NCBI GenBank assembly: GCA_037447655.1
Contig: JBBHKE010001378.1
Coordinates: forward strand, 834,170 to 898,169
From: Zygnema cylindricum
Taxonomy: Eukaryota > Streptophyta > Zygnematophyceae > Zygnematales > Zygnemataceae
DNA length: 64,000 nt
Direction of reading: 5' to 3'
Shown here: in pieces, positions 1 to 64,000 of the stretch
Position numbering within the stretch: the first letter of the stretch is position 1
Layout: each line of letters starts with the position of its first letter
Program-made: the position numbers and the translations under genes
Notes under the pieces: generated by a model
What the model was told of the DNA's origin: nothing
The model's input: only the letters and a program-made list of their open reading frames with translations
Database searches by the model: none

Positions 1-2174
1 TAGCCAAAATTTCGAGCTTTTTTCAACTCGGCGTACACGGATTCCGATTCTTAGCCAAAATTTGGAAGCTTTTTCAACTCGGAGTACACGGATTCCGGGA
101 CTTAGCCAAAATTTCGAGCTTTTTTCAACTCGGCATACAAGGATTTCGGTACCTAGCTAAAATTTGGAAGCATTATCAAATCGGAGTACATGGATTCCGA
201 GACTAAGCCAAATTTTCCAATTTTTCAACTCCGGGTACACGGATTCTAGTACTTAGCCAAAATTTCAAGCTTTTTTCAACTCGGCGTACACGGATTTCGG
301 TACCTAGCTAAAATTTGGAAGCATTTTCAACTCGGCGAACACGGATTCCGGGACTTAACCAAATTTTCCAAGTTTTCAACTCGGGGTACACGGATTCCAA
401 TACTTAGCCAAAATTTTGAGCTTTTTTCAACTCGGCGTACACGCATCCCAGTACTTAGCCAAAATTTCGAGCTTTTTTCGACTCGGCGTACATGGATTCC
501 AATACTTAGCCAAAATTTCGAGCTTTTTTCAACTTGGCGTACACGAATTTCGGTACCTAGCTAAAATTTGGAAGCATTTTCAACTCGGCGTACACGGATT
601 CCGGGACTAAGCCAAATTTTCCAAGTTTTCAACTCGGCGTACACGGATTCCGATACTTAGCCAAAATTTTGAGCTTTTTTCAACTCGGCATACAAGGATT
701 TCGGTACCTAGCTAAAATTTGGAAGCATTTTCAACTCGGCGTACAGAGATTCCGGGACTTAGCCAAATTTTCCAAGTTTTCAACTCGGCGTACACGGATT
801 TCGGTACTTAGCCAAAATTTCGAGCTTTTTTCAACTCGGCGTACACGGATTCCGATTCTTAGCCAAAATTTGGAAGCTTTTTCAACTCGGAGTACACGGA
901 TTCCGGGACTTAGCCAAATTTTCCAAGTTTTCAACTCGGCGTACACGGATTCCGGTACTTAGCCAAAATTTGGAAGCTTTTTCAACTCGGCGTACACGGA
1001 TTCCGATTCTTAGCCAAAATTTCGAAGTTTTCAACTCGGCGTACACGGATTCTGATTCTTAGCCAAAATTTGGAAGCTTTTTCAACTCGGCGTACACGGA
1101 TTCCAATTTTTAGCCAAAATTTGGAAGCTTTTTCAACTCGGAGTACACGGATTCCGGGACTTAGCCAAAATTTCGAGCTTTTTTCAACTCGGCATACAAG
1201 GATTTTTGGTACCTACCTAAAATTTGGAAGCATTTTCAATTCGACGTACAGAGATTCCGGGACTTAGCCAAATTTTCCAAGTTTTCAACTCGGCGTACAC
1301 GGATTTCGGTACTTAGCCAAAATTTCGAGCTTTTTTCAACTCGGCGTACAAGGATTTCGGTACCTAGCTAAAATTTGGAAGCATTTTCAACTCGGCGTAC
1401 AGAGATTCCGGGACTTAGCCAAATTTTCCAAGTTTTCAATTCGGGGTACACGGATTCCAATACTTAGCCAAAATTTTGAGCTTTTTTCAACTCGGCGTAC
1501 ACGCATCCCAGTACTTAGCCAAAATTTCGAGCTTTTTTCGACTCGGCGTACATGGATTCCAATACTTAGCCAAAATTTCGAGCTTTTTTCAACTTGGCGT
1601 ACACGAATTTCGGTACCTAGCTAAAATTTGGAAGCATTTTCAACTCGGCGTACACGGATTCCGGGACTAAGCCAAATTTTCGAAGTTTTCAACTCGGGGT
1701 ACACGGATTCTAGTACTTAGCCAAAATTTCGAGCTTTTTTCAACTCGGCGTACACAGATTCCGATTCTTAGCCAAAATTTGGAAGCTTTTTCAACTCGGC
1801 GTACACGGATTCCGGGACATAGCCAAATTTTCCAAGTTTTCAATTCGGGTTACACGGATTCCAATACTTAGCCAAAATTTTGAGCTTTTTTCAACTTGGC
1901 GTACACGCATTCCAGTACTTAGCCAAAATTTCGAGCTTTTTTCGACTCGGCGTACATAGATTCCGATACTTAGCCAAAATATCGAGCTTTTTTCAACTTG
2001 GCGTACACGGATTTCGGTACTTAGCCAAAATTTGGAAGCTTTTTCAACTCGGCGTACACGGATTCCGGGACCTAGCCAAATTTTCCAAGTTTTCAACTCG
2101 GCGTACACGGATTTCCAGTACTTAGGCAAAATTTCGAGCTTTTTTCAACTCACCGTACAAGGATTTCGGTACCT
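1..2174. repeat. 51-bp tandem satellite, probable rDNA spacer subrepeats
   Basis: About 42 tandem copies of a 51-bp unit (some 48-50 bp) built on a tagccaaaattt core and an aactcggcgtacacgga core. Variants differ after the second core (ccgattctt, ccgggactt, tcggtacct, ccaatactt). Blocks recur in the same order: the segment at about 416-610 is repeated at about 1476-1670, a higher-order period near 1060 bp. As 51 is a multiple of three, long open frames run on both strands, but they are by-products of the period. Two related units occur at about 5816-5935, next to the 3' end of a 28S pseudogene, so I infer the array is rDNA intergenic spacer. Confidence 0.9.
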
Positions 2175-2455
2175 TTCGTAGGTAACCTAATGGATAAGGC
2201 GTTGGTCTATTTTAGTAGCCTACAGACCCCGGTTCAAATCCGGCTAGCGGCAGTATTTTGCTAAAACTAGTAAAATACTTTCTAATTCATTCTTCCTCCT
2301 TCTAAATGATGCGGCAACCATGGCGTGCCTTTGGTCCTCTCTTTCTCTCTCTCTTTACATTCTAACTAAAATATAGAAGTGAACTATTAGTCACCTCTTT
2401 TCAACACTCTATTTATTTTTCCAACACAGACCTAGAAAATACATAAATTTCAACA
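2175..2455 (-). repeat. Element B 3' LTR remnant
   Basis: Matches the outer part of the complete LTR at 4471-5565 from about tttcgta onward; the rest is replaced by satellite. The polypurine tract is at 2456-2469 (ctccccttattttc on the plus strand). Confidence 0.85.
2177..2259 (+). other. tRNA-like block in B 3' LTR
   Basis: A-box-like cctaatggataaggc at about 2186-2200, exact B-box ggttcaaatcc at 2231-2241 within a perfect ccgg stem, and a T4 run at 2256-2259. Resembles the D and T arms of a plant tRNA-Arg. Antisense to the element. Confidence 0.75.
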
Positions 2456-2484
2456 CTCCCCTTATTTTCTAGTCTACTTTTTTT

Positions 2485-3111
2485 TCAACTCCCACTAAAC
2501 ACAAATTTTTTTTTTTTCTTTTTCCTTTTCTTCTTTCTTTTCTCCTCATTAAACTCTAAGTGAATACCCTTGTATTTAAAGAAGTGTGTTAGATGAACCG
2601 AAATAATAATTACATCACAAAATTTATTTTGCATGCCATTTTTCATAAATCCGAGAAAATACTTTATCCACCTCATTACTTTTCCATCCTCACTAAATCC
2701 AATTTCCCTCTTGCAATTCAAACAGCCAGCCCCATCTCCAATCTGCAACACACACCCAGATGCTAACCCTCTTACAGGCACACCTTCATAAATGCCATCA
2801 CTCTCATTAGTGATGTCAAACCCATTACTCCCCATATTTATCGTTATATCAAGATTCCCCACTAAGTTCCTCATAAAATCTACATCTTCCGAGCTCATAT
2901 TTTTATCCATGATACTCACCCCATTTTCTGAATTTTCCTCACTCTCTCCCATGGAATTCTTTCCACTATCACTTTCTATAATGATTCCCAAAGAGTATTT
3001 CTCCTCCCCTAAACTTTTCATTAAATATTTCTTTTCTCCCCTATCCTTTAAAAACCCCTCTAGTTTTACTTCTCCCCTTTCCTCCAAATCCGTTGAAGTC
3101 TCCCTTTCCAA
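2485..3111 (-). pseudogene. Reverse transcriptase end / RNase H remnant of element B
   Basis: An open frame of 208 codons that aligns in pieces with the end of copia reverse transcriptase (a KSLGEEKYSLGI-like stretch) and with RNase H (GFDITNESDGIYEG, matching DITTWSDASYGD in sister elements; NKFCDV, matching IFCDNQAA). Key residues are altered, the two domains are shortened and the last residues are a lysine run. It cannot encode a working RNase H. The open frame survives probably because the deletions happen to keep phase. It lies downstream of the gag frame and next to the 3' LTR, as expected for the end of pol. Confidence 0.65.
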
Positions 3112-3206
3112 CTAGTTTTCTATTTCCAAAATATTTATAAAATTATCCTCATTATTTTTATTTTTCCCTTTTTCATTTATGTATCCTAGATTTGACTTTC
3201 TCATTT

Positions 3207-4514
3207 CTAAGTCATACTTTTTACACTCTTTACATCCTCATCATTTCTAACTCCCTCAAGTACCTCCCTTCCTCTTACTTCCCTTATACCTCCAAAAGCA
3301 CATCGTTGCTTCCGTGTAATTTCTGTGTACTTCTCTCTCTTCTCCATTCTACCGATGTGAAGAAGCTCCAAAATTTCTTCATCCTCTTCATCCTCTTCCC
3401 TTTCTTCCTCCTCATCCACATTCCAACTTCTAAGTTCTTCCAAACAAGGGCATTCCTCTATATAATGACCCGGTTCCCTACAAAAGAAGCAAACACCCTT
3501 TTTCAAAGCTCCCCTTTCTTTTCCTCTCCCTCTCTTTCCACCAAAGTTCCGATAAGGTTTACCTTCGTCTTTCTTCCTCTCATCACGCTTCCGCTCGTCA
3601 CCGCTGTTCCTCTCATCACGCTTCCGCCAATCACCACCGTTCCTCTCATCACGCTTCCGCCAATCACCACCAGCTGTAAAGGCAGTTACCCTTTCAGTTC
3701 CCCTACGAAGCTCCAAAGTGCTTTCCCTCACAAGAATTATCCCCATGGTAAAGCTCCAAGTCCATGAGGAGCCATCCATTGCCTGCATACGATTAATGAT
3801 GTTTTCGTACTCATCTGGGAGTTTCATGAGTAGTGTATTGATCTTTCTCTCCTCAGATTCTACATACCCCGCACTAGCAAGCTCAACATATAACGCAGCA
3901 ATATCATTGCAAAACTCTATCATGTTACCGCCTTTATAAACATAGGCCTCTATTTCCTGTTTTACTAACTGCTGCCTCTGAATAGTCTCACTGTTATAAA
4001 TCTGCCTTAGTGGTTCCCATATTTCCGAAGACTTAGTAAGACTTAAAATAGTGATAGCTATGGACTTAGACACATATCTAAGTATGAGATGTTTTGCTAT
4101 AGTGTTTTTATACTCCCAAATTTTATTATCATTTTCTTCAGTTTTACTTATAACCCCTCTAAGTGGAGCTGTGGCGAAGAGCATAGCTCCCCTCACCATA
4201 AGTGTCCCTTTATCATTCTCCCCTTTTCCCCCTTCCATCACAATATTTTTCCCTTCACCTTTCGTTGCATCTGAACTCCGGTTGATATTCTGGGCAGCCT
4301 CAGATGGTTCTCCACAGTAAGCTCCTCCAATGCCAGGTGGCGGACATCTCACATGTCCCGAAACAATTCCCCATAAGTGCTTCTCGAAAAGCAATCCCTC
4401 CATAATAAACTCCCAATAAGTGAAGTCTGTTCCATCGAACATAGGCACCCTAGATGGTGGGCCCATAACCTGAAATTCTATGGGCTCCATTGCCCACAGA
4501 ATTCGCAGATCCAA
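3207..4514 (-). CDS. gag: Copia Gag polyprotein (element B), open
   Basis: A 435-codon frame with no lesion, the only uninterrupted gag in the window. Gag forms the cytoplasmic virus-like particle that packages element RNA. The start ATG lies inside the LTR. The conserved Gag opening QVMGPPSRVPMFDG follows at about residues 14-27 and is encoded over the primer site. The middle matches the helical copia gag domain (UBN2-like family). A basic tract contains 33-bp tandem repeats (GGDWRKRDERN, about residues 290-320). A CCHC zinc knuckle (CFFCREPGHYIEEC) lies at about 343-356, then an acidic stretch. The frame ends soon after RCAFGG, which in relatives precedes the protease, so a deletion removed the enzymes. 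Strong as gag; present activity unknown. Confidence 0.85.
   Translation of the reverse strand: MDLRILWAMEPIEFQVMGPPSRVPMFDGTDFTYWEFIMEGLLFEKHLWGIVSGHVRCPPPGIGGAYCGEPSEAAQNINRSSDATKGEGKNIVMEGGKGENDKGTLMVRGAMLFATAPLRGVISKTEENDNKIWEYKNTIAKHLILRYVSKSIAITILSLTKSSEIWEPLRQIYNSETIQRQQLVKQEIEAYVYKGGNMIEFCNDIAALYVELASAGYVESEERKINTLLMKLPDEYENIINRMQAMDGSSWTWSFTMGIILVRESTLELRRGTERVTAFTAGGDWRKRDERNGGDWRKRDERNSGDERKRDERKKDEGKPYRNFGGKRGRGKERGALKKGVCFFCREPGHYIEECPCLEELRSWNVDEEEEREEDEEDEEILELLHIGRMEKREKYTEITRKQRCAFGGIREVRGREVLEGVRNDEDVKSVKSMT
4456..4470 (-). other. Primer binding site of element B (half initiator tRNA-Met)
   Basis: Minus strand reads GGTTATGGGCCCACC, abutting the LTR with no spacer. Its complement GGTGGGCCCATAACC equals the anticodon-arm segment of plant initiator tRNA-Met. 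It also encodes VMGPP of Gag. Confidence 0.8.
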
Positions 4515-5565
4515 AAAAAGCTAATCTAGATAGTGCCGACTCCAAGTTGATATAAACCCAAATAAATGATCCCTTGACAATAAGAACCCCAATATACCTT
4601 CACCCCTGTGAAAAGAAGACCTTCTGTGTGCTCAGTTCCACCACAAAATGCAACGCTTCAATATGTGTTTTGGACAATATTCCCCACTTTGACTTTCCCA
4701 CTGAATAAGTGCCACCCTGGCACGCAAAGACTCTGACCGACTACACCATTGTGTAGCTTGGACTCCCCTGAGTCCGCAGCAAAAAGAATCACTGAATTTG
4801 CTCACCCGAGCATTAAGTTATGGCTGGTCAAAGATGACCTTTATAGTTACAAGCTCTCTTAGAGAGAGGTACCTAAATATCACTAAGTCTTGGTCTGCCT
4901 ACTCACGACTACCTACTATTAAACCCTAGTCCAATAGGAACACTATAAAGTACAAGAAGGTACAATGGGCGATGTACTTATTGTACGACCATTGTACGAC
5001 AAGGTCTACAAGGTGACACCTGTCATATCGGAAGCCATGGTTCCTCCTCCCATCTTCTCCGGTATCAAATAATGTGGCGCCACGTGGCACCGCGTGACGC
5101 TATATCCGTATGCCGCCAAAAAGCTCACTTCGCGTGGCGGCTATAATGCCGGCCGTCCGATCAAAACATATTTTACACGGTTCAGATTCGCGTACATGCA
5201 GAAATTGCTCCTTTTGGTTAGTCTGCTGTTAATTAGCTGTTTTGTTAATGTTTATATATTTATGAAACCCATCACGTGTATCGTTTCGTAAGTAACTTAA
5301 TGGATAAGGCGTTGGTCTATTTTAGAAGCCTACAGACCCCGGTTCAAATCCGGCCAGCGGCAGTGTTTTGCTAAAACTAGTAAAATACTTTCTAATTCAT
5401 TCTTCCTCCTTCTAAATGATGCGGCAACCATGGCATGCCTTTGGTCCTCTCTTTCTCTCTCTCTTTACATTCTAACTAAAATATAGAAGTGAACTATTAG
5501 TCACCTCTTTTCAACACTCTATTTATTTTTCCAACACAGACCTAGAAAATACATAAATTTCAACA
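4471..5565 (-). repeat. Element B 5' LTR, complete (1095 bp)
   Basis: Read on the minus strand it begins TGTTGAAATTTATG and ends AATTTCA. It contains the gag ATG (4514), a gccacgtggc G-box-like motif near 5080, paired gtacgac motifs near 4985-5000, the ggccgtccgatcaaaa block near 5150 shared with other families, and an antisense tRNA-like block. Confidence 0.85.
5285..5369 (+). other. tRNA-like block in B 5' LTR
   Basis: A-box-like cttaatggataaggc at about 5296-5310, exact B-box ggttcaaatcc at 5341-5351, T4 run at 5366-5369. The anticodon arm is replaced by ggtct/agacc arms with an oversized loop. Confidence 0.75.
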
Positions 5566-5800
5566 AGCCCAAATCCCGAATTCTCGTGTTTGGGATTTTT
5601 AAGCCCCCAATATCGAAACCCACGGGTTTGGGTATCAAGCCCTAATTCGAAATTTCGGGGTTTGGGTTTTTTAAGCCCCCAATATCGAAACTCACGGGTT
5701 TGGGTATCAAGCCCATATCCCAAATTCTCGGGTTTGGGTGTTATGCCTAAGTAGGAGATTCTCGGGTTTTGCGTAACAAGCCTAAGTTTCGAAAATCAGA
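5566..5800. repeat. 72-bp spacer repeat
   Basis: About three units of 72 bp, each a dimer of about 36-bp halves built on aagccc and gggtttgggt. Unrelated in sequence to the 51-bp unit but lying between element B and two 51-bp-type units. Confidence 0.75.
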
Positions 5801-5815
5801 GGTTCCCATACTCAA

Positions 5816-5935
5816 CCAAATTTCGAAGTGTTCTAACTCGGCGTACACGGATTGTGGTTCTTAGCCAAAATTTCCAAGTTTCAACTCGGCGTACACGGAT
5901 TCGGGTACTTAGCCAAATTTCGAGGTTCGGCGACT
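5816..5935. repeat. Two further 51-bp-type satellite units
   Basis: Two copies of the aactcggcgtacacggat / agccaaaattt unit. They link the array at 1-2174 to the rDNA end at about 6095. Confidence 0.85.
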
Positions 5936-6094
5936 ATTCCAGTGTGCTGAACTTTGAATCGCATCATTCCCTTGTTCGGATTTTCTCTCCTTGTACTCTC
6001 CGTCCGGAAACCACGACATTTTGCACCCGCGCGAATAGAGAGGGTTAAAGGAAAGGGGGATGAGGCGAAGGGATTGAGGGTTGGGGGTTGTTCC
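5936..6094. other. Non-repeated spacer downstream of the 28S pseudogene
   Basis: Short unique stretch between the satellite units and the 28S 3' end. No gene or motif seen. Confidence 0.5.
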
Positions 6095-6144
6095 GATAAG
6101 GAACAAATCTTTGGAACAAAAGGCTAAATCTCAGTAGATCGTAG
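6095..6144 (-). pseudogene. 28S rRNA pseudogene, 3'-terminal piece
   Basis: The plus strand reads aaaaggctaaatctcag, which is the complement of the extreme 3' end of plant 25S/28S rRNA. It runs on across solo LTR S1 into 7355-7483. The exact 3' end of the rRNA cannot be fixed. Confidence 0.75.
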
Positions 6145-6755
6145 TGAAACTCTGAGACCTCCATTGGCCCTCAGAGTATGCAGATCCAAAAGAAGCTAAT
6201 CTAGATAGTGCCGAATCCAAACTTATATAAACCCAAATGACTGACCCCTTGACAGTCACAATCCCAATATAGATTCATCCCTGTGAAATAACACTTTATG
6301 AGTGCTCAGTTCCACCACAGAATGGAAAGTTAGAATATGAGATTTGGACACATTCACCCACTTTGACTTTGCCTTATAAATGCAGCCACCTTGGCAGACA
6401 AAAACTCTGACCGACTACACCCCTGTGTAGCATGGACTCCCCTGAGTCCGCAGCAAAAAGAATCAGGAAAATGGTCAAGTAAATTGATAGTTATGGCTGG
6501 CCAAAGTTTGCCATTTATACAGAGTGCTCTCTGGGAGAGGCAGCTGCCTACCCAAAATTTTCTAAGTCCTATTCCCTCTCTAAAACTCTATCTTCTGAAG
6601 TACGGCACCAATCAAATTACTGTGTCGTACAGAAAAGTACAGGTGCCGGTGTACTTTATGTACGGCCGTTGTACGACATGGCCAAAATGTCGACACGTGT
6701 CAAATCAGGATTAGTTCCTGTAATCTCCGGAGTTCCCGTAGTCCAATGTTATCAC

Positions 6756-6777
6756 GCCACGTGTCATCTGACGTGGC
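6756..6777. promoter_or_regulatory. Inverted G-box/ABRE-like pair in S1
   Basis: gccacgt and acgtggc face each other across about 8 bp, with a CACGTG core at 6758-6763. Such ACGT cores bind plant bZIP factors; function here is inferred. Confidence 0.5.
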
Positions 6778-7084
6778 AAAGACCGTAAAACCCCAAAAAT
6801 GCCTTTTTTGTGATCGCAGCGCCTATCGTGGCCGTCCGATCAAAACCGGCTATAATCCTAGCCGCTGAAATTCGACGCGCGGTATTTGTTTCGCTATCGA
6901 AACAAATGCGCGGTATTTGTTTCACTATCGAAACAAATGCGCGGTATCCGTTCTGTCCACATACCGTACTTCGTACTAAATCAAACTGTATCTATGTACT
7001 AAGTATCTATTAGCCGTTAAAAGGTTTAATCTACATATGACGATTTATGTATTTATCAAACCCTACATATCGTAATATCTGTCC

Positions 7085-7171
7085 TAGACTTAACGGCTAG
7101 AGCTAACGGCTAATGCGGATTGACGGACGGCAGGTACAAGGATCAATTCTTGGGTCTGTCAACTAACTTTT
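7085..7171 (+). other. tRNA-like block in S1
   Basis: Degenerate A-box region near 7090-7115, B-box-like ggatcaattct at 7140-7150, T4 run at 7168-7171. Antisense to the LTR. Confidence 0.6.
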
Positions 7172-7354
7172 GGTAAGTCTACCTATTTCACCCCCTGTCA
7201 TCTCTACAGAGCCTAGGCAGCCATGGCTCTAGCTCCCTATCCAGCCTTCAGTGACTACAACAAGTGTGGGGGCTTGGATAGGGGAGTTAGAGGCAGACCG
7301 CCTCAGCTTTTTTTCTATCCTAATTCAGACCTAGAAAATACTCAGATATCAACA

Positions 7355-7483
7355 CGTAGCAGCAAGGCTACTTTGCTACTTACAATACCTCGTTCCGATT
7401 TAAGTCATCTGCAAAGGATTTATCTCCCCAAACATTGGGAATTGGTTAAGACAAAGTCTCTACGTATGCTCTTGGAGACACAT
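7355..7483 (-). pseudogene. 28S rRNA pseudogene, middle piece
   Basis: Plus strand contains cttacaatacctcgttc and gtcatctgcaaaggat, the complements of conserved segments near the 3' end of plant 28S rRNA (GGGGTATTGTAAG; ATCCTTTGCAGACGAC). It continues 6095-6144 and is broken by element A1 at 7483. Substitutions show it is not a working gene. Confidence 0.85.
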
Positions 7484-8531
7484 TGTAGAAATTAATGGTT
7501 TTTAAGTATTTTCTAGGTCTGAATAGAAATAAAGAAGCCGAGGGAGTCTACCTCTAACTTCTCTCTCCAACTCTCAAACTTGTCGCAGTCACTGAGAAAT
7601 TGGAGAGGAAGCTAGAGCCATGGCTACCTAGGATATCCTGAGGTTTACGGGAATTTTATATTAGTCAAGGGATTGATTACTAAAAGGTATGTGCAGGCGA
7701 CAGAATGTGATCCTGGTACCTGCCGGCCGTTAGAGAGTAGATAGCCGGTAGCCTTAACCGTTAAGTCTAGAAGTAGTCTTACATAGTATATAGTACGATA
7801 ATGATTTAAACATGTACACGTAGGATAAATCATTTAACTATAAATGTTAACGGGATACATAGATATGGTAGTGTAAAAGTACGAATTGCGGTACGGATAA
7901 GAAATCAATACCGCGCATTGATTTCGTAAGCGAAACAAATACCGCGCATGTATTTATTACGGCTACGATCAAATGCGAGTTTACTCGGACGGCCGGAATT
8001 AGCGCTGAGATCGCGGAAGGAGAATTCGGCGGTTTGTGGGCATCGCCACATCGGATGACACGTGGCGATGTAACATTAGAGCGCGGCATCTCCGAGGATT
8101 AAAGGAGCGAATCCGGATATTCCACGTGTGGACATTTAGGCCATGTCGTACAATGTCGGTACATAAAGTACACCGGCAGCTGTACTTTTGCGTACGGAAC
8201 TGTATTCTCATTGGTTCCGTACATCAGTAGATAGAGTCTGTGAGAGAGATAGGACTTAGAAAAATTAGAAGATAGGACCCTCACTCCTAGAGAGCTTCTG
8301 TACAAAAGGTCAACTTTGACCCTCTATAACTTACTTCTCAGGGGAGCAAATTCAGAGATTCTTTTTGCTATCGACTCAGGGGAGTCTTGCCTTCACAGGG
8401 GTGAAGGTGGTCAGAGTTTTTGTCTGCCAGGGTGGCAGTTATTTTTGCTTAAACACAAAGGGGTCAGGATTATCCTAGAGGCTTTTTGGAAGCTGTCCAC
8501 TCTGAGGACTTATGGAGGTCTCAGAGTTTCA
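7484..8531 (+). repeat. A1 5' LTR
   Basis: TGTAGAAATTAATGG... to ...GAGTTTCA. Contains an antisense tRNA-like block, a tcggacggccggaatt block near 7985, gacacgtggcg near 8057, tccacgtgtgg near 8120, a GTAC-rich segment near 8145-8225, and an in-frame gag ATG at 8512. Confidence 0.92.
7682..7772 (-). other. tRNA-like block in A1 5' LTR
   Basis: Minus-strand block with an A-box-like part at about 7750-7770, a mutated B-box near 7702-7712 and T4 at 7682-7685. Confidence 0.55.
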
Positions 8532-9650
8532 GTTTTTGGGCCCACCCTCTAGGGTACCAATCTTTAATGGAACTAGCTTTATATACTGGGAAAGTATGAT
8601 GATTGCAGTTCTATGCAAAAAAAGGTTTTGGGGGATAGTGAGTGGACGATTGGGGTGTCCATCAAGTCTTGGAATTCCTCCAGGGTTTAAAGGAAGCAGA
8701 TTCACCAAGAAAGAGGATTCACCTTCAATGGAGGAAACAAAGGAAGGAGAGGTGGTGGACAAAGGAAAGGAGAAGGAGGCGACCACACCAATAGCAGCTG
8801 GTTTAGCATTCATGTCACCTATTCGAAGGAACGAGGAGAATGATACTGAAACGTGGGACTTCAACAATATGGCGGCAAAGCACTTCATCCTACGCCATCT
8901 CACTCAAGGACTTGCATGTCCTCATTTGCAGGTAGAAAGGGCATCCGATCTTTGGATGGCTCTCATAGAGATGTATCGAAGTGGTACGATTCAGCAACAA
9001 CAGTTGGCTGATCAGAAAAGTTAAAGGGTATGTATACAAAGGGGGAAATACGTTGGATTTTTGCAATGAGCTTGATACACTCTTCATGGAGCTAGAGAGT
9101 GCGGGAAAAGTTTTTAGTGAAAAAGAAAAGGTTAACTGTTTACTGATGATGTTACCTGATGAGTTCGAGAACATAGTCAACCGTGTGCAGGACTTGCCCG
9201 ACTCAAGGAAGATATGGAACTCAGTGGTAGGGATGATTCTAGTTTGAGAGAATACGATTGAGATCCGAAAGGGAGGAAAGAGTGGCCAAGCCTTGGCAAC
9301 AGTGACCGATTGGAGGAACAAGGATTCCCGGAAACCAGTCGGAAACTATGGGGGTAGGGAGCAGAAAAAACAGGTTGACGAGTTTGAACCAAGGGCTCCC
9401 AAAGGTTTATGTCATTTTTGTAAGAAACCGGGGGCACTATATGGCAGAGTGCACTAAGCTAACCGAGCTTCAGTTAAAGGAGGGGCAGATCGGTGGTACC
9501 CCGAGAGGAAAGAAAAAGGCCCTTGTCACACAGGTACTTGAGGCGGAATCCGAGGACGAGGACGATGAGCTCCTTTTGGTGAGGAGTTGGAGGCGAAAAC
9601 TGAGGTTGAAATTCCACGAAGGCAAAAATGTGCTTACGGTGGATTGAAAG
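8512..9650 (+). pseudogene. gag: Copia gag (A1), frameshifted
   Basis: Gag capsid precursor. Reading starts at the ATG in the LTR (MEVSEFQFLGPPSRVPIFNG) and stays open to 9024. A frameshift near 9000 moves it to the next frame (WLIRKVKGYVYKGGNTLDFC), with a TGA after GMILV at about 9245. The zinc knuckle at about 9408-9450 is broken by an extra G (CHFCKKPG, shift, HYMAEC). A KKKALVTQ basic tract and an acidic EDEDDE stretch follow before the protease. At least three lesions; compared with A2 and A3 the domain order is unchanged. Confidence 0.85.
8532..8546 (+). other. A1 primer binding site, mutated
   Basis: GTTTTTGGGCCCACC directly after the LTR, a diverged form of GGTTATGGGCCCACC. Confidence 0.65.
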
Positions 9651-9651
9651 G

Positions 9652-10640
9652 TGAAGCAGGTTGGATTATAGATTCAGGTGCCTCAATGCACATGTGTAAG
9701 GATAGGCACCTGTTCACTAAGATAAGAAAGATTCCCACTGTAGAGATAGAGTACGGGGATGGGAGGATAGTCACCACTACTCTTGTAGGATCGGTAGATC
9801 TGAAAGTGTTAGTAGAAGGAAAGACATCCATATTAACATTCTCCGATGTATTGTTTATTCCGGAGCTGAAAAAAAACCTTATCTCTACATCTATATTAGA
9901 TGATAAGGGTTTTTTCACTAGCACTAGGGAAGGAGTCTTTATTGCTAGTTTTGAGGAGGATGTCTATTTCATTGCTGAGAAAGGTAGCCATGGGATGTTT
10001 AGGCTGATCTTAAGTAATGAAATGAAGAAACTTTATTATGCTAGTGTTCATGATATTATGATGTGGCATAAGAGGCTTGGGCATGTGAATCTAGATAAGT
10101 TAAGAAAGATGAAAAAGATGGGAGTGGTGGAAGGGATTCAGTTCAGTTAGAGTGATGATATAAGTGATTGTAGTGGGTGTGCTCAAGGTAAAGCACACAA
10201 ATTACCCTTTCCTAAAACAGCCACCTACAAGGGAGAAAAACTTCTAGATCTAGTACACAAAGATATTAGGGGACCGGCTAGAGTGCTCTCACCGGGGGGG
10301 AAAAGATTTATGATGACTATAATTGATGATTGGTCTCGGTATTCCCGGGTGTATTTTTTGAAAAATAAGTCAGAAGCTGAGGATTGTTTTAGACAATATA
10401 AAGCATGGAGTGAAAAACTCCATGAAACTCCAATCAAGAGAGTAAGGAGTGACAATGGTGGAGAGTATACTTCTAACTAGTTTGAGGTTTTTTTGAGGGA
10501 AGATGGGGTCCAACACCAAAAAACAGTTCTTGAAAATCCAGAACAGAATGGGGTAGCTGAAAGGTTAAATAGAACACTAAGTGATAGTGCTAGAAGTATG
10601 TTGTCAGATAAAAAAAAGGAAAAAGATTTTGGGCAGAAGC
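9652..10640 (+). pseudogene. pol: Copia protease and integrase core (A1), broken
   Basis: The aspartic protease active site reads WIIDSGASMHMC at about 9661-9696, the standard copia motif that cleaves the polyprotein. The integrase zinc domain follows (WHKRLGHVNL, then CSGCAQGK) and then the DDE core: IDDWSRYSRVYF, VRSDNGGEYTSN and ENPEQNGVAERLNR. Lesions: stop at 10148 (IQFS*SDD), a stop after EYTSN near 10478 and a frameshift near 10600-10640. In the living element integrase inserts cDNA into host DNA with 5-bp duplications. Confidence 0.85.
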
Positions 10641-10641
10641 A

Positions 10642-11899
10642 ATGAACTGTGCTAATTATCTGAAGAATAGAGTTCTTACTTCAGCTATAAAAGATCAAAC
10701 ACCTAATGAGAGATGGACAGGCCGGAAACCAGACATATCTCACTTAAAGGTTTTCGGCACTCAAGTATTTAGTTTAGATACAGTTCGGTCTAATTGGAAG
10801 CTAAATCCTAAAGGAAAACCGGGATACTTATTAGGATATGATGAAGATGTTAAAAGATATAGAGTTTATGATCTAAAAAGGGAAGATATAATCTTAGTAA
10901 AACATCTAGTAGTTATGGATGAAGGAAAGTCTGTGGATCCCTTCAAATATACGAAGTCAGTAAAAATTAGATTTGAGTCAGAAAATTCTGATGACTTTGA
11001 GCTTCCTAACTATCCAGGTTTTAGAGACGATGACATTCTTGCAGGTACAAATCAGACTGAAAAAGGACTCGGCTGTGGAAACTCCTGTGACAACTCTACC
11101 CGAAGCGGATGACGTGGTGGAAATTGATTCGGAATCAAGGGATAGGGGAGAAACCGAGTTTGTTCGAAAGAATCCACGAGAACCATCTATTCCGGCCTTA
11201 GATTTTGAGGGGGGAAGGAGAAGTAGTAAAAGACTGCAAGAAAAACAAGTTAATAACAAGGTATCAAAACTATCTCATCAAGATGAACCTCAAACTTATG
11301 GAGAGGCGATGACTTGTCCAGAAAGAAATCGGTGGAAGACAGCCATCAATGAAGAGATGGCCTCAATTATGGCAGCCGATACTTGGGAGCTGGTGGATTG
11401 TCCACCTAACCGAAAACCAATCGGTTGTAAGTGGATTTTCAAATTAAAACTGAACCTAGATAACACAATCGAGCGCTACAAGGCCCGACTAGTGGCAAAG
11501 GGATTTACACAAAAGGAGGGAATTGACTACGATGAAACCTTTGCCCCGGTGGTCAGATTTCCCTCCGTCCGCATACTTCTCAGCCTGGCAGCAGCGGAAG
11601 ACATGGAAGTGCACCACATGGACATCAAAATAGCCTTTTTACATGGAGAATTGGAAGAGGAGATCTTCATGCGACAACCCGAAGGGTTTGTGGAAGAAAG
11701 AGAGGAGAGTAAGGTATGCCGGCTGATGAAATCTCTTAATGGTTTGAAACAGGCGCCTCGACAGTGGAATAAGAAGCTTGATGAGTTTCTTACCGGTCTG
11801 GGATATATCCTGATCAGCTTAGATCACTCAATCTATGTTTTCGAAGATGTGGAAGGTTTTATATTTATTGCAATTTATGTTGATGATTTGCTTGTTTGA
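10642..11899 (+). pseudogene. pol: Copia integrase C-terminus and reverse transcriptase (A1)
   Basis: The integrase tail (ANYLKNRVLTSA, GRKPDISHLKVFG, PGYLLGYDED) is followed by a frameshift near 11060 and then reverse transcriptase: GCKWIFKLKLN, YKARLVAKGFTQKEGIDYDETFAPV split over about 11430-11560, MDIKIAFLHGELEEEIFM, LNGLKQAPRQW and the catalytic box IYVDDLLV at about 11872-11895. A TGA follows the box directly (11897), where relatives read LVLSKS. The enzyme copies element RNA into cDNA in the particle; this copy is dead. Confidence 0.88.
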
Positions 11900-12877
11900 A
11901 GAAAATCAATGGAAAAAATTAATAAACTGAAAACCGATCTTAAGGGGAGATTTGAAATGAAGGATATGGGGGAAGCAAAATATATTTTGGGAATTCAAGT
12001 AGAGAGAGACCGAAAAAGAAAAATTATAAGATTGACTCAAAAGGAAGCAATAGGGAACATGCTTGAAAATTTTAAAATGGATAAAGCTAATAGTTGTACA
12101 ACTCCAATATAGTTGAAGAAGGGAAGTGAGGGGAGTGAGGAAGAAGGAGTCATAGTCTTAGACGAGGAATTATCTCCTGAAGAACAGAAGTTCATGTAGA
12201 CTATTCGTTACAGGCAAGTAGTGGGAAATCTAATCTATTTTATGAATTCTACCCCGCCGGATTTAGCTGCAGCTGTAGGAGTGCTGAGTAGAAGTCTAAA
12301 TGCTCCCACTAACAGGGATTGGGAGGCAGCTAAGATAGTTCTTAGATACTTGATAGGAACTAGAGATCTATGGTTGCATTTGGGTGGGGATAATAGTGAC
12401 ATCTCTACTTGGAGTGATGCTAGTTATGGTGATGCTGCGATGAGGAGATGCACTTCTGGATATGTATTATATGTGGGTGATGGGGCTTGCTGTTGGAGTA
12501 GCAAACAACAAAAGGTTATTGCTTAGTCCACCATAGAGGCTGAGTATATGGCCTCTTGCTCTGCTGTAAAAGAATTGATGTGGATCAAGTCTTTACTTGG
12601 TGAACTTGGTCATCTTAAGAGTGGTGTGCAGAAAATATTTTGTGATAATCAGGCAGCAATTGCTATTTCTGCCAATCCTAAACATCATTTTAAAGCCAAA
12701 CATATGGACATTAAACTCAACTTTGTTAGAGAGAAAGTAGAAAATAAAATAATCAGTTTAGAGTACCGACCAGATAGTGAGATGGTAGCAGATATGATGA
12801 CCAAACCTGTGCCTTCCCCTAAGCTAATTTTCTGCAGGGAGAAGTGTGGTCTGAAATTAAAGATGACTAGAAAATAA
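11900..12877 (+). pseudogene. pol: Reverse transcriptase end and RNase H (A1)
   Basis: Continues in the same frame past the TGA: MEKINKLKTDLKGRFEMKD, YILGIQVERD, then a stop in place of Glu/Gly near 12110 (TPI*LKK) and another near 12198 (KFM*TI). RNase H shows ISTWSDASYGD, a stop after KVIA near 12524, AEYMASCSAVKELMWIK, IFCDNQAAIAI and VADMMTKPVPSPK. The frame ends just before the polypurine tract at 12871-12883. Confidence 0.88.
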
Positions 12878-12883
12878 AGGGAG

Positions 12884-13931
12884 TGTAGAAATTAATGGTT
12901 TTTAAGTATTTTCTAGGTCTGAATAGAAATAAAGAAGCCGAGGCAGTCTACCTCTAACTTCTCTCTCCAACTCTCAAACTTATCGCAGTCACTGAGAAAT
13001 TGGAGAGGAAGCTAGAGCCATGGCTACCTAGGCTATCCTGAGGTTTACGGGAAATTTATATTAGTCAAGGGATTAATTACTAAAAGGTATGTGCCGGCGA
13101 CAGGATTTGATCCTGGTACTTGCTGGCCGTTAGAGAGTAGGTAGCCGGTAGCCTTAGCCGTTAAGTCTAGAAGTAGTCTTACATAGTATATAGTACGATA
13201 ATGATTTAAACATGTACACGTAGGATAAATCATTTAACTATAAATGTTAACGGGATACATAGATATGGTAGTGTAAAAGTACGAATTGCGGTACGGATAA
13301 GAAATCAATACCGCGCATTGATTTCGTAAGCGAAACAAATACCGCGCATGTATTTATTACGGCTACGATCAAATGCGAGTTTACTCGGACGGCCGGAATT
13401 AGCGCCGAGATCGCGGATGGAGAATTCGGCGGTTTGTGGGCATCGCCACATCGGATGACACGTGGCGATGTAACATTGGAGCGCGGCATCTCCGAGGATT
13501 AAAGGAGCGAATCCGGATATTCCACGTGTGGACATTTAGGCCATGTCGTACAATGTCGGTACATAAAGTACACCGGCAGCTGTACTTTTGCGTACGGAAC
13601 TGTATTCTGATTGGTTCCGTACATCAGTAGATAGAGTCTGTGAGAGAGATAAGACTTAGAAAAATTAGAAGATAGGACCCTCTCTCCAAGAGAGCTTCTG
13701 TACAAAAGGTCAACTTTGACCCTCTATAACTTACTTCTCAGGGGAGCAAATTCAGAGATTCTTTTTGCTATCGACTCATAAGAGTCTTGACTTCACAGGG
13801 GTGAAGGTGGTCAGAGTTTTTGTCTGCCAAGGTGGCAGTTATTTTTGCTTAAACACAAAGGAGTAAGGATTATCCTAGAGGCTTCTTGGAAGCTATCCAC
13901 TCTGAGGACTTATGGAGGTCTCAGAGTTTCA
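12884..13931 (+). repeat. A1 3' LTR
   Basis: Same length and ends as the 5' LTR, preceded by aaaataaagggag. Followed at once by 28S sequence. Confidence 0.92.
13082..13170 (-). other. tRNA-like block in A1 3' LTR
   Basis: Minus strand: A-box-like taacggctaaggc near 13150-13163, B-box-like ggatcaaatcc at 13103-13113, T4 at 13082-13085. Confidence 0.7.
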
Positions 13932-14141
13932 CGCACGAGGCGACTCTATTTTTAGTCGGGTAACATCGGGGGAGGTAAAAAGTGTCGCTTCTAGCATGGA
14001 TTCTGACTTAGAGGTGTTCAGTCATAATCCTACACATGGTAGCTTCGCGCCACTGGCTTTTTAGCTAAGCGCAATTACGAATTATGTGAATCAACGGTTA
14101 CTCTCGTACTAAGTTGAATTACTATTGCGACACTGGTTCAT

Positions 14142-14188
<47 letters not shown>

Positions 14189-14223
14189 TGTTCCCTATAG
14201 GTGGGTGAACAATCCAACACTTG

Positions 14224-14254
<31 letters not shown>

Positions 14255-14299
14255 TGACATCGAAGGATCAAAAAGCAACGTCGCTATGAACACTTGGCT

Positions 14300-14334
<35 letters not shown>

Positions 14335-14695
14335 TTACCTCTAGCTTGAAATTCCCAAAAACTAAAGGATCGATAGGCCCTGCTTCACAGTTTGTATTCG
14401 TACTAAAAATCAAAATCAAATGAGCTTTTACCCTTTTGTTCCACACGAGATTTATGTTCTCGTTGAGCTCATCTTAGGACACCTGCGTTATTTTTTTTGC
14501 AGATGTGTAGCCCCAGCCAAACTCCCCACCTGACAATGTTTTCCACTTGGATCGACGAACGTCTTAATGCCAGAAGCAGGGGCAGAGCCCCGCCTCCACC
14601 TTATGGAATAAGTAAAATAACGTTAAAAGTAGTGGTATTTTACTTGCGGCAAAGTCTCCCACTTATGCTTCACCTCTTAAGTCATTTCACAAAGT

Positions 14696-14735
<40 letters not shown>

Positions 14736-14751
14736 GAGTCTTCCAAGCCCT

Positions 14752-14792
<41 letters not shown>

Positions 14793-14807
14793 TGGGAATC
14801 TCGTAAT
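13932..14807 (-). pseudogene. 28S rRNA pseudogene, main piece
   Basis: About 880 bp complementary to the 3' third of plant-type 28S rRNA. Recognisable on the plus strand: ttctgacttagaggtgttca, agtagggtaaaactaacctg, gttccctataggtgggtgaa, gacatcgaaggatcaaaaag, cactcagtcatttcac-type segments and aagtcggactagagtcaagc near 14690. The match stops at about 14807 after gggaatctcgtaat. Small insertions (for example gacactggttcatcag, where two extra bases lie in a universally conserved stretch) and the two copia insertions show it is dead. With 6095-6144 and 7355-7483 it reconstitutes about 1.05 kb of the gene's 3' end. Confidence 0.9.
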
Positions 14808-15680
14808 TGTTATCGCCCAAAATTTTGGAGAATCTTGAAGCGCCGATAGCAATCATGTTTGTAAAAAAAAAAAAAAAAAACAATACGGCAATGTACGGAA
14901 ATGAGCTGGATGTGTACGAAAATGCATTTTTTCCGGTAAACAACCCCATTTTTCGCCTGATGGAGGTTCATCCTAAGGCCCTCTTCTCCATTGGGCGCCG
15001 ACAGTAATCGTACGAATACGTTTAATGGCAATAATATTTCGTCACTATCAGGTCGTGTCAGCAATGAATCTACCGCGTGCCTGCTTTCTTTCGATTGGAT
15101 GCACGTAGGTTCCTGTTATCACATCGAGCATGTCAAAGATTCCAAAAGCACCCTAATCTGATTTAGTATCCGTACATCCAGCAGCAAAAATAAATTACGT
15201 GAATGTACAATTTGTATGTTCGTGTTTTGTACTTTTTATCTTTTGTTTTGTCGTTCGTGTTTCGTCGTGGCGCCTTAAGTTACGGATGTCAACGGATGGT
15301 GGAGGAGGCGTCACGGCACATACTTCGACAAATATTTTTTGGTTGTTTTTGTAAGATTTGATTCCTGCCTGTCCGAAAGCGCGTGGCATATGTCCTAAGG
15401 TGTGTGGCGCATGCCACATGTAGGGTTTCTATCCTGGATCGCAAGTGACCCTTCCACGCGGTAATGAAACCTCACTTTCGCCTGATGGAGGTTCACCCTA
15501 ATGCAATTTTGGCAGTGTGTTTTGCCAGTGTGGGCACCCGATGACCTTTCTGAACCAAAGATGCAGGTACACCGTGTATCGCTATTAGTGTTTAATAAAT
15601 TTTTCGCCACTTCAAACTCTTTTCACCGTACACACTTGACCGATTTTCAATATGAAATCTCCTATAAGGAGCTGAGAATT
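14808..15680. other. Unclassified sequence after the 28S pseudogene
   Basis: No gene recognised. Contains an 18-base A run at about 14863-14880 and a segment (tcgcctgatggaggttca) found twice, near 14956 and 15479. Confidence 0.4.
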
Positions 15681-16206
15681 TAACTTTCAATCGCAACTGT
15701 CAGATCCACAAACTGTTATGTGTGTCGGAGAAAAGATGTTTTAACAGACGAAAAAAACATGAAATGTAACTTTCAATCGCAACCGTCAGATCCACAAACC
15801 AACATGTCTGTACGGAGAAAATATGTTTTAGCAGACAAAAAAAACAGCGATTCACGGTGTACTGTACTGTAATCTCTTGCGAATCTTGACAAGCTTTCGA
15901 ATCTTTTGAATCTTCTCCATGATCTTGCATGTAATTTTTTGTCACGCGCGCAAAGTTTCGTCGGTGGGCAAAGGTACAGGACACCGTCGATTGTATTTAG
16001 CGTGTATGTTTTTTTGGCTACTGAAAACATCTTCTATCCGTACACATTTGACCAGTTTTCAATTTAAGACCGCCATTCGTAAGCTGAGAATTTAACTTTT
16101 CAATCGCAACCGTCAGATCCACAATCCGACATTTATGTACGGAGAAAAGATGTTTTAAGAGACAAAAAAAACATACACGCTAAATAGGATTGACGGTGTA
16201 CTGAAT
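15681..16206. repeat. Local direct and inverted repeats
   Basis: A unit of about 75-90 bp (aactttcaatcgcaacngtcagatccacaa ... ggagaaaagatgtttta) occurs near 15682, 15769 and 16094. In addition acaccgtcgattgtatttag (about 15980) is inverted at about 16175-16203 (ctaaataggattgacggtgt), making arms of about 35 bp around a 160-bp core. May be a short hairpin-type element; not identified. Confidence 0.6.
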
Positions 16207-17604
16207 CTTGCGTTTTTAGGAGTGAAACTAACGAACCTTACCTGTAGAGAACATGTGTATCGTGGGATAAGTCAATTAAAGTGTTACGGGGCGGTACTCA
16301 TTGAAATCGATAATTTGAAGAAGTACTTTGGATTTTAGTGAGGATTCCCCGTACTACTCTGAAGTGAGTTCCAATGTGCGAAAATGAAATCGTATCTTTG
16401 AAATGTGACGATTGAAGATTACGAAACGTCCCACAATTGGTGACGTGTACAAAAACAACAATTATTGTAGACGTCAATTTTTTTGTGATTGTTGTAGAGA
16501 TTTGGGGTTTTGTGACATTGTGACGTCAAGCTCACTTGTCGACGTCATTTGCAAGGCTCACACTTGAAAAAGGGGAAAACGGTATGGTACGAAACGGTAC
16601 TTTTTTTTGTCTGTCGTGAACTGGCACGTGACGATAGCCTACGTCAACTAACGTGTCGTGAAAGGAGCCACTTGTCCGTACAAAAAGTAAACGCTTTGCG
16701 GACATGATATGTACGAAGCCTTCCCAAATCAAACTGTACTGCCACGCGACCATTTGTACAGACCAAAAATAACCCTGGAGGAACTTAGATTATGCCCAAA
16801 AAAAAAACCCCGGGCGCCAAAAAAAAGAAACTTAGTTTCAATTCAGTTTTCAGTATAAAATAAGTAATACGAAAGTTATTGTAAAATTAGTATTAGAACA
16901 GTTATAAGTGTGTATAATTAGTGTTGGTACAGGCTTTAGTCTGTGTTATTAGTATTCGTACAATTTGTCTGTATAATTTGAGTTACTACAATTATTAGTG
17001 ATGTATAATGCGTATTAGGATGGCGTTCCATAAAGAAATTCTGTAATCGTACGAACAACATTACAGAATGCTACACTTTGAACGGTGTTCTCTCTCGCAG
17101 AGTCTGTAATCCACCTGCTCTGAAATGAATGGTACCATGTAAGATAAGATCTTATATTGAAAATCGTCAAATATTTTTTACACCGACCAACTTCAACTCG
17201 AAATCGTCATTTGCATACCATGTACGTGCGGACCAGAGCATCGTACCACACACATTTTGTACTCTTTGCAAATGTCACAAAATAGCAAACGTTTACAACC
17301 ATCGCTATTTTGTAAACTTCAAATTGTCGCGATTTTTGTAATCGTCTACAACAGTCACAACTTGTACCCAAGTCTACATCCGTCATAACTTAAAGTAACG
17401 ATTGCATCATTGAACATAGTAACATATTGAAAATTTGTACGTAGAATCTTCACTAAAAAACAAAGAAAGATATTAAGTTACGGTTACATAGGAACACACC
17501 TTAATAACAATTAGCGGTGTAGTAATTTTCATCACTTCTCCATCAGGTAGCGCCAGCAAGGCACAAATCGTTTACCTGCTTCATTTTGATTGGAACCACG
17601 TAGG
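16207..17604. other. Unclassified AT-rich sequence
   Basis: No convincing coding region, RNA gene or known element seen; only short chance frames. Contains many gtac/gtacg words and short T or A runs. Confidence 0.4.
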
Positions 17605-18694
17605 TGTAATTCTGAGACCTCCATTGGTACACAGAATGTCCAGCTTATATGAAGCTTGTATGATAATATTTGCACTTTTGACTTTGGCAATGAATAAGTG
17701 CCACCGTGGCACGCAAAAAATCTGACCGACTACCACCTTTGTGTAGCTTGGACTCCCCTAAGTCCGCAGCAAAAATAATCATTGATATTGCTCACCTAAG
17801 CATTAAGTTATGGCTGTTCAAAGACAACATATTTATATAGATGGCCTTTGGGAGAGATGGCTTTCAAAAAATTGGTTAAGTCCTAAGAACCTACTCATAA
17901 CTCCTCTAGACCAATCAAAACATCGTACGCTAAATAATGTACATACAAAGTACGGTAGCCGTCGTACTTTATGTACGGAAATATGCAGCACCACTCTCGG
18001 TCTGCCACGTGGCAAATAAGTTGTTTCCATTCTGTCCCTTTCTTCTCCGGCATCCTATACGATTGTGCCACGTGTCATTTCCCTCCACTTTGGCGAAGTG
18101 CTCCAGACAAAAAACCTTTCCGACATGCTGGCACTCCTGCGTGCCGTCCGTTCATAATTCAACGATAAATAACGGTTGTTCGATCTGATGGCACGCCGAA
18201 TAAAGTTGACCGTTGAAATTCAACAGTCATCGTTCCATATTGACCGATGATCTTCTACGGTCTTCATCTCGTTTGATCGTTGAAATTGCGTCTTATTTTT
18301 GTGAACCGTTGATCGTGAAACGACATTTGATTTCGTTTCGTTCATTTCGTGCGGTACTGTATGTTTCTATGTTTCATTTCGTTTCATAAACTACTAAATG
18401 GAATGTGTCGCCGCATCACTTTTAAATAGTTATCGAATACAACGATGGTATTGATTCATCAAGATCTACCGGATAAAGCGGACGATTATGCCGTACGTTT
18501 GTCATCGGAGGTCACAAGATCAAATCCTGTCCTTGGCAGCCTATTTTTTGCAAGAGCTTTTTTTGCCTGTCTTCTCATCAGCCCGAGGCAGCCATGGCTG
18601 TTTGCCAGTTCTCAGTGACTACGACAAGTATGAGAACTGTAGAATGCCCATAGACTGACTAAGAAGATAGATTATAAAATACCATTTTTCAACA
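17605..18694 (-). repeat. Element E 3' LTR (1090 bp)
   Basis: Minus-strand LTR beginning TGTTGAAAAATGG. Contains gccacgtggcaaa near 18004, gccacgtgtcat near 18067, paired gtac motifs near 17925-17985, the antisense tRNA-like block and the gcagccatggct / cagtgactacgacaagt element near 18590-18630. The polypurine tract is at 18695-18708. Confidence 0.85.
18462..18549 (+). other. tRNA-like block in E LTR
   Basis: A-box-like taccggataaagcgg near 18467-18481, B-box-like agatcaaatcc at 18517-18527, T6 run at 18544-18549. Confidence 0.7.
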
Positions 18695-18811
18695 CTCCCC
18701 TTATTTTCTAGTTTATCATTTGTTTCAGTCCACACTTCTCCCTACAAAATATCAAATTGGCAGAGGGAACGGGCTTAGTCATCATATCTGCTACCATCTC
18801 TCCATCCGGTC
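18695..18811 (-). pseudogene. pol: Element E RNase H C-terminus
   Basis: Minus strand encodes RPDGEMVADMMTKPVPSAN and FCREKCGLK, the end of copia RNase H. The other half resumes at 29880, beyond the inserted element D. The shared CGGTC at the join is D's target duplication. Confidence 0.85.
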
Positions 18812-19495
18812 TGTTGAAGGTCATGGGCATTAAGACTCGGCTGCGATCCACTCCCACTAGGAGTCACACTTGCACCAGCAGGTGGAGCACTAGGGCTAAT
18901 AGGAGCACTTGCAACAGGAGCTGACCCATTATCAGACATGTTAACGGAAGCAAACCCAAAGAGAAATGCCTAAAAGACTAGATCTATATTGTAAGATATG
19001 TTACACCCAAAGAAAGAGGTCTTTCAACCAAACAAACATGTACTACCAGCAAATTAGAGACAATAGAGCATAAAACACCTTAAACTGCACTCAGTGCTCT
19101 CATTTCCTTAACTCTTGTGTAGAATGTACATTCTGTATTAAATTGATCAATTCTAATTGAACTAAATACTCAAAAGATCTAGAAAACATCTAAAATATCT
19201 AGAAAACATCTAAAACGTATGTACATGGTTCACCATACACTGTACTAACAAAAATCTAAGTGTTTGGACCAGAATTGTCCACTAACAATATCTATACCCT
19301 AAAAATCCGGGTGATTTTTATCACGTCTACATTCATTGGCGGCCCTACACACTAATTAACTTAAAGATATCAATTCGTGTAGATACTACAAAAAATCCAC
19401 ACTAAATTTGGTCAATATTGAACAGTTGGTATTCCAAAAATATTCTTAGTCCCAGACTCAAATTTCTAAGACTTACTAAAGCTTACTTTTCAATA
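18812..19495 (-). repeat. D 3' LTR
   Basis: Carries the first part of gag (ATG on the minus strand at 18939), which therefore would read out into flanking DNA. The polypurine tract (ctccccttaagc) is at 19496-19507. No tRNA-like block was seen in this family. Confidence 0.9.
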
Positions 19496-19916
19496 CTCCC
19501 CTTAAGCTTTAGAAGGCTTACTCACTTAGACCACATGCTTTTCTGCAGTACTCCAATTTAGGAGCGGGAAGGGCTTTTGTCAACATGTCCGCAACCAATT
19601 TCTCATCAGGCAAATAACAAAGTTTTACCACCTTTGCAAAGACTTTGTCACGTACCAAATGTAGCCGAATGTCCATATGTTTACTCTTAAAATGGTGACT
19701 TGGGTTTGTAGCCACAGAAATGGCAGCTTGATTGTCGCACCACATTATTTGTGTCCCGTGTTGCGTAAAACCCAATTCTTGAAGAAATGCCTTAATCCAT
19801 AGCAACTCTTTCAAGGCTGCGCTCACAGCCATGTATTCGGCTTCCATAGTAGATTGAGCCGTGACTTTTTGAAGTTTACTACTCGAACTACAAGTTCCAC
19901 TTCCAATTTAAATGAC
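19496..19916 (-). pseudogene. pol: Element D RNase H, C-terminal part
   Basis: Reads SSSSKLQKVTAQSTMEAEYMAVSAALKELLWIK, IMWCDNQAAISVATNPSHHFKSKHMDIRL and VADMLTKALPAPKLEYCRKACGLSE in separate conserved blocks, ending near 19518 just before the polypurine tract. A TAA lies a few codons from the C2 junction (YVI*IGSG). RNase H degrades the RNA strand during cDNA synthesis. The N-terminal half of the domain is at 25490-25700, across C2. Confidence 0.9.
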
Positions 19917-19921
19917 ATACC

Positions 19922-20658
19922 TGTTGTTTTTAGAAAGCTTTAGTCCTCTGTATGCCTCAGCTGTGAGAGAGAGCTGTTCAGAACTTAAGCTATTTTTGGT
20001 TGAGTTCGGTTCAGTACTTACCGAAATTAGTGTGACAGTGAAGTTGGGAGTTCACGGTTCATTCACACTTGGGACACGTGTCGTCACTTGGGAGAATGCG
20101 TGATTATGTCCTCCGTGGACGTACGGAAATTCGGCAGGACCACTGGACTTCGTGAAGTAAATTCTACGGTGCCAAATCCTCTAATCGGACCGCTGACAGC
20201 CGCCGCCAACAAATAGTGACGAGGCGTGACTAGATCATTATCACTTTACGTTGTCTGAACTTCGGTGTAAATATTTGTGATAGAATGTTAGATGTACGGC
20301 TGGAATGCCTCCGTACAGCTTAGTGTAGTTTCGGTGTATAAAAGTAGGACTTAGTGAATTTGATTTTTAGGAACAAATGATATGAAAACTGTACACTCAG
20401 TTTTATGTAATTTCATTTCTACATATCTCACAGATTTGTGAGCGGAATTGATTGAATTTTGTGTGTGTGTTCCTTTGTATGTTATCTACATTGTGGCAAA
20501 GTTTCAGGAAGTTTGGAGCGTTTTTCTGAAAGTTATAGTCTGTCAAAGTTGCTGTTCAGCCATCGGTATTTGTGGAAGCTTCCTCTCTTGATTTGTTCTA
20601 CGATGACTACTGCTGCATCTTCTTCATCTTCAGTACCAACACTTGTCTCAGAACAACA
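19922..20658 (+). repeat. C2 5' LTR
   Basis: TGTTGTTTTTAGAAAGC... to ...GAACAACA. Contains gggacacgtgtcg near 20076 and a TATA-like box. Its last 58 bases encode the first 19 residues of Gag. Confidence 0.95.
20337..20344 (+). promoter_or_regulatory. TATA-like box of C2 5' LTR
   Basis: tataaaag within ggtgtataaaagtagg, about 265 bp before the gag ATG; the copy in the 3' LTR is at 25168-25175. Likely core Pol II promoter. Confidence 0.6.
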
Positions 20659-21545
20659 GGTCACGTGCCCGCCTTCACGAATTCCGGTCTTTGATGGACG
20701 TGAATATCTGTATTGGGCAGATTTGGTTAAGTCTTACTTCAAGCAAGTGAAACTTATTGATGTGTTAAATGGATCATTGGCAGAATCTGATGCCAGTTTT
20801 GATCAGAAAAATGACCAGGCTTTGCATTTAGTAAAGCTTATGATATCAAAAGAATTGCATATGACATATATTAATGTTGCAAAGGCATCAGATTTGTGGG
20901 ATGCATTGAAATCTTCTTATGTTAAAGCTAGTGACCAGCATGAGATTATAACTGCTGGTCAAATCTATGAGTATAAGTACACAGGTGGTAGCATGGTGGA
21001 ATACACTAATCGGTTTCGAATGTTACTGTCAGAAAATGCATGTTCTGGGGGGGAGTTTCTCCCCTTATCATCAGGCCATGATTCTCCTAAAGGGGCTTCC
21101 TAATGAATATAAAGGAGCCTCAGATGAAATGAAAAAATTGTCTAAACCTCTTTGGAATTTGCAAACAGCTATAGAGTTTATCTTGGCAGAAGAGGCTACT
21201 CAGACAGTTTTAGGATTTGGAAAACCAGCTGTAGCATTTACGGCTCAGTTTCAGAGGGAAAATAGATATCAAGGGAATCAGTTTAATCCTCAGTTTGAGA
21301 AATGTGTTTATTGCTATACTGATGGTCACTCCTTCAGAGCTTGTCCTTTGTATATAAAAGCTCTTGAAACAGGTACCTTTCGGAAAGGATGGAGACACCG
21401 CGGACCTCCTATTTCCCAAAAACCTCCGAATAAAATTGTTGCATTTTCAGCGGAGGATACGGAATTGGAGAAGAAAAAGACCGAGGAAACGACACCTGAT
21501 GTGATCAGTTTTCCAAAAACTGATGACAAAGAGTTCTTTGCTCTT
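20601..21545 (+). pseudogene. gag: Copia gag (C2), one frameshift
   Basis: The start chosen is the ATG at 20601 (MTTAASSSSS), inside the LTR; an in-frame ATG at 20459 is upstream but its sequence lacks gag character. Conserved opening CPPSRIPVFDGREYLYW, then the helical gag domain (DLWDALKSSY, YKYTGGSMVEYTNRF). At about 21045 a run of seven G shifts the frame; the next frame continues LPNEYKGASDEMKKLSKP. The CCHC knuckle CVYCYTDGHSFRAC is at about 21303-21344. The single lesion lies in a homopolymer, so a sequencing error cannot be excluded. Confidence 0.9.
20659..20673 (+). other. C2 primer-site position
   Basis: GGTCACGTGCCCGCC directly after the LTR, a diverged version of the 15-mer in B, D and F. 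Complementarity to initiator tRNA-Met is only partial. Confidence 0.45.
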
Positions 21546-23201
21546 GCCAAACTCGACATGATGGAAGGAGAAAAGGACCTCGGATGGATAATGGATTCCG
21601 GCAGCTCTTCACACATGTGTTGGAACAAGTCTTGGTTTAAGGAGATGTCTTCTATTCCTTTACGTCAGATCTTTTATGCTTGTGGCTATGCTGTTGAATC
21701 AAATGCCAAAGGAAACATAGATCTCGATTGTGTGATAGATGGAAAGGTTGTTAAGAGAACTTTGTATGATGTCTTGTATGTTCCAAAGTTCAAGAAAAAT
21801 ATGTTTTCTACGTCTGTAGCTGAAAGCAAAGGCTTTGAGGTTCTCCAGAAAAATGGCAAGAAAATAGTGAGCAAGAATGGAAGAGTAGCTCTAGTAGGAA
21901 CTAGAGGCCCAAACTTTTTGTACCGCATGGACCTGGCTAATAAAATTGATTTTGCGTACTCCAGTGTCCTATGTGATAATGTTTTGTGGCATAAAAGGCT
22001 TGGTCATGTGCACCATGAGAGACTTACTAAGATGATAAACCATAATATGATAGAGGGAGTCAAGCTTGGTCAAAAAGAGTCCCATGTTTGTGATGGTTGT
22101 GCTCTCGGAAAGCTTCACAAGCTTCCTCTACCACAAGTTTCTGATCATCGAGCCACAGATCTCCTTGGTATTATTCACTCTGATGTCTTCGGCCCTTCGA
22201 AAGTTCCCTCTCTTGGTGGCAGCCGCTTCTTTGTCACCTTTACAGACGATTACTCCCGATATAGTCGCCTATACTTCATGAAGGAGAAGGGAGAAGTCTT
22301 CACTCACTTTAAGCACTACAAAATCTGGGCGGAGAAACTTCACGGCAAATCTATTCTTGCTTTGCGAACGGATAATGGTGGAGAGTATGTATCTCATGCA
22401 TTTGCTGATTTTTTGAAAGAGAATGGCATCTCTCGTGAATTTACTGCTCCGTACACACCGGAACAAAATGGTGTTGCCGAGAGACTTAATCGGACTTTGA
22501 CTGAATGTGCTCGATCTATGATGGCCGATAAAGGTGTGGATCCAAAGTTTTGGGGGGAAGCTTTTCATTGTGCTTCTTATATCAGAAATAGAGTGGAAAC
22601 CCGGGCTGTTAGGGGTAAGACACCTTATGAAGTTTGGACAGGCAAAAAGCCAAATGTTAGTCATTTTAGAGTTTTTGGTAGCAAATGTTTTATCTTGGAT
22701 AATCTTCCTAATTGGAAGCTTAGTCCAAAATCTGTACCTGGCGTCTTTTTAGGCTATGATGATGAATCTGCAGGTTATAGAGTGTATAATCCTCAGAGAG
22801 GATGTCTTCAAACAGCCAGGAATATTCAGATTAAAGAAGAAAGTCAATCTGTTGACGTTTTTAGCATGGATGCAGCTGAAAGGAAAGAGAAAATACAAGA
22901 GTATATCATTCTTGAGCAGGTACCTTTTACTCCATCCTCTTCTACTTCTTCTACCTCTCTCCCAAATGCCTCTGGGCCGTCTAATACTCCTTCTGGAGCT
23001 GCTCCTTCTGTCGATGCTCCTCCGAATACACGCCTTGTGCGGCAATCTAAGGAACCAACCGTTCCCGCGTCAGATTTTCCGGGGGGAAGAAGGCAAAGTA
23101 GCCGCCTTCGAGGCGACCGAGTTGAGAGTGCTTTTTCTGCAAGCACAGGGGAGCCGCTTACTATTCATGAAGCTTTTTCCGTTCCTGAAAAGGATCATTA
23201 G
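21546..23201 (+). pseudogene. pol: Copia protease and integrase (C2)
   Basis: Same frame as the end of gag. Protease: WIMDSGSSSHMCW at about 21586-21624. Integrase zinc domain: LWHKRLGHVHHERL and CDGCALGK. Catalytic core: SDVFGPSKVPSLGG, FTDDYSRYSRLYF, LRTDNGGEYVSH and PEQNGVAERLNRTL, so the three acidic residues are in place. The C-terminal copia blocks GKKPNVSHFRVFG and GVFLGYDDE follow. A low-complexity Ser/Pro linker ends in FPGGRRQSSRLRG, then a TAG at 23199 replaces the Trp expected after KDH. Apart from this stop the proteins look complete. Confidence 0.92.
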
Positions 23202-24729
23202 ATCTCGGCTGCAAATGAAGAGATAAAGTCAATTATGGAAGCCCAAACTTGGGAACTTGTGGAGCTCCCACCGAACAGGAAAGCTATCGGTTGTAAGTGG
23301 GTCTTCAAATTAAAATTGAATCCTGATAATACAATTGAAAGATATAAAGCTAGACTGGTTGCTAAGGGATTTAGCCAAAAGGAGGGAATTGACTATGAAG
23401 AGACCTTCTCTCCTGTGGTTCGCTTTCCTACTGTTAGAGTTTTGCTATCTCTTGCTGCAATAGAAGATATGGAATTGCATCAGATGGATGTTAAGACAGC
23501 TTTCTTGCATGGTGATTTGGAGGAAGTAATTTATATGAAGCAGCCAGAGATGTATGCAGAAAAAGGGAAAGAAAATCTGGTCTGTAAACTGTTGAAGTCC
23601 CTTTATGGTCTGAAACAGGCTCCGAGGCAATGGAACCTGAAATTAGATGAGTTTTTAACCAATCTAGGCTTTACCAGGATCAGTTCAGATCACTCAGTCT
23701 ATGTAATGCAAGGTGATGATGGAGTGATTTATGTGGCAGTTTATGTAGATGATTTGCTACTAATTAGCAAATCCATCAATGAGATTAATAAAATAAAATC
23801 AGCTTTGAATTCCCGGTTTGAAATGAAAGACTTGGGTGAGGCTAAGTATATTCTAGGAATTCAAGTAGAAAAGAGACAGGAAACAGAAAATTATTTATTT
23901 AACTCAAAAGGAAGCAATCAAGAACATGTTAGAAAAGTTTGGCATGTCGGACGCAAAGGGGAGTGCCACTCCTATGGAATTCAGGCAGAAATTGGAAGGC
24001 ACGGAAACGGATGGTGGTGTTTTGGTTGATGGTTTCTTAGATTCAGGGGAGGCAGATTCTATGTCCTCCATTCCTTACAGGCAGATTGTCGGAAGCCTCA
24101 TTTATTTCATGAATTGTACTCGTCCCGACATCGCAGCAGCGGTTGGAGCCTTAAGCCGAAGCCTTCAGAATCCAAGGAAATCAGACTATGAGGCAGCAAA
24201 GAGAGTTCTTCGTTATCTTGCAGGAACTCAAAATCTTAGACTCTCTCTCGGTGGAGAGGAAGTCAAAATTCATACATGGAGCGATGCGAGCTACGGAGAT
24301 ATGCCGAGCCGACGCTCCACCACCGGATACATTTTGAAGATCGGAAGTGGAACTTGCTGCTGGAGCAGCAAACTTCAGAAGGTAACGGCTCAGTCTACCA
24401 TGGAGGCTGAGTACATGGCTGCCAGCTCGGCAGTTAAAGAGTTACTTTGGGTAAAGTCTCTTCTCCAAGAGCTTCTCTTTATGCAATCTGGACCACAGAT
24501 AGTGTGGTGTGATAATCAGGCAGCAATCGCTATTGCATCTAATCCCAGTCATCACTTTAAGAGTAAGCACATTGATATCAAGCTACACTTTGTAAGAAAA
24601 AAGGTGATGGGAAAAGTCTTGAAGTTGAGTTATTTACCGGATGAGCAAATGGTGGCTGATATGATGACAAAACCCTTACCTGCTCCCAAATTGAAGTTCT
24701 GTAGAGAGGCTTGTGGACTGAGTGACTAG
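23202..24729 (+). pseudogene. pol: Copia reverse transcriptase and RNase H (C2)
   Basis: After the TAG: IGCKWVFKLKLN, ARLVAKGFSQKEGIDYEETF, MDVKTAFLHGDLEEVIYMKQP, LYGLKQAPRQWN and AVYVDDLLL (catalytic box at about 23737-23763). At about 23870 an extra A in gtagaaaagaga shifts the frame; reading resumes as DRKQKIIYLTQKEAIKNML and continues to RNase H (HTWSDASYGD, STMEAEYMAA, IVWCDNQAAIAIAS, MVADMMTKPLPAPKLKF). The stop at 24727 lies just before the polypurine tract. One stop and one homopolymer shift are the only defects seen. Confidence 0.92.
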
Positions 24730-24752
24730 CAGAGTCTAAAGCTTTAGGGGAG

Positions 24753-25489
24753 TGTTGTTTTTAGAAAGCTTTAGTCCTCTGTATGCCTCAGCTGTGAGAG
24801 AGAGCTGTTCAGGACTTAAGCTATTTTTGGTTGAGTTCGGTTCAGTACTTACCAAAATTAGTGTGACAGTGAAGTTGGGAGTTCACGGTTCATTCACACT
24901 TGGGACACGTGTCGTCACTTGGGAGAATGCGTGATTATGTCCTCCGTGGACGTACGGAAATTCGGCAGGACCACTGGACTTCGTGAAGTAAATTCTACGG
25001 TGCCAAATCCTCTAATCGGACCGCTGACAGCCGCCGCCAACAAATAGTGACGAGGCGTGACTAGATCATTATCACTTTACGTTGTCTGAACTTCGGTGTA
25101 AATATTTGTGATAGAATGTTAGATGTACGGCTGGAATGCCTCCGTACAGCTTAGTGTAGTTTCGGTGTATAAAAGTAGGACTTAGTGAATTTGATTTTTA
25201 GGAACAAATGATATGAAAACTGTACACTCAGTTTTATGTAATTTCATTTCTACATATCTCACAGATTTGTGAGCGGAATTGATTGAATTTTGTGTGTGTG
25301 TTCCTTTGTATGTTATCTACATTGTGGCAAAGTTTCAGGAAGTTTGGAGCGTTTTTCTGAAAGTTATAGTCTGTCAAAGTTGCTGTTCAGCCATCGGTAT
25401 TTGTGGAAGCTTCCTCTCTTGATTTTTTCTACGATGACTACTGCTGCATCTTCTTCATCTTCAGTACCAACACTTGTCTCAGAACAACA
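24753..25489 (+). repeat. C2 3' LTR
   Basis: Preceded by gctttaggggag (24741-24752). Differs from the 5' LTR at three sites noted by eye. Confidence 0.95.
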
Positions 25490-28300
25490 ATACCCAGTCG
25501 TAGACTTCCTACTAGGCACACCACCATAGCTAGCATCACTCCAAGTATTAATACTAACCTTGTCCCCTCCCAAAGTAAGCCAAAGATTTCTAGTCCCAAC
25601 AAGATATCTTAAGACCCTTTTTGCTGCCTCCCAATCTCTCTTTCGTGGATTTTGTAGACTTCTACTCAACACACCAACAGCTGCAGATATATCAGGCCTA
25701 GTGCAATTCATGAAGTAAATCAAACTTTCTACTACTTGCCTGTAGGGTACTTGGGACATAAATTTTTGCTCTTTTGCACTGAGTTCCTCATCTATTATGA
25801 CTCCAAACTCATGCTCCATTCCTTCAAGTTTTTGCTTATACTCCATAGGAGTTGCACAACCTTTGGCATCAGCCAAGCCAAATTTTTCCAACATGTTTCC
25901 TATTGTTTCTTTTTGAGTTAGCCTAATGATTTTCTTTTCTCTATCTCTTTCAACTTGTATTCCAAGAATTTATTTAGCCTCACCCAAATCCTTCATTTCA
26001 AATTTTGAATTAAGAGCGTGTTTTACTCTAGCAATTCCTCCTTTGTTCCTACTAATTAGCAGCAAATCATCAACATACACAGCAATGAATATCACCTCAT
26101 CAGGATTATCACCACACATCACATATACTGAATGATCTGAGCTAATTCTAGTAAACCCTAATCGTGTCAAGAACTCATGTAATTTTCGGTTCCACTGCCT
26201 AGGGGCCTGTTTTAGGCCATACAATGATTTTAAAAGTCTGCACACAAGATTTTCTTTTCCTACTTCCTCATAACCCTCAGGCTGCTTCATATAAATGACC
26301 TCATCTAAATCACCATGCAAAAAGGCAGTTTTGACATCCATTTGGTGGATGTCAAAATCCTCTATAGCAGCTAATGTAAGTAAGATGCGGACAGATGGAA
26401 ACCTTACAACTGGTGAAAATGTTTCTTCATAATCAATCCCCTTCTTTTGATTGTATCCCTTAGCAACCAAGCGAGCCTTATACGTGTCTATGGTATTATC
26501 TGGGTTCAATTTTAACTTAAACACCCATTTACTTCCAATAGCCTTTCTTCCTGGAGGAAGTTCCACCAGATCCCAAGTTTGGGCCTCCATGATGGACTTC
26601 ATTTCCTCATTGACGGCTTCCACCCAATGTTCCCTTTCATTACTCGAAAAAGCTTCTTTCAATGTTAAAGGCTCTTCTATGTGTGCAGAATGAGCAAAGG
26701 CTGCATTTTCTCCCCTGAGTCGTGCACTTCGCCTCACTCCACCTGGAAATTCTGTCGCTGGTATAGATGGTTGGGTCCTCCTCCTTGATACATGTGATTC
26801 TTCTTGTGATTCAGTTTCAGCTTGAGGTAGAGGAGATTCTACAACTCTTTCAGGCATAACACTTTCTGTTTCTGGTGGAGAAGATGATTCCAAGTCATTT
26901 TGACTTAAACTAGATGCATTTTCTACATTTTTCTTGAAAAATAAAGGATTTTCCTCTAAAAAGATATAATCAACACTTTTATCTTTCTTTTCATTGCTAC
27001 ATTGACTAAATACATCTACTCCTCTTCCCTCATCCTTCACTATGATGTTTCTGGCTACCACATTTCTATTTCTCTTAATGTCATATACTTTATAACCCTT
27101 GGCATGATCATCATACCCTAAAAATATACCTGGTATACCTTTTGGCTCTAATTTCCATTTTTGTGGATCATTATCTAGCAAAAATACCTTATTTCCAAAC
27201 ACTTTGAAGTGACTTACATCTGGTTTGTGTCCTGTCCACATTTCATAAGGAGTTTTATCTTTTATTGCCCTTGTTTCTAGCCTATTTCTCACATAAGCTG
27301 CACAATGCATAGCCTCTGCCCAAAATTTGTAATCTATGTCCATATCAGCCATCATTCTCCTAGCACACTCTGATATGGTCCTGTTCATCCTTTCTGAAAC
27401 ACCGTTTTGTTCAAGAGAATAAGGAACAGTTAGTTGACGTGAGATTCCATGCAATTTTAGGAATTCTGCAAACTCATTAGAAATGTACTCCCCTCCATTA
27501 TCAGATCTGAATCCCGCTATCTTTCTCTCATTTAGATTCTCAACCCAAGCCTTATACTCTTTAAATTTTGAAAAAACTTCATCCTTACTTCTCAAAAAAT
27601 AAACTGTAGTAAATCTACTATAGTCATCAGTAAAGGTAAGCATAAACTTAGCACCTCCCACAGATGGATACCTAGATGGCCCCCATACATCTGAATAAAT
27701 TAGTTCTAGCACCGTGCTACTTCTATGATCAGTTTGCGAAGGGAAAGGCAACTTATGAATTTTTCCCATTGCACAACCATCACATACATTTGATGCTGGT
27801 TTTTGACTAATTTTTACACCTTCCACCATTTTTTGATTTACCATCTTTTCTAATCTATCATAATTCACATGTCCTAAACGTTTATGCCATAAATCATAAT
27901 CACTGATTACACTTGAGTACATAACATCATTGTCATTATCATTTGCAAGACTCAACCGATACAAATTGTTTCCTCCACCAAATCCTTCTGCAACTATTTT
28001 CCCATTCTTACTCACTGTTTTCTTTCCATTCTCAGATATAGTTTTAAAACCTTTCTTTTCTACCACTTACGTAGAGAAAAAGTTTCTTTTAAAAGCTGGG
28101 ACATGCAACACATCTTCCAAAACCCTTTTCACAGGTTTTCCCTCTACGTTCAACATAAGTGACACCCTCCCCTTTGCTTTTGACTCAACAAAGGTATCAT
28201 CACTAAAATAAATTTTGATGGGTGAAATAGATTGAATACTTTCATATAGATGGCGATTGCGGCACATGTAGGCAGATGCACCGGAGTCCATTATCCATTC
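25490..28300 (-). pseudogene. pol: Element D protease-integrase-reverse transcriptase
   Basis: Minus strand, open except for single stops. Protease WIMDSGASAYMC at about 28265-28300. A TAA near 28067 (FFST*VVEKKG). Integrase: LWHKRLGHVNYDRL, CDGCAMGK, YSDVWGPSRYPSVGG, FTDDYSRFTTVYF, FRSDNGGEYISN, LEQNGVSERMNRT. A linker rich in Ser/Pro/Glu. Reverse transcriptase: GSKWVFKLKLN, ARLVAKGYNQKKGIDYEETF, MDVKTAFLHGDLDEVIYMKQP, YGLKQAPRQWN, AVYVDDLLL. A TAA near 25970 (GEAK*ILGIQ). The RNase H start WSDASYGGVPSRKSTTGY runs into C2 at 25490. Confidence 0.92.
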
Positions 28301-29323
28301 GTCTTCCTCCACGCCTTCCGTTGCTTGTGCCATCGCAAAGTATTTCTTTTCGCTGTTGATAGGATAGCTGCTCACATCCTCCTCCTTTAGTTCGTTGAAT
28401 AGAGAAGTTGGCCGTCCACCAGATTGAGAAAGAACCCGGCTTTCGTCCCAACCAGAGCGAAAATTTCTTGTAGCTTTCGCTCTCTTGTAGGCATTACACA
28501 ATCTGAAAACATGGCCTTTTTCATCACAATAATAGCATGTCAAAGGTGTCCTTCTAGGACCACTACCTCTGCCACTGCCATTGCCAATCTTAGAGTCTGA
28601 AAACTGGTTAGCTAGTGCCTGAACAGACTTACTACTACCTCTTTGTGACATTTGGTTAGCTTCTTCACTCAAAATAAGTTGAATTGCTAATGCTATGTTC
28701 CATTGACGCTGTGGAATAGCCGTAAGCCTATCCATGGCTCCCTTATATTCATCGGGCAAAGTTCTCATCAACATCATAGCCTGTTGAGGTGGTGAAAAGT
28801 CCCCACCTGCACTAGTACTCTGAAGAAACAACCTTTTCATAGCATGACAATGATCTGACATACTACCTCCAGAATACTTAAATTCAAAAATATGAGTGGC
28901 TATGTTAGTCTAGACGGTAACATCTAGCTGAACATACATAGTACGTACACTAAACCAAACATCAGATGCTTTCTTCATCTCAAGATACGACATTACCAAA
29001 TCTTTTGTCATAAACTGCTTCAAAACATTGAGGCAATGGAGATTCTTCTTTCTCCAATCCGGCGCAGTCACATCCGCTAATCCTTCCACAATGGGTGACA
29101 AATCCCTCTCCTCAAAATATGAGCTCAACATATCTTCCCAGTATAAGTAGTCAGTTCCGTCAAAAATAGGCAATTTGGGCGGTGGGCCCATAACCTGTTG
29201 AAGGTCATGGGCATTAAGACTCGGCTGCGATCCACTCCCACTAGGAGTCACACTTGCACCAGCAGGTGGAGCACTAGGGCTAATAGGAGCACTTGCAACA
29301 GGAGCTGACCCATTATCAGACAT
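28301..29323 (-). pseudogene. gag: Copia gag (element D)
   Basis: Starts at the ATG at 29323, in the LTR; the first 42 codons or so are LTR sequence (Ser/Ala/Pro-rich). Then QVMGPPPKLPIFDGTDYLYW over the primer site, the helical gag domain (KASDVWFSVRTMY, FKYSGGSMSDHCHAMK) with a TAG near 28910 between them, and a CCHC knuckle CYYCDEKGHVFRLC at about 28500-28541. A single nonsense codon breaks it. Confidence 0.9.
29181..29195 (-). other. Primer binding site of element D (half initiator tRNA-Met)
   Basis: Minus strand GGTTATGGGCCCACC, exact, directly abutting the LTR end at 29196 and encoding VMGPP in Gag. Confidence 0.85.
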
Positions 29324-29879
29324 GTTAACGGAAGCAAACCCAAAGAGAAATGCCTAAAAGACTAGATCTATATTGTAAGATATGTTACTCCCAAAGAAAG
29401 AGGTCTTTCAACCAAAAAAACATGTACTACCAGCAAATTAGAGACAAAAGAGCATAAAACACCTTAAACTGCACTTAGTGCTCTCATTTCCTTAACTCTT
29501 GTGTAGAATGTACATTCTGTATTGAATTGATCAATTCTAATTGAACTAAATACTCAAAAGATCTAGAAAACATCTAAAATATCTAGAAAACATCTAAAAC
29601 GTATGTACATGGTTCACCATACACTGTACTAACAAAAATCTAAGTGTTTGGACCAGAATTGTCCACTAACAATATCTATACCCTAAAAATCCGGGTGATT
29701 CTTATCACGTCTACATTCATTGGCGGCCCTACACACTAATTAACTTAAAGATATCAATTCGTGTAGATACTACAAAAAATCCACACTAAATTTGGTCAAT
29801 ATTGAACAGTTGGTATTCCAAAAATATTCTAAGTCCTAGACTCAAATTTCTAAGACTTACTAAAGCTTACTTTTCAATA
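29196..29879 (-). repeat. D 5' LTR (684 bp)
   Basis: About eight differences from the copy at 18812-19495 (roughly 98.8% identity). Includes the gag ATG at 29323. Confidence 0.92.
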
Positions 29880-30497
29880 CGGTCTATATTCCACACTAAT
29901 TATTTTATTCTCAACCTTCTCCCTAACAAAGCTCAAACAAATATCCATATGATTCGCTTTAAAATAATGCTTAGGGTTTGCCGCAATTGCAATTGTAGCT
30001 TGATTGTCACAAAATATCCTTTGCACTCCATTTTTCATATATCCCAATTCTTGAAGCAAAGATTTCCCCCACATTACATCTTTCACAGCCAAACAAGAGG
30101 CCATGTACTCAACCTCCATGGTGGACTAAGAAATCACCTTTTGTTGCTTGTTGCTCCAACAACAAGCCCCATTCCCAACATACAACACATACCCAGAAGT
30201 ACACCTCCTCATCGGAGCATCCCCATAACTGGCATCACTCGAAGTGGTGATGTCAGTGTTATCCCCTCCCAAATGCAAACACAAATCTCTTGTTCCTATC
30301 AAGTATCGCATGACCCTTTTGGCTGCTTCTTAATCTTTTTTCCTATGATCATTCAGACTCGTACTTAGTTCCCCCACAGCTGTTGCTATATCACGACGAG
30401 TACAGTTCATAAAATAGATCAAACAACCAACAACTTGTCTGTACATAATAGTTTGCATGAACTTGCTTTCCTCAGGTCCCAACTCATTATCTAAGAT
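29880..30497 (-). pseudogene. pol: Element E reverse transcriptase end and RNase H
   Basis: Minus-strand copia tail: YRQVVGCLIYFMNCTRRDI, YLIGTRDLCLHLGGDNTDITTSSDASYGDAPM, STMEVEYMASCLAVKD, IFCDNQATIAIAANPKHYF, ENKIISVEYRP, running into the CGGTC join with element D. A stop replaces Trp near 30332 (KKD*EAAK) and another precedes STMEVEYM. The 5' side is cut at about 30497, inside DNELGPEES, and meets a gypsy LTR fragment; the rest of E is missing. Confidence 0.88.
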
Positions 30498-30896
30498 TGT
30501 CAAGCGAGCCGGAAAACATCAGAGGAGGGCCCACTGCCCGGGTAATTGGCATTGAAGTCTTGCAAACAACCTTTTCCAGAATGCGAATGCTCCCCATAAC
30601 CATGCTTGTGCCCAATGCTGCCCGCCTTGTTCCTGTGAGCATGCATGCAAAGGTGGTGATGAGAGCTTGGGAAGGGCGAAAAGATATCCCCTCCCCTTTC
30701 TCCTTCCCCCTCCTGGCCGGGGGAAAAGAGGGAATCCTTAGAGGTGGAGCCTGGTCCTTGATTTCCCCCCCTTTAGTCAACTGTGACTAAGACTTTCGAA
30801 TAATTACCCCCCCAATTCGCAATTCCCGCAGAACTAGAGAGCAGAGGGTTAAGGACGAGGGTCCCAAAAGGAGGGGAGATAAGACTGATGCCAACA
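30498..30896 (-). repeat. Gy1 3' LTR, partial
   Basis: Begins TGTTGGCATCAGTC on the minus strand, as does the Gy2 LTR at 50122. Its distal end is replaced by element E at about 30497. Confidence 0.8.
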
Positions 30897-32340
30897 CTAG
30901 TCGCATCGATCATAGACCAGTACAAAATTCAAGGAGGAAGAGGAGAGGCTTTTGTAGGAGCACAAAGGGGGATCAGCAAAATAGGTAAGGTGGAAAGTAG
31001 GTTTGTCTTCCAATCCCCATAGGTGACAAGGAGCCACATTGATCTGATTTTCCTTGATCCTCCGCCCATCCTTCCCTTCAAGTGTCAAGACCCCCTTATT
31101 GGAGACTTCCACTACTTTCAAAATCACCCTCCCCGCTGAAATGTCCAGAGTATCCTTTTTCTGTTGCATCCGATACACGAAATCCCCGGGCAGAAATCGC
31201 CGTTGCCGCGGGACAAAATTCCCGCTCCGGCGTTGCGAATACCAGAGTTGATCTCGGTGTTGAGCTGCTTGTAAATTCCCCTTGGCTAGAGGCATTTCTT
31301 GGTGAAATACCTTAGCCCTGTCGGCAATCAATTTTTTGACCGTTCCCTTGCTGTCCATCTCCGGAAGGACCAGTGCTTGGGCCGAGGCAGCGCCGGGGAG
31401 GATGGGATGCCGTCTGAACAAAATGAAATATGGACAGTAGGAGTGGAGGGATGGTTGTCGGTTGAATCGGTACCCCATGGCGATCCAAGGCACCCTTCTA
31501 TCCGACTCTCCTAGATCATCTTCCACAGCATATTTACGCAGTGATCGCTTCACTGTTTGCACGCACCTTTCGGCCAAACCGTCGGCTTGTGGGTGGTCTC
31601 GGCTGGTCAACCGGTGGTCGATGAGGCACAATTCCAACAAGTTGGAGAATTCTCCCGCAAATTCGGAGCCTTGGTCGGTCAGAACTTCGGCCGGGGCCCC
31701 AAATTGGGAAAGTACTCTTTGCAAAAATGCGTCCGCAATCGCCTTGGACTCCTTCCTGGGTAAGACCACCAATTCGATCCACTTGGAAAAATGCTCTATC
31801 ATTACCAATACAAAGCGTTTCCCTCGTCTGCTAGTGGGAAGAGGGCCCAGCATATCCAAAGACGATCGATAATACATTCCCCTGATAGAAAGGGAATGAA
31901 GCTGAACACCTCCCTTTTTGTCGAAAGCGGCTTTGACTCGGCACCAAAGGAACACGTCTGCACAATCCGGTTGACTAGGGTCCGCAACCTGTGCCACCAG
32001 TACGATTGTGCGACCAATGAGGTGGTCCGTTTCTGCCCAAAATGGCCACACTGCTGGTGAAGGTTTAAAATAAGAGTCTCCCTGTCGGCCGGAGGAGGAT
32101 CCACTTTCCTCGTCCCATCTGCCCACTTCCTGATTAAGATGCTACTTTCCCATTTGTATGTCGCCATTCGTGTTTGCACTCGAGATAACTACACTCCTGA
32201 CAAATGCGGAAGAGGGAAACCTTGTTGGACAGATTGGAGGGCGTCAGGATCGTTCCAAATATCTTTCCGTCCTGCCGCTATTGGCGCCTGCCCCTCTACG
32301 TCTACAGAGAAAGTTGACATTTCCCCCCCAGATTGAGGAA
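30897..32340 (-). pseudogene. pol: Gypsy integrase (Gy1)
   Basis: Zinc-binding region with LHQQCGHFGQKRTTSLV, then a shift, and the DDE core in one frame: SLDMLGPLPTSRRGKRFVLV, VLTDQGSEFAGEF and DHPQADGLAERCVQTVKR, giving the D, D and E residues. A GPY/F-like C-terminal module follows (LPGDFVYR, GRVILKVVEVSNKGV, IKENQINVAPCHL). No chromodomain; the frame ends at 30897 with a Ser-rich tail, next to the LTR. The zinc part and the core lie in different frames, so the gene is broken near 32130. Integrase joins cDNA ends to the host chromosome. Confidence 0.88.
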
Positions 32341-32840
32341 GCTAAATAAAGGCAGAGGAAGCTCGAATGAGTCCCAAACTGATTTTAGGATCCTCATCAT
32401 GGCGGGCCCTGGTGGAATCTCTAGTGGAAGGGTCAAGATTTTTGCTAAGTGCGTCGACATTCCCATGAATCTCTCCGGCCCGGTGGGTTATGTCGAAGTC
32501 ATATTCCTGCAGTATTAACACCCACCTTGCGAGCTTGCCAATGAGCTTGCTGTTCTCCATAATCCACTTGAGAGGCTGGTGATCCGTGATCAGAGTGAAA
32601 TGGACTCCGTATAGGTATGGTCTGAAGTGTTGGATGGCCCATACCGCCGCCAGTAATTCCCCGTGATAGCTGTTGTAATTCCCCTCCGCTCGGTTATTAC
32701 TCCTATTGGCGTAAGCTACCACATATTCGGCACCAGCATCATCCAGTTGGGCTAAAATAACTCCCAATCCAAACCGGCTCCAATCAGTGTAAAGGAGGAA
32801 GGGTCTTTGGTGATCAGGCATTCGCAGCACTGGGTGTTGC
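32341..32840 (-). pseudogene. pol: Gypsy RNase H (Gy1)
   Basis: Reads LYTDWSRFGLGVILAQLDD (Asp of the TDxS motif present), ELLAAVWAIQHFRPYLYG (Glu), LITDHQPLKWIM (Asp) and DFDITHRAGEIHGNVDALSK, the standard gypsy RNase H blocks. It lies directly after reverse transcriptase with a stop or shift near 32840-32860. The catalytic residues look kept, so decay is recent or mild here. Confidence 0.88.
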
Positions 32841-33985
32841 TTCAGGGAATCCTTGAGGAACTAGAAGGCAATCTGTTGCTCCTCGGTCCACTGCCACTTG
32901 TGGTCTTTCCGCAGCAACTGGTTCAAAGGCTGAGCGTGGCTGCTAAATTTAGGGATGAATCTCTGATAATAGTTAGCCAGGCCTAAAAATGTGCAGCGTG
33001 CAGAGACGTCCTGAGGAGTGGGTAGGGCATCAAGGGCTGCAACTTTGACCATATGGGGACCCAATGTCCCGGGTGTAAATTCGTGTCCCAGGAAAATAAT
33101 TTTCTGCACCCCAAAAATTCCCTTACCCAAGTGACATTTCAAGCCCGCTTCTTAGAGAGCTCGGAGTACAATCTGTATGTGCTCCAAGTGTTCCTCCAAG
33201 GTCTTCGAGAAGATAATAACATCGTCGATATAGCATTGTGCATAGTCAATCCCCCGGAGTGCCTCGTCCATGGCACGTTGGAATTTGGCTGGCGCATTCT
33301 TCAGCGTTAATGGCATGTAGAGCCATTCATACAACCTGGACCCTGCCCAAAAAGCTGTCTTTTCCCGGTGCTTTGGCTCCATCGCGATCTGGTGGAACCC
33401 ATTCTTCATGTCTAGTGTGGAGTAAATGGTGGCCCCGGCCAGCGAGTCAAAAATCTCTTCCGGGGTAGGCATTGGGTATCAGACAGGTACAGTTGCCGTG
33501 TTAAGGATCAGGTAATCTCCACACATGCGAAAGTCTACCATTTTCCCAGATGAGTCCTTCTTGGGTGGGAGAACGGTTGGAGATGCAAATCCATGGAGTC
33601 CGGTACTTTCCTGCACCGATCTTCCTTCTACCAGAGTTTGTACCTTTATCGTGATGAACTCCTTTTCCTTGAAACTGAGAGGGTACTGCTTTTGCCAAAC
33701 AATAGACGTCTCGTCTATTAAATCGATTCGAAAAGGGGTTCCTTTGTAGATGCCTACGTTGGTATCTGACTAGGAGAACACTTGTTTGTTCTTCTCTAAC
33801 AAGTACGAGAGCTGGGACTTTTGCTGATGGTGCAACTGCTCCCCTAAGGTCCAATCCATCTTTCCTGGTTCCACCGCTGCCCATGCCTCCGAGGGTCTAC
33901 CCCAGCGAGATATATTGAATTCCATCCCCACCTGCGGGTCTTCCTCATCTCCTCCCGTTAGAATGCTGCTGCTAACAACTTCCAC
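32841..33985 (-). pseudogene. pol: Gypsy reverse transcriptase (Gy1)
   Basis: From 5': LSYLLEKNKQVFS, a stop near 33770, YKGTPFRIDLIDETSIV, QYPLSFKEKEF, a shift, FRMCGDYLILNTATVPV (a stop follows near 33480), MPTPEEIFDSLAGATIYSTLDMKNGFHQI, EWLYMPLTLKNAPAKFQRAMDEAL, the catalytic box CYIDDVIIF at about 33210-33240, then the connection region FLGHEFTPGTLGPH and FLGLANYYQRF. All domains are present but split by at least three lesions. Confidence 0.9.
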
Positions 33986-34189
33986 TAAGCTGTCCCTTTC
34001 CGAGCCTCCGCTCCCCCCCTCTGAGGAATCCCTTAATTTCGGTTAAATGATGGGACTGGAAAATTTTGATGATAAAAATTGTTTTCTTGCCTCCCTCCCC
34101 CCCTCAAGCTGCAAGTGGGCTTGCGCCACTAACAACTTTGGAGCTTGAAGGTAGCGATTCCTTGATTGCGGAGACTCTAGGCTAGAGAA

Positions 34190-35423
34190 GGCCAGAGAAT
34201 GTTTTATCACCCATGTTATGGCATTTAGATCCATGCTTTGTCAAAGTAGGCTGCTCCGGTGGAGGTCTGAAATACCTGGTGCCGCCGTGCGGGCAGGTTG
34301 GAATCCCATGGCTTGTTCTTGTTCTTTCACCGTTGGCGTTGTCCAAACTCCACTTCCGCTCTCAAATATCATTCCGGCCGCTCCCTTTCGATACGCAATG
34401 TTGTTGGGGAAGGAAACCAATGTTGGCACTGCTCCCCGTGGTGCTCCTGGTTTGTTGCATTGGAAGAACGGAGGACGATCAGCCTTGGTTACTGGAGTGG
34501 CCATCCGTCCTGGCCCTAAAATTTGTTGCAGGGTAAATCTGGGGATCTGTTTGGTGGTTTTGTAAGAGATGGTTCAAGACTGACAGAGGTATCATATTGG
34601 TCCAGTACGCCCGAACTCAGTGAGCCTTGGATCCTAGTTGCCCCGCATTGAGAACAAGTGGAGCTCCTAGAATGTGCTTCACTTTATTTCAGCTATTTGC
34701 GACTTGTTTTCTCTTATCATCTCCCAGGTGGACATTCTCCAAAACGTACCCCACTGGTTGGTCTTGGGACTGCTGCAGCCAAGAAAGTAATTTGATCATG
34801 TGGAAGATGGTTTGACTTCTGCTCTCCTGATGTCCCTCGCCTTTCCCGGCTAGAGAGTATCCTTGACATGGCCATCCTGCAATCACCAAATCCACTCGCT
34901 CCAGCATAGCAAGATGTGGCTTCAAGATATTGTCTATATTTTGCGGAACACTTCGGTGAGATTTGCAGATGGCGGATACCGGAAGTTGTTGGGGATACAA
35001 TTGGTGGAGTTGTTGTAGTCGGTATTCATTGACGGCCTGAGCATCCGGTGAAATTTCCATGGCCACATATGACTCCACTTTGTACCCAGCTTTCAAAACA
35101 GCTTCGAGGTCCGAGGTAATTACAGAAAATAGGGATAATATCCGGAGTCCATAATCCGGGATAGATAATGACACCACTTGTCGATTGAATATTTGTTTTC
35201 GCGCGGAACTTCCGAAGATTCCAACCGAGGTTCTTTTTCCTTCACAAAAACAACTGTCAAGGATTTGTCCACTTCCCGCCGAAGTTTTGTTATTTATAAT
35301 AATCTGTTCTGGTATCCTTCTTCCCATCGCTTGGAAATAGGGAATTGTTATATTATGTTCGCGATATCGGTGGCGCTGGCGAGCAGTTCCGTGGGTGTGT
35401 GAGTGGCATAGACGGGATAACAT
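34190..35423 (-). pseudogene. DNA cytosine-5 methyltransferase domain inside gypsy pol
   Basis: Transfers a methyl group from S-adenosylmethionine to cytosine C5 in the intact family. Conserved motifs occur in family order. I: GLRILSLFSVITSDLEAVLKAG near 35100-35155 (usual FSGIG altered to FSVIT). II: YVAMEIS. IV: DLVIAGWPCQGYS with the catalytic Cys codon at 34866-34868. VI: YVLENV near 34731-34748. VIII: LNAGQLGSKAH, stop, VRAYWTN near 34615-34660. X: TVKEQEQAMGF and LLGQSMDLNAITW near 34200-34310, in another frame. Lesions: TGA after VANS, TGA for the Arg expected after AH, and a frameshift near 34490. It overlaps the protease frame end and precedes reverse transcriptase, so it was probably part of the polyprotein. 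The motif VIII region looks closer to DNMT3/DRM-type enzymes, but this is uncertain. Confidence 0.88.
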
Positions 35424-35890
35424 CTTGCGACAAGAGCATTATCTTTCCCCCTATTCCATAGATCCAGGGGAACCACCACCTTGACTCCTTTTGGATCCTC
35501 AGGATCTAGAACAGTAAACTGCTCCTTCCACACACTTAATCCCCTATTCACCCTTGTCCAAGTGGCCATTCCCAATAAAATCTCAAACTGCTTACCTTCC
35601 ACCACTAAGAAGGGAAGTTGAATTCGGACCTTTTGACCTGCGTCGTCGGCGAACTCTATTAACATAGCTTTGATTTTTTCCTGTACTGGTTGGCTCCCAC
35701 TACTAACAGTACTTAGGCAGATGTCACTGGGGAAGATTTTCGGTCGGAGTTCTTCAGGCATTTGCTACAAAGCCGATGTGGTGATTAGATTTAGGAGTGC
35801 TCCTGTATCGACAACTGCGTCTTGATACCCGCCGTATCCGTTGAGTTTGAAATTCCCCGTCCGGTTGAGAATTAGCGCCACAGATAACGT
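35348..35890 (-). pseudogene. pol: Gypsy aspartic protease (Gy1)
   Basis: Active site DAVVDTGALLNLI with the DTG codons at about 35801-35811, a stop (TAG) soon after TSAL, then LPFLVVEGKQFEILLGMATW, whose ILLG matches the second conserved hydrophobic-Gly motif of retroviral-type proteases. It cuts the polyprotein. The frame runs on about 50 codons past the fold (KDNALVARCYPVYA) and overlaps the start of the methyltransferase frame, so a frameshift lies between 35348 and 35423. Confidence 0.82.
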
Positions 35891-36830
35891 TTTGTAGTCC
35901 CTATCCATCATAGGGGTCTTTGGGTCTGCTGACCAAAAAACGGATCTGGCTTGATAGGCCCGGTGTTTCTCCCCTCCTGAATGGATTTCCTCTCAAGGGC
36001 CTGGATGAGAACTTCTTCCGGCAAGTTATGAGAAGAGGCCAGTGTTTTCACGTGAGTGAGGGTGTAAGGCATGAGATGCCTTACTAACATCAATGCCATT
36101 TTGGAGGAAGAAAGTTGAGTTTTTGGCGACGAAATGGGAGAACGTGGTTCCTCTAGTTTTTCTTGCTCCCCCCCTTGCTTCCTCACTCTCTTTGTCGGAT
36201 TCCGGTTCAGGGGGCGTTTCTGATGTTTTATCTTTCTGGCGTTCCGCCGAACATCATTCGAACCAATCTTGGTTTTTTTCGTTTTTCCTCCACTTCTGCC
36301 TGTTTTTCCATCTCCTTTTGCTTAGTTGTCTTGTAATTCTCGAATTTGGGAGGCAATTTCTTTACAACCGGGGGAGGGGGATTTGTGGGTTTGATTCCTA
36401 GACTTGTTTTGTCGTTCACAATAACGGCCTAGGGGGTGAATGAAAAAGGTCTAGTGGCCTACCTGTTATGATCTCCTTGAGCTAGTCTTAGTTTGTCTCT
36501 CTTCTACTCTGATGTTGAGTTATGTAGTTGCCTGCGACTATCTCCCACGCCAACATTTCATTCTCCGAAAATGAAAGTTCGTGCGTGATGCGCTTTTGGA
36601 GGTTCGATATCCCATCCCATTACATCAACATCGTCTCCGCCAGCCGCGGATTCATTTTCAAGTTCCGCCAGCTTTTTGTAGTAGTTCAAGTTTTCTCCGG
36701 TGGAGTTTGTGAGTGGTTGTGAGAGCACGAGTTCGGGAGGGCAATCTTAAACGCAAGGCTGCCAATTCTGCAGCCATTGCGGCCAGTACTTGGCTCTGGT
36801 GTTAGATGATAATCTCCAGGGTGAGTCTTG
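35891..36830 (-). pseudogene. gag: Gypsy gag-protease linker (Gy1)
   Basis: Open pieces in changing frames. One reads MALMLVRHLMPYTLTHVKTLASS and LPEEVLIQALERKS, helical in character. Another is rich in Lys/Glu/Pro (KTTKQKEMEKQAEVEEKRKK). The position between the zinc knuckle and the protease supports a Gag/protease linker. No conserved domain recognised. Confidence 0.5.
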
Positions 36831-38060
36831 CTCAACCTGGTGTCGGTTGTTCCGGTTCTTCTATGGTGCGACGTCCCCAAGTGTAAAGAAGCTGGAGAGG
36901 GAGAGGGTTTACAACAGTTTCACCTTCGCCGGTAAACAGTGCACATTGCATCATCTCCTTCGTGACCCCATTCTTTTGGAAACATTGCCCCTCCTTGTGA
37001 CCCATAACACCGCAAGCCTCACACTTAGAGCCCTCGGTGGTGTAATTGCCCTTTAATTCATAGGACATTTGCGCATCATCGAATTTAGGAAGTATGATTT
37101 GCCGCAACTGGGCTTATGACATTTTTGCAGTTTCTAACCGAGGAGTCGGACAGTAATTATCTTTGTTCAACGGTGTTTTGTCTTCGACCCCCCTCCTTGT
37201 TTCCTTTCTTGCTGCTTTTTGGTCCTTTCACCTCTCTCCTTTTCGCATTTTTAATGCTTGAGGGCCAATCCTGGTTTGAGCTTCCGGGGGCAGCGCTTCC
37301 ATCCATGACCTATTTGTTGACAATTCAAACACTTGTACAAGAAGACACGGTCATCGGCCCCCTTGGCAGGTTCGGATCCGCTATCCACCACCTATTTTCC
37401 TTTAAGCTTCCGCAAAGCTAGAAGTTCTACCGACTCCTCATTGTTATGAGGCATTTTTCCGGCAAATCCTGCAAAGTTTCCCTTGGTTTTGCCTGTTACC
37501 GCTTTTTCCCTGACTTCACAATGAAGGAATTGGTCATAAATTTTCATAACGACTCGCGAAATTTCCTTAGCAGATGGATTGATATCTTGGATAGTCTGGC
37601 TTGCAATCCAATTGTCGAGTGTAGTCTGCTTTGTGGGCCCGAATGAATTCTGGAGTGCGATGAAATATTTGGTGGCCATAGTTGGAAGATCGATGGTTCA
37701 AATTTTTGTCTTTTAACAAAGTCAGGACAGTCTATTGAAAAGAGTTTGTGGTGTCTCACTTTTCAGACACCGGAATTCCGTAAACTCCTTGATAGCACAT
37801 TCATTCCTCTCGGTGTAGAGGAGTCTCTTGATGTTTAAAACAGTAGTGCAGGGTGTATGGTTGGCAACCATTCTGGTGGCAACTTGGGCTGCTTGTATTA
37901 CTTGCAGATGGTTCATATAAGCTTGCCCCTGGTCCATTAATTTCATGTTATTGGTGTAGGTGAGGGTGAGGGGGGCGGCTGCAGCTGCAGCCAAGTCTGC
38001 CTCTCCTTATAAACCGCATCCAGAACCGGGTCCGAAATCTTGATGCTAGGCGCCATCAAG
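36831..38060 (-). pseudogene. gag: Gypsy Gag capsid-like region and zinc knuckle (Gy1)
   Basis: The upstream part reads VATRMVANHTPCTTVLNIKRLLYTERNECAIKEF and, in the next frame, NWIASQTIQDINPSAKEISR and MKIYDQFLHCEV; length and position fit a gypsy capsid, though no clear capsid signature can be named. Near 37000-37045 a CCHC knuckle CEACGVMGHKEGQC is clear, which binds the element RNA. Several frameshifts split the region (near 37400, 37700 and 37110). Confidence 0.7.
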
Positions 38061-40255
38061 ATTGGTTATCGCTCTTTATAGTTTGTTAGGGCTCCCCTAG
38101 AGAGACAATTGACCATCATCGCGAAAAGGGTTGTTTTGAAGTAATCCGGGATTGCCCCTCCCTGTACTTATTGATCTCAGATTGGGTGAAAGATTCCCAC
38201 AATAGTTCGAAATCAGAAAAAAGCTATTCCATAACTATCCCCCGTATTTATCTAAATGTCCCCCATCTCTTTCTCTTCCTTTACGAGATTGGTGAATTGA
38301 GGCGAGGCCGGTCAAGTGGGGCTGACAAACTAAGCTGACAAAGTTGCTCCTGGATCAGCATCTTCTAGATCCGAATCGCCTTCTCCTCTGCTATGATGGG
38401 TGGGTGTAACTTTTGTGACCCCCCCCCCACTGAGGATGGTCTTGCTGTTAAAGCAAGAGTTGGATTTCTCGCTCCTCTTTATCCAACAGCGTGTTGTTCC
38501 ACCCTTAGAACTGCCTCCACCAATGGGATATGGAGCCGTGGTGTGGTCAAAGTCCTTTGTGGAATTGACGGTGGCAGAGACAAAGACGGAGACTGCTAGG
38601 GCCTAGTAGGGAAAGGCGTCTCCTGGTTCGCCTCTTAGATGTCTTTGGAGGTGTAGTTCCGGAGGTAGAAGAGAGAGAACGTTGTCGAGGAGGTGAGTAG
38701 GCGGGGACGTCATACTTGTAGGGTAAAACAGGTGGGTCCGAGGACCCCCAGACTGTTGCAACGGGAGATAAGGATGGCGAAGGAGAGGGGGCATGAGGCA
38801 ATGATGGTGGTTGGGAAGAGAAAGAGGGAAGATCAAGGGATGGATGTGGAGGGGATGGAGGAGAGGAGGTTGATCTCAATGAAATGTGTATCCTCTCGTC
38901 CGGTCGCAATTCCACCAACGCTTCTGCTGTGGACGAGGTCCCTAGTGAGACCAAGGTGGGCGCGCCCGAGGAGAAGCAGCAAGTTAAAGCCGATAATCTG
39001 CGCCCAAACCCTTCCCATTGAGTCCTGTGGTTTCCCCCCCTTCTTGCTGAAGACAAGTATCCCGGTCTGTCTCAGAAGTAGGCATCCCCAAAGGCATTCT
39101 TAAGATAGAAATGGGTCTCTGAACAAGTGTTTTGACGTGTATCTCGGTCACGGGAGAAAGGGCTGTTTGCCCACTGAAAAGCCCACTAGACCTACGCCGC
39201 GCTTCCCTAATAAGGTTCAACTCTTGTTCCAATAAACTTCTTCTTTCTGCCTCCAATGCTTCCTAGTCTACAGTGACGGGTCCGGCCCCCGCCGTAGCCT
39301 TTCCTTATGATGCTAAAACATTTACGTGCTTGAGCTTTGCTGACTACCCTAGTCAAATCTCTTATTCCCGAGCCCAAAACCTGTGGATCGGTAGGTCTTG
39401 TCTACCACAATCCTCCCGGAGATCGCACAGTCGGGGTAGCTTTAAGAGGCTCTTTAGCTGTTGTCGTCACGGGCGGAGGGAACGTCTCTTCTTTCACCAC
39501 CGGGGTGAACTTGCCTTTACTGTCACGGTGATCGAATCTTTTCCTTATTCTAGTCTCTAGGGAGCTCTGCCTGCTAATGCCTTCCGGGTGATGAGAGGCA
39601 GCTCAACCACGGGATGGTTTGTTGGTGGCAGTGTCTTGCGATTGAGTGATTTTAGAAGAGGGAGCTGATTCCCTCCAATGTTGCAATGGTACAGACCGAG
39701 AGGAACTGCTTTCGGAAGAGCTACTCAAAATCTCAAATACCCCTCTTATCGGTCTAAGTGTTCGGGCACGATCGGTGCGGGTTACCCTCTGAAGAAACTC
39801 TTTCTTAACCTTCACCTCGTGTAGATTGTGAAGGGCCAACAGCTCTTTCCGACACGGTCGACGGTGATCTGCCAAAATCTTGAGATCTATGGGGATGTTT
39901 GCCTAGGGAACATTAGACCTTGTATGGAACCCAACTTCGGGAAAATGACAGGCAAATGTTTCCTTATGGGCCAGACCCTTCCGGCGAGCAGTAGGTGACA
40001 ACTTCTTCCTTTCCTCGACTTAGGCCCTGGCAGCTTGGGCCAACGACGGGAATTGCTCTGGGGTTAGGCTTGGTGAAGGTGCAAGGAAAGGCGCCTCCCC
40101 CGGTTCCTTTGCCGGAGAAGCAAAAGCAGATGCCACCGGGACAGACTCCTCGGACATTTGAGGCTCACGTCCCGGTGTCAGTACCTCGGGTCTATCCTGC
40201 TTTCCGGATCCGTTATGCGGAGCCCCTTTGTCTTGAACCTCTCCCCCTCCAATGA
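38061..40255 (-). pseudogene. Unrecognised 5' coding-like region of Gy1
   Basis: About 2.2 kb upstream of the capsid region, with coding-like pieces on the minus strand: KELLALHNLHEVKVKKEFLQ then a Ser-rich tract (39603-39875); EAERRSLLEQELNLIREARRR, coiled-coil-like (38984-39256); and a long Pro/Ser-rich frame with a basic KRRTRRR cluster (38547-39056). Frames change between pieces. It may be an N-terminal Gag extension, an additional open reading frame, or another insertion. No function is offered. Confidence 0.4.
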
Positions 40256-40756
40256 TGCAATGGATGACAGGAAAAGAGGTCTAACTTACAACCTTAACTC
40301 CTCCAAAGAAGGTGAGGTGCTCTAAACTGAAGCTCCTATTCCCTGTAAGCCGAAAGAGACAGGTTGTTGTTCTAGTACAGTCACTCTCTTTTCAAAGTGT
40401 GACAAAGATTCTCTCAAAATCCACTATTCTAGTAGAAAAGATTCTGGTAGTTAACCCCGAAGGAAAACCAACCGAAGCCCCAAAAAGGACTACCAAAGAA
40501 AAAACAAAGATACTTCCACTCAGAATAATGAAAAGATAAAATAAATATATGTTGTCTCAAAATTAACAATATCACCTTGACCTAGAAAATAGAGAATAAA
40601 GGTATAATTTGGAATGATAGCAAACAAGCTCAACATACCCCCAAAACGTCACGCTGAGAAGAAGAGGAGATAAAATCTCTCTCGAAGACACCGAAACAAG
40701 TAAAGCCTCTTTAACTCTATGATTTCCGAACATGGAACCGACAAGACCCTTCCCGG
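40256..40756. other. Unclassified sequence between Gy1 and A2
   Basis: No gene or LTR boundary recognised; AT-rich with direct contact to a truncated A2 LTR at 40757. It could include the remains of the Gy1 5' leader. Confidence 0.35.
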
Positions 40757-41433
40757 ACATGGCCTAAATGTCGACACGTGGTATATCCGTATTCGCTCCC
40801 TTAATCCTCGGAGATGCCGCGATCCAATGTCATTCCGCCACGTGTCATCCGATGTGGCGATGACCACAAACCGCCGAAATCCTCTTCCGAGATCTTCGCG
40901 TTTAATCCCGGCCATCCGATTAAATGCAGATTTAATCGTAGCCGTAATAAATACATACGCGGTATTCGTTTCACTAAAGAAATAAATGCGCGGTATTGGT
41001 TTCTTATCTGTATTGTAATCCGTACTTTTACATTAATGGATCTATGTTTTAGTAAATAGTTTGAGTTAAATGAATAATCCTACGTGTAAATGTTTAATTA
41101 ATTATCAAACCCTATAATACGTAACATTAGGTCTAAACTTAACGGATAAGGCTACCGGCTGCTTACCATTTGGCAGGTACCAGGATCAAATCCTGGAGGC
41201 ATCACATATTCTTTTAGTAAATAAACCCCTAATGGTAAATAAACTAATATTTATATCCCATAAACCTTTGGATAGCCTAGGTAGCCATGGCTCTAGCTTC
41301 CTCTCTAATTTCTCAGTGACTGCGACAAGTTTGAGAGTTGAAAAGAGAAGTTAGAGGTACAGTGCCTCGGCTTCTTTCTATATTTCTATTTAGACCTAGA
41401 AAATACTTTAAAAAATGACCATTAATTTCTACA
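40757..41433 (-). repeat. A2 3' LTR, truncated
   Basis: Homology to the 5' copy starts at gacatggcctaaatg. Includes gccacgtgtcatccgatgtggc at 40837-40858 (inverted G-box-like pair). The polypurine tract is at 41434-41447. Confidence 0.88.
41128..41215 (+). other. tRNA-like block in A2 3' LTR
   Basis: A-box-like ttaacggataaggc near 41139-41152, B-box-like ggatcaaatcc at 41183-41193, T4 at 41212-41215. Confidence 0.7.
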
Positions 41434-41446
41434 CTCCCCTTATTTT

Positions 41447-43401
41447 CTAGTCAATCTTTAATTTCAAACCACACTTCTCCTTGCAGAAAATTAGCTTAGG
41501 GGAAGGCACAAGTTTGGTCATCATATCTGCTACCATCTCACTATCTGGTCGGTTCTCTAAACTGATTATTTTGTTTTTTACTTTCTCTCTAACAAAGCTG
41601 AGTCTAATGTCCATGTGTTTGGCTTTAATATGATGTTTAAGATTGGCAGAAATAGCGATTGCTACCTGATTATCACAAAAAAAATTATGCACACCACTCT
41701 TAAGGTGACCAAGCTCACCAAGCAAAGACTTGACTCACATCAATTCTTTTACACCAGAGCAAGAGGCCATAAACTCAGCCTCCATGGTGGACCGAGCAAT
41801 AACTTTTTGTTGTTTGCTACTCCAACAGCAAGCCCCATCACCCACATATAATACATATCCAGAAGTGCGTCTCCTCATCGGAGCATCACCATAACTGGCA
41901 TCACTCCAAGTAGTGATGTCAGTATTCTCCCCACCCAAATGCAACCATAAATCCCTAGTTCCTATCAAATATCTAAGGACTCTCTTAGCTGCCTCCCAAT
42001 TCCTCTTAGTGGGAGCATTTAGACTTCTACTCAGCACTCCTAAAGCTGCAGCTAAATTCGGCCGGGTACAATTCATAAAATAGATTAGACTTCCCACTAC
42101 TTGCCTATAAGGAATAGTCTTAATGAACTTTTGTTCTTTAGGAGATAATTCCTCGTCTAAGACTATAACTCGTTCTTCCTCACTCCCCTTACTTCCCTTC
42201 TTCAACTCCATTGGAGTTGTACAACTATTAGCTTTATCCATCTGAAATTTTTCAAGCATATTCTCTATTGCTTGTTTTTGAGTCAATCTTATAATCTTTC
42301 TTTTCCAGTCTCTTTCTACTTGAATTCCCAAAATATATTTTGCTTCCCCCATATCCTTCATTTCAAATCTCCCCTTAAGATCGGTTTTCATTTTATTAAT
42401 TTTTTCCATTGATTTACTTAAAACAAGCAAATCATCAACATAAATTGCAATAAATATAAAACCTTCCTCATCTTCGAAAACATAGATTGAGTGATCTGAG
42501 CTGATTCGGATATATCCTAGACTGGTAAGAAACTCATTAAGCTTCTTATTCCACTGTCGAGGCGCCTATTTCAAACTATAAAGAGATTTAATCAGCCGGC
42601 ATACCTTACTCTCCTCTCCCTCCTCCACAAACCCTTCGGGTTGTCGCATGAAGATCTCTTCCAATTCTCCATGCAAAAAGGCTGTCTTGATGTCCATCTG
42701 GTGCACTTCCATGTCTTCCGCTGCTGCCAGACTGAAAAGTATGCGGATGGAGGGAAATTTGACGACCGGGGCAAAGGTTTCATCGTAGTCAATTCCCTCC
42801 TTTTATGTAAATCCCTTTACCACTAATCTGGCCTTGTAGCGCTCGATTGTGTTATCAGGGTTCAGTTTTAATTTGAAAACCCACTTACAACCGATTGGTT
42901 TTCGGTTAGGTGGACAATCCACCAGCTCCCAAGTATCGGCTGCCATAATTGAGGCCATCTCCTCATTGATGGCTGTCTTCCACCGGTTTCTTTCTGGACA
43001 CGTCATCGCCTCTCCATAAGTCTGCGGTTCACCTTGATGAGATAGTTTTGTTACCTTGTCATTAACCTGTTTTTCTTGCAATCTTTTGCTACTTCTCCTC
43101 CCCCTATCAAAATCTGAGGTCGGAATAGATGGTTCTCGTGGATATTTTCGAAAACAATCTTGGCTTCTCCCCTATCCCTTGATTCCGAATCAATTTCCAC
43201 CACGTATTCCACTTCGGGTAGAGTTTTCACTAGAGTTTCCATAGCCGAGTCCTTTTCGGTCTGATTTGTACCTGCAAGAATGTCATCTTCTCTAAAACCT
43301 GGATAGTTAGGAAGCTCAAAGTCATCGGAATTTTTTGACTCAAATCTGATTTTTACTGACTTTGTATATTTGAAGGGATCCACAGACTTTCTTTCATCCA
43401 T
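41447..43401 (-). pseudogene. pol: Reverse transcriptase and RNase H (A2)
   Basis: Copia blocks on the minus strand: KWVFKLKLNPDNTIERYKARLVVKGFT, a stop near 42803, MDIKTAFLHGELEEE-type sequence in a shifted frame near 42640-42700, QAPRQWNKKLNEFL, the YVDD box region near 42430-42445, then a long open stretch with FEMKDMGEAKYILG, RQVVGSLIYFMNCTRPN, TTWSDASYGDAPM, STMEAEFMASCSGVKELM. A stop lies near 41735; the rest (FFCDNQVAIAI, ADMMTKLVPSPK) is open to 41447. Several stops and shifts. Confidence 0.9.
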
Positions 43402-44160
43402 AACTACTAGATGATTTACTAAGATTATATCTTCCCTTTTTAGATCGTAAACTCGAGATGGTTTAACATCCTCATCATATCCTAATAAGTATCTCGGTTT
43501 TCGTTTAGGATCTAGCTTCCAATTAGAACGAGCTGGTAGGGCACTTTAGCCAATCCCCAAATATCTGTGTGTACTAGATCTATAATTTTTTCTCCCTTAT
43601 AGGTGGTTGTTTTAGGAAAGGGTAATCTGTTTGCTTTACCTTAAGCACATCCACTACAATCACTTATATTATCACTCTCACTGAATTGAATCCCTTCCAC
43701 CACTCCCATCTTTTTTATCTCTCTTAACTTATCTAACTTCACATGCCTAAGCCTCTTATGCCACATTATAATATCATGAACACCAGCATAATAAAGTTTC
43801 TTCATTTCATTACTTAAAATCAGCCTAAACATCCCATGGCTACCTTTCTCAGCAATGAAATAGACATCCTCCTCAAAACTAGCAGTAAAGACTCCTTCCC
43901 TAGTGCTAGTAAAAAAACCCTTATCATCTAATACAGATGTAGAGATGAGGTTTTTGTTCATCTCCGGGATAAACAATACATCGGAGAATGTTACTATGGA
44001 TGTCTTTCCTTCTACTAACACTTTCACATCTACCGATCCTACAAGAGTAGTGGTGACTATCCTCACATCCCCGTACTCTATCTCTACGGTGGGAATCTTT
44101 CTTATCTTAGTGAACGGGTGCCTATCCTTACACATGTGCATGGAGGCACCTGAATCTATA
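43402..44160 (-). pseudogene. pol: Protease and deleted integrase (A2)
   Basis: Protease WIIDSGASMHMCKDRH near 44125-44170, then the integrase zinc domain IMWHKRLRHVKLDKL (His kept, Gly changed to Arg) and CSGCA followed by a TAA near 43641. After DLVHTDIWG the catalytic core is missing: at about 43535 the sequence jumps to NWKLDPKRKPRYLLGYDED, deleting roughly 0.5 kb that encodes the DDE residues. The C-terminal KREDIILVNHLVVMDE remains. Confidence 0.88.
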
Positions 44161-45290
44161 ATCCAACCTGCTTCACCTTTCAATCCACCGGAAGCACATT
44201 TCTGCCTTCGTGGAATTTCGACCTCGTTTATCGCCTCCAACTCCTCATCCAAAAGGAGCTCATCGTCCTCGTCCTCGGATTCCGCCTCATGTACTTGTGT
44301 CACAAGGGCCTTTTTCTTTCCTCTCGGGGTACCACCGGTCAACCCCTCCTGTAACCGAAGCTCGGTTAGCTTAGTGCACTCAGCCATATAGTGCCCTAAT
44401 TTCTTACAAAAATGACATGAACCTTTGGGAGCCCTTAGTCCGAACTCGTCGGCCTGATTTTTTTGCTCCCTTCCCCTATAGTTTCCGACCGGTTTCTTAG
44501 AATCTTTGTTCATCCTATCAATCAAAGTTGCCAAGGCTTAGCCACTCTTTCCTCCCCTTCGGATCTCAATCTTATTCTCCCGAACGAGAATCATCCCTTC
44601 CACAGAGTTCCACATCCACCTTGAGTCCGGCAAGTCGTGCACACAGTTGATTATGTTCTCAAACTCATCGGGTAACTTCATCAGTAAACAGATAACCTTT
44701 TCTTTTTCACTAAAATATTTTCTCACACTCTGTAACTTGATGAACAGTGTAGCAAGCTCATTGCAAAAATCCAACATTTTCCCCATTTTGTATATATATT
44801 CCTTAACTTTCTGATCAGCCAACAGTTGTTGCTGTATCGTACCACATCGGTACATCTCTATGGGAGCCATACACAGATCGGATGACCTTTCTACCTGCAA
44901 ATGAGGACATGCAAGTCCTTGAGTAAGATAGCGTACGATGAAGTGCTTTGGCGCCATATTGATGAAATCCCAAGTTTGAGTATCATTCTCCTCGTTCCTC
45001 GGAATAGGTGACATGAATGCTGAACCAGTTGCTATTGGTGTGGTCATCTCCTTCTCCGCTCCTTTGTCCACCACCTCTCCTTCCTTTGTCTCCTCCGTTG
45101 AAGATGGATTTGCTTTCTTTGTGAATCTGCTTCTTTTAAACCCTAGAGGAATTCCAAGACTTGATGGACGCCCCAATTGTCCACTCAGTATCCCCCAAAA
45201 CCTTTTTTCGCATAAAGCTCCTATCATCATACTTTCCCAATATATGAAGCCAATTCCATTAAAGATTGGTACCCTAGAGGGTGGGCCCAA
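44161..45290 (-). pseudogene. gag: Copia gag (A2)
   Basis: Open from MGPPSRVPIFNG (45290) to near 44538, where a stop (ALA*QL region) breaks it, then open again with CHFCKKLGHYMAEC, an intact CCHC knuckle near 44375-44420, and the acidic ESEDEDDE stretch. The LTR-borne ATG used by A1 is ATA here (tatagagg for tatggagg), so normal initiation is lost. Confidence 0.88.
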
Positions 45291-45294
45291 AACT
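45280..45294 (-). other. A2 primer binding site, mutated
   Basis: Minus strand AGTTTTGGGCCCACC, abutting the LTR. Confidence 0.65.
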
Positions 45295-46364
45295 TGAAAC
45301 TCTGAGACCTCTATAAGTCCTCAGAGTGGACAGCTTCGAAGAAGCCTCTACGATAACCCTGACCCCTTTTTGTTCCAGCAAGAACAACTACCACCTTGGC
45401 AGACAAAAAATTCTGACCAATTACACCCCCGTGAAGGCAAGACTCCCTTGGGTCGATAGCAAAAAGAATCTCTGAATTTGCTCCCCTCAGCAGTAAGTTA
45501 TGGAGGGTCAAAGTTGACCATTTGTACAAAAGCTCTCTGGGAGAGAGGGTCCTATCTCCTAATTTTTCTAAGTCCTATCTCTCTCACAGACTCTATCTAC
45601 TGATGTACGGAGCCAATCAAATTACACTTCCGTACACAAAGGTCCGCTGCCGGTGTACTTTCTGTACGAACATTGTACGACATGGCCTAAATGTCGACAC
45701 TTGGTATATCTGTATTCGCTCCCTTAATCCTCGGAGATGACGCGATCCAATGTCATTTCGCCACGTGTCATCTGATGTGGCAATGACCACAAACCGCTGA
45801 AATCCTCTTCCGCGATCTCGGCGTTTAATTCTGGCCGTCCGATTAAATTCACATTTAATCGTAGCCGTAATAAATACATAAGCGGTATGCGTTTCGCTAA
45901 AGAAATAAATGCGCGGTATTGGTTTCTTATCCGTATTGTAATCCGTACTTTTACATTAATGGATCTATGTTGCCCGTAAACAGTTTCAGTTAAATGAATA
46001 ATCCTACGTGTAAATGTTTAACTAATTATCAAACCATATAGTACGTAACATTAGGTCTAGACTTAACGGATAAGGCTACCGGCTACCGGAAGCTTGCCGT
46101 CCGGTAGGTACCAGGATCAAATCCTAGAGGCATAACATATTCTTTTAGTAAATAAACCCCTAATGGTAAATAAACTAATACTTATATCTCGTAAACCTCT
46201 GGATAGCCTAGGTAGCCATGGCTCTAGCTTCCTCTCCAATTTCTCAGTGACTGCGACAAGTTTAAGAGTTGAAGAGAGAAGTTAGAGGTAGACTGCCTTG
46301 GCTTCTTTTTATATTTCTATTTAGACCTAGAAAATACTTTAAAAAAGGACCATTAATTATTACA
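45295..46364 (-). repeat. A2 5' LTR (1070 bp)
   Basis: Same length as the A3 5' LTR. Contains gccacgtgtcatctgatgtggc near 45760 (inverted G-box-like pair), GTAC cluster near 45605-45680, tRNA-like block, and gtagccatggct with cagtgactgcgacaag near 46212-46260. Confidence 0.92.
46067..46146 (+). other. tRNA-like block in A2 5' LTR
   Basis: A-box-like ttaacggataaggc at about 46063-46076, long taccgg/ccggta arm, B-box-like ggatcaaatcc at 46114-46124, T4 at 46143-46146. Confidence 0.72.
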
Positions 46365-46651
46365 CCCATCCTAATACAGACCTAGAAAATACTCAAATAT
46401 CAAGAGGCTACGCCGCGCTCTGCCGGTCAGAGGTTCGAATCTTGCCGGACTCAACCTTTTGTTGAGATTGATATTGGTCACTCTTTAGTCTTGCCTGCTG
46501 AGTTAGGTTAGCCATGGCTCATCCACTCTCTCTATCCCTCAATGACTACAACAAGTATGGTGGGTAGAGAGAGGAGGTGGAGGCAAGTTGTCCGCCTTTA
46601 TCTTTTCCTATTTACACCAATAAAATACCACATAAATCTAATAATTTCAAC
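46365..46651 (-). repeat. Mosaic of copia LTR end fragments (H)
   Basis: 46365-46404 matches the outer end of an S1-type LTR (cctagaaaatactcaaatatcaa). 46405-46651 is the outer end of another LTR type ending tttcaaca, with a tRNA-like tail (B-box ggttcgaatct at 46432-46442, T4 at 46457-46460) and gttagccatggct / tgactacaacaagt near 46507-46555. Confidence 0.7.
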
Positions 46652-46654
46652 AAT

Positions 46655-47240
46655 ATAAATGGCTCTACATGCCATTCGGGCTAAAGAATGCACCAACCAA
46701 ATTCCAAAGTGCCATGGACGAGGCGCTCCTCGGAATCGACTGTGCACGGTGCTATATTGACGATGTTATTATCTTCTCAAAGATATTCAAGGAACACTTA
46801 GAGCACATAGATTGTACTCCTAGCTCTCCAAGCAGCTGGCCTGAAATGTCACCCGGGTAAGGGAAATTTTGGGGTGCAGAAGATTGTTTACCTGGGACAT
46901 GAAGTTACACCCGGGAGAGTGGGTCCCCATATGGTCAATGTGGTCGCCCTTGATGCCCTTCCCCCTCCTCAAGACGTCTCTGCACTCCGCACATTTTTAG
47001 GCCTGGCTAACTACAATCGGAGGTTTATCCCTGAATTTAGCAATCACGCTCAGCCTTTAAACCAGTTGTTTTGGAAGGACCAGGAATGGCAGTGGACGGA
47101 GGAGCAATAGATTTCTTTCCAGTTTCTTAAGGATTCTCTTAAGCAACACATTGCTCTGGGTGCATGATCATCAGAAACCGTTCCTCTTTTACACTGATTG
47201 GAGCCGGTTTGGATAATGAGTTGTTTTAGCTCAATTAGAT
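46655..47240 (+). pseudogene. pol: Gypsy reverse transcriptase, partial (Gy2)
   Basis: Starts at WLYMPFGLKNAPTKFQSAMDEALLG, the catalytic box CYIDDVIIFSK at about 46750-46782, a frameshift near 46860, then VYLGHEVTPGRVGPH, FLGLANYNRRFIPEF and the beginning of RNase H (LYTDWSRFG) near 47190-47215. Everything upstream is missing. It breaks into solo LTR S2 at LAQLD. Confidence 0.88.
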
Positions 47241-48272
47241 TGTAGAAATTAAAGGCTATTTTAGTATTTTCTAAGTTTTGTAAAATGCAGAAAAAAGAAG
47301 CAAAGGCAGTTTGCCTCTAACTCCTCTCTCCAGCTCCCACACTTGTCGCAGTCACTAAAAGTTGGAGAGGGAGATAGAGTCGTGGCCGCCTATGCTATCA
47401 TGACGAAGACAGAGATTAGATTGGTAGATTTACCAAAATAGTTATTGACGAATCCGGGATTTGAACATGGTACCTGCCGTCTCGTAAGCCTCTAGTCGGT
47501 AGCCTTAGCCAATTAGACTAGGATCAAGGTTATACGATATAGGGTTTGATAATTACATAAATCTCTACACGTAGGCTATTTCATTTAACGTAATATTTGG
47601 ACATAGAAACAGTTTGTAATGTACGCCGTACGGAATATATGAAACAGATACCGTGCAATTTGTTTCGAAGGCGAAAAAAATATCGCGCATGTATTTTTGA
47701 CGGCTACAATTGAAATCTGGTTTAATCGGACGGTCGCAAAGCATGCCGAGATCGTGGAATAGTTTTTTGGCAGTTTGCGGTCAACATCATATCGAATGAC
47801 ACGTGGCACAACCATATTGGAATACGGCATCTCTTGGGATTTCAGGAACAAATCCAAAAATGACATGTGTCGACTTTTTGGCCATGTCGTAATATGGCCG
47901 TACTGAAAGTAAACCTGCACTTGTACCTTTATGTACAATACAGTATTATGATCGGTGCCGTACTTCAGTAGCTAGAGTTTATAGAGAGATACGACTTAGA
48001 AAAATTTGATAGATTGGACCCTCTCTCCCAAAGAGCTTCTAAACAAAAGGTCAACTTTGACCATTAATAACTTACTGCTCAAGGGAGAAAATTTAGAGAT
48101 TCTTTTTGCTATCAACTCAGGGGGGCCTTCCCTTCATAGGGTTGAAGGTGGTCAAAGTTTTTTTCTACCAGGGTGGCAGTTATTCTTGCTAAAACACAAA
48201 AGGGTCAGGGTTATCCTAGAGGCTTCGTGTGAGCTGCCTACTCTGAGGACCTATAAAGGTCTCAGAGTTGCA
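47241..48272 (+). mobile_element. Solo copia LTR S2 in gypsy RNase H
   Basis: 1032-bp LTR (TGTAGAAATTAAAGG... to ...GAGTTGCA) flanked by TAGAT (47236-47240) and TGGAT (48273-48277), a 5-bp duplication with one change. It splits the RNase H codons for LD and DAGAEYVVAY. Contains gacacgtggcac near 47797, aatcggacggtcgc near 47727 and a tRNA-like block. Confidence 0.9.
47435..47521 (-). other. tRNA-like block in S2
   Basis: Minus strand: A-box-like ttggctaaggctacc near 47498-47512, B-box-like tgttcaaatcc at about 47458-47468, T4 at 47435-47438. Confidence 0.7.
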
Positions 48273-48720
48273 TGGATGATGCGGGTGCCGAATATGTGGT
48301 GGCTTACGACAGTAGAAGTAGCAAGCGAGCGGAGGGGAATTATAGCAGCTACCATGGGGAATTACTGGCAGCTGTCTGGGCCATTCAACATTTCAGACCA
48401 TATATGTACGGAGTTCACTTCACTCTGATAACAGATCACCAATCTCTCAAGTGGATTATATAGAACAGTAAGCTAACTTGCAAGCTCGCCAAATGGGTGT
48501 TAATACTGCAAGAATATGATTTCGACATAATCCATTAGGCCGTAGATATCCATGGGAATGCCGATGGACTAAGCAAAAATCCTAACCCTTCCACCAAAGA
48601 TTCCATCGAGGCTCGTCACGATGAGGATCCCGAAATCAGTTTGGGACTCATTCGAGCTTCCTCTGCCTTTATTTGGCTTCCTCAATCTGGGGGGGAACTG
48701 TGAACTTTCCCTGTAGACGT
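48273..48720 (+). pseudogene. pol: Gypsy RNase H (Gy2)
   Basis: Continues after S2: DDAGAEYVVAYDSRSSKRAEGN, ELLAAVWAIQHFRPYMYG, LITDHQSLKWII then a TAG at about 48461, CKLAKWVLILQEYDFDI and a stop near 48537 in place of the HRAGEIH motif, then NADGLSKNP. The catalytic Asp/Glu positions of the later blocks are present but the frame is closed. Confidence 0.85.
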
Positions 48721-50020
48721 GGAGGGGTAAGCGTTGATAGAGCCAGGATGAAAGACATTTGGAATGACCCCAATGCACTTCAGTCTATCCAACACGGTTC
48801 CCCCCTTCCGCATTTGTCTCAATTTCAATTATCCCATGTTGAAACTCGAATGGCGGCATACGAGTGGGAAAAAGGGATCTTAATCCGGAAATGGGCAGAC
48901 GGGACGAGGAAAGTGGTTCCTCCACCGGCCGATAGGGAGACTCTTATTTTTCGCCTCCACCAATAATGTGGCCATTTTGGGCAAAAATGGACCACCTCCC
49001 TGGTCACAGATCGTACAGGTGGCACGGATTGCGGACCCAAGTCAACCGGATTGTGTAGAAGTGTTCTTCGAGAGACCGATTCAAAGCAGCTTTCAACAAA
49101 AAGGGAGGTGCCCACCATCATTCCCTTCCCATCCGTGGAATGTTTTATCGTTGGTCTCTAGACTTGCTAGGTCCTCTCCCCACAAGCAGACGAGGTAACC
49201 ACTTTGTATTGGTAATGATAGAGCATTTTTCCTAGTGGATCCAATTGGTGGTCTTACCCCAGAAAGAGTCCAAGGCTATTGCGGACGCATTCTTGCAAAG
49301 AGTGCTGTCCCGATTTGGGGCCCCATCCGAAGATCTATCCAACCACAGCTCCAAATTTGCGGGAGAATTCCCCAACCCCTTTGAATTGTGCCTCATCGAC
49401 CACATGCTGACTTGCCGAGACCACCCAGAAGCCGACGGTTTGGCCGAAACGTGCCTACTGAGAGTCAAGCGGTCACTCCGTAAAAATACTATCGAATAGG
49501 ATTTAGGAGGGTGTGATAGAAGGGTGCCATCGATTGCCATGGGGTTCAGTTTTAGCAGGCATGCCTCCCTCCACTCCTACAGTTCTTATTTCATTTTGTT
49601 CGGATGACATCGAATCCTACCCGCCGCTGCCTCAGCCCAAGCAGTGGTCTTTCCGAAAATGGATAGCAAAGGGACTGTCGAGAAACCAATTGCAGACAGG
49701 GCCAAGGTATTTCACCGGGAAATGCCTCTATCCATTGGGAAATTTATAAGCACCTCAGCACCGAGATCAACTCTCGTATTCGCAACGCTAGAGCGGGAAT
49801 TTTGTCCTGCGGCAACAACAATTTCAACTCGAGGATTTCGTGTATCACATGCAACAGAAAAGGGACAGGCAGGACATTTCGGCGGGACTGGTGATCTTAA
49901 AAGTGGTAGAGGTTTCCAATAAGGGTTTTTTGACACCAGAAGGAAAGGACGGTCAAAAAATCAAGGAGAATCAGATCAATGTAGCTCCTTGTCACCTCCG
50001 GGGATTGGAAGACTAACTTA
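48721..50020 (+). pseudogene. pol: Gypsy integrase (Gy2)
   Basis: Pieces in several frames: WEKGILIRKWADGTRKVVPPPADRETLIFRLHQ, a stop, VARIADPSQPD, then VVLPQKESKAIADAFLQRVLSRFGAP, where the TDQGSEF of Gy1 has become SNHSSKF, so a catalytic Asp is lost. DHPEADGLAE follows with the Glu kept. The C-terminal GPY/F-like part is near 49850-49990. Clearly non-functional. Confidence 0.85.
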
Positions 50021-50121
50021 CTTTTCACCTCACCTATTTTGTTGACCCACCTTCATGTTCCTCCGCCTGCCTCTTGTCATCGTTTCCGGGTCCTCTATTC
50101 GTCAATGACTGATGTGAACAG

Positions 50122-50670
50122 TGTTGGCATCAGTCCAGCCTTCCATCCTCTTGGGACTCTCGTCCTAAATCCTTTGCCCTAAGGTTTTGCAAGAACTGCG
50201 GGATTAGGTGGGTAATTATTTTTATGTCTTTGTCACGGTTGACTAAGAGGGGGGGAAATCAAGACACCGACTCAATAACCAAAGGCCCACCCCCTTTCTT
50301 CGGCCAGGTGGGGAAAAGAAGGGGGAGGAGATATCTTTTCGCCCTCCCAATGCACTCCTCCTTATTTTGCATTCATGTTTCATGGGAGAAATGCAGGAAG
50401 CAGTGGGCATAATCATTAGAATGGGAAGCATTCGCATTTTGGGGGTTATTTGTAGGACTCCAATACCAAAAACTCTGGGCAGTGGGCCCTCCTCTCACGT
50501 TTCTTAAGCACGCCCAACAGTTGTCAAGCACATGTGCATTACCAACACTTCTTTATCTCACCAATGATTTAAGGGCCCTTTTTCCCCTATACGGTCATCA
50601 AAGTACGGAGGAAGGAGTGTACCCCGCCGGACAAGATTCTTCTATTTTCTAAACTAAGCGGAACGTACTC
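50122..50670 (+). repeat. Gy2 3' LTR
   Basis: Starts TGTTGGCATCAGTCC like the Gy1 LTR and shares cagtgggccctcctct with it (50480-50495; complement at 30513-30530). The right end is obscured by an LTR fragment at about 50672. Confidence 0.7.
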
Positions 50671-50671
50671 G

Positions 50672-50721
50672 CAACTCAGAGATCTCCATAGGTCCTCAGA
50701 GTAGGCAGCTCACACAAAGCC
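50672..50721 (-). repeat. Inverted stub of A-type LTR end
   Basis: About 50 bp (ctcagagatctccataggtc, then ggcagctcacacaaagcc) matching the inner end of an A-type LTR in opposite orientation to A3, directly before A3. Confidence 0.7.
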
Positions 50722-51791
50722 TGTAGAAATTAATGGTCATTTTTTTAAGTATTTTCTAGGTCTAAATAGAAATATAGAAAGAAGCCGAGGCAGTCTACCT
50801 CTAACTTCTCTCTTCAACTCTCAAACTTGTCGCAGTCACTAAGAAAATGGAGAGGAAGCTAGAGCCATGGCTACCTAGGCTATCAAGAGGTTTACGAGAT
50901 ATAAATATTAGTTTATTTACCATTAGGGGTTTATTTACTAAAATAATATGTGATGCCTCTAGGATTTGATCATGGTACCTGCCAGACGGTAAGCTGCCGA
51001 TAGCCGTTAGCCTTATCTGTTAAGTCTAGACCTAATGTAAAGTACTATAGGGTTTGATAATTAGTTAAACATTTACAAGTAGGATTATTCATTTAACTGA
51101 AACTGTTTACGGAAGACATAGATCCATTAATGTAAAAGTACGGATTACAATACGGATAAGAAACGAATACCGCGCATTTATTTCTTTAGCGAAACGAATA
51201 CCGTGTATGTATTTATTACGGCTACGATTAAATGTGAATTTAATCGGACGGCAGGAATTAAATGCCGAGATCGCGGAAGAGGATTTCGGCGGTTTGTGGT
51301 CATCCCCACATCGGATGACACGTGGCGGAATGACATTGGATCAAGGCATCTGCGAGGATTAAGGGAGCGTATACGGATATACCACGTGTCAACATTTAGG
51401 CCATGTCGTACAATTTTCATACAGAAAGTACACTAGCAGCTGTAATTTTGTGTACGGAAGTGTAATATGATTGGCTCCGTACATCAATAGATAGAGTCTA
51501 TGAGAGATATAAGACTTGGAAAAATTAGGAGATAGGACCCTCTCTCCTAGAGAGCATTTGTACAAAAGGTCAACTTTGACCCTCCATAACTTACTGCTTA
51601 GGGGAGCAAATTCAGAGATTCTATTTGCTATCGACTCAAGGGAGTCTTGCCTTCACGAGGTGAAGTTGCTCAGAGTTTTTTGTCTACCACGGTGGCAGTT
51701 GTTCTTTCTAAAACACAATGGGGTCAAGGTTATCCTAGAGGCTTCTTGGAAGCTGTCCACTTTGAGGACTTATGGAGGTCTCAAAGTTTCA
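50722..51791 (+). repeat. A3 5' LTR
   Basis: TGTAGAAATTAATGG... to ...AAGTTTCA. gacacgtggcgg near 51317 and accacgtgtcaa near 51381; the gag ATG at 51772 is inside the LTR. Confidence 0.92.
50940..51030 (-). other. tRNA-like block in A3 5' LTR
   Basis: Minus strand: A-box-like taacagataaggc near 51011-51023, B-box-like near 50962-50972 with one change, T4 at 50940-50943. Confidence 0.6.
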
Positions 51792-52860
51792 GGTTAAAGG
51801 CCCACACTCTAGGGTACCAATCTTTAATGGAACTGGCTTCATATACTGGGAAAGTATGATGATAGGAGCTCTATGCGAAAAAATGTTTTGGGGGATAGTG
51901 AGTGGACGGTTGGGGCGTCCATCAAGTCTTGGAATTCCTCCAGGGTTTGGAGGAACCAGATTCACCAGGAAAGAGGACCCATCTTCACCGGAGGAAACAA
52001 AAGAAGGAGAGGTGGTGGACAAAGGAAAGGAGAAGGAGACGACCACACCAATAACAACTGGTTCGATATTCATGTCACGTATTCCGAGGAATGAGGAGAA
52101 TGATACTGAAACCTGGGACTTCAACAATATGGCGGCAAAGCACTTCATCCTACTCCATCTCACTCAAGGACTTGCATGTCCTCATTTGCAGGTAGAAAGA
52201 GCATCTGATCTTTGGATGGCTCTCATAGAGATGTACCGAAGTGGTACGATTCAGCAACAACTGTTGGCTAATCAGGAAGTTAAGGAATATGTATACAAAG
52301 GGGGGAAAATGTTGGATTTTTGCATTGAGCTTGCTACACTCTTCATGGAGCTAGAGAGTGCGGGAAAAGGTTTCACTGAAAAAGAAAAGGTTAAGTGTTT
52401 ACTGATGAAGTTACGTGATGAGTTTGATAACATAGTCAACCGTGTGCAGGACTTGCCGGACTCAAGGTGGATATGGAACTGAGTGGTAGGGATGATTCTC
52501 GTTCGAGAGAATACGATTCAGATCCAAAGGAGAGGAAAGAGTGGTCAAGCCTTGGCAACTTCGACCGATTGGAGGAACAAGGATCCTCGGAAACCGGTCG
52601 GAAACTATAGGGGAAGGGAGCAGAAAAATCAGGCCGACGACTTTGAACCAAGGGCTCCTAAAGGTTCATTTTTGTAAAAAACCGAGGCACTATATGGCAG
52701 AGTGCACTAAGCTAACCGAGCTTCGGTTAAAGGAGGGGCAGACCGGTGGTACGCTGAGAGGAAAGAAAAAGGCCCTTGTGCCACAGGTACATGAGGCGGA
52801 ACCTGAGGACGAGGAGGATGAGCTCCTTTTGGATGTTGAGTTGGAGGCAAAAACAAGGTC
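51772..52860 (+). pseudogene. gag: Copia gag (A3)
   Basis: Starts at the LTR-borne ATG (MEVSKFQVKG, then RVPIFNGTGFIYWESMM), open to a TGA at 52480 (RWIWN*VVGM). Reopens in the same frame (ILVRENTIQI) but a 4-base loss in the zinc knuckle near 52666 removes its first Cys-His part (leaving HFCKKPRHYMAEC in another frame). The basic and acidic tail follows. Lesions differ from those of A1, so the two copies decayed independently. Confidence 0.88.
51792..51806 (+). other. A3 primer binding site, mutated
   Basis: GGTTAAAGGCCCACA, 12 of 15 positions agree with the intact site. Confidence 0.65.
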
Positions 52861-52896
52861 AAAATTCCACAAAGGCAGAAATGTGCTTACGGTGGA

Positions 52897-54060
52897 TTGA
52901 AAGGTGAAGCAAGCAAGATTATAGATTCACGTGCCTCTATGCACATGTGTAAGGATAGGCACCTGTTCACTAAAATAAGAAAGATTCCCACCGTAGAGAT
53001 AGAGTACGGGGATGGGAGAATAGTCACCACTACTCTTGTAGGATCGGTAGATCTGAAATTGTTAGTAGAAGGAAAGACATCCATAGTAACATTCTCTTAT
53101 GTATTGTTTATTCCGGAGCTGAACAAAAACCTCATCTCTACATCTGTATTAGATGATAAGGGTTTTTTTACTAGCACTAGGGAAGGAGTCTTTACTGCTA
53201 GTTTTGAGGAGGATGTCAATTTCATTGCTCAGAAAGGTAACCATTGGATGTTTAGGCTGATATTAAGTAATAAAACGAAGAAACTTTATTATGTTGGTGT
53301 TCATGATATTATGATGTGGCATAAGAGGCTTGGGCATGTGAATCTAGATAAGTTAAGAGAGATAAAAAAGATGGGAGTGGTGAAAGGGATTCAGTTCAGT
53401 GAGAGTGATAATATAAGTGATTGTAGTGGATGTGCTCAAGGTAAAACACACAGATTACCCTTTCCTAAAACAGCCACTTATAAGGGAGAAAAAATTCTAG
53501 ATCTAGTACACACAGATATTTGGGGACCGCTTAAGTGCCCTCACTAGGGGGGAAGAGATTTATGATGACTATCACTGATGATTGGTTTCGGTATTCCCGG
53601 GTGTATTTTTTGAAAAACAAGTCCGAAGCTCAAGATTGTTTTAGACAATATAAAGCATGGAGCGAAAAACTCCATGAAACTCCAATCAAGAGAATAAGGA
53701 GTGACAATGTTGGAGAATATACTTCTAACAAGTTTGAGGATTTTCTGAGGGAAGATGGGGTCCATCACCAAAAAACAGTTCCAGAAAAACCCGGAACAGA
53801 ATAGGGTAGCTGAAAGGTTAAATAGAACACGAAGTGATACTGCTAGAAGTATGTTTTCAGATAAGAAGATAAGAAAGTGGTTTTGGGCAAAAGCAATGAA
53901 CTGTGCTAATTGCCTCAAAAATAGAGTTCTTACTTCAGCTATAAAAGATCAAACACCTTATGAGAGATCGCCAGGCTGGAAACCAGACATATCTCACTTA
54001 CAGGTTTTCGGTTGCCAAGTATTCAATCTAGATATAGATCGGTCTAATTAGAACCTAGAT
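52897..54060 (+). pseudogene. pol: Protease and integrase (A3)
   Basis: Protease IIDSRASMHMC near 52918-52950: the catalytic DSG is DSR, so it is dead. Integrase zinc domain MMWHKRLGHVNLDKL and CSGCAQGK are intact; HTDIWGPLKCPH ends in a TAG near 53545. Core in shifted frames: ITDDWFRYSRVYF, RIRSDNVGEYTSN and EQNRVAERLNRT, so the conserved Gly of NGG and NGV are lost. A TAG follows RSN near 54050. Confidence 0.88.
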
Positions 54061-56085
54061 CCTAAGGAAAAACCGGGATATTTATTAGGATATGATGAGG
54101 ATGTTAAAGGATGTAGAGTTTACGATCTAAAAAGGGAAGATATAATCTTAGTAAATCATCTAGTAGTTATGGATGAAGGAAAGTCTGTGGATCCCTTCAA
54201 ATAGACAAAGTCAGTAAAAATCAGATTTGAGTCAGAAAATTCCGATGACTTGAGGTTTCCTAACTATCTGGGTTTTAATGAAGATGACATTCTTGCAGGT
54301 ACAAATCAGACCGATAAGGACTCGGATGTGGAAACTCTAGTGACAACTCTACCCGAAGCGGAAGACATGGTGGAAATTGATTCGGAATCATGGGATAAGG
54401 GAGAAGCCGAGATTGTTCGAAAGAATCCACTAGAACCATCTATTTCGGCCTCAGATTTTGACGGGGGGAGGAGAAGTAGCAAAAGATTGCAAGAAAAACA
54501 GGTTAATAACAAGGTAACAAAACTATCTCATCAAGATGAACCTCAGACTTATGGAGAGGCAATGACTTGTCCAGAAAGAAACCGGTGGAAGACAGCCATC
54601 TATGAGGAGATGGCCCCAATTATGGCAGCCGATGCTTATAAGCTGGTGGATTGTCCACCTTACCGAAAACCAATCGGTTGTAAGTGGGTTTTCAAATTAA
54701 AACAGACCCCAAATAACAGAATCGAGCACTACAAGGCCAGATTAGTAGCAAAGGATTTACACAAAAGGAGGGAATTAACTACGACGAAACCTTTGCCCCA
54801 GTCCTCAGATTTCCCTCCGTCCGCATACTTCTCAGACTGGCAGCAGCGAAGACATGGAAGTGCACCAGATGAACATCAAGACAGCCTTTTTGCATGGAGA
54901 ATTGGAAGAGGAGATCTTCATGCAACACCCCGAAGGGTTTGTGGAGAAGGAGAGGAGAGTAAGGTATGCCGGCTGATTAAATCTCTTTATGGTTTGAAAT
55001 AGGCGCCTCGACAATGGAATAAGAAGCTTAATGAGTTTCTTACCGGTCTGGGATAAATCCGGATCAGCTCAGATCACTCAATCTATGTTTTGGAAGATGA
55101 GGAAGGTTTTATATTTATTGCAATTTATGTTGATGATTTGCTTGTTTTAAGTAAATCAATGGAAAAAATTAATAAACTGAAAACCGATCTTAAGGGGAGA
55201 TTTGAAATGAAGGATATGGGGGAAGCAAAATATATTTTGGGAATTCAAGTAGAAAGAGACCGGAAAAGAAAGATTATAAGATTGACTCAAAAAAAAGCAA
55301 TAGGGAACATGCTTGCATAATTTCAGATGGATAAAGCTAATAGTTGTACAACTCCAATGGAGTTGAAGAAGGGAATTGAGGGGAGTGAGGAAGAAGAAGT
55401 CATAGTCTTAGACGAGGAATTATCTCCTGAAGAACAGAAGTTCATGGAGACTATTCCTTACAGGCAAGTAGTGGGAAGTCTAATCTATTTTATGAATTGT
55501 ACCCGGCCGGATTTAGCTGCAGCTTTAGGAGTGCTAAGTAGAAGTCTAAATGCTCCCACTAAGAGGGATTGCGATGCAGCTAAGAGAGTTCTTAGATTTT
55601 TGATAGGAACTAGGGATCTATCGTTACATTTGGGTGGGGAGAATACTGACATCACTACTTGGAGTGATGCTAGTTATGGTGATGCTCCGATGAGGAGACG
55701 CACTTTTGGATATGTATTATATGTGGGTGAGGGGGCTTGCTGTTTGAGTAGCAAATAGCAAAAAGTTATAGCTTGGTCCACCATAGAGGCTGAGTTTATG
55801 GCCTCTTGCTCTGCTGTAGAAGAATTGATGTGAGTCAAGTCTTTGCTTGGTGAGCTTGGTCACGTTAAGAGTGGTGTGCAAAAAACAAATTGTGATAATC
55901 AGGCAGCAATCACTATTTTTGCTAATCCTAAACATCATTTTAAAGCCAAACACATGGACATTAAACTCAGCTTTGTTGGAGAGAAAGTAAAAAACAAAAT
56001 AATTAGTTTAGAGTACCGACCAAATAGTGAGATGGTTGCAGATATGATGACCAAACTTGTGCCTTCCCCTAAGCTAATTTTGTGA
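54061..56085 (+). pseudogene. pol: Reverse transcriptase and RNase H (A3)
   Basis: Pieces: CKWVFKLKQTPNN, ARLVAKD then a base loss near 54750; YGLK then TAG (LK*APRQW) near 55001; IYVDDLLVLSKSMEKIN (catalytic box near 55125-55148); KYILGIQVERD to a TAA near 55318; MELKKGIEGSEEEEV, RQVVGSLIYFMNCTRPDL, TTWSDASYGDAPMRRRT to a TAG near 55757; NCDNQAAITI and ADMMTKLVPSPK. At least six lesions. Confidence 0.9.
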
Positions 56086-56134
56086 AGGAAGAAGTGTGGT
56101 CTGAAATTAGAGATTGACTAGAAAATAAGGGGAG

Positions 56135-57197
56135 TGTAGAAATTAATGGTCCTTTTTTAAAGTATTTTCTAGGTCTAAATAGAAATATAGAAAGAAGCCG
56201 AGGCAGTGTACCTCTAACTTCTCTATTCAACTCTCAAACTCGTCGCAGTCACTGAGAAATTGGAGAGGAAGCTAGAGCCATGGCTACCTAGGCTATCCAA
56301 AGGTTTACGGGATATAAATATTAGTTTATTTACCATTAGGGGTTTATTTACTAAAATAATATGTGATGCCTCCAGGATTTGATCCTGGTACCTGCTGGAC
56401 GCTAAGCAGCCAGTAGCCTTATCCGTTAAGTGTAGACCTAATGTAAAGTACTATAGGGTTTGATAATTAGTTAAACATTTACACGTAGAATTATTCATTT
56501 AACTCAAACTGTTTACGGGAGACATAGATCTATTAATGTAAAAGTACAGATTACAGTACGGATAAGAAACCAATACCGCGCATTTATTTCTTTAGTGAAA
56601 CAAATACCGCGTATGAATTTATTACGGTTACGATTAAATGTGAATTTAATCGGACGGCCGGAATTAAACGCCAAGATCGCGCAAGAGAATTTCGGCGGTT
56701 TGTGGTCATCGCCACATCGGATGACAGGTGGCGGAATGACATTGGATCGCGGCATCTCCGAGGATTAAAGGAGCGAATATGGATATACCACATGTCGATA
56801 TTTAGGCCATGTCGTACAATGTTAGTACAGAAAGTACACTGGCAGTTGTACTTTTGTGTACGGAAGTGTTATCTGATTGGCTCCGTACATCAGTAGATAC
56901 AGTCTGTGAGAGAGATAGGACTTAGAAAAATTAGGAGATAGGACCCTCTCTCCCAGAGAGCTTCTGTACAAAAGGTCAACTTTGACCCTCCATAACTTAG
57001 TGCTCAGGGGAGCAAATTCAGAGATTCTTTTTGCTATCGACTCAGGGGAGTCTTGTCTTCACAAGGGTGAAGGTGGTCATAGTTTTTGTCTGCCAGGGTG
57101 GCAGTTATTTTTGCTTAAACACAAAGGGGTCAAGATTATCCTAGAGGCTTCTTGGAAGCTGTCCACTCTGAGGACTTATGGAGGTCTCAGAGTTTCA
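56135..57197 (+). repeat. A3 3' LTR
   Basis: Preceded by gaaaataaggggag (56121-56134); ends GAGTTTCA at 57197. Confidence 0.92.
56353..56436 (-). other. tRNA-like block in A3 3' LTR
   Basis: Minus strand: A-box-like ttaacggataaggc near 56417-56430, B-box-like ggatcaaatcc at 56375-56385, T4 at 56353-56356. Confidence 0.7.
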
Positions 57198-57780
57198 GCC
57201 CGCGGAGGAGCAAGCAAACACAATTGGAAGCTAGCTATACTCATGAAAAAACCAATGGCGGCTTTGGGGTGCAAGCAACAGTGGCACAAAACACTCCATG
57301 TGAAATCTCTAGTTATAGTGGCCACACAATAACATGGTGGTTTCTCCATCTGCTCGACGATAATGGTACATTATTTATCTTTCATGATTGGCATTGCATC
57401 AGATCCATGTCTTGTGACAGATCCGGTAAATAATATTGGCCACAAATCTTGGAATGCTCTCGAAGGGTCCGTGTGTCTGCTCTTTGTAACCCCAACATTC
57501 AATTAGGATCCACCTCGATGCTCCTTGTAACCCCAACATTCAATTCGGATCCACCTTGATGATCCATAGAATGTGGGCTGAAATATCTATATCTAAAGCG
57601 TCAAAAGTCTGTTAGCAGAGATATATGCAATCTCCCACCCAATATAGCTCATGCTGCGTCCTATACCAACTGTTGGGGGTGGTGGAAAAATGTAGTGTGT
57701 AACGATGCTAGGAAATTTTCGAATTATCAAAGCCATGGGCATCCCACGGGCAAAATGTTAAAAAATGTAACTCTCAAGTC
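57198..57780. other. Unclassified sequence after A3
   Basis: No gene seen. Holds a short tandem duplication near 57485-57565 (ttgtaaccccaacattcaat and ggatccacct repeated). Confidence 0.4.
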
Positions 57781-58235
57781 ACCTTCTTTATTTATCTTCT
57801 AGTCTCTAGAGGAGAGAGAGAGTTAGACGAAATACAAATCAGTGGTGCCACCATGGTAGTGAAGGAGACAGGTTGGGTTAGGGAGAGATAAAAATCCGTC
57901 TCTAACAAAGAGGAGTGGACTGGCCGAGGCTTGATCCTTGACCCTACTAGTCCATAGAAGGAGTCTATCGTATCCATTTTTTGTAGAAGATGTCGATACC
58001 GACATGGGGTGTTATACGAAAATAATGAGGTTAAGCGGAAAAATACCATCTAACCGATTTAAATAAACTAACGAACACAAAACCATTGTGGGGTTTTAGA
58101 AGCACGAAATATTTTATGCGTTTTATAATTGAACGATTAGAAATGAAGTGATATTTAATCGGACGACTCGCGTTAGCACCAGAAGCCCGGAATGGCCATT
58201 TTGGCGGATTTCGCCAAATACGACACACTGTTTCA
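57781..58235 (+). repeat. Copia-type LTR fragment K
   Basis: Diverged plus-strand LTR portion: gccaccatggtagtgaagg near 57849, a tRNA-like stretch (minus, about 57925-57985, B-box-like ggatcaagcct), taatcggacgactcgcg near 58158 and ttggcggatttcgcc near 58200, in the order seen in other LTRs. Confidence 0.6.
57925..57985 (-). other. tRNA-like remnant in LTR fragment K
   Basis: Only the B-box-like ggatcaagcct is clear; the downstream T-run is only T3. Confidence 0.4.
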
Positions 58236-58310
58236 CAAGACGATGAAAATGCAGCTTGTAGTCATCTCAGAAGTAAAACAAACATAAAGCTTTCACAAAA
58301 AAAAAACGGT

Positions 58311-59083
58311 TGAAAATAACAACTTCAACAATTAATGAATCACAACTCATGGACATAATAGCCCTGCAAATCTACTACAATGTAGATAACACTAAGAGGA
58401 ACACACACACAAATTACACAGAATTATGCTTACAGATCTGTGAGATATTCACAGGTAAATATTACCAAAAACCTCACACAGATTTTGATAGAAAATGTTC
58501 CCAACTCAAAAATTGACTAAGTCCTACTCATATACACTGAACCTTCACTACTGATCGTACGGAGGCATACAAACCATACAACTAACAAATTGACAGAACC
58601 AATACTGTGGGTATACCTGAATACACAAGGTATGTCATACTTCAATCAAACAACGTTAATTAACTAATTAACTAACAAAACGAGAAGGTTGTGTTCTACA
58701 AATATATATACCGATATTAGATTCTGAATGTTGTGTAGGATTACTATGAAATCGGTCCTCTCTCCATCATCATTTGTCGGTAAACTCTATCCGCCGTCCG
58801 TACACCAGATTCGGCACCGTAGATGTGCCTCCACTTATCACTTTGGTTTTCATGTATATCCGTGGTTTTAATGTATATCCGTACTCCCACAGACGTATAT
58901 TCCGGAGCGTATGCTCCCAAGTGACGATGCATGTCCCAAAGTGTATCATAGGGTGTACTCCCATTGTGTCACTATAACGCTTATTCTGGTTCAAGTGAAC
59001 CAGAATCACCAAAACATTCTAAGTCACGAAACTCTCTTCCTCACACCCGAGGCATAGAGAGGATTAAAGCTTTCAAAACAACA
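58311..59083 (-). repeat. C2-related LTR (G), solo or truncated
   Basis: Its outer end (minus: TGTTGTTTTGAAAGCTTTAATCC, ATGCCTCGGGTGTGAGG in two blocks) matches the start of the C2 LTR. Length 773 bp if it ends at 58311. It adjoins the interrupted element F at 59084. No matching duplication on the left was found. Confidence 0.7.
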
Positions 59084-59980
59084 CTTCTCTACAACTTTAG
59101 TGTCTATATGAGATGTGTTTCATAAACTCTCTCTCCTTTTCAGCCATCCAATCATCTAGGATTACTATTCCTCCTTTTAAGCTCCCCACAAAAACCTTCT
59201 TTAAGTCCATAGGAGTAGAGCAACTATTGACTTTCTCCATCTGAAACTTTTCCAACATGTTTTCTATTACTTCTTTCTATTGAATTTTATCATTCTCTTT
59301 TCTCTATCTCTTTCTATTTGAATTCCTAGAATATATCTAGGCTCCCCTAGATCCTTCATATCAAACAAACTCCTCAAATATTTTTTTGACTTATTAATCT
59401 TTTCAATTGACTTGCTCAAGACTAATAGATCATCAACATAAATAACAATAAATATGACACAATTCCCATCTTTAATCAAATCGATAGAATGATCCAAACT
59501 GATTTGGATATATCCAAAGTTAGTTAAAAACTCATCCAACTTGATGTTCCACTCCCGTGGCGCCCACTAAAGCCTATACAAATACTTGATCAATTTGCAC
59601 ACCTTACTCTCTTGTCCATTCTCCACAAAGCCTTCCATTTGCTTCATGAATATTTCTTCCTCCAATTCTCCATGAAGAAAAGTTGTTTTAATATCGATTT
59701 GGTGAATCTCCATGTATTTTGCTCCTGCTTGACTAAAGAGAATTCTGACCGAAGGAAATCTCACTACAGAGGCGAAGGTTTCCTCATAATATATCCATTT
59801 TTTTGTCTGTAACACTTTGCTACTAACAGATCTTTATATCTTTCAATTGAATTATCTATGTTCAGTATTAGCCTAAACACCCATTTGCATCCGATATGTT
59901 TTCTATCCGGAGGGCAATCCACTAATTCCCATATGTTAGCTTCAGTTATAGATTCCTTTTCCTCATTAATAGTTGTCATC
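59084..59980 (-). pseudogene. pol: Reverse transcriptase (F)
   Basis: Pieces on the minus strand: INEEKESITEANIWELVDCPPDRKHIGCKWVFR, a shift, YYEETFASVVRFPSVRIL, IDIKTTFLHGELEEEIFMKQ, then a stop in the LKQAPRQW region near 59567, VIYVDDLLVLSKSIEKIN (catalytic box near 59430-59450), FDMKDLGEPRYILGIQIERD. The last codons before LTR G are ISYRH followed by a shifted QVVG. Confidence 0.88.
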
Positions 59981-60090
59981 TATCTACTAGTTTCAAAGCT
60001 ATTAATGGCCTCGAAATAAGTTTGAGGCTCATTCGTGTGTGACACGTTTTTTAGTTTTTTGTTTATGTGTCTTTTACTAATCCTTCTTTC

Positions 60091-61480
60091 TCATTCAAAT
60101 TCAGTTGCTGGTATGGATGGCATCCTCAGATTCATCTTTGGATGTTCTTCGGTTCCCCTATCTATGGAAACCAGTTCAGTTGCTTTTTCTCCCCTCTCGT
60201 CTGAAGTGAGAGAAATCTCTTTTTCCACTTTAGATTTTCCTTCTGTTGTACGTGCATTGTCTTGATGAGTTGTCTCGTCCCGTACATCTACTGTTTCAGA
60301 GTGATGGTCAGTTTCAAAACCGATTTTGACAATTTTGTTGTATTTAAAGGGATCTAAAGATTTCCCTTCATCCATTATCATTAGATGCTTTACCGAGATT
60401 ATATCTTTATTGTCAAGATCATAGACTTACATCCCTTTACATCGTTATCATATGCCACTAGGTATCCATATGCACCATTTACATCTAATTTTCAGCTCGC
60501 TTTATCTGTGTTCAGACTGTAAACTTGACTTCCGAACACTTTTTAATGAGATAAATTTGGTTTCCTACCAGTCCATCTTTCATATGGTGTCTCATCCTTG
60601 ACAGTTGAGGTAATAACACTATTTTTTAGATAATTAGCACAGTTCATTGCTTCAACCTAACACTCTCTTCCTATTCTCTTGTCTGTCAACATACTTAACA
60701 TACTTCTAACAGTATCTCTTAGAGTTCGATTCAATTTTTCAGCTACCCCATTCTGTTCCGGGTTATTAGGAACACTTCTTTGATTTTGGATTCCCTCATG
60801 TCTTAAAAAATCTTCAAATTGATTAGAACTGTATTCTCCTCGATTATCACTCGTACTTCTTTTGATGGGAGTTTCATGGAGCTTTTCACTAAATGATTTG
60901 TACTCTTTAAAATACATACTTCTTTTTATAGGAGTTTCATGGAACTTTTCACTACATGCTTTGTACTCTTTCAAATACATTGAGGCTTCAGACTTAGATT
61001 TAAAAAAGTATACCTGAGAGTATTTAGACTAATCATCTTTGATAGTAAGCATGTATCTTTTACCTCCTGCTAATGGGACTCTAGCTGCCCCCCAAAAATC
61101 AGTGTGAATTAGATCTAACACCTTTTCTCCCCTAAAGGTTGCAACTTTGGAGAAAGGCAGCATGTGAGTTTTCCTTGTGCACACCCACTGTAGTCATCTA
61201 AAAGCTCATTGTCTTGAAACTGGATCCCTTTTATTACTCCCTTCCTTTTCATTTCTTCCCATATGTCTAAATGCACATATCTCAACCTATTATGCCATAT
61301 CATCATATCATTTACACAAGAATCCAAATATCCCTTCTTTTGATTGTTTAAGACAATCCAACACATCCTTTGATTATCCTTTTCAGTTATGAAATAAACC
61401 TCATTTTCAAAGCTAGCTCTGAACACACCTTTTATAGTTTTTGTCTTGAATTCCTTGTCATCTAACACAGTAGATATCAT
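60091..61480 (-). pseudogene. pol: Integrase (F), with in-frame tandem duplication
   Basis: Zinc domain MMIWHNRLRYVHLDIWEEM and CSGCAQGK near 61190-61320; core region SDNRGEYSSNQFEDFL and NPEQNGVAEKLNRTLRDTV near 60740-60870. A 63-bp block coding KEYKxxSEKxHETPIKRS is duplicated in tandem (about 60860-60985). The linker before reverse transcriptase is at about 60091-60381. Several stops and shifts. Confidence 0.85.
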
Positions 61481-62860
61481 ATTTTTGTTTTAACTGAGGA
61501 ATATACAAAACATCTGACAAGGTCACTATGGATACCTTTCCATCCACTATGACCTTAAGGTCTACTATCCTACTAACCTAGTGGTGAGAATTCTCGCATC
61601 CCCATACTCTATCTCTGCGGATGGAATCTTTTTCAAATTTGTAAACCATTTTCTATCTCTACACATATGCATAGATGTTTCGAGTCAATGATCTACCTAT
61701 CAGTTGGTGTTTCTTTCATACCCGCGAAAGTATACTTTTGCCTTCTTAGAATTTTTGTCTCCATGTTTATTTTTTCCAGTTTTTCATCAAAGAAAGCTCA
61801 TCAAACTCTTCATCGAAAATCTCATCCTCGTCTCCATTCACATGTGTTGCCATAAGTGCTTTTTTTCCCCTCTTTGGCTAGAATTTGCTTGTGTATCCTT
61901 CATTCGTAGCTCCGCCAATATGGTGCAATATGCCATGTATTGCCCATGTTTTTTGCCAAAATGGCATACTTTCTTTGAGGGACCCTTTCCTGTTCCCTCA
62001 TATTGTCCTCATTTTCCCCCTCCACCCAAAGGCTTGTAAGGTTTACTTCCATCTAGTTTTTTCAACCTGTCCGTGCTGCAAGTGCTTAAATAAAAAGATT
62101 TCCTCGTTAGAGCTCCATAGTATTCTCTCTAATCAAGATCATTCTAACAACTGAGTCCCAAATCCATCGATTATCTGGTAATTCCTGAACCCGGTTTACA
62201 ATGTTTTCATACACATCTGGGAGTTTCATGATAAGAGTGTTAACTTTCTTTTTTTTCTGTTTCTACCTTTCTTGCAATTTTAAGTTCAACACAAATTCCA
62301 ACAAGATCATTGTAAAAATCTGGAATACTACTACCTCTATAAACATAGGCACTTAGTTTCTAATTTGTTGAAGTTGCTGAATAGTTTTACTCCTATACTG
62401 ATTAACTAGGGAATCCCAAACTTCTGACAGAGGGAAGAGAAATTGCTTAAGTGAGATTCCTCAAAATGACATGGTTGGTCACCTCATTTTTGTAGTATCA
62501 AACTAGGTGTTCATTCTCTTCTTTTTTCTACACTCTTGGTGTCATTGCTACTTTAGTTGTTATTGGTGTGGCGGCTTCAGTTGCCACATGAATAGGTTTC
62601 TCTTTCCCTTTCTCTCCATCCATGATGATGGTTTCTCCATCATCCTCAGATTCCTCTGAATTGTAGACACTTCTCTGCCCCGTCCTGATAAGCCTTGAAA
62701 CCGAGCTCCCTTAAAGCTTAGTGGAGCCCGAATGCACGGTGGAGAACATCTCACATACCCCGATAGTATTCCCTAAAGGTGTTTTTCAACGAAGACACAT
62801 CTTTTTATAGTTTCTCAATAAATATACCATTTTCTATGGAAGATGGGCACCCTAGAGGGT
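61481..62860 (-). pseudogene. gag: Gag and protease (F), heavily broken
   Basis: Protease region near 61560-61690 shows the MHMCRDRKWF-like sequence but the DSG triplet is frameshifted. Gag blocks near 62100-62860 include the FPDNRW-like and VYENIVNRVQE-like stretches, an Arg/Glu-rich KGKEKP segment and the opening MGPPSRVPIF over the primer site. Frames change many times. Confidence 0.75.
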
Positions 62861-62872
62861 GGGCCCATAACC
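62858..62872 (-). other. Primer binding site of element F (half initiator tRNA-Met)
   Basis: Minus strand GGTTATGGGCCCACC, exact, abutting the LTR. Confidence 0.82.
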
Positions 62873-63852
62873 TGAAATTATGGGGGCTCCATAGCCTCCC
62901 AAAATGCACAGCTCAACCTTAGCCTCTAGAATAGCCCACACCAACTTCGGTTTAAATAAGAATAGTAACCACCGTGGGAAGCAACAATTCTAATTGACTT
63001 CACCCCAGTCAAGGCACGACTCTTGTGAGTACGCCGCTAAAGAATCACTTAAAAAACTCACCCGAGTGAAATATTATGGCGAATCAAAAGTCAGCAAATA
63101 TATATAAAATCTCTCTGTGAGAGAGGTACTCAAAAACTTCCTAAGTTCTAAAATCCTACTCACAACCCCTATGTAGTGGCCTGTCTACAAATCAGAATAC
63201 TATAACGTACAATTTATAGAAGAGAAGGTGCACTAGCCACGGTACGATCAGTACGACTTTTGTATGACACCAATGAAATCAATGTTCCTTCCATATCCGA
63301 CGCCATTGATTTGTCTCGTCTCCTTGTGTTGACCATTGAAGACTTACCACGTGTTGATCTGTCGACTCTTTTGGCATAAGCCGCCAAAAGAGCCATTCTG
63401 AGATAAAGCTATTTGGAGATGTCTGTGCTCACGCGCGCTGTTCTCTCGTTATTTTGTAATCAATAACGATCATCTGACTCCAGCGGTGCGCAAAATGTTC
63501 TTTGCGGCCGTCGTACTTTTCTCGATCCATGTTCACCAATTTATCGGTTCGCTGTTAAATTACATATTTGCGCATGAATTGTTTAATACATTATCGAGCC
63601 GTATATCCGATACGATTCTTCTATGACTTAGAGGATAAGACGAGTGACTCTGTTTGACTATATAGGACCTAGCATCAAATCTAGGTTGGTCCAATGCTTT
63701 TGTTAAGTTCACCTTTTGTCCCTCTCTCTTTCTCTTTAATCTACACTTTGTCTACTAAGAAGTGAGCCATGGTGGCTCTCCTCATAACTCTCTTTTTCTT
63801 GTCTAGAGTCTAGGAAATAAAGTAGTGACTTGAGAATTACCGTTTTCAACAC
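62873..63852 (-). repeat. F 5' LTR (980 bp)
   Basis: Begins TGTTGAAAACGG on the minus strand. accacgtgttga near 63348; gtgagccatggtggct near 63761; tRNA-like block. Confidence 0.85.
63622..63701 (+). other. tRNA-like block in F LTR
   Basis: A-box-like cttagaggataagacg near 63627-63642, B-box-like gcatcaaatct at 63672-63682, T4 at 63698-63701. Confidence 0.65.
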
Positions 63853-64000
63853 TAGTTCTACAATCAAAGATGTTAGATCAATAAAATTGTCATTCATGCT
63901 TCCACCCTTATGAGTATAGGCTGTGATTTTATTTTTTGCCAGCTGCTGTTGCTACAAAGATCCACTCTTATATTTGTTCCTTAAGGGCTCCCACATGTCA
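63853..64000 (-). pseudogene. gag: Copia gag fragment of a further element
   Basis: Minus strand encodes DMWEPLRNKYKSGSL, a stop, QQQLAKNKITAYTHKGGSMNDNFIDLTSL, split by conserved gag spacing, the middle of the helical copia gag domain. The F LTR begins right after it, so F was probably inserted into this gag. It continues past the window. Confidence 0.8.

Follow-up and report, generated by a model that had tools for sequence, protein, structure and literature searches.

The window, a stretch of 64,000 nucleotides from Zygnema cylindricum, contains a defunct member of an abundant Ty3/gypsy family that carries a DNA cytosine-5 methyltransferase (MTase) inside its polyprotein. The order of parts in this family is almost certainly gag and protease (PR), a conserved stop codon, and then a DNMT3-type MTase followed by reverse transcriptase (RT), RNase H, integrase (INT) and a PHD-like finger. 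Retrotransposons are normally targets of DNA methylation, and a retrotransposon with a de novo MTase of its own inverts this usual role.

The methyltransferase-bearing copy in the window

The whole element lies on the minus strand, and its domains follow each other in the order PR-MTase-RT-RNaseH-INT according to Pfam and tblastn (Table 1). The 249-amino-acid open frame at 34689-35438 matched Pfam PF00145 with an E-value of 9.3e-10, above the cut-off of that family, and its best matches in the PDB were DNMT3C (6.5e-6) and DNMT3A (2.4e-4) chains; because of these E-values a match by chance is excluded. Motif VIII is encoded in the same frame past the first stop of this copy, the motif IX/X part in another frame inside 34241-34573. 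When the MTase domain of a relative was used as tblastn query, it aligned to 34536-35150 at 45% identity and to 34148-34492 at 40%. The original prediction of MTase motifs in family order between a gypsy PR and RT on the same strand was thus confirmed, with PCQ, ENV, VIII and IX/X all located, and the database matches on which it depended (PF00145, DNMT3C/3A) were significant. The range that it gave, 34190-35423, does hold MTase sequence, but its edges are misplaced by amounts from tens of bases up to a few hundred: 35151-35347 is a linker, the protease frame ends in 35348-35423, and on the left the domain extends about 40 bases past 34190. Two in-frame TGA codons (34689-34691, 34617-34619) disrupt the MTase of this copy; its frame then shifts between about 34536 and 34492, and motif X is interrupted by a stop codon, 34241-34243. 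The match to the family stops at 30498, where a copia element adjoins. Among the genomic loci described below, L021 is the locus of this copy (L021 position + 28830 = window position).

Table 1. Features of the gypsy copy in the window (window coordinates)
Feature	Position	Strand	Evidence and remarks
gag zinc-knuckle region	36904..37092	-	tblastn of the P0003 gag zinc-knuckle segment vs. L021, E 9.6e-7
Aspartic protease (PR), one in-frame stop	35456..35896	-	tblastn with P0003 PR, 37% identity, E 1.1e-21; open frame 35348-35764
PR/MTase stop codon, TAA in this copy	35348..35350	-	followed by CAATTCCCTATTTCCAAGCGATGG (35324-35347); TAG at 26/28 sites
Linker ahead of MTase	35151-35347	-	outside the MTase match
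DNMT3-type C5-cytosine MTase domain, broken	34148..35150	-	Pfam, PDB and tblastn matches; class from relatives
Motif IV PCQ, catalytic cysteine	34863..34871 (about)	-	PDB-match alignment; Cys in 24/25 copies
Motif VI ENV	34731..34739 (about)	-	PDB-match alignment; Glu 24/25, Asn 25/25, Val 25/25 copies
Ty3/gypsy reverse transcriptase, two in-frame stops	33047..33682	-	PF00078, 5.2e-20, on 33152-33478; tblastn, 70% identity to P0002
RNase H	32432..32884	-	PF17917, 1.5e-34; tblastn
DDE integrase, matched in two frames	31380..32125	-	PF00665, 5.3e-11; tblastn
C-terminal PHD-like zinc finger remnant, three stops	30807..30960	-	tblastn, L032 C-terminus as query; forms the left part of a match (30807-31379) with 77% identity
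B repeat of split direct repeats	30500..30773	-	blastn with the L030 3' end, 88%

Copies in the genome and conservation of the domain order

A search of the genome (352,776,454 bases in 2689 contigs) for further copies yielded at least 150 matches to the 249-amino-acid frame from 1602 first-look candidates, and 50 of the 150, as counted from the rows, had no stop inside the matched stretch. Twenty of these matches were taken as 10-kb loci. All 20 contained the first part of the MTase domain, and PR, MTase and RT occurred in that order in 16 of them, which answers in the affirmative the question of a common insertion point. The remaining four had no match to PR (L023, L035), to RT (L027) or to either (L037), and none of the 20 loci had any other domain order. 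As the loci were picked by their MTase match, they are uninformative on relatives that do not carry the domain. Two copies, L032 and L033, which are 95% identical in Pol, retain single frames of 1520 and 1525 amino acids holding PF00145, RVT_1, RNase H, integrase and the PHD-like finger, and the MTase is thus an integral domain of gypsy Pol. The finger matched PF00628 below the gathering score in both copies (0.0044 for L032, 2.4e-4 for L033). Subfamilies that are 72-76% identical in Pol have the MTase at the same position. Across 25 copies, motif IV was conserved in its proline (25/25), cysteine (24/25) and glutamine (25/25), and the arginines of motif VIII were kept in 20-21.

Class and relatives of the methyltransferase

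On sequence criteria the MTase is DNMT3-type, and this label was preferred to canonical DNMT3 because motif IV reads PCQ instead of PCN, the latter being the usual reading in the DNMT3 family. DNMT3A and DNMT3B were the best profile and fold matches of the MTase relatives; the match to DNMT3A is collinear in three stretches, and the motifs of the relatives stand in linear order, not in the permuted order that characterizes DRM. Linear motif order, an AHR motif VIII and the fold are common to the DNMT3 family and the element MTase, which differs by its PCQ (PCN in DNMT3A) and by being part of a polyprotein. The fold matches, in the best 50 rows listed, comprised DNMT3 chains, a CpG-specific methyltransferase (4dkj), HhaI and HaeIII. 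None of the 57 PDB sequences that matched at E <= 0.01 was recognised as DNMT1, CMT or DNMT5, an absence from a list that has no excluding force. Some relatives deviate in motif IV, with ECQ for PCQ in P0012, P0014, P0020, P0022, P0025, P0026, P0031 and P0033, where the cysteine and ENV/ENT are retained, and PCE in P0030.

The window domain, used as query in protein searches, returned 3 proteins and P0002 returned 35, together 36 distinct ones. Thirty had at least one additional retroelement match, to a zinc knuckle, PR, RT, RNase H, integrase or PHD, and six (P0007-P0010, P0017, P0034) matched the MTase only. Nine are named as Marchantia polymorpha proteins (P0005, P0011, P0015, P0016, P0017, P0019, P0023, P0029, P0034), and two of these, P0015 and P0019, have the MTase followed by RT. 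Both MTase and RT were matched in 17 of the 36 relatives, in nine with the MTase before RT and in eight with the MTase after RNase H; in the latter order the MTase precedes the integrase in all seven proteins where an integrase is present. A third search, alignment-based and scored over its best 7995 candidates, extended the relatives by P0038-P0041, of which one consists of the domain alone; it also picked up a Penstemon DRM (2.1e-11), together with four other remote PF00145 proteins. In P0033 a G-patch match lies between MTase and integrase, and past its PHD finger a stretch resembles another Rossmann-type methyltransferase by eye, with no Pfam match there. P0035 has the MTase before an RT that is only 26% identical to that of P0002, and may be a separate capture by another gypsy clade.

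The RNaseH-MTase-INT order forms one clade in the MTase tree (support 98/95, with two partial proteins inside) and in the RT tree (100/99). For the 25 rows shared by both trees, after P0035, the DRM row and the bacterial row had been dropped, 14 of 22 splits were common and 8 differed; 500 label shuffles gave 0.31 common splits on average and at most 3. The MTase and RT modules have for the most part moved together.

These data bear on how the domain came to lie in the element. That a host MTase gene, or a processed copy of one, was inserted late into a single gypsy element and is nested there by chance has a negligible probability, given the same MTase position in 16 of 20 copies and across the subfamilies, its recurrence in polyproteins of other species and the congruence of the MTase and RT trees. 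Descent from a phage or bacterial modification enzyme instead of a eukaryotic DNMT3 would agree with PCQ in place of PCN, with long branches and with outgroup rows too distant to root the tree, but is very improbable in view of DNMT3A/B being best in both profile and fold. A viral origin was rejected after one scan of viral contigs gave only 29 distant loci, which match mostly over short stretches at 23-50% identity. Somewhat doubtful, yet to be taken seriously, is that the MTase was captured more than once, with separate captures giving rise to the PR-MTase-RT and RNaseH-MTase-INT orders. Both orders are well represented (9 and 8 of the 17 proteins), the second is a single clade in both trees, and the RT of P0035 is very distant; on the other hand, one type of MTase occurs throughout, and the deep congruence with RT fits a single capture and one later move within Pol as well, the trees being unrooted.

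A conserved UAG between protease and methyltransferase

PR and MTase are separated, in the same frame, by a stop codon whose position is shared by nearly all copies examined. From 40 loci, 11 duplicates were dropped, and two of the remaining 29 (L018, L037) gave no alignment across the site, which left 27 loci with 28 sites. The codon is TAG at 26 of these 28 sites, including L017 and L035, where it was read by eye as the printed context was shifted; the window copy has TAA and L025 has TAT. This share rests on 28 sites, and some of them may represent alleles or near-identical copies, L014 and L016 having like scores. The codon after the stop is CAA at 26 of 28 sites and TAA in L019 and L040, and the bases past it, TTCCCTATTTCCAAGCGGTGG, vary little. 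Over the nine codons starting at the stop, third-position identity between four groups (17 copies) was 0.89, as compared to a median of 0.50, which placed these codons second of 261 such stretches, the first beginning one codon later. Exact matches to TAG together with its 3' context number 170 in the genome, against one for the reversed control.

The sequence CAR YYA 3' of UAG is essential for readthrough in tobacco mosaic virus, and the rice gypsy element RIRE2 has been named a candidate for such UAG readthrough, according to the text seen of one paper (PMC2754532). Like both, as described there, the site reported here has a UAG, CAA UUY after it and a short 3' context that is conserved. It differs from CAR YYA in one of six bases, since the context is CAA UUC with C instead of A at the sixth, and from both systems in that its stop sits between protease and MTase. 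No strong RNA structure was found 3' of the stop in the five copies folded (z -1.32, -1.14, -0.20, -0.82 and 0.70). Because the UAG is conserved and stands in a CAR-YYA-like context, the MTase is probably made by readthrough, as the first domain of the readthrough product. The expectation that it is translated as part of Pol therefore stands as regards the open MTase-RT-RNaseH-integrase frames, but not as one uninterrupted Gag-Pol frame, as the UAG splits PR from MTase. Readthrough is not general among the relatives, since P0003 and P0012 of other species have one frame across PR and MTase with no stop.

Element type and terminal repeats

The element has the PR-RT-RNaseH-DDE integrase order and the gypsy-type RT of Ty3/gypsy elements, and the best PDB match of P0002 was Ty3 Gag-Pol (5.2e-102). 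PF00665 and an H2C2 integrase domain are present instead of the tyrosine recombinase of DIRS elements, and no phage-type integrase was among the domains listed in Pfam scans of copies and relatives. With an integrase of the DDE type, the element is not a DIRS.

Its repeats are split. Among three copies obtained with flanks, only C1042 has the complete layout A1-coding-B1-A2-B2; C544 consists of A1-coding-B, with A2-B2 absent from the stretch fetched, in C1374 two B repeats 3.7 kb apart precede A2, and the window copy retains a B repeat only. The outer ends are TGTCAAGC (TATCAAGC in C1042) and GCTCGACA (GCTCGAAA in L030), and B1-A2 junctions at five loci read CTCGACA-GC-TGTCAAGC. Target-site duplications were not evident by eye at the one complete copy, C1042. 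The A repeats are 97.8% identical in C1374 and 83% in C1042, and the insertions were thus probably spread over a long time.

Selection and traces of methylation

Pairwise dN/dS was calculated after Nei and Gojobori with our own script for pairs with dS of 0.05-1.5; the pairs are not independent, and decayed copies raise the values. The medians were all well under 1: 0.23 for PR (12 pairs), 0.25 (76) and 0.26 (42) for two parts of the MTase, 0.17 for RT (86), 0.27 for RNase H (30) and 0.10 for INT (24). Constraint on the MTase is weaker than on RT and INT.

Deamination of methylated CG and CHG sites leaves transitions at these positions, and CHG methylation is a plant-type mark. In the window copy transitions were found at 19 of 292 CG, 35 of 379 CHG, 35 of 1247 CHH and 28 of 2008 A/T sites, and CG and CHG rates exceeded the A/T rate in 11 of 11 focal copies, in L032 only barely for CG (1.2 vs. 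1.1%). This excess makes it probable that a plant-type host system methylated the copies. It is uninformative on the action of the element's own MTase, which appears not to spare the copies from host methylation.

A model for the role of the methyltransferase

We consider the explanation as a whole, from the anatomy given above to the mechanism that follows, probable. Most ribosomes would stop at the UAG and release Gag-PR, and a minority would read through it and produce Gag-PR-MTase-Pol. The MTase would thereby be made and packaged at the level of Pol, beside RT, and could act as a de novo enzyme, placing 5-methylcytosine on freshly made cDNA or at the insertion site. Genuine methyltransferase activity while the family was active is likely. 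The likeliest benefit would be a "self" mark that the cDNA already bears on arrival in the nucleus or at chromatin, a suggestion that we put forward tentatively, as plausible rather than probable. An extended version is improbable as a whole: a gypsy lineage common to plant-lineage algae and liverworts would have acquired its DNMT3 only once and very long ago. The element would pass through a joined-end intermediate (the B-GC-A junction) and yet integrate by a DDE enzyme; UAG readthrough would place the MTase in particles at Pol level, and methylation of the cDNA ahead of insertion would let it be taken for host DNA, an "epigenetic passport" kept for hundreds of millions of years.

Two parts of this explanation have competitors. 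The UAG might end Gag-PR, with the MTase-Pol frame being begun separately by reinitiation or internal entry. A methionine near the start of the MTase domain in L032 and L033 would suit such a start, as would the lack of strong RNA structure after the stop and the one-base departure from CAR YYA; it is nonetheless unlikely, because both sides of the stop are in the same frame in the less broken copies and the 3' context is nearly invariant and resembles the CAR YYA signal. Quite unlikely, too, is that the domain was kept without methylating, as a nucleic-acid or SAM-binding fold serving, for example, as chaperone or Pol maturation module. Its weaker constraint relative to RT and INT, the ECQ of some relatives and the inactivity, described as inconclusive, of the Klebsormidium domain in yeast (in the text seen of PMC5890265) point in this direction, but the catalytic cysteine and ENV are nearly invariant, the motif VIII arginines persist in most copies and a DNMT3 fold is predicted. 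Readthrough to an active MTase remains the preferred reading.

Relation to known elements

Retrotransposons that captured an MTase had been stated to be on record for algae of the plant lineage, and one is: KnitGypsy-Dnmt3 of Klebsormidium nitens, described in the text seen as an LTR Gypsy element with an intronless, Dnmt3-related, non-rearranged MTase in the Pol frame (de Mendoza et al., 2018; PMC5890265). Its exact order and subfamily had been suggested to be possibly new; its kind is not. The family described here is like KnitGypsy-Dnmt3 in its Dnmt3-related, non-rearranged MTase in the Pol frame, as judged from its description. The legend of Fig. 4 in the same paper gives KnitGypsy-Dnmt3 a DIRS-like repeat layout with Gypsy domains, which is matched here by the complete layout of C1042 and the B1-A2 junctions at five loci, C544 and C1374 departing from it. 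Purifying selection, as stated there, is likewise common to both, and so is methylation of copies in the host, which is probable here. The Klebsormidium MTase domain did not methylate yeast DNA, a result that the portions seen call inconclusive (PMC5890265). The words PHD, Marchantia and protease have 0 occurrences in the main text of PMC5890265, and that text, as far as seen, gives no domain order or stop codon for KnitGypsy-Dnmt3. No named protein match from Klebsormidium was among our relatives.

Other retrotransposon-borne cytosine methyltransferases, SymbioDIRS-Dnmt3 and SymbioLINE-Dnmt, occur in Symbiodinium; in the parts seen, SymbioDIRS is given two domain orders in Pol, a likeness to the present relatives, and its domains are stated to methylate CG in yeast (PMC5890265). 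The backbones of these elements, DIRS with tyrosine recombinase or LINE, are unrelated to gypsy. Some DNMT3 members are mentioned in LTR (Copia being named) and DIRS elements in the section seen of PMC12344493, and a statement in PMC6338049 has such transposons absent from land plants, such as tracheophytes; the part seen of PMC6453930 added nothing on retrotransposon enzymes. Among the matches listed, titles and abstract openings of open-licence papers mentioned neither a UAG before an MTase domain nor copies in Marchantia, nor any such element with a PHD finger. The kind of element is thus known, and what goes beyond the text seen of PMC5890265 is the conserved UAG, the two domain orders in gypsy, the terminal PHD-like finger and the presence in a land plant. 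The nine Marchantia-named proteins, the congruent trees and the at least 150 genome matches point to a wider and older association of gypsy elements with MTases, and the UAG signal offers a testable handle on the amount and partners of the enzyme.

Surroundings of the copy

The gypsy copy is flanked by copia insertions. Three related copia-type elements lie at window positions 7484-13931, 40756-46365 and 50722-57198 and are about 88-93% alike in long matches. The same gypsy family recurs in a second stretch on the plus strand, 46654-50669, which is likewise broken; it comprises RT/RNase H and then integrase to the 3' end, and a copia LTR cuts into it at about 47238-48272. A fragment of LSU rRNA was found at 13671-14742 on the minus strand (Rfam RF02543, 844 bits); its last approximately 260 bases overlap the copia repeat at 12884-13931, which would fit a copia insertion into a piece of rDNA. 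By eye the fragment resembles green-plant rRNA. A dense tandem repeat array, visible as many self-matches, occupies positions 1-2174.
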